Assembly (NCBI RefSeq): GCF_000003605.2
Contig: NW_003133375.1
Coordinates: 32,638-60,029, forward strand
Length of the DNA: 27,392 nt
Reading direction: 5' to 3'
From: Saccoglossus kowalevskii
Taxonomy: Eukaryota > Hemichordata > Enteropneusta > Harrimaniidae
Shown here: positions 1-27,392 of the stretch, one piece after another
Layout: every line of letters begins with the position of its first letter
Position numbering within the stretch: position 1 is the first letter of the stretch
The notes under the pieces: model-generated
What the model was told of the DNA's origin: nothing
Seen by the model: the letters and a program-made list of their open reading frames with translations, nothing else
Database searches by the model: none
Program-made: the position numbers and the translations under genes

Positions 1-86
1 TTTTCACATAATCAACTTATTTTCACATAATCAACTTATTTTCACATAATCAACTTATTTTCACATAATCAACTTATTTTCACATA
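1..86. repeat. 19-bp tandem repeat
   Basis: About 4.5 copies of a unit reading TTTTCACATAATCAACTTA at the very edge of the window. The array probably continues outside it. No coding potential. Confidence 0.9.
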
Positions 87-1954
87 GGCATTAAAGGCAA
101 TTACCAAATGAAAGTGCCTTGGTGTCCTTAGATATTCCCTCCTATTTTTATAATGCCAAGGCAATTTTATTAAATGTGGTGCTCTCTAAACTCTGTAGTA
201 CAAGCCCTGCAATGATTTTTTTGTGAACCAGACAAATCAAAGATAGATAAACGAGTCCAGAAACACAAATAACTATAAACAATACAAGAGATCACAAATA
301 GTTACCACACAAGTTTATGATTACTGATTCTGATGTCTCGTATCTTGCTTCCATTTGTCATGAAATTAGTAATAAGACCCTGAGTGGTTCCACACTGACT
401 GAAACCTGCTGAAGGATTTTATTTATTTCTATACTAAACATGAATGTGAGAATTTCACAAGGAGTGCACGTGATAAAAATGGCTTTAATAGTCATTGGGG
501 AATCTGATTATTTGGAATTTTATTAATTAAAAACAGTCAGGATAAATGAAACACATTTTCAATTTTGTGATTTAGAACTGTTCAATCAAGTATTCGTAGT
601 GTGTGTGTGTGTGTACTCTATGAACATTAGCAATACACATGCACTGTGTGAGTATGATGGTGATGGAGATGGTGGTAGCCATGGAAACAGGCTGATGAAG
701 ACTGAAGCAATTGGTTGGTGATACTGATCCACATTCTATAATACTGGTGCCTATATCAAGATAATATTGACTGAGCTTTGGAGCTTTATTTAAAATCCAA
801 TGAATAAATTACCATTTTCATATGCCATTATAAGATTGGATGGGTAGGGGTGGAGACATGAGAAGAGGAAACATCCAATAATGAGTGAATGAATATTAAC
901 AACAAAATTGTGCATGGACCACTGAAAAGGTAACCATATTGTAAACTTCAATTTACCTAGGGTGTTTCTTGAAGTTATTTTGACTCCTTAGGTTAGTAAC
1001 AAAGAGCAAGTTGTAAAACAAATTAACATACTGACAGTTTATATTTCAAATAATCAAAAATAAACATGCATATATTTGAAAAATAAAAAAATGTTAATTT
1101 AAAAAAATACTATGCATAAAGTAAGCTGAAATGGTTCAAATGAAATTCGGATGAAATTATCATTTTAATTTAATTAGATGTGAATGACAAGAAGCTTGGT
1201 GCTTTTAATTAGCATATTTGAACTTTGACCGGCATTCAGATGAACCATTCCAACATTACATGACGTTATGAAAATTCGACTTAGTCATGCTTATAGAAGC
1301 AAGTTGTTAACAAGCAGCTAAGAGAAAAAATAACCTGAGATAGATGCCTTGCAAAAAAAACTGTTTACGACATAATATGCAAATTTAGATCGCACCAAAC
1401 TCTGACATGATACGATTGACATACTGCAAAACTGCGTTCATTTTGAGTCTGATTTTCGAGAATTTGACGATTCAGTAAAAATCGTGATACTTTGTAGCAG
1501 TGACAATTCTCAGTGTCCACTTCTATGTAAGACACATGGAAGCGATTTTTGTGAAATTTTATTTTCATGTATAGCCATAAAACTGTGAAAATTTAGAGGT
1601 TTACAATATATACAATAAAGTTCAATGTTTTTATCATGGTAAATAATTTTGTTATTATTTTCATTTCTTATAATCGCACTCAACGCAGACAAGTATGATT
1701 GAGCTGCAATTTACATAAATTAGGAAAATAAAATATACGGTAGCGCTTTTAACAAATGTTACAATTTGTAGCAAAGATTAAGATAAATAAAAAGTTAGCT
1801 TTAAGAAAATATATCAATATTACCTGCTAAAATTACTTTAAAATGAACTTTGACCTTTCTGTGAACTTTGATCTAAAGTGTCACATTAACATCATCAATA
1901 TTCCTACTAAACTTGGTGGATTAGTTTTCAAGATATTTTTTAATTGCTTGTTAA
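87..1954. other. AT-rich flank without recognised gene
   Basis: Intergenic or distal 3' sequence. It contains a (GT)8 microsatellite at 599-614 and long A/T runs. The short open frames on the minus strand near 1365-1692 have no domain, splice or repeat support. Confidence 0.5.
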
Positions 1955-1960
1955 TTTATT
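1955..1960 (-). terminator. Candidate polyadenylation signal AATAAA
   Basis: Plus-strand TTTATT is AATAAA on the gene strand, about 665 nt beyond the stop codon. An ATTAAA variant lies just upstream of it on the gene strand (1938-1943). Such hexamers are common by chance in this AT-rich DNA, so the assignment is weak. Confidence 0.2.
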
Positions 1961-2624
1961 TTGAGACAAGGAATCAAATATATAAAATTTACGAATAATT
2001 GTAGAAAGTGATTAAACTTGACTTTGGCATTTCAAGATTGTATATGACAATAGAAAATCAAGACTAATATTTTAGCATTTGTTGTTTGATTTTCTGTCGT
2101 CACTCTTATTTCTAGTCATATTTACACAAATCTAAGATATGGAACTATTATTAATTATGTGCCAAATATGAGAGAATGTGAGAAGTAAATATGAATGGTA
2201 TGAGGAACACTGAATTTATGAAAGAAATACAAATTTCAGTTTTCCCAAGCATTTGAAGAAAATTGCTTTTGTTCACATGTGTTCGCACTATTCAGTAACA
2301 TAAAGTAATTTGCATTAACATTTACCTCTCACCAAATAAATCTGCAATTTTTTTAAAAATATTGTATCAGGCATTGTAGCCAAAAGGAAGTTATGTTATT
2401 ATGGTCCAAAATCAACAAAGATTTCATAAAAAAAAAAAATTGAAAAAATGTTCCACCATAGTTTGGTGCTAAAAGGTATTAAAAAAATGTATTTTTAAAT
2501 GTATTTTCAGCAGGTAATATTTTGGTCACAAGTAAGTTTTTTAAATAACACTAGATAGAAAGTATGCGGGAATTGAGACACAGACCATCAGCAAGCTTGG
2601 ATGCTATGGATATTGCATGTGCTA

Positions 2625-2633
2625 CTAGTTGCC
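2625..2633 (-). CDS. Exon 21: terminal coding exon, Gly-Asn-stop
   Basis: The strongest polypyrimidine acceptor in the window (CTCCATTTCTCC...CTCCTTCAG) is followed in phase 0 by GGC AAC TAG. The protein thus ends KDLKK-GN. Only nine coding bases support it, but the acceptor strength, the correct phase and the absence of any other IQ-like frame below 3.2 kb make it the best 3' end. The rest of the exon is 3' UTR running toward lower coordinates. Confidence 0.62.
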   Translation of the reverse strand, partial: GN

Positions 2634-5600
2634 CTGAAGGAGAAAATGGAGAAATGGAGACAAGAATAATGAAGAAGTGAGAGAATGAAATCAGTACAGA
2701 ATTATGCGATATTCAAATTTGATGATGCAGGATGATGTCATATCCTTTATGGTGATGTCATATCCTGTATGGTGATGTCATATCCTGTATGGCAATGTCA
2801 TATCCTGTTCTCTAAGCAGTGTGGGTATTTTTTTACAAAATAAGAGTAAAACTCATGACAGACTACATTATTTTCACTTTGCAATTTAAGTTTTTGATGT
2901 TTCACAAAAGGAAAATGCATCCTGGCATAATATATGGTTTCAATAATCAAAAATTGGCAAAAACATGTTACTATAAAAGCATTAAATATTATATTAATTA
3001 TGCTTCAAATATCAAAATTAAAATGAATGCCGTCACAGTATTCCTGTAAATAACAGGGCTACAGATTACAGTCACACTATTCTGAAAACATTTGAATTGT
3101 TGGTGGGTGTAACTGACATTATAGTAACAAAAAGTGACAAGCAGATATGAAAGTGTGCCCTCACAGGCAAGCATTACACATGCACCAGCCCAGTTTATCA
3201 CTAAGCAAATTTGTAAGTTTAGTTTTACCTTTTTCAAATCTTTCACTTCTCTTCTTGCTTTTAAACCTTTGAATCCAGCCTGAATTTTGACAGCAGCTTT
3301 TTCAACTTCAGGGTCATTAAGGTCAATATCAACTTCCTCTTCCTCAGCAGGTTTAGCGGCCTGTAATCAGAAAAAAAATACCCTCATTTACAAGCCTTAA
3401 CTTACCTATCAAGCCAAGTGGTACGATCCTATAGGCACCACATACAATGCACATTGGAATGTACCACATTCTGAAATGGGGGGGGGGGTGATTTAGCAGA
3501 TTTTTAGGAGCTGAATGAGATTTGCATTATTCTTTGACAATATGGCATCATTTTTAAAAATGAATATTTTGAATTTTTTAATTAATTATTATTGAAATTA
3601 TTATTCAAATGATCAGTTTTCAATATTTTTATCACAATTATTGAACTGAAACTGAAGTAAAGCTTTCCTCTTATGAGATCCATGTAAAGGAATCTCATCT
3701 ATCTGCTGCCCTCTAGTGGCACAACACTGTAAACTGTTAAATATCATAATTTGATACCCAAGGCGACACAGGAAGTATATTCCACAACACACCCTGTAAA
3801 ATGGCTATAAAAAACATCACAATTTATCCTTTAAATTTATTTAATTTCTGGAAATTTGATATTTTCATAAATACTACTAGATGTATTTCTTAGTATTCTT
3901 AGTAAAGTTTAAACATGTGCTGACTGTGGCATAGGAAATTATTTTCTGACACTACGAACAACATCCTCCCACAATTCCATGGTACACATTTCACCAGTAT
4001 GATTGGTCAATAATGCTGTTTATTTGTTTGAAATTTGAATGTGTTTAAACACGATCGTGACGACAACTTCCCTTTAACATTTTGGCTCTCTTAATCCACA
4101 GGACCTCAAATCTTCAGGCTTGATCTCTTTCAATAAAACTTCTTCAATTTGGATTTTTTGCTATTTTTTCAAATCGATCTTTTTTTTTATTTTTAACGGA
4201 TATAAATATTTTATAGAAAATAATAGATGCATTAAAAATATTTTTATAAATAGAAATTTTTATCAAACATTTGCAAATATTTACAAACTTTTTTTTTATT
4301 GATACTAAACAAACATAAGACGAAATAAGATTTCACGCAGACACGAATGTATTTCAATTTTGAATAGACGATTCTCAAGACGTCTTTGAAACTAAAGTTA
4401 GTTGCGTTCTGTTAGCAACACGCATTCAGGGTGCAGTGAGCAAAATTTTAAACGCTGTTATTTTGAGCCACACTTGTACTGTATTATGAAATGTTGGTTG
4501 GTTGCAGATGTTAAAAAAAATAACTATTAAAAAAGAAAAATTGGAATAATTATAATAATGTTAATTAATGCAAATCATCACACAAGTCCAAAATTTTACT
4601 ATTTTTTTTTATGAAAATGGATAACTGTAACTGAAGAATATGATTCATACAATTGTTATATTCATGATGGAGCTTCTTATTCAAAATAATAAAATAAATC
4701 AAATTAATAAAAAAAATTTAAAAAAGAAAATTTTTTTGAAAAAATAATAAATTGTTGGAAGTAGGATTAGTCCAGAACAAAAACGAGAGACATTAACATG
4801 TCATAACCAGAGTACAATTTTAAATATAGTTAATTTGAAAAAAAAAATTAATAAGGAGCTCCAATATATTGAAAATGAGCAAAATCACTGAATAATGAAA
4901 AAATGTAAATTATTTTAAATTATATCTATAAAAAATATATTCATGCTATAAGTTATTCATTAAAAAAAAAGTATTTTAAAAAATATCTATATTTTCATGC
5001 TCTATGTTATTTAGTAAAAAGGAATATTTAAAAAAACTGAATTCATGCTATGGGTTATATTGTAGGATGTGGTGTACTAAAATATTATTTAAAACAAAAA
5101 ATATATTAAATGAAAAATCATAATTTAATTATTATAAATATTCATGATATTATCATGCATAATGTTCTAAAAAATATAAGTGATGGTTTATAAGTAAGTA
5201 CGTGCATTTTTTATAATAATGATAATTTTGGAATATTACTGTTGGAGTGCAGGTGTGGTTGATGTCATTACGAGCAGGCAGGAGATCTACGATTGGGTTC
5301 TACTTTGGTGCTCATTAGCCTGCGAAATTAATTGTCCTACCTCAGGTTCGTTCTGCATATCCTTAACCTGTTTACGAGCTTTAAAACCTTTAAAACTAGC
5401 CTGTATTTTGACAGCCGCTTTCTCAACATCTGGATCGTCCAAGTCAATGTCAATTTCTTCCTCAGCCTCGACAGGTTTAACTTCATCAGCAGTTTTTTCG
5501 TCCTGCATATCTTTAACCTGTTTACGAGCCTTAAACCCCTTAAAACTAGCCTGTATTTTTACGGCCGCTTTTTCAACGTCAGGATCGTCTAAGTCTATAT

Positions 5601-8600
5601 CTATTTCCTCGTCGGCCTCAGCAGGTTTTGTTTCATCAGCAGTTTTTTCATCCTGCATATCCTTAACCTGTTTACGAGCCTTAAACCCCTTAAAACTAGC
5701 CTGTATTTTTACGGCCGCTTTTTCAACGTCAGGATCGTCTAGGTCAATATCTATTTCCTCGTCTGCCTCAGCAGGTTTTGCTTCATCAGCAGTTTTTTCA
5801 TCCTGCATATCCTTAACCTGTTTACGAGCTTTAAACCCCTTAAAACTAGCCTGTATTTTTACGGCCGCTTTTTCAACGTCAGGATCGTCTAAGTCAATAT
5901 CTACCTCTTCCTCCTTGGCTGGCTCTTCAGCTGATGGTTCTTTCATCTCTTTGACTTGTTGCCTTGCTTTTAGACCTTTAAAACCAGCTTGTATCTTCAC
6001 AGCCGCCTTCTCAACTTCGGGATCAGTGAGGTCAATATCAATTTCTTCTTCTTCTTTTTTCTCCTCAACCTGGAAATGACGAAAACAAAAATTCAAGGGA
6101 TCCATCCATTTGACATCTGCACCATTTGTTAATATTGAGCTGGTTTCCATGGAAACTACATATTATGTTTCACAGTAAGTATGTTACTCTACAACTTTTA
6201 GATATTCTTGGCAATTTTCTATAATGTCCTATAAGCAATTTAGTTTTAAGTTGACTTATGAATCGTCATTACTGTTTATTCTTGTTTCGTTACTGTTCAA
6301 GTTAACAACGACACCAACAACAACTATTGTCCCCATTGAATGCAACATAATCACCTTTTTTAGTGTTCAAATCTGAACTAAGTATAAACATTAGCAGTAA
6401 TTGTTGATTACTCAGTAATTGGAACACTTTTTGAAGACAATATTTTACAAGTCAAAGCCATCAGTAACATGCAACAGAAAATTTGTCGTTTCCCATGAAA
6501 AAAAAAAATAGTCTAAACATTACGAAATTTTACGTGAAATATTTCAATCAATTATGATAGTGATATTTGTCACCCCGTACACATGTTTCTGTACATCAAG
6601 ATCCGATTGTCAAACTTTGCGAAAAAAATACAAAAAAATTAAAATAGTGGTGAATCTGAGATGAGTTGGCAGAGATGACCATGCAAATTATATTTTTGTT
6701 TGTTTTGATAAACCTTTTGAATGCCAAAGTCAAACCTGAAATCTTCATATTTTTAAAAAAAATATTGACAAGACTTTACGCCAAGAATACATTGTCTTGA
6801 TTTGGTTCAAAATTAATACAGAAATTATGAAAAAAAAACAATTTTAAAATAATAATGTTGATAAAATTTTATATAAGTCATCACAACTTCTTGTCTCTCA
6901 CAAGATTAAAACAGTTTGAAGTAAACTGTCCAAATTCCCTCATGTCAGAAGATATTCTAGACAGAATTAAGACTATTAAATGATCTGCTATTACGATACA
7001 ATCTTGTTCTATGGTAACAGTGATTTGACTGACATGAAACATGCATTTAAAGGTGACAAACTTTTCAACTGAGGTGATCAGAACTCACCGTAATAGTATG
7101 TAGGTCAAGGCAGTTGACACTTTAACATATGAGGCCTGATAAAAAAAAATTCTGCTTCTCGTTTTCATCTGGGATGTTTGTTTTTTGTTTTTAAACGTTT
7201 TTAACGAGACCAAGATATTTGCTCTAATTCGAAGGTCAGTTTCTGGATCACCTTGTGGTGGTAAACTGCTATTACAACGACATTACAAATTAGTAATTAG
7301 TGTAAAATTACAATAATTAGTGTCAATTTTACACAAATTAGTGTAAAAATTACAATAATACTATCAAAACTTGCAGTAATTGTTTTTCAACCACTTCTCT
7401 CTAAAGCTATGCATTAAAACACCTAGTTTTCAAATTCAAATGACATAAACAGATTTTTTTTATCTGATTGTACCAACAATTCCCTGTGTCACAGGTTACA
7501 CCTGCTATAAGTACAACATATTAACATAGCAGGTTTCAAGAATACAAGACACAATGTCTGACTAAGAATTTTGCTAACTGCATCATATAGTTTTTTAACC
7601 CAATGTATTAAGTGGGAAATAATTCTGAAGTACTGTAGAATACGTTATTTTCGCTTGGAATTTATTTTTGCTATTTTCGCTGAAGGGATGATTCCGTGAA
7701 AATAAAATCCAGCGAATATACTTTTCTTCCTATATTTCACATTCAACTCATCAAAAATCAGTGAAAATAAATTCCATAAAGAACGCCCAAAAAGCCTTTT
7801 CAGCGAAAATTAATTCCAGCGAAAGTATTCCACAGTAAATTGAATATTTTGCTGAAAAAAAAAAATCTATCGAATAAAATGAGGAAAAGCTGATAGAGGC
7901 TACTCAAAATGTTTTCATGTGAACAAAACTCCAGAAAATTCCTGTGAAGAAATTTCACAAAAGAAAAAACAAATTTATTGAATAATTGTCATTTGACAAG
8001 TACCGGTGTTCAGTTTTGAATTATATTTGGGCATAATTTCAGACTGTACATCACTCAGGTCACAATTTCAATTTGATATACTGCACACAACAATCTATTT
8101 TCAAATCCCACATTTGAAAAATACCGAATGTAAACATGTCATACAAACTTGCAGAATCACAAATGTCATGCATTAAAGAGCGGCGGTTGTCGCGCCGCAC
8201 ATGTGCCACATCTGCGTTGATAAACGCTGATTTTCAATACAATGCGCTTGTCTAACATACACAAATTACCGGTGATGACTCCTTCATACCTTCCAATAAC
8301 CAAAGAAATTAGAAACCTTTAATTGTGTACTCATTGGTCTGTGCAGGATTCACATTCAAAGTCGCCATCTTTGTTCATACAAGTCCCATATCTCACGCAT
8401 ATGTGGCGCGACACCCACCGCCCTTCAAGTCTAATGTTATTCAAAAGCATTTTCCATTTTGACCTTATTCCTATGACTATGGCTCATTCATTTTCCAACC
8501 TAGTGTAAAATACTTTATTTTCGCTTGGAATTAATTTTCGCTGAAGGAATGATTCAGTGAAAATAAAATCCAGCAAATATACCTTTTTTCCTATATTTTA

Positions 8601-11600
8601 CATTCAACTTGTGAAAATAAAATCAGTGAAAATAAATTTCATACAAAACACCCAAAATGTCTTTTCAGTGAAAATTAATTCCAGCTAAAATAAAGTATTT
8701 TACAGTACTTGACAGCTCACCAGTAATTGACAAACAACAAATCTATGATTGTATTAAATAATCTTGGGATTGAATACGTCCTCCATGCAGTATCATCCCA
8801 CTTTACATTTCTTATGTACATGTACTTGCAGTCTCAACAGAATAAAAGCTGCTTTGTTTTCAGAATGAAACAGCACCACAGGTGTATTATACCCAGATTT
8901 TTTTTATCTAGAAGAACAGATTTCTTTCAAGTTGAATAAATACATATCCTGATACATGGTATGTCGGGAAATATTTTAAAAGCTATCAGGATGGGAGGGG
9001 GTTACTTTAATATCACCACATACAGTCGTCAAAACATAACATGACACCATACATTGCAGAAATGATCTTCCTAAAGACATGTAGGAAAAGTTCAAAATGC
9101 CATCAAACCTTAAAAATAAGTTTTCTATATTCACCTGTGTTTCGGCAGGTTTTTCCTCAACAGACTTGCCATCAGTTTCCTTAACACAAAAACGACAAAC
9201 ACATTTACAGAAACAAAACATTAAACGTACACATGACATTATTAAATACCATATTTACTCTATTAGAAGTACATGTATTACCTGAATACAATATAACATT
9301 ACACTTCTATATAGTTTGCTACACTGACAATGCTATCAAATTGAAATGAAATTAACACAGCTGCTTTTTAAAATGCACTTACAATAAACTAAATATGGTA
9401 CATGTGTTTACCTTTATACAATGTATCACAGAGAGGGCGCTCTTCAAATATTGTTGCTTGCTATATGAATTTACAATAGCTTCAATTTCACATTTATTAG
9501 TGTTGCTGTTTTACATAAAACATAAATTTTTATGACTGATTGATGACCCCTTAATGGTCAAACTTCCCGGTACTTTGCAGAATAGAATAAATTAAATGTT
9601 ATGTGGTGCAGCTATATCTCCAAATTACAAGGATACATGACCTTATAAGGTCATACGCAAGTTGCAGTAAATCTGCTATACAAGTATGGCGGCTTCAAAG
9701 TATAGGAATCAGTGGCCATCATGAATAAGTACCAGGATGTGTGACCTTTAATGGTTACGAATAAGTACCAGAATGTGGGACCTTTAGTGGTTATAATTAA
9801 GTACCAGGATGTGTGATCTTAAGTGATAATTATTAAGTATCAGGATGTGTGACCTTTAGTGGTTATGATTAAGTACCAGGATGTGTGACCTTTAGTGGTT
9901 ATAATTAAGTACCAGGATGTGTGACCTTAAGTGATAATTATTAAGTATCAGGATGTGTGACCTTTAGTGGTTATGATTAAGTACCAGGATGTGTGACCTT
10001 TAGTGGTTATGAGTAAGTACAGGAATGTGTGACCTTTAGGCGTTATAAATAAGTACCAGGATGTGTGACCTTTAGGCGTTATAAATAAGTACCAGGATGT
10101 GTGACCTTATAGTATCAGTGACAGTAGTACGGCCATTGGTAAATGAAATGTTGCTAAGGAAACAAAATACAATTAAGTACCTCTGTGTCAGCAGGTTTCT
10201 CATCTCCCTCTGCTTTTTCCTCAGTTTCCTTGACAACACAAACAAAATACATTACAATACACATAACAATCACTATCACAGATAACTATTATATTAAATG
10301 AAAAAAACAAATAACACAAATGATGCAATGTAGTCATGGTTGGTAAGCAGACTCATCTTACTATACAAATGAGATGAAACTCATCTATAACCACAATGCA
10401 TTGTCTGAAAAATACCCTACCTGGGTTTCTTCTGGTTTTATATCAGTTTGCTCCTCAGGCACCTTCACAAATACAAACAAAACAATTATAATTGAACATG
10501 TACAACAAATGCAAGTAATGCATGTAATATTGGGTAAATTAACAAAAATAAATCAACATTATATAGACAATGACAACCACACAGAAGTACTAAACTGGAT
10601 GGACTAATGGATGACAGACAGACTGATTAACACAACTGAAAGCCTGATTGACACTCACACACAGTAGTATAGACAACAAACAGACTTATTAACACACACA
10701 CACACAGACTGACAGACGACAGACAGACTGATTAACACACACAGACTGACAGACAACAGACAGACTGATTAACACATGCAGACTGACAGACAACAGACAA
10801 ACTGATTAACACACACAGACTGACAGACAACAGACAGACTGGTTAACACACATAGACTGACAGACAACAGACAGACAGACTGACTGATTAACACACGCAG
10901 ACTGACAGACAACAGACAAACTGATTAACACACAGAGACTGACAGACACAGACAGACTGATTAACACACATAGACTGACAAACAACAGATAGACTGATTA
11001 ACACACACAGACTGACTTACAACAGACCAACTGATTAACACACAGAAACTGACAGACAACAGACAGACTGATTAACACACACACACAGACTGACAGACAA
11101 CAGACCAACTGATTAACACACAGAGACTGACAGACAACAGACAGACTGATTAACACACAGAGATTGACAGACAACAGACAGACTGATTAACACACACAGA
11201 CTGACAGACAACAGTAAGACTGATTAACACACACAGACTGACAGACAACAGAAAAACTGATTAACACAAACAGACTGACAGACAACAGACAGACTGGTTA
11301 ACACACACGCAGACTGAGAGACAACAGACAGACAGACTGATTAACACATGCAGACTGACAGACAACATACCAACTGATTAACACACAGACTGACAGACAA
11401 CAGACACTGATTAACACACAGAGACTGACAGACAACAGACAGACTGATGAACACACAGAGACTGACAGACAACAGACACTGATTAACACACACAGATTGA
11501 CAGACAACAGACAGACTGATTAACACACTCAGACTGACAGACAACAGACAGACTGGTTAACACACACAGACTGACAGACAACAGACGGACTGATTAACAC

Positions 11601-14600
11601 ATGCAGACTGACAGACAACAGACAAACTGATTAACACACACAGACTGACAGACAACAGACAGACTGATCAACACACACAGATGATGGGCTCAGTCAGACA
11701 ATAACTCTCTTTAATTGTTGTTACCTGTGTTTCTGACGGCTTTTCCTCATCAGCCTTCTCTTCTGCTTCCTTATTCAATAACATAAACAAAATAATATAA
11801 ACATAAATGAAAGAAAATAAACAAGCAGAAATAAAAATGAACAAAAAATATAAAAAGCAATTAACTTTGAAGGGTCCTCGTCAAATAAAATGAAAATAAA
11901 AGTTACCTCTATTTCTGCTGGTTTATCGTCCCCTTCAGGTTTCTGTTCGTCCGCCTTTAACCACAAACAAATAAACAAACATTAACACGAAAACACAAAA
12001 CTTCCTCACAGAACAATAAAACTGTAATGTAAATTTAGGACAAACACTATTTATGACAAAACATACACATAACTAAAAAAAAAAACTTTGGACATACAAA
12101 CATTCATTTGCGCAAAATGCTTCAAATTGGAATATTTTTTAAAATGATAATACATTTCTGCCGAAACAGTATGTCACTTTTTTCTTTTATTTTTAAATTT
12201 TTCTTTATTTTTAATTTCAAATACAAACCTCTTTTTGTTCAGTTTGTTCCCCATCTGTTGCCGCTGGTTCATCAGTAGCCTGTGTTTTACAAGAAGACGC
12301 ACATGCATCAACGCTCAATCTTTATAATTTTAATTTAATTTTGATGTTTTTATTTCATGTACATTAATTAATTTACATGTGCTAATGTAAACACATTAAT
12401 TATTGCTGGTTTTTAATTTCACTATTTTCATTGATAAGTGGAATTCGCTAAAATAAAAACATGTGAACTTGAAAATAATAATAGAACTCATTGTTTCCTT
12501 GCCAAGTTCATAAATTTAAAATCTACAGAATTGCTCAAAATATCAAAATAGTGAAACTAAATAAATGATTTTACAGTACAAGTCTAATATGCTTCATGAA
12601 GAACAATGGTTGTCAATCATATACCTGACATATATATACGTGCACCCCTACATATATTGGTTTGTTCTATGACATAGTGTGCAGTCTTTATACCTGCACC
12701 CCTACAGATATTGGTTTGGTCTATAACAACATAGTGTGTAGTCTTGTACTACTGCTGATCATTCTGTGCCCTCTTAACATTGACACCCCTATAATAAAGT
12801 GCTTTATTCCATGACATATTGTGTCATATTATACCCTCACCCCTGCAAATAAAGTGGTTTGTTCTACATCACATGATGTAGTCCTTACACTTGCATATCT
12901 GCAATGAAGTGGTTTGTTTTATATTACCGAGTTAAGTTGTAACACCTGAACCATATTTTTAACTTTAAAGTGTGGTGGTCTTTGTGCTATGCATGCTCCA
13001 GGTATGGGTCCCATACAAACATTTATCACAAACCTATGTGCACACAGCTGCAGAATTAACTTGAGTGATCAGAGTATACAAGAAATGAGATAGTACAAGG
13101 GTTTAGATAGATAAATTTTGATCTGAGACATGGATGCTATAACCGCCATAAGCACTGTGTGCATTTCGCTCAGATCAAAATCTGCATGTGTAACTTGACG
13201 TCCATTTTAATAGTCCATGTAATAGGAAGTGGAAAAATCAATAAGATTATCTATCAACAAAATTCTACCAAATAAACATCATCCTTTAATTTTCCAATTG
13301 AAAGTTTACATCCAATCCTAAAGAAAAAAAATCTGTCTGTAAGAAGGTGAAAAGAGAAAGTCCGTATGCTAATAAATTAATGCTATAGAGAAAAAAGAGT
13401 TACTGTGCTTCTGAAACTAAATAAAAAAAATTTAATCTATGTGATTTTCACAAGAAAAGATTGCAATTATAAGATACACTTGAATTCAAACCTCTGCTTG
13501 TTGTTCTTGGTCCTCCTCAACCTGTTGCTCTATTTCCATGACAACCTTTAAGTTAGTAAATACACAATGATGAAAAGAATGAGATGGATATATAACTTAC
13601 TACAAGATGAACGAAATAATGAACAGAAAAATGAAGAAACAAACCTCTTGTTCTCCTTCCTGGGGTTCGTTCTCAGTTTGTTCTATCTCTGCGGTGACCT
13701 TTGGTTAGTAAAACACAGAATGGATGGATGAATGGATGGACGGACTGACAATGGACAGTTTGATACGCAGACAGACAGTATGGATATGTGAATGCTATTG
13801 AAATGCACACAAGTGTTACAACATATGACGAGTCAGAATGACAAAGTTAGTCAGATATTCACAAAGGAACACAAAACAAACCTTCTCCTGCTCATTTTCT
13901 GCTTGTTCCTCAATCTGTTCTGTTTCCTCGGTAACCTTTGTTAGTGAAACACAGAAAACACATAACAGGTATGGATGGAATTTTACAAGTACATGGTATG
14001 AGATGAAAGAATGAAGTAGATTAATTACACTATTAAAGGCTGAGAGAAAAAAATATCTCTATTTCTCGTTCCCGCACACATCATTTTGAACTATGTGCCT
14101 CAAAAGTTTGTTTTCCTTCTAAAGCATTCCAAAATGTGCTTGTACTCGCACTTATCTCAAATTTCCCCCATTATAGCTTAGTATTCAAATACAAAAACAA
14201 AATCGCCTTGCCGCCTCATTTTAAAATTTTTATTTGAAACACAAATGACCACAGGAGTTTTACAGAATGGAGATATAAATACAAACCATTTCTTCTTGTT
14301 GTTCATCAACGGGACTCTGTTCCTCAGATTGCTCAATTTGCTCTGCTACCTTTGGTTAGTAAAACAGACAAACTCATAGTAATAGTACAGACACACAGGA
14401 ATGAAGGACAGTTAAACCATTTGAGCACCATCATTTTTCCCATCAACATTTTGGTGCATATTTTTTACATATTTTAATGTAGTTTGCTATTCTAGATTGA
14501 TCGAACAGATGTAATCTGTTATTGTCTACAATTCCAGATCAAAAATTGTGAAAAATTATGTTATTTCGTAAAATGTGATAGAAGTTAGCATTCAAATGAT

Positions 14601-17600
14601 TTACGAATGGTGAGGAAAGATGTCACAAACACATAAATGTTACTTGACCATCTATGGCCTAAACTACAGAAATGTAATGGTGACGATAACAAACTACAAA
14701 CCTGTTCTTGTTCATAGTTTTCTTCAGCAGCTCCCTCAGCCTCAGCATCCTTTACAAGTTAATTAGAGAATCGAGGTGATATGGACAGTTAGTAGATGAA
14801 CAATATGTATGAAAACTAGCAGCCCTTTCACTGATACTACCAAGTGTAACCTTCCACAGCAGTTCTGTATGCAAATTAGCAACCTTTTCACTGCTACTAC
14901 CACTTATAACCTTCCGCAACAGAGTTTCCTATGCAAATCAACAACCCTTTCACTGCAACTTCCAACTATAACCCTCCACGACACAGTTCAGTATGTAAAT
15001 TATAAACCTGTTCACTTTTAGTACCAAATGAAACCTTCCACAACAAAGATGAACAATGTGAACCAACATGTATGCAAATTAGCCACCCATTCACTGCCAT
15101 TGTAAACTGTAACCTTCCACAACATTATTTGACCTAGTTTGCCTAAAACAGGACTTACAAAATAGTTAAATTAATCAAAAGTTGTAACTGTCTGAACCAT
15201 GTTCCTGAATAAATTATGAAAATATCACAAAAAATTTGAAAACACACAAATTAATATGGAAGTTCAATAGAGGTGTAAATCAACACTCATTGGATCGTGT
15301 ATCTTTTAGCAGGTGGTTTCATGGTACTACTGTAAAATACTTTATTTTAGCTGGAACTAATTTTCACTGAAAAAGTCTTTTAGCTGTTTTAGAAGTTTAT
15401 TTTTGTAAAATATATAAAAATAAAACATTTTTGCTGAATACCATTTTCACTAATACATCCTTTCAGCAAAAATAGTGAAAAAAAATTCCAAGCGAAAAAT
15501 AAAGCATTCTACATTATGCTAATTAATTATGTAATTTTAACCAATGAAATCCAACCTCAGTCGTTGCTTTTTTATCTTCTTCCTCCTTGTCTTGTGATTC
15601 ATCCTGTGCCTTGATTGGTCAAATAAAAGATATTTATTTAACTAACTTAACCAATGAAATATCAATTTATATAATTCTGAAACATTCTGGCAATTCTGTT
15701 TGATCTATGTCCTATATTATAAGTACCGATAGTTTCAGAGAGTTATGAGATGAAGGTATGTAAATGATGTGATAAGCAATGAATATCTCATGTGAATTGA
15801 AGAAATCAACTGAACTGAGAGATGACTAAAATATCGACAAGACAAACATATTCGTTTCTAGAAATACTAACTGCTAGCGTTCATTTCAGGCAAGTTAATT
15901 TCCTTGCTTATTCGCAAAGCATGTATAACGTGTGTTTTCCGCTTTCGATTACAGCGTTTTTCTCGCTCATTTCTATTCACGCTATCACACCTCTCCAAGC
16001 GTTCACTGTATTCAATGATGCCATTGGTTGAAATACATTTGATTGCCGAGCACATAAGATTTTCATTGCATATCACTCTACAAAGACATCTAAGTTATTG
16101 AATCATAAATTGACAGGTGCTAGTCAGTAGCACACCACTAACAAAAATATCTACTCAGATCAAGGTAATAAGCAAATAACAGCAGACACCTAGGAACAAG
16201 GTAAACAGTATTATTACACTATGAAAGATTGCAGTTACAGTGGTGCCTAGTGGAAACATACACATAATGCAATGGGGTTAATTACATAAATGCAATAAAT
16301 AGAATGACATTTTTAGTGCTAGAAATATTAGCAATTTTATATGATTTGCAAGAGGTCAATTTCATAAGCTTGGCATGATTTTCCAAAATTTGGAAATTTC
16401 ATAAAGTTTCGTCTATTGTGAAATAAAAGCAAATACATTAAGACTTTATAATATGCAACTAAAGAACACTAGCCTAAGGGTGCTTCTAGAGCCATGTGAC
16501 ATACTTTATATTGCACAACAAAAGATCAAAAGCCTAGGGGTGCTTTTAATGTCATGTGATCTCATAATAGATGATACACACTTGCAGAACACTACCCTAA
16601 GTGTGCTTATATCATGTGACCCCATAATTATAATATATACTACTAAAGGACAATGGCCTAGGGATGCTTGCACTAGTCACAAGACCTCCAAAAACTATAA
16701 GGTTACAGTGACAGAGCCTTACTCCTGTCCTTTCTCATGACATGCAGCATATTTTGACTTAGATAAGCAGTTCTGGCTTCAACTGATCAATCTTGCAAAT
16801 CCATGTTAAATGCTAAGACTAAAATGGCTAAGACTGCTAAAATGTCAAGAACCACTGAAGTAAATAATCTGGAATTTCGCATCCTATGAATCAAATATCT
16901 GAATTTCAAAAAGCAAGAATTAATTTTCTAATATTTTCACTAACCCATTTCACAAGATTGTCTACTGCCTGGGTTGTCTGAAAACAAAAATAAAATCAAG
17001 ATTCTTATTTTTCTTTTTTTAGATAATTTTGTAATTTTGTATATTAATGCAAATCTAATCAGAATTGGGAGTAGACGACCACCATTAAGATATAAAATAA
17101 GATAATATTTTTTTTTTATGATTCAGTGTATAGTAAAGATGACTTTATTTACAATGGAATTTTATTTTGGTGAAGTTGAGTCAGTAAGATTCAGTGAACA
17201 CACTTTTTATATGTGCAAGTCTTACAGAACCTATAAGCAATATTTTATTTTTGTTGCTGACGTTATGTTTTGTGGTAATAACGGCGATATCATGTTGATT
17301 TCTTAAAAAAGTTATCTGACTTTTAGTAATTTCTAGTATCAATGTTTGTCAACTTCCAAAACATTGCCACGTTCATGAAAATATCTGTTCTATTTTTTGT
17401 CTGGGAACATGACCATTGTTTGGAAGTATATTACTTCATAGCTTCGACAAATGATGATGTGATTTTGGTATATGCTGACTGGGTCCCCTTCTTGATATGA
17501 GCGTGGTGTCATTAATGCCTACACAAACATCAAAGTGTAACTCTGAATTAAGTACATGGCTATGGGTACAGTGTGTGTGTGTGTGTGTGTGTGCTTGAAA

Positions 17601-20600
17601 AACGTTTGAACTTAGATGAAAAAGGCCATTATTACTTTATGTCTATATGAAAAGAATTTCTTTGTGTCATCATTAGTACAGAGTAGCCATAAACATGTAA
17701 CAAGTTGTAACAGATATGAAAGCAATGCCAATGGAATTACTGCACTGACTACTGTGGAATACTTTATTTTTGCTGGAATTAATTTTCGCTGAAAAGACTT
17801 TTCGGGCGTTTTGTATAGAATTTATTTTCAATGATTTTTGATGAGTTTAATGTGAAATATAGAAAAAAAAGTATATTCGTTGGATTTTATTTTCACTGAA
17901 CCACTCCTTCAGCGAAAATGGCGAAAATAAATTCCAAGCGAAAATAAAGTATTCTACAGTATTTGTTGTTTCACCCAATATTTTGTGCGAGATGTTTTAT
18001 TTTCTATGCTATGATATTTACAAATGAGTCACACATTTGTTTGATTGATGGCTTATTGTATGTATGTTGTATCACTCTGATAAGTATGATGATTTAATGA
18101 CTTATGTCCCCCAATTATCATCATACAATCCATTAGTAGCAATTGGGGCAAACCATTACACGAGAGGTATGTGTAGGTTAATTGGGAGGGGAGCTTACTT
18201 GTTCATCCTCTGTTTTTTCTTCTGCGACTACCTCTGGCTTTTCCTTAAAACAATACACAAACATAAAAATAACTCAAAGCTTCTATGAAGCACTCCTGTT
18301 TTATGCACTGCAAAACAGGAGCTAATTATAAATAATTGTAAATGGAAACAAACGAACACAAAACATAAAAGACCCAACAAAATGTGGATGTGCTCCTACC
18401 TCATCTTTCTTTTCCTCAGTCTCTTCTGATTGTTCAGTTTTCTCAGACTTATTAACACAACACAGACAACACAATACAAGCATGCAAGATAAAATAAAAT
18501 ACAAAAAAAAATAAAAAAAATGAAACCAAACCATCCCAGAATCTGCACATATGTAATCATCCATGGTCCACAATTTCTATTAGCATTTTAACCAATAGTT
18601 AAGTACATCCTCCGAGAAATTTTACAAATAATACAAAAAATTCCGTGCACAGGCAGTGTACAAAAACAGTAGTTTTGTTGTGACTCCCAGCAAAAAAAAA
18701 ACCTGTGTGAGAAAGGTAAAATGCACATACATGTGTAATCATATCTCTTGTCTCCCAATGTTGCCAGGACGACAAGATTATGAGAGTTTAATTGGCTAGA
18801 TGATAAGAAAATTACAGATTTTAATGAATATGTCACACCTTCTAGATACAAATATTGAATATACCTGTGGTAGTATATGGCCATAAGCCCCATATATGTA
18901 AGAAACACCATATTCAGTGGTAGCCGAAATAGTTTTGAAACATTTGTTGAAAACATTATTGTTCCAGGCACTAAGATTGAATGCCACATTGTATCTCTTT
19001 TTTGACTATTTTTAAATACTGATGGTACATGTGCATTGTGCCACAGGAACAATATTCCGTTTTGGGGATTACGTGACATTTCAATTTCAATAAATCAGTC
19101 AGTAACATCGGAATACTAAAATTCAACCCAGTGAATGCAACTAACAAGGATAATTAACATATTATATGCAAATTGGCCACAACACTATTGTTATTTTCTT
19201 AGGATAACACAGTTATTTAAAGGGCGGCAGTCATCACGCCACGTCCTGTTCGATATGGGACTCATAGCGATGTATACAGCGCGTGTAAAATACATTGTTT
19301 ATTCACATGAAATTCGAACACGCGCTGCGCGGCGACCACCGCGCTTTAATATTGTGCCACAAGAAAGTGTCAGCGCCCTTTTTAGTTGAGTCATCCAGAA
19401 TTACAGACTTACCGAGACTTGCTCTTCTCGTTTTTGTTTGACTTCTTTCCTCGCTTTTAGACCTTTAAAACCAGCTTGAATTTTTACTGCTGCTTTTTCG
19501 ACTTCAGGATCTTCAAGATCAATGTCTATCTCTTCTTCTTCTTGTTTGTTTGTTTGTGCTTTCCTTTGGTTATAATAACATGGATATTATCATGATTAGT
19601 CACAAGGTTTCATTACGAGATGTGAGGAGAAAACTAGCGGCTGATTTTTACAGCACATTCTGTGGTTATGCATCCAGGGACATGTACACGTTCATCTGTG
19701 CAGTATGGTATGGTTTGTCAAGTCAATTTGTCAACGCCAACGCCAATTATAATATCACTTAAAAATTTATATGTGTAGATTTATGTATAGAGATTTTTAG
19801 CATTAGCAGTGAACTTTTGCACACCAGCTCAAAGCCCACATTACTATTTTCACCAAAATAAAAAATTTACACTGAATAATTCATCAAATGTGTGTCACAC
19901 ATTAAAGTTCAATACATTCCATTTGTATAATGTATGTAAACTGTGAGTTTGTCCTACATTATCAGGCCCAATGCACAGTGAAAATGAATCTGCTTTGCAG
20001 ATCAAAAAACACATAAATAAACATGTATACACCATTTGCATAAACAAATACATAATTTGCATACACAAAAAAAAACAATTTGCATACATAAATACACAAC
20101 TTTTGTAAACAAATACATAATTTGCAAAAATGAATACATAATTTGCATACACAAAAACATTTAGCATACATAAATACACACAAATTTGCATACCGAAATT
20201 TTCATACTTAATATACAATTTGCATACATAAACAATTTGCATACATAAGTACACAATTTGCATATATAAATACACAATTTGCATACATAAATGCACAATT
20301 TGCATACATAAATGCACAATTTGCATACATAAATACATGTACACAATTTGCATATATAAATATAAAATTTGTATCAGCCAATCAGTCAATCAGTCACTCA
20401 CTTCATTTCTGCTACTTCTTGCCGAGCTAGGTGACCTTTGACACCGGCTTGAATTTTAACTGCAGCTTCTTGTTGTTGTGGATCGTTGACGTCGCCAATG
20501 TTGTCCTAGAAACAGACAAACCAAACAAAACAAAACTGTAAACATAAATAAAACATAAGCAAACCATGCATTACACTTGAGGGAGAAAAGTTAAAAAAAA

Positions 20601-20741
20601 AGAGAAAAGTGAATGATGGATGTATGACAGGGGAAAATAAAAGTGAAAAATAAAGTATGTGATGACATCAGGGAAAGAGTCATGCATGGTTTCTCATCTC
20701 ACATGTTTAGAACGTCGTAGCCGTGAGCTGCCCTTTCCCAT
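2625..20741 (-). CDS. Multi-IQ neurogranin/neuromodulin-like calmodulin-binding protein, 21-exon gene (whole model)
   Basis: The CDS joins 21 exons: 20741-20703, 20505-20402, 19563-19413, 18447-18400, 18243-18199, 16977-16945, 15609-15556, 14749-14702, 14349-14287, 13935-13882, 13698-13645, 13545-13492, 12279-12229, 11954-11907, 11769-11725, 10462-10421, 10228-10181, 9179-9135, 6069-5341, 3360-3229 and 2633-2625. All introns are GT-AG. All are phase 0 except intron 2, which is phase 2. The maximal product is 631 aa. Eight IQ motifs (IQxxxKGxxxR, Lys replacing the usual Arg at position 6) start near residues 31, 76, 368, 414, 464, 514, 564 and 611. Residues 99-342 form an acidic linker encoded by microexons. 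The acidic D-I-D-L-D-D-P stretch before each IQ and the IQASF core are the hallmarks of neurogranin and GAP-43, which hold apo-calmodulin until Ca2+ or PKC phosphorylation releases it. Drosophila igloo is a known multi-IQ relative. No transmembrane segment or catalytic domain is seen. Exact orthology is inferred, and exon inclusion in mRNA is untested. Confidence 0.82.
2729..2808. repeat. 22-bp tandem repeat in the last intron
   Basis: About four copies of a unit containing GATGTCATATCCTGTATGGT, just upstream (on the gene strand) of the terminal exon acceptor. Confidence 0.85.
3229..3360 (-). CDS. Exon 20: eighth IQ module
   Basis: It runs from acceptor GATTACAG|GCC to donor AAAAAG|GTAAAA, with 44 codons, phase 0-0. 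It encodes AAKPAEEEEVDIDLNDPEVE and then the IQ core IQAGFKGLKARREVKDLKK (IQ at residues 611-621). It keeps Gly at the IQAS/G position and is a self-contained module like exon 3. It therefore probably represents the ancestral single-exon unit from which exon 19 expanded. Confidence 0.88.
3361..5340 (-). other. Intron 19, mostly AT-rich
   Basis: Nearly 2 kb between exons 19 and 20. It contains an 11-G run at 3478-3488 and an extremely A/T-rich block from about 4500 to 5215. Within that block, at about 4930-5060, a degenerate repeat of roughly 60 bp recurs, built on ATTCATGCTAT and GTTAT. No further exon is convincing. Confidence 0.6.
5287..5340 (-). other. Alternative C-terminus by exon 19 read-through
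   Basis: If the exon 19 donor is skipped, translation adds VGQLISQANEHQSRTQS and stops. This would give a 602-aa product lacking the eighth IQ motif. The donor GAG|GTAGGA is reasonable and exon 20 joins in frame, so I treat splicing as the main form and this as a possible alternative end. No convincing AATAAA lies just downstream. Confidence 0.3.
5341..6069 (-). CDS. Exon 19: 729-nt exon with five tandem IQ modules
   Basis: It runs from acceptor TTTCCAG|GTTGAGGAG to donor CCTGAG|GTAGGA and holds exactly 243 codons, phase 0-0. It opens VEEKKEEEEIDIDLTDPEVE and carries IQ cores at product residues 368, 414, 464, 514 and 564. The first core is IQAGFKGLKAR; the next four are IQASFKGFKAR. Each of those four is led by DIDLDDPDVEKAAVK, and spacers such as DEKTADEAKPAEAD separate cores 2-5. 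The last four modules repeat with an exact 150-bp DNA period, and three are almost identical in nucleotide sequence, which points to recent duplication or gene conversion. The Ser in IQASF (residues 417, 467, 517, 567) matches the PKC-site position in neurogranin and GAP-43. Without splicing at 5340 the frame continues 17 codons to a stop at 5287. Confidence 0.92.
7286..7366. repeat. Imperfect palindromic repeat of AATTAGTGTAAAATTACAAT
   Basis: The motif TTAGTGTAAAATTACAATAA occurs twice and is interleaved with a partial inverted copy (ATTTTACAC). It lies in intron 18 with no coding content. Confidence 0.6.
7631..7837. mobile_element. MITE family 1, copy A
   Basis: A 207-bp palindromic element bounded by TACTGTAGAATAC and its inverted counterpart GTATTCCACAGTA. 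The subterminal motif TTTTCGCTTGGAATT is also inverted. TA at each end fits a TA target-site duplication like that of Tc1/mariner-derived MITEs. There is no coding capacity. It lies in intron 18. Confidence 0.8.
8173..8428. mobile_element. MITE family 2 (GCGG-type termini), copy 1
   Basis: A roughly 250-bp element with GC-rich inverted ends: GCGGCGGTTGTCGCGCC on the left, and the reverse complement of GGCGCGACACCCACCGCCC on the right. It is flanked by TTAA and TTCAA. It stands out from the AT-rich host. A second copy lies at 19217-19349. Confidence 0.72.
8501..8706. mobile_element. MITE family 1, copy B
   Basis: 206 bp, with ends TAGTGTAAAATACTTTATTT and AATAAAGTATTTTACAGTA and internal TTTTCGCTTGGAATTAATTT. 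It has the same orientation as copy A. It sits 72 bp from the GCGG-type element. Confidence 0.8.
9135..9179 (-). CDS. Exon 18: last 45-nt microexon of the linker
   Basis: Encodes ETDGKSVEEKPAETQ, phase 0-0, with acceptor TTTGTGTTAAG|GAA and donor CAG|GTGAAT. It ends the microexon array and splices across a 3.07-kb intron, the longest of the gene, to the large IQ exon. Confidence 0.83.
9724..10110. repeat. 36-bp minisatellite in intron 17
   Basis: About eleven copies of a 35-36 bp unit containing AAGTACCAGGATGTGTGACC followed by TTTAGTGGTTATGAT. Variants with GGCGTTATAA cluster at the high-coordinate end. A lone inverted copy occurs at 26449-26484. Confidence 0.9.
10181..10228 (-). CDS. Exon 17: 48-nt microexon of the KPAE subfamily
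   Basis: Encodes ETEEKAEGDEKPADTE, phase 0-0, with acceptor TTTGTTTGTGTTGTCAAG|GAA and donor GAG|GTACTT. It aligns with exon 15 (E-x-E-E-K-A-x-x-x-E-K-P). A 36-bp minisatellite begins about 70 nt downstream of its donor. Confidence 0.83.
10421..10462 (-). CDS. Exon 16: 42-nt microexon
   Basis: Encodes VPEEQTDIKPEETQ, phase 0-0, with acceptor TTTGTTTGTATTTGTGAAG|GTG and donor CAG|GTAGGG. It ends KPEETQ, a variant of the KPAETQ ending of its neighbours. It is the first exon after the satellite intron. Confidence 0.8.
10611..11684. repeat. 1.07-kb satellite of ~37-39 bp units in intron 15
   Basis: About 28 copies of a unit containing CAGACTGACAGACAACAGAC, then AGACTGATTAACACACA. On the gene strand each unit is pyrimidine-rich (GTTGTCTGTCAGTCTGTGTG, then TTAATCAG) and resembles a splice acceptor. 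The open frames read from it (Ser/Val/Cys/Leu repeats on the minus strand) are artefacts of the repeat. Confidence 0.93.
11725..11769 (-). CDS. Exon 15: 45-nt microexon of the KPAE subfamily
   Basis: Encodes EAEEKADEEKPSETQ, phase 0-0, with acceptor TTATTGAATAAG|GAA and donor CAG|GTAACA. It is nearly the same length as exon 18 and ends like it (EKPSETQ versus EKPAETQ). The satellite array at 10611-11684 begins about 40 nt downstream of its donor. Confidence 0.83.
11907..11954 (-). CDS. Exon 14: 48-nt microexon of the KPAE subfamily
   Basis: Encodes ADEQKPEGDDKPAEIE, phase 0-0, with acceptor TTGTTTGTGGTTAAAG|GCG and donor GAG|GTAACT. The closing D/E-KP-A-E-x-E/Q motif recurs in exons 15, 17 and 18, and also at the start of exon 20 and between modules of exon 19. 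This links the linker microexons to the IQ-module spacers. Confidence 0.82.
12229..12279 (-). CDS. Exon 13: 51-nt acidic microexon
   Basis: Encodes ATDEPAATDGEQTEQKE, phase 0-0. The acceptor is AAAACACAG|GCT, preceded upstream by TCTTCTTG, and the donor is GAG|GTTTGT. It is the last of the consecutive exons whose donors carry T at +3. Confidence 0.8.
12640..12925. repeat. Diverged ~62-bp tandem repeat in intron 12
   Basis: Four to five degenerate copies share ACCCCTRCA, TGGTTTGTTCTA and ACATAGTGT-like blocks. No coding content. Confidence 0.65.
13492..13545 (-). CDS. Exon 12: 54-nt microexon of the EQ-rich subfamily
   Basis: Encodes VVMEIEQQVEEDQEQQAE, phase 0-0, with acceptor TACTAACTTAAAG|GTT and donor GAG|GTTTGA. 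It aligns position by position with exon 11 at the start (V-x-x-E-I-E-Q). Confidence 0.8.
13645..13698 (-). CDS. Exon 11: 54-nt microexon of the EQ-rich subfamily
   Basis: Encodes VTAEIEQTENEPQEGEQE, phase 0-0, with acceptor TTACTAACCAAAG|GTC and donor GAG|GTTTGT. It has the same length as exons 10 and 12 and is separated from exon 10 by a 183-nt intron and from exon 12 by a 99-nt intron. Confidence 0.82.
13882..13935 (-). CDS. Exon 10: 54-nt microexon of the EQ-rich subfamily
   Basis: Encodes VTEETEQIEEQAENEQEK, phase 0-0, with acceptor CACTAACAAAG|GTT and donor AAG|GTTTGT. It shares the V-T/A-x-E-x-E-Q opening and the upstream flank with exons 9 and 11. Confidence 0.82.
14287..14349 (-). 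CDS. Exon 9: 63-nt microexon of the EQ-rich subfamily
   Basis: Its 21 codons begin VAEQIEQSEEQ, contain SPVDEQQ and end EEM; phase 0-0. The acceptor TTACTAACCAAAG|GTA and donor ATG|GTTTGT are shared with exons 10-12, including the adjacent intron bases. This indicates that exon and flanks duplicated together. It is the longest microexon of the array. Confidence 0.8.
14702..14749 (-). CDS. Exon 8: 48-nt acidic microexon
   Basis: Encodes DAEAEGAAEENYEQEQ, phase 0-0. The acceptor is TTAACTTGTAAAG|GAT and the donor CAG|GTTTGT. It has the only tyrosine in the linker. Confidence 0.78.
14809..15125. repeat. Diverged ~63-bp tandem repeat in intron 7
   Basis: About five units contain TATGCAAATTAGCAACC, TTTCACTGCTACTACCA and TAACCTTCCACAACA. 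The 70-codon open frame on the plus strand here is simply this repeat read through. Confidence 0.8.
15328..15516. mobile_element. MITE family 1, copy C
   Basis: 189 bp, bounded by TACTGTAAAATACTTTATTT and AATAAAGCATTCTACATTA. It is more diverged than the other copies. It lies about 40 nt downstream of the exon 7 donor. Confidence 0.75.
15556..15609 (-). CDS. Exon 7: 54-nt acidic microexon
   Basis: Encodes AQDESQDKEEEDKKATTE, phase 0-0. The acceptor is ACCAATCAAG|GCA and the donor GAG|GTTGGA, with T at +3. It belongs to the run of exons 6-13 with GTT donors. The charge is mixed, with a KK pair inside the acidic run. Confidence 0.78.
16463..16680. repeat. ~60-bp tandem repeat in intron 6
   Basis: Four degenerate units share GCCTAGGGGTGCTT and ATGTCATGTGA blocks. 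It creates a 95-codon plus-strand open frame that I do not regard as a gene. Confidence 0.75.
16945..16977 (-). CDS. Exon 6: 33-nt microexon with atypical content (tentative)
   Basis: Encodes TTQAVDNLVKW, phase 0-0. The acceptor is strong, with a T-rich tract ending GTTTTCAG, and the donor is TGG|GTTAGT. Unlike every other linker exon it is neither Glu-rich nor disordered-looking, and it ends in hydrophobic and aromatic residues, so it could be a short linear motif. It is the least secure exon because nothing but splice sites and phase supports it. Confidence 0.5.
17571..17593. repeat. GT microsatellite
   Basis: A run of about 11 GT dinucleotides in intron 5. Confidence 0.95.
17750..17961. 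mobile_element. MITE family 1, copy D
   Basis: 212 bp, the longest copy and opposite in orientation to copies A and B. Ends: TACTGTGGAATACTTTATTT and AATAAAGTATTCTACAGTA. It contains CAGCGAAAATGGCGAAAATA and CCAAGCGAAAATAAAG near the right end, mirrored by TTTTCGCTGAAAAG on the left. Confidence 0.82.
18199..18243 (-). CDS. Exon 5: 45-nt acidic microexon
   Basis: Encodes EKPEVVAEEKTEDEQ, phase 0-0. The acceptor is TTGTTTTAAG|GAA and the donor CAA|GTAAGC is close to consensus. It is separated from exon 4 by an intron of only 156 nt. The EKP element recurs in exons 14-18. Confidence 0.82.
18400..18447 (-). CDS. Exon 4: 48-nt acidic microexon
   Basis: Encodes SEKTEQSEETEEKKDE, phase 0-0. The acceptor is TGTGTTAATAAG|TCTGAG, preceded by a TG-rich tract. 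The donor is GAG|GTAGGA. It is the first cassette of the 15-microexon linker. Its acceptor region strongly resembles the sense strand of the satellite at 10.6-11.7 kb. Confidence 0.8.
18588..19079 (-). other. 163-codon open frame inside intron 3, unassigned
   Basis: The longest open frame outside the exons, on the same strand as the host gene. It begins MSRNPQNGILFLWHNAHV and contains a hydrophobic stretch LFRLPLNMVFLTYMGLMAIY, then a Cys/aromatic-rich tail. I recognise no family. Composition and context suggest chance or a decayed mobile element rather than a real gene. Confidence 0.15.
19217..19349. mobile_element. MITE family 2 (GCGG-type termini), copy 2
   Basis: A 133-bp element flanked by TTAA on both sides. 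The ends AAAGGGCGGCAGTCATCACG and CGGCGACCACCGCGCTTTAA are inverted relatives. It is shorter than copy 1 (8173-8428). It lies 63 bp from exon 3 and is the most GC-rich DNA in that intron. Confidence 0.7.
19413..19563 (-). CDS. Exon 3: second IQ module with acidic lead-in
   Basis: It begins with one G that completes the Lys codon split with exon 2, then 50 codons, ending TCG|GTAAGT, a consensus donor. The acceptor is AACCAAAG|G. Order: KAQTNKQEEEE, then IDIDLEDPEVEK, then the IQ core AAVKIQAGFKGLKARKEVK (IQ at residues 76-86), then a charged tail QKREEQVS. The module is laid out like those of exons 19 and 20, showing a common origin. Gly replaces the Ser that PKC phosphorylates in neurogranin-type IQASF cores. 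Confidence 0.88.
20023..20372. repeat. ~20-22 bp tandem repeat in intron 2
   Basis: About 16 copies of AATTTGCATACATAAATACAC and variants. It starts only about 30 nt beyond the exon 2 donor on the gene strand. A long minus-strand open frame across it is a by-product of the repeat. Confidence 0.9.
20402..20505 (-). CDS. Exon 2: first IQ motif
   Basis: It runs from acceptor TTTCTAG|GAC to donor ATGAA|GTGAGT and holds 34 codons plus 2 nt, the only non-zero phase in the gene. It encodes DNIGDVNDPQQQ followed by EAAVKIQAGVKGHLAR, a complete IQ motif at residues 31-41 of the product. It is more diverged than the other modules (GVKGHLAR instead of GFKGLKAR) and lacks the IDIDL acidic run. If the donor is not used, the frame reads ATG AAG TGA, so the stop codon overlaps the donor and a 48-aa single-IQ protein would result. 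Confidence 0.85.
20703..20741 (-). CDS. Exon 1: start codon and basic, potentially myristoylated head
   Basis: Encodes MGKGSSRLRRSKH (13 codons) and then splices at CAT|GTGAGA. The start sits in a strong Kozak context (A at -3, G at +4; ACCATGG). The next in-frame codons after the donor are AGA TGA, so the frame cannot continue without splicing. Phase 0 joins cleanly to exon 2. Gly2 and Ser6 fit the N-myristoylation pattern M-G-x-x-x-S. The Arg/Lys cluster at residues 7-12 could strengthen membrane binding. GAP-43 and neurogranin instead use N-terminal cysteines for membrane association. The start was chosen because it is the only ATG that feeds in frame into the IQ exons. Confidence 0.78.
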
Positions 20742-20829
20742 GGTATATACAGATGAAGAATTCTGGAACGGAAAGATGAGGACTGGATTAAGAAGAGGAC
20801 AGACATTTATTCAGGTTTCAGGGCTCCAA

Positions 20830-20838
20830 TTTTTTATA
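20830..20838 (-). promoter_or_regulatory. Candidate TATA box of the multi-IQ gene
   Basis: On the minus strand this reads TATAAAAAA within CATATAAAAAATTGG, about 90 nt upstream of the start ATG. A start of transcription about 25-30 nt downstream would fall near 20800-20812 and leave a short 5' UTR. Two acceptor-like sequences (ending TTAATCCAG and CGTTCCAG) lie between the TATA box and the ATG. A spliced 5' UTR with a more distant promoter is therefore also possible. Confidence 0.4.
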
Positions 20839-20875
20839 TGGCTGTCGTTAGCTAGTATTCCAAAAAGCTGGTAGC

Positions 20876-21957
20876 TGTACAGTTACTGTTATTTAGGCAG
20901 TCCATTGGTATTTCATACAATAAAAATATTAATTTCTGTGCACCCATTGTACTGCACTGTTACAACACACATCGAGGTGAACTATTGATAAATGGTAGTT
21001 CAAGTCATAGGCACTTATAATAGTGTGGTATATATGAAAGGAGAAGGTGTGCAACTCAAATGGACATTTTGTACACATCTCGGTTGCCAACGATTACTTA
21101 TATCATGTTTTTATATAAAATATTTTAATAAATAAAACACTAAATTATATATATATGACTAATACTACATATTAAAATCCCGCAAATTGTGTAATCCCTC
21201 AAATTGAGAGGTAAAACGTCGCTCGTGGAAGAGAGTGAATCAGATCTATTTATCCTGTTTTCATGTTTGATTTCATGTGTAACACAGAATCACACAGTAA
21301 ATGAAAAATGGTCCACTGTAGGTATACATGCATGTATATTAATTTATTTCAAGATTCATGAAGTCTAACATCCAGGATCCCAAGAATTGAAAATTCTAAT
21401 TTTGAGCCATGCAAGCCTGAACGTCTCACCCTCCACTACCGACAACAGGCTTTTCAGCCAGCCATCTGTCTGCTGTCACTTTAGACAGCCACATGTTAGA
21501 CAAGTACTGTAGATATTTCATTAAAAATTACATGTAAATTACAAAATAATCATCAAAAACTTGACTATAAATCTATCTCTGCATACTAGAACTACTTTTT
21601 ATTATTATTCTTACTAACTTGTTATATTTTATTTTTTTGTATTGATTAATATTTCTATTGCTATATACTGAATGAAATATGTATTTGTAAAGATGCAATA
21701 AACAATTACATGTATTATTATTATTATTATTTTGATCAAGTTTTTAGACAGGCTCTTTCTATTTGATGGTTATAACCATCACCACCAATAAAGCACTTTA
21801 TGTCGCTAAATATCAACCCAATTAATAGTTACTAAGGCACCTGCTATATGAACAGCTGAATTTAAAATAAGAATCTCAGACTACATTTTGACATATGGCT
21901 ATACATATCAATGGAATCCCAACCATGTATCAAGTGCATTCATACATGTACATTGTA
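20876..21957. other. Upstream flank without recognised gene
   Basis: Sequence beyond the promoter of the multi-IQ gene. It contains an (ATT)n microsatellite at 21713-21732 and a GC-richer patch at about 21420-21500 that does not resolve into a gene. Confidence 0.5.
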
Positions 21958-22315
21958 TACTGTAAAGTGCTCTAATTTTACTAGAGTCAAATGTTCACAT
22001 TTTTCATATTAAAGTCAGTGAAAATTTCTAGGGAGTTTTATGACACAGTGTCAGCAAATTTTGGCTTCACAAATTTCACCAACATTTTTCTGCACTCTTT
22101 TCTTATATATTTTCAATATTTCTGGAAATGAACCCTAATTTTTGAGCCAGCAGACAAAATTTGAGTCACTTTTCAGTTTTTACTCAAAAAATTTGGCTTT
22201 TTTTTGTCCCAATTTTCGGAAGGAAAGTGCAGACTATAAACCGGACTACTAGTATTTCGTGAATTTGTGATGAAAAGAAGACACTGGTGGTAAAAAGATT
22301 AAGCAGTTTACAGTA
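21958..22315. mobile_element. Palindromic element with TACTGTAAA ends
   Basis: A 358-bp stretch bounded by TACTGTAAAGTGCTCTAATT and, inverted, AAGATTAAGCAGTTTACAGTA. Only the terminal ~25 bp pair. It probably belongs to the same TACTGTA superfamily as the other MITEs. Confidence 0.5.
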
Positions 22316-23301
22316 TTGTTAAATCTGCATTTACTCGTAGATTTTGCAATTTTTAAGTAAAATTATAAAAACAAGTAAAATTGTAATAGAACTTGTTGTT
22401 TTCACTGAAAAATTGGTGAATTTAAAAACCCTAGAAAGTAAGCTACTAAGTAAGGGACACCCACTCCTAAAAAAAGGTTTATAGACAATTTATCAAATGT
22501 GAGATAAATGACAGTCGGATTTACCTCTAATGAATTTGAGTTATTTTTATCTATTTACTGCTTTCAACGATAAATTCTACATAAATACATCACTAGCTTT
22601 TAAGACATAGTTGTTATTTTTGCCATAGAGGGCTCACTCTCATTGAATTGATTTTGCCGATGACCAGAAACACAGCTGCATATACATTTTTTTTTTAATA
22701 TACGTTTTTTTCAAAAAACAGTTTACAAAATAGTGACCTCAATACACCATAGTTTAATTTAATAATATGTATATAAGTAAATAACCACAATGCTTTGCAG
22801 GATGTATATATACATGTAATAGTGATATTGACATTTCAACATCATCTTTTATATGAAAACCATAATTTTACCTCCCAAGATTCTGGCAACACATTTTCAT
22901 ATATTTTTCTACCATTTCTTTGTTAATTTTGGATCAAATAAACTATAATTTTTTAATTTTGATGAACATTTTTGAAAAAAATATGGGAATTATCCGGTTT
23001 TATTTTTTTAACCTTTTCACCACCAGACTTCCTCTATCAGTTTTTTCAGAATCTACTTTCTTATTCACAAAATAGAAGGAAGTACATGAAATTAAAAAAA
23101 CAAACAAACATATAAATGACCATAACTAATTAACATAGAAATGAATAATTTCGAGCTTTACTGCATAAAATATACATTTATAATTCTCCCTCCCTTAAAT
23201 GGGTAGATAAGTTTACTTAGAAACACAGAATAAATTTTATTTGGTTTGATTTAGCCTAAAGAAGACAAAAAGTTGACGACTTTGACATTCACAGTGTTGA
23301 A

Positions 23302-23512
23302 TACTGTAAAATGACTAATTTTCGCTGGGTTTAAATTTCGCTGATTTACAATTTCAGGCATATTCAGTGGGTTTTAAATTCACTGTTTTTTCATTTACAT
23401 AATGTATTCTATGCTAAATTTTACATATTCACTGGGTTTTAATTTAGCACATTTTCCAATCAGCGAAATAAGCAAAATTAAAACCCAGTGAATAATTAAC
23501 CCATTTACAGTA
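23302..23512. mobile_element. MITE family 1-related element (CTGGG subtype)
   Basis: 211 bp, bounded by TACTGTAAAATGACTAATTT and CATTTACAGTA. Inside, TTCGCTGGGTTTAAATTTCG on the left mirrors AAAATTAAAACCCAGTGAAT on the right. It has the same termini as family 1 but a distinct interior. Confidence 0.7.
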
Positions 23513-24277
23513 GTTTCCTACAGGAATTTGCATTTGTTATCATTCAATAGGTTAAAATTTTATGACTTGATAATGGTATGTCAAGGCATTGAGAACTAAG
23601 ACTGTTGAACTTAAGAGTCAAGTCATAGAGAGAGAAACAAAAATCCATGTATTTTATTTTGTTCTTCCATTCACTAAGTAATTATATTCTTTGGAGTTAT
23701 TAGCTATTCAAGTCATCTAGCTCTACTGTACACTAACATTCATGGTACATCATCTCTTTGTATTAATACATGTACAAGTGAATTACTATTACGCTCAATG
23801 AGTATGACACTGAATATTGCAGAATAAGCAATTTTAACTAAAAACTTTGATTTATGTCAAGCATATTTAGTCTCAACACATTGCTGATGCATTGTGTGCA
23901 AAAATAACAAAAATAAAATGTACTTTCTCTGGATTTTATTTTTCATGATTTATTCGTCCATCTGAGGTGGATTGCAGTAAAAACAAATTACGCTACATGT
24001 ATAGAGCACATTGTTGACAGAATGTTGTTTTCCAATCTTAGATCCTTTTTATACCGAATAAGTATCCAGATAAAAAAACATAAGATAACACTCATGCATC
24101 TGTCATATACAGATGTTAATTTCAGATAACATGATAATTTCAGATACACTAACCTCCTGCTCCCTACCCCATCTTACTTTTTAAAAAAAATAATAACTAC
24201 GATACACATGCACATATAAAAGTTAATTCAAAATCAAACCACCGCACCTGCAATAATTGCCAATGTGTATCCAAATT

Positions 24278-24430
24278 TCATATATTCCTGAATCCAAAGG
24301 AGTTATGTATAAAATTCCCAAGGAGATGCATTCGGTCAAAGGCAGCTGCTTCTTCACTCCGCATAAAAATTGATGACACTGTCTTGCCAGACACCTGATC
24401 ACTATCATCAGTCAAAACTATTTCTGTTAT
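24278..24430 (-). pseudogene. Orphan exon-like open frame, unassigned
   Basis: From a possible acceptor GATGATGTAG|ATAACAGAA there is an open frame of 50 codons ending in TGA. It includes ITEIVLTDDSDQVSGKTVSS and MRSEEAAAFDRMHLLGNF. Its balanced, protein-like composition contrasts with the surrounding AT-rich noise, so it looks like a terminal coding exon or a gene fragment. I do not recognise the family. No partner exon is visible at higher coordinates in the window and the acceptor is only moderate. It could be a decayed transposon fragment. Confidence 0.35.
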
Positions 24431-24461
24431 CTACATCATGATAGGTTAATGGATGATCTAA

Positions 24462-24590
24462 TCTTTATTCTGATTGGGTGAAGATCCAATAAGAAAGATA
24501 CACCCTGATTGGTCAGTTGACAACTCGGATGAGAAACTTATGCTGATTGGTTAATATATTATCAATAGTTATCCAGGATTGGTTGATTTT
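24462..24590. repeat. Degenerate ~35-bp repeat carrying CTGATTGGT motifs
   Basis: TGATTGG or GATTGG (inverted CCAAT) occurs four times at spacings of roughly 34-38 bp, in about four diverged tandem units. No promoter is otherwise indicated here. Confidence 0.4.
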
Positions 24591-25040
24591 TGAATAAAGA
24601 AGGAGGAATAAAATTATTTTCCTTGAGATGTATAGCTGTACCTACATGTATCTAAGATATAATTGGTAAAAGTTTGAAGGCAATTTAGCTTATTGCAAAA
24701 GGTCTCATGTAAATCTTACAAGTTTCACTTACATCCATGTCTATTCATCTCAACTGAGTTGAACTGACCCAATTCATTGTATTAGATTGTGTTCATTCAA
24801 TACATACATGAATGTTCTTATACATGTATATGCCATACTGTTCACTATTATTCTGTACTCTTACATACCATGAAAATGATATTCAATTCAAAAAACTGTT
24901 GCATATTGTAACTGTAAATTGTTGTTATTTTGTTGTTTGATGGCATTAGTAAAAGTCATTGTGTCTTTAAAATCTTAGTGAAATTTTTAGTGCTACAAAA
25001 TTATTTTCATCTTTGTAAAATTAAATTTTATAGTTTGATT

Positions 25041-25285
25041 CTATTCTTTCTATCTTATTCGGTTCTATTCTATTCTAGTCTCATCTATTATTCTATTCTA
25101 TTCTCATCTATTTATACTATTCTACTGTGAAATACTTTATTTTAGCTGGAAATAATTTTCGTTGAAAAGAATTTATGGGTGTTTTGTATGGGATTTATTT
25201 TCACTGAATCATTCCTTCAGCGAAAATTAATTCCAAGCGAAAATAAAGTTTTTACAGTATTCTATTCTATTCTATTCTATTCTCC
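25041..25285. repeat. TTCTA pentanucleotide microsatellite split by a MITE
   Basis: ATTCTATTCTATTC-type repeats lie on both sides of the family 1 MITE at 25123-25259 and would be continuous without it. Confidence 0.85.
25123..25259. mobile_element. MITE family 1, copy E (internally deleted)
   Basis: 137 bp, with ends TACTGTGAAATACTTTATTT and AAATAAAGTTTTTACAGTA. It lacks about 75 bp of the interior found in copy D, whose orientation it shares. It is inserted into a TTCTA microsatellite. Confidence 0.82.
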
Positions 25286-25309
25286 GCTGTTAGCAATGCA
25301 CATTTCAAT

Positions 25310-26012
25310 AAAAGAACAGAAGATATCATTAGAAAATGAACAATATGTATAGTATCAAAGCAACGGTACTTTCCGTTTTCAACAAGAATTCAAAAATATC
25401 ACTTTTTACAAAAATTACAAAAATATCATCAAAATTAGATAATGAAGATATCACACGCAATTACAAATCTGAAAGAGGTTCACATGTAGTACCTATATAT
25501 GTAATATCAAAGCAATTGGCCTTGCGGTTTTTAACAAGAAGTCGAAAATATCACTTTTTACCCAAAATGACAAAAATATTCACCAATATTAGAGAATTGA
25601 AGATATCATTACAAAATGAACAAATCTGAGACAGGTCTACCTGTAGTACCTATATATGTAATATCAAAGCAATTGGCCTTGCGTTTTTTAACAAGAAGTC
25701 AAAAATATCACTTTTTACCAAAAATGACAAAAATATTCATCAAAATTAGGGAATTTAAGATATCATTACAAAATGAACAAATCTGGGAGAGGTTCACATG
25801 TAGTATCTATATATGTAATATCAAAGAAATTGGACTTGCGGTTTTTAACATGAAGTCGAAAACATCACTTTTTACCAAAAATTACAAAAATATTCACCAA
25901 AATTAGAGAATTGAAGATATCATCATGAAATGAACACATCTAAGAGAGGTCTACCCAAGGTACATATACACCAAGTATCAAAGCATTCAGGCTTGTAGTT
26001 ATTAAGAAGAAG
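25310..26012. repeat. 157-bp tandem repeat
   Basis: Four to five units with period close to 157 bp. Each contains TATGTAATATCAAAGCAATT, GGCCTTGCGGTTTTTAACAA and TATCACTTTTTACC blocks. The repeat generates overlapping plus-strand open frames that are not genes. It is followed by a GACGGACA-rich stretch and a hairpin. Confidence 0.9.
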
Positions 26013-26130
26013 TTGAAAATGTAAAACATTGACACGGACAACGACGGACACCAATGACGGACAACGAACGACGACAGACAATCACTCATATGATAAGCTC
26101 CGCTCAAGAAAGTCGACAGCGGAGCTAAAA
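26013..26130. repeat. GACGGACA-rich stretch ending in a short hairpin
   Basis: Tandem GACGGACAACG-like steps, then AGCTCCGCT at 26096-26104 paired with AGCGGAGCT at 26118-26126. It directly continues the 157-bp repeat, so the two probably form one dispersed repeat element. The resemblance to bivalve repeat ends is from memory and not verified. Confidence 0.6.
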
Positions 26131-26448
26131 ATGATTTACAGCTAGTCACAGAAATATTGGGGTGACAAGATAGTTAAATTTAACTCCAATCATATGACCT
26201 ACATGTATTATGCTAGTCATCTCTATAAAAAAAAAACGATAATTTAAATAAGTTTATGAGGTTTTACAGGACTGAAAAAATATGAAAAAATGTTTGCGAT
26301 GATCAGATTTTTTTGGCAAAAACAAAGTTGTCAGCCAATTTGTGAGCAAATTTGCTAACTAGCTGTCCTTAGTACTTCTGATACTTAGTGTAATCTTTGA
26401 AAAAAACACATTTATCAAATCATTTATTGCATCATAATATGCCACTTT

Positions 26449-26484
26449 CATGACCTCTAAAGGTCACACATCCTGGTACTTTCA
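26449..26484. repeat. Single inverted copy of the 36-bp minisatellite unit
   Basis: On the minus strand it reads AAGTACCAGGATGTGTGACC followed by TTTAGAGGTCATGA, matching the array at 9724-10110. It contains the everted pair TGACCT-CTAA-AGGTCA. Confidence 0.75.
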
Positions 26485-27392
26485 TTACATGTATAAAAAT
26501 AAAAAATAATTTTTTTTATTGATTTTAAAAATTCATCAATTTTCATTCGGTGTATACTAAACCATCAAATTATTACTTATTTTGACTAGAAAAAAATCCC
26601 TGTAATTTACCTAAGTGTATGCGTTACTATTGGAACAAATACGGTATACAGTTAAACAAGAAGACCTTCAAAGTGCTAATGAAAAAGGTTCCGTAATTTG
26701 GCTTCAATCTTCTTCTTTAAGTGCTTTCATGGTTTACAAGTAAGGTGATTGATTGCTTGAAGCAATTCTAAAATGGTCAGTTTTACAAGCAGCAATTGAT
26801 TTAATCGATTAGATCACCATACTGACTTGGTGGAATCTATTTTGGTGTCATGTGTCATTTAAGTCTGTCCTATACTGAAGCAGTGAAATCACAACCAGGA
26901 CTAGGTGGAAATAAAATTAGTTTCTATCAGTTTTCAAAATTGATGCATTTTTTGTTTTAAGTTGTCATAAAAATTGTGCTTTTATTAATGTGTATCTAAA
27001 AAAACAACAACATAAAAGCAATAAAATTCATAATTCATTCTCATAAATCATATTATTATGCATCTGTCACCATAACGCCATAAGTTACAGCGTGCGTAAT
27101 TTTGCAATATTTTACGAGGTATTTTCATTCTACCATATTAGGAAATGCAAATTCCAAATATGGAATGATTATATGCATAAGAATTCTCTAATAATAAAAA
27201 CAAACATGGCTGCCACCAAGGTTTGACTGGACTCAGCACAAAGCAGTTTGCTGATTCTGTTCTAAACTTTTTAATTTTGTCATTCCCATGGTGTATCCTT
27301 GGAAGGAAAAGATTTATAATAATAAGGTTATTACGAGGATACCTCAAATGTATGCACTCAAGACAGTACTCCACGCATTGACCTCAGTTGCG
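26485..27392. other. Terminal flank without recognised gene
   Basis: AT-rich sequence to the end of the window. The 78-codon minus-strand frame near 27138-27374 shows no repeat, domain or splice support. Confidence 0.5.

Follow-up and report, generated by a model that had tools for sequence, protein, structure and literature searches.

PCP4/PEP-19 and neurogranin are free-standing small proteins with one IQ motif and no known docking/dimerisation (D/D) domain, and the neurogranin/GAP-43 type is defined by the absence of any other domain and by a start segment placed directly before the IQ part. The acidic stretch of PEP-19 is required for Ca2+ tuning (PMC5122967, extract). SPA17/Sp17, which occurs in sperm and motile cilia and belongs to the R2D2 subgroup of D/D proteins, joins an extended D/D domain, an acidic spacer and one IQ motif within 151 residues. 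In vertebrates it binds an AKAP helix or a ropporin-like partner (PMC8339350, extract). Acidic segments made from short separable exons are present in the N-terminal variable region of troponin T (TNNT3 exons 4-8), where the alternatively spliced exons shift Ca2+ sensitivity (PMC8559874 and PMC2447309, extracts). The poly-E exons of titin PEVK encode Glu-rich disordered segments, for which glutamate density was counted per exon and charge affects stiffness (PMC9100103, extract). Schistosome micro-exon genes (MEG) contain 10-20 short exons amid long introns, mostly with lengths that are multiples of three (PMC10526429, extract). SPA17 is not mentioned in the extract of PMC10266980, and invertebrates are not treated in that of PMC11043121.

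Here we describe a gene on the minus strand of a 27,392-nucleotide window, the whole stretch of Saccoglossus kowalevskii DNA that was analysed, together with two exons outside it. The gene has in common with SPA17/Sp17 the extended D/D domain, which aligns gaplessly over 75 residues, the acidic spacer and the IQ motif, and with PCP4/PEP-19 and neurogranin an acidic sequence, a proline and an IQ motif in the same register. Unlike SPA17, it would encode about 713 residues with eight IQ motifs, and its acidic spacer, placed after the second IQ, is divided among 15 mini-exons of phase 0-0. The Sp17 known so far is short and has a single IQ, and the eight IQ modules and the mini-exon spacer seem to be new here; neither a multi-IQ SPA17 nor such a mini-exon array was found in the open-licence literature, judged mostly by titles. 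To our knowledge, schistosome MEG possess neither IQ nor D/D, and the N-terminus of the array gene, compared with those flatworm genes, matches the SPA17 D/D domain. MEG also differ in encoding secreted parasite proteins with a signal peptide from exons mostly of 15 nt, and titin PEVK in being a muscle spring in an unrelated protein with a known splicing regulator, RBM20. Troponin T is likewise unrelated, with fewer exons and with splicing that is experimentally demonstrated.

Organization of the mini-exon array

Fifteen exon-like segments with AG...GT borders lie at 9135..18447, after the IQ exons 20505-20402 and 19563-19413 and before the 729-nt five-IQ exon 6069-5341. Each is 33-63 nt long, with a length divisible by three and phase 0-0, and none contains a stop codon. 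Together they comprise 244 codons with a net charge of -79. Their borders, lengths, phases and total agree with a sequence-only reading of the window, which had also proposed an acidic linker between two IQ groups, with disorder-prone composition and exons separately skippable in frame, and these points were borne out as well. Acidity is kept in 14 of the 15 segments, the exception being m3, which that reading had set apart as its exon 6. The term microexon can be used only loosely for them, because five segments of 54-63 nt exceed the 51-nt limit used in PMC6600660 (extract), while ten are within it. Minisatellites and a dispersed repeat are found in the introns of the locus.

Coding features of the array gene, in order of transcription (window positions except in the first row)
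Feature	Position	Strand	Basis
First two coding exons, extended D/D domain	C2531:86150-85997 + 68074-68004, outside window	same strand as array	homology, compatible phase
60-nt phase 0-0 basic exon NSSSVYTMGKGSSRLRRSKH, holds ATG, probably internal	20703..20762	minus	acceptor 5.0, donor 3.2
First IQ motif exon, 104 nt, exits in phase 2	20402..20505	minus	Pfam IQ; SPA17 identity
Second IQ motif exon, 151 nt, exits in phase 0	19413..19563	minus	Pfam IQ; splice borders
m1 acidic exon SEKTEQSEETEEKKDE	18400..18447	minus	AG/GT borders, fixed-rule scan
m2 acidic exon EKPEVVAEEKTEDEQ	18199..18243	minus	AG/GT borders, fixed-rule scan
m3 non-acidic candidate exon TTQAVDNLVKW (unproven)	16945..16977	minus	splice-site scan, shuffles
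m4 acidic exon AQDESQDKEEEDKKATTE	15556..15609	minus	AG/GT borders, fixed-rule scan
m5 acidic exon DAEAEGAAEENYEQEQ	14702..14749	minus	AG/GT borders, fixed-rule scan
m6 acidic exon VAEQIEQSEEQSPVDEQQEEM, ACTAAC near acceptor	14287..14349	minus	fixed-rule scan, motif count
m7 acidic exon VTEETEQIEEQAENEQEK, ACTAAC near acceptor	13882..13935	minus	fixed-rule scan, motif count
m8 acidic exon VTAEIEQTENEPQEGEQE, ACTAAC near acceptor	13645..13698	minus	fixed-rule scan, motif count
m9 acidic exon VVMEIEQQVEEDQEQQAE, ACTAAC near acceptor	13492..13545	minus	fixed-rule scan, motif count
m10 acidic exon ATDEPAATDGEQTEQKE	12229..12279	minus	AG/GT borders, fixed-rule scan
m11 acidic exon ADEQKPEGDDKPAEIE, duplicate of m14	11907..11954	minus	fixed-rule scan, pairwise comparison
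m12 acidic exon EAEEKADEEKPSETQ, duplicate of m15	11725..11769	minus	fixed-rule scan, pairwise comparison
m13 acidic exon VPEEQTDIKPEETQ	10421..10462	minus	AG/GT borders, fixed-rule scan
m14 acidic exon ETEEKAEGDEKPADTE, duplicate of m11	10181..10228	minus	fixed-rule scan, pairwise comparison
m15 acidic exon ETDGKSVEEKPAETQ, duplicate of m12	9135..9179	minus	fixed-rule scan, pairwise comparison
729-nt exon, five PEP-19-like IQ modules	5341..6069	minus	Pfam IQ E 7.3e-31, five stretches; PCP4 alignment
Eighth IQ module exon	3229..3360	minus	Pfam IQ; splice borders
Possible, weakly supported coding part of last exon, GN before the stop	2625..2633	minus	acceptor 8.5, phase 0

The array of 14 acidic segments is beyond chance. 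The fixed-rule scan (33-63 nt, AG/GT borders, pyrimidine share of at least 0.5, D+E of at least 0.30, no stop, non-overlapping) recovered all 14 on the minus strand of the array region and none on the plus strand, with a mean of 0.06 and a maximum of 1 in 200 first-order shuffles, and a mean of 0.22 and a maximum of 1 in 18 control strands of 9.4 kb from the same genome. Across 12 threshold settings the array retained 12-14 segments and its plus strand none (one in the laxest setting); controls had at most six on one strand, reached in the laxest setting. The segment m3 (16977-16945) is the only one in the region with such good splice sites, and a segment like it was present in 19 of 100 shuffles, so that m3 is indistinguishable from chance and unproven. 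No other exon of phase 0-0 whose sites were good (acceptor at least 3.5, donor at least 3.0, 18-198 nt) was found in the four stretches scanned, parts of which read N.

Docking domain, IQ modules and gene identity

The extended D/D domain of SPA17 (about residues 1-75) is present and complete in the two upstream exons. These match Pfam RIIa (8e-13) and the SPA17 structure 7my4 (E 1.2e-30), the latter in a gapless alignment of 71 residues that spans the exon junction; the next-best family is radial spoke protein 7 (8e-7). This locus is the better of two SPA17 matches among the matches listed for the genome, and two other loci outscore it when the whole RIIa family is considered. A single open frame leads from the D/D domain to the last IQ, with matching phases (1/1 and 0/0). 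The D/D exons are located at least 14.6 kb upstream and parts of the flanking sequence read N, so it is from strand, order, phase and homology that we infer their join to the IQ exons in one transcript. An acidic stretch precedes the IQ motif, with strand and frame in agreement, in a transcript that is presumably shared, and the first IQ exon is 54% identical to residues 113-138 of SPA17, its IQ stretch. The coding model has 713 residues with all exons included and 469 without the array. A search for a second copy of the locus with an 881-base query, in which 40 of 182 candidates were scored, gave none, but one full match and otherwise a dispersed repeat.

The frame of the 60-nt exon connects the D/D exons with the first IQ exon. 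Its internal ATG reads MGKGSSRLRRSKH; 21 nt before this ATG lies a good acceptor, back to which the frame is open, and therefore the exon is probably internal with phase 0-0. Counted back from its exon 6, it is presumably exon 1 of the sequence-only reading. An N-myristoylated start at this exon is doubtful, as the acceptor stands before the ATG. At the 3' end, two acceptors of the last exon score at least 6 (3043 and 2633), and 2633 is the candidate choice used in the model.

Seven of the eight IQ modules display the PEP-19 register (hydrophobic-D-I-D-L-x-D-P-[ED]), with hydrophobic residues at the sites of F30, I32 and M34, acids at D31, D33 and E38, and the proline P37, followed by the IQ. 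The first module (20505-20402) keeps the proline and lacks most of the acids. For the 729-nt exon, which carries a 150-bp tandem repeat at 5353-5903, the best match among solved structures is PCP4/PEP-19 (E 1.4e-5), and Sp17 itself reached only E 0.011 and 0.08. The sequence-only reading had set the gene beside neurogranin/GAP-43 relatives; a likeness to small neuronal calmodulin regulators holds for the IQ module and is not supported for the protein, since SPA17 D/D exons lie upstream on the same strand in compatible phase. A neuronal calmodulin store of the neurogranin/GAP-43 type is thus hardly credible in spite of the PCP4/PEP-19 alignment: through the join that we infer, a D/D domain is found upstream in frame, and the ATG exon has an acceptor. 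With these exons in compatible phase, sperm and motile cilia would be the expected setting, and nerve not the first tissue.

A titin-like origin was also considered, and two Ig-like stretches used as queries gave no match in the searched stretches of C2531, parts of which read N. Elsewhere in the genome, C3771 has an IQ-bearing cluster beside sequence resembling Ig domains, and at C4558 the stretches next to IQ exons show weak Ig-like matches.

Splice sites and duplicated exons

Splice sites of the array were compared with those of 17 introns of one gene, clathrin, from the same genome, with scores from a general matrix. AAG acceptors occur in 13 of 15 array exons and in 1 of 17 clathrin introns (p 5e-6), T at donor position +3 in 8/15 and 0/17 (p 6e-4), and median scores are 1.5 against 6.2 for donors (p 6e-4) and -0.2 against 3.8 for acceptors (p 1e-4), although fewer than 15 independent cases lie behind these statistics because duplicated exons inherit their sites by descent. 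AAG is also the acceptor of one flanking exon, 19563-19413. The weak sites fit regulated inclusion and make combinatorial use of the array exons plausible. Around the 15 segments UGCAUG, UGC and YGCY are near expectation, and YCAY, UUUUU and UCUU somewhat above it. GU-rich words upstream number 52 in the 15 array introns versus 14 in the 17 clathrin introns, and ACTAAY is found in 5/15 versus 0/17. This enrichment is only suggestive, given that the stricter TGTTTG/TTTGTT is equally present in both (8/15 and 8/17).

The pairs m11/m14 and m12/m15 are duplicates at both DNA and peptide level, and the array exons evidently arose at least partly by duplication. The differences within these two pairs fall on 6 first, 5 second and 18 third codon positions (31 codons; p 0.0014). 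Four other pairs are similar as peptides, with a third-position excess in two (4/4/9 and 6/3/11) and hardly any in two (8/7/9 and 6/6/7). Ungapped comparison of the duplicates gave 0.76 and 0.62 in exons versus 0.37-0.47 in flanks. With gaps allowed this contrast disappears, the 40 upstream bases (0.70, 0.78) being about as similar as the exons (0.76, 0.69), and an argument for selection from exon-over-intron conservation was dropped. Selection on the array exons is faintly indicated.

Alternative readings and proposed function

We put at roughly 0.58 the probability that the array gene is an enlarged SPA17/Sp17 orthologue with eight IQ modules and an acidic spacer serving as an alternatively spliced tether. 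The same gene with a constitutive array, whose spacer would be long, fixed and not tuned, is rather unlikely. Purine-rich exon sequence can act as a splicing enhancer, and the third-position bias of the duplicates requires inclusion only; against this stand the shortness of the exons, acceptors and donors much weaker than in the clathrin introns, and phase 0-0 in all 15. The weak sites would also suit an expanding and dying exon set that is mostly unused, as would the duplicate flanks that equal the exons once gaps are allowed and the repeats in the introns. Such decay is quite improbable in view of the lack of stops in all 15 segments, the acidity kept in 14 and the third-position bias of the two clearest pairs.

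Two genes, an upstream SPA17 and a separate multi-IQ gene acting as a membrane calmodulin store, make an improbable reading. The N-terminus of the second would be MGKGSSRLRRSK, which may act as a basic anchor in the membrane, since an MGxxxS start with basic residues after it is compatible with N-myristoylation. The division is favoured by the length of the introns and the runs of N between the D/D exons and the window, and by the resemblance of seven IQ modules to PCP4, but the exon phases match, the acceptor and open frame precede the ATG, and SPA17 requires an IQ exon, with the first one in the window sharing 54% identity with the SPA17 IQ stretch.

As a SPA17 orthologue, the array gene most likely encodes a protein that holds calmodulin in the axoneme on an acidic tether that can vary; its alternative splicing, localisation and function are predicted from sequence. 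The D/D domain would form pairs, either homotypic or with a ropporin-like partner, and dock on an AKAP-type helix of the cilium or sperm flagellum, as in vertebrate SPA17. Calmodulin would be held by two IQ modules close to the anchor and by six beyond the linker, and the PEP-19-type acidic sequence beside seven of them would tune Ca2+ exchange. Since the exons are skippable in frame and their splice sites weak, alternative splicing may set the length and charge of the 244-residue spacer. A more tentative idea, possible but doubtful, is a splicing ruler that works combinatorially in the axoneme of cilia or sperm, with up to 2^15 tethers of 0-244 residues and charge 0 to -79, which would set calmodulin distance and electrostatic field and could let one gene tune Ca2+ control of beating by cell type.

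If confirmed, calmodulin capacity and tether length at the Sp17 docking site would be free to evolve. The gene would offer acidic tethers of naturally different lengths attached to a single anchor, suited to testing the effects of charge and distance on ciliary Ca2+ signalling, and a parallel, in an unrelated motile organelle, to the acidic alternative exons by which troponin T adjusts Ca2+ sensitivity.

Identity and layout of the gene

Two docking/dimerisation (D/D; Pfam RIIa) exons were found elsewhere on the contig, and they alter the picture of the gene's identity. Their in-phase join encodes a 75-residue stretch with an ungapped match to SPA17 (Sp17), with E values of 1.2e-30 to structure 7my4, 1.4e-28 to 9fqr and 2.7e-28 to 8j07, against far weaker values for other families (radial spoke protein 7, 8e-7; PKA RII, 4e-5). 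A single open frame with matching phases runs from these exons through a 60-nt exon, both upstream IQ (calmodulin-binding) exons and the array to both further IQ exons; the reading comprises 713 residues with the array and 469 without it, the final two depending on a putative last exon. The exon carrying the ATG of MGKGSS has its own acceptor (score 5.0). Together, the SPA17-type D/D domain, the one frame through the IQ exons and array, and this acceptor argue that the gene is best read as a SPA17 orthologue.

Features of the SPA17-like gene (bare coordinates are positions in the window, C2531:32638-60029)
Feature	Location	Strand	Remark
D/D exon MSVPFSNTKLRVPRGFQNLLEGLAREVLRTQPDNIYSFSAKYFDDLLRIRE	L034, C2531:86150-85997	minus	
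D/D exon EGIDPAEFGAKLQDRYYNNKAFQ	L005, C2531:68074-68004	minus	
60-nt exon	20762-20703		
IQ exon pair upstream of array	20505-20402, 19563-19413	minus	IQ motifs
Array, 15 segments	from 18447 to 9135	minus	after the two IQ exons
729-nt exon		minus	five IQ motifs; after array
Single further IQ exon		minus	after 729-nt exon

Two places in the genome are listed as matching SPA17, this locus on contig C2531 better than the other, on C563. For the RIIa family as a whole this locus is outscored by C3224 and C4583, neither of which gave a match in the SPA17 search of the genome. The 729-nt IQ exon by itself matched PCP4 best (1.4e-5) and Sp17 weakly (0.011, 0.08). A further D/D exon, MEPPAGFERLLENLTVEIISQEPTNVYKFAAEYLDRLIEIR (L003 5429-5542, minus strand, at about 18 kb of C2531; Pfam E 4.9e-6), lies downstream on the same strand and is probably a tandem paralogue; it is absent from the four places given by the genome-wide RIIa search.

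A PEP-19-type register is retained in seven of the eight IQ modules. A tandem repeat at 5353-5903 (150 bp, 3.7 copies, 92% matches) has one IQ module in each unit, which points to a recent gain of calmodulin-binding sites within one exon.

Composition and splice sites of the array

The sequence-only reading had described 15 segments of 33-63 nt, all in phase 0-0 and totalling 244 residues, between the IQ exons, and all are present as claimed. As an array beyond chance it holds for 14 of the 15, which were recovered by a simple rule that yields almost nothing in controls, but not for TTQAVDNLVKW, which is indistinguishable from chance. The array peptide contains 80 Glu, 19 Asp and 20 Lys (net charge -79), and its mean hydropathy of 0.29 and net charge of 0.32 place it deep in the disordered region of the charge-hydropathy plot.

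Splice sites were compared with 17 clathrin heavy chain introns of the same 572-Mb animal genome, obtained from 18 neighbouring match pairs, one of which yielded none. The clathrin acceptors are CAG (12), TAG (4) and AAG (1), and all 17 donors are GTR, whereas 13 of the 15 array acceptors are AAG and 8 of the 15 donors GTT. The median score gap is about four bits for acceptors and donors alike, the 15 array cases being mutually dependent because splice sites are inherited through duplication. Acceptors of the flanking exons at 20505, 6069 and 3360 are strong (4.9, 6.6 and 6.3); that at 19563 is AAG and weak (-2.5). GU-rich tracts were found upstream of array segments. The hexamer ACTAAC, which resembles a branch point or QKI-type site, occurs near the acceptor of four adjacent exons, m6 to m9 (14355-14360 and equivalent places before m7, m8 and m9), a few bases ahead of the AG, and looks too close for a usual branch point. 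Short exons and weak sites give the array the look of regulated cassette exons, as candidates for skipping only.

Duplication and coding evidence

Segments m11/m14 and m12/m15 are duplicate pairs at both DNA and peptide level, as if one two-exon block had been copied. Across their 31 codons, 6 first, 5 second and 18 third positions differ (p 0.0014). The third-position bias is clear in only some of the pairs with similar peptides, four others giving 8/7/9, 4/4/9, 6/3/11 and 6/6/7, and choosing pairs by peptide likeness itself favours it. Each of m6 and m7 has 47-49 bases surrounding the acceptor in common with m8 and m9, at 79-82%. With gaps allowed, the 40 upstream bases of the two best pairs (0.70, 0.78) are as alike as the exons (0.76, 0.69), so the copies took in the acceptor region and no exon-over-intron conservation is demonstrated; the median upstream identity over all 105 pairs is 0.62. 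Exon duplication accounts for at least part of the array's growth. Selection keeping its frame would rest on third-position bias, lack of stops and uniform phase.

Minisatellites of 36 and 37 bp lie within array introns (9721-10113 and 10698-11681) and are possibly linked to exon duplication. The m6-m7 intron holds a dispersed repeat (about 14020-14250) with at least 39 other genomic matches at 82-90%, among the 40 of 182 candidates that were scored.

Related loci and proposed role

An exon cluster bearing the same IQ module was found on C3771 at 136-407 kb (L021, L022, L024, L025, L026, L032), adjoining sequence that by eye resembles Ig domains and Glu/Pro/Val/Lys-rich repeats; this is perhaps a titin-like giant muscle gene invaded by the module. 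A second multi-IQ gene (C4558:306356-313024; L028, L029) has eight matched one-IQ exons, those internal exons that were read being phase 1-1, and Ig-like matches in adjacent stretches. A phase 0-0 scan of its minus strand, parts of which are N, found no acidic mini-exon array. On the mitochondrial contig C4830 (L057), the gene read as COI lies on the opposite strand to those read as ND1, ND2 and COX2; 6 of 10 COI ATA codons align with Ile and none with Met of a sea urchin COI, AGA falls at apparent Ser sites, and AAA at conserved Lys sites. Such a code, with ATA as Ile, AAA as Lys and AGA apparently as Ser, makes a hemichordate the likely source.

SPA17 has a D/D domain, one IQ motif and an acidic spacer. 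No description of an eight-IQ SPA17, or of a spacer of about 15 separately skippable exons, was found in the open-licence papers searched, and none is otherwise known to us.

The D/D domain of SPA17 assembles into homodimers and tetramers. On its own it binds AKAP18 at 9.6 uM, and pairing with ROPN1L brings this to 82 nM; the authors assign proteins of this kind to motile cilia and the flagella of sperm, and liken them to the radial spoke RSP7-RSP11 pair (PMC8339350). PEP-19 speeds both the binding and the release of Ca2+ at the C-domain of calmodulin, by up to 40-fold; it does so through an acidic stretch that carries hydrophobic anchors and a proline and adjoins the IQ motif (PMC5122967). 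Together with the retained register, these properties suggest a protein that probably docks on the axoneme and keeps several calmodulins there in fast exchange; the array would set distance and charge between two anchor-near and six distal IQ modules. Acidic segments of alternative troponin T exons alter Ca2+ sensitivity (PMC8559874), which is an analogy only and no evidence on this gene. If combinatorial exon use were true, the interest of the array would rise sharply.
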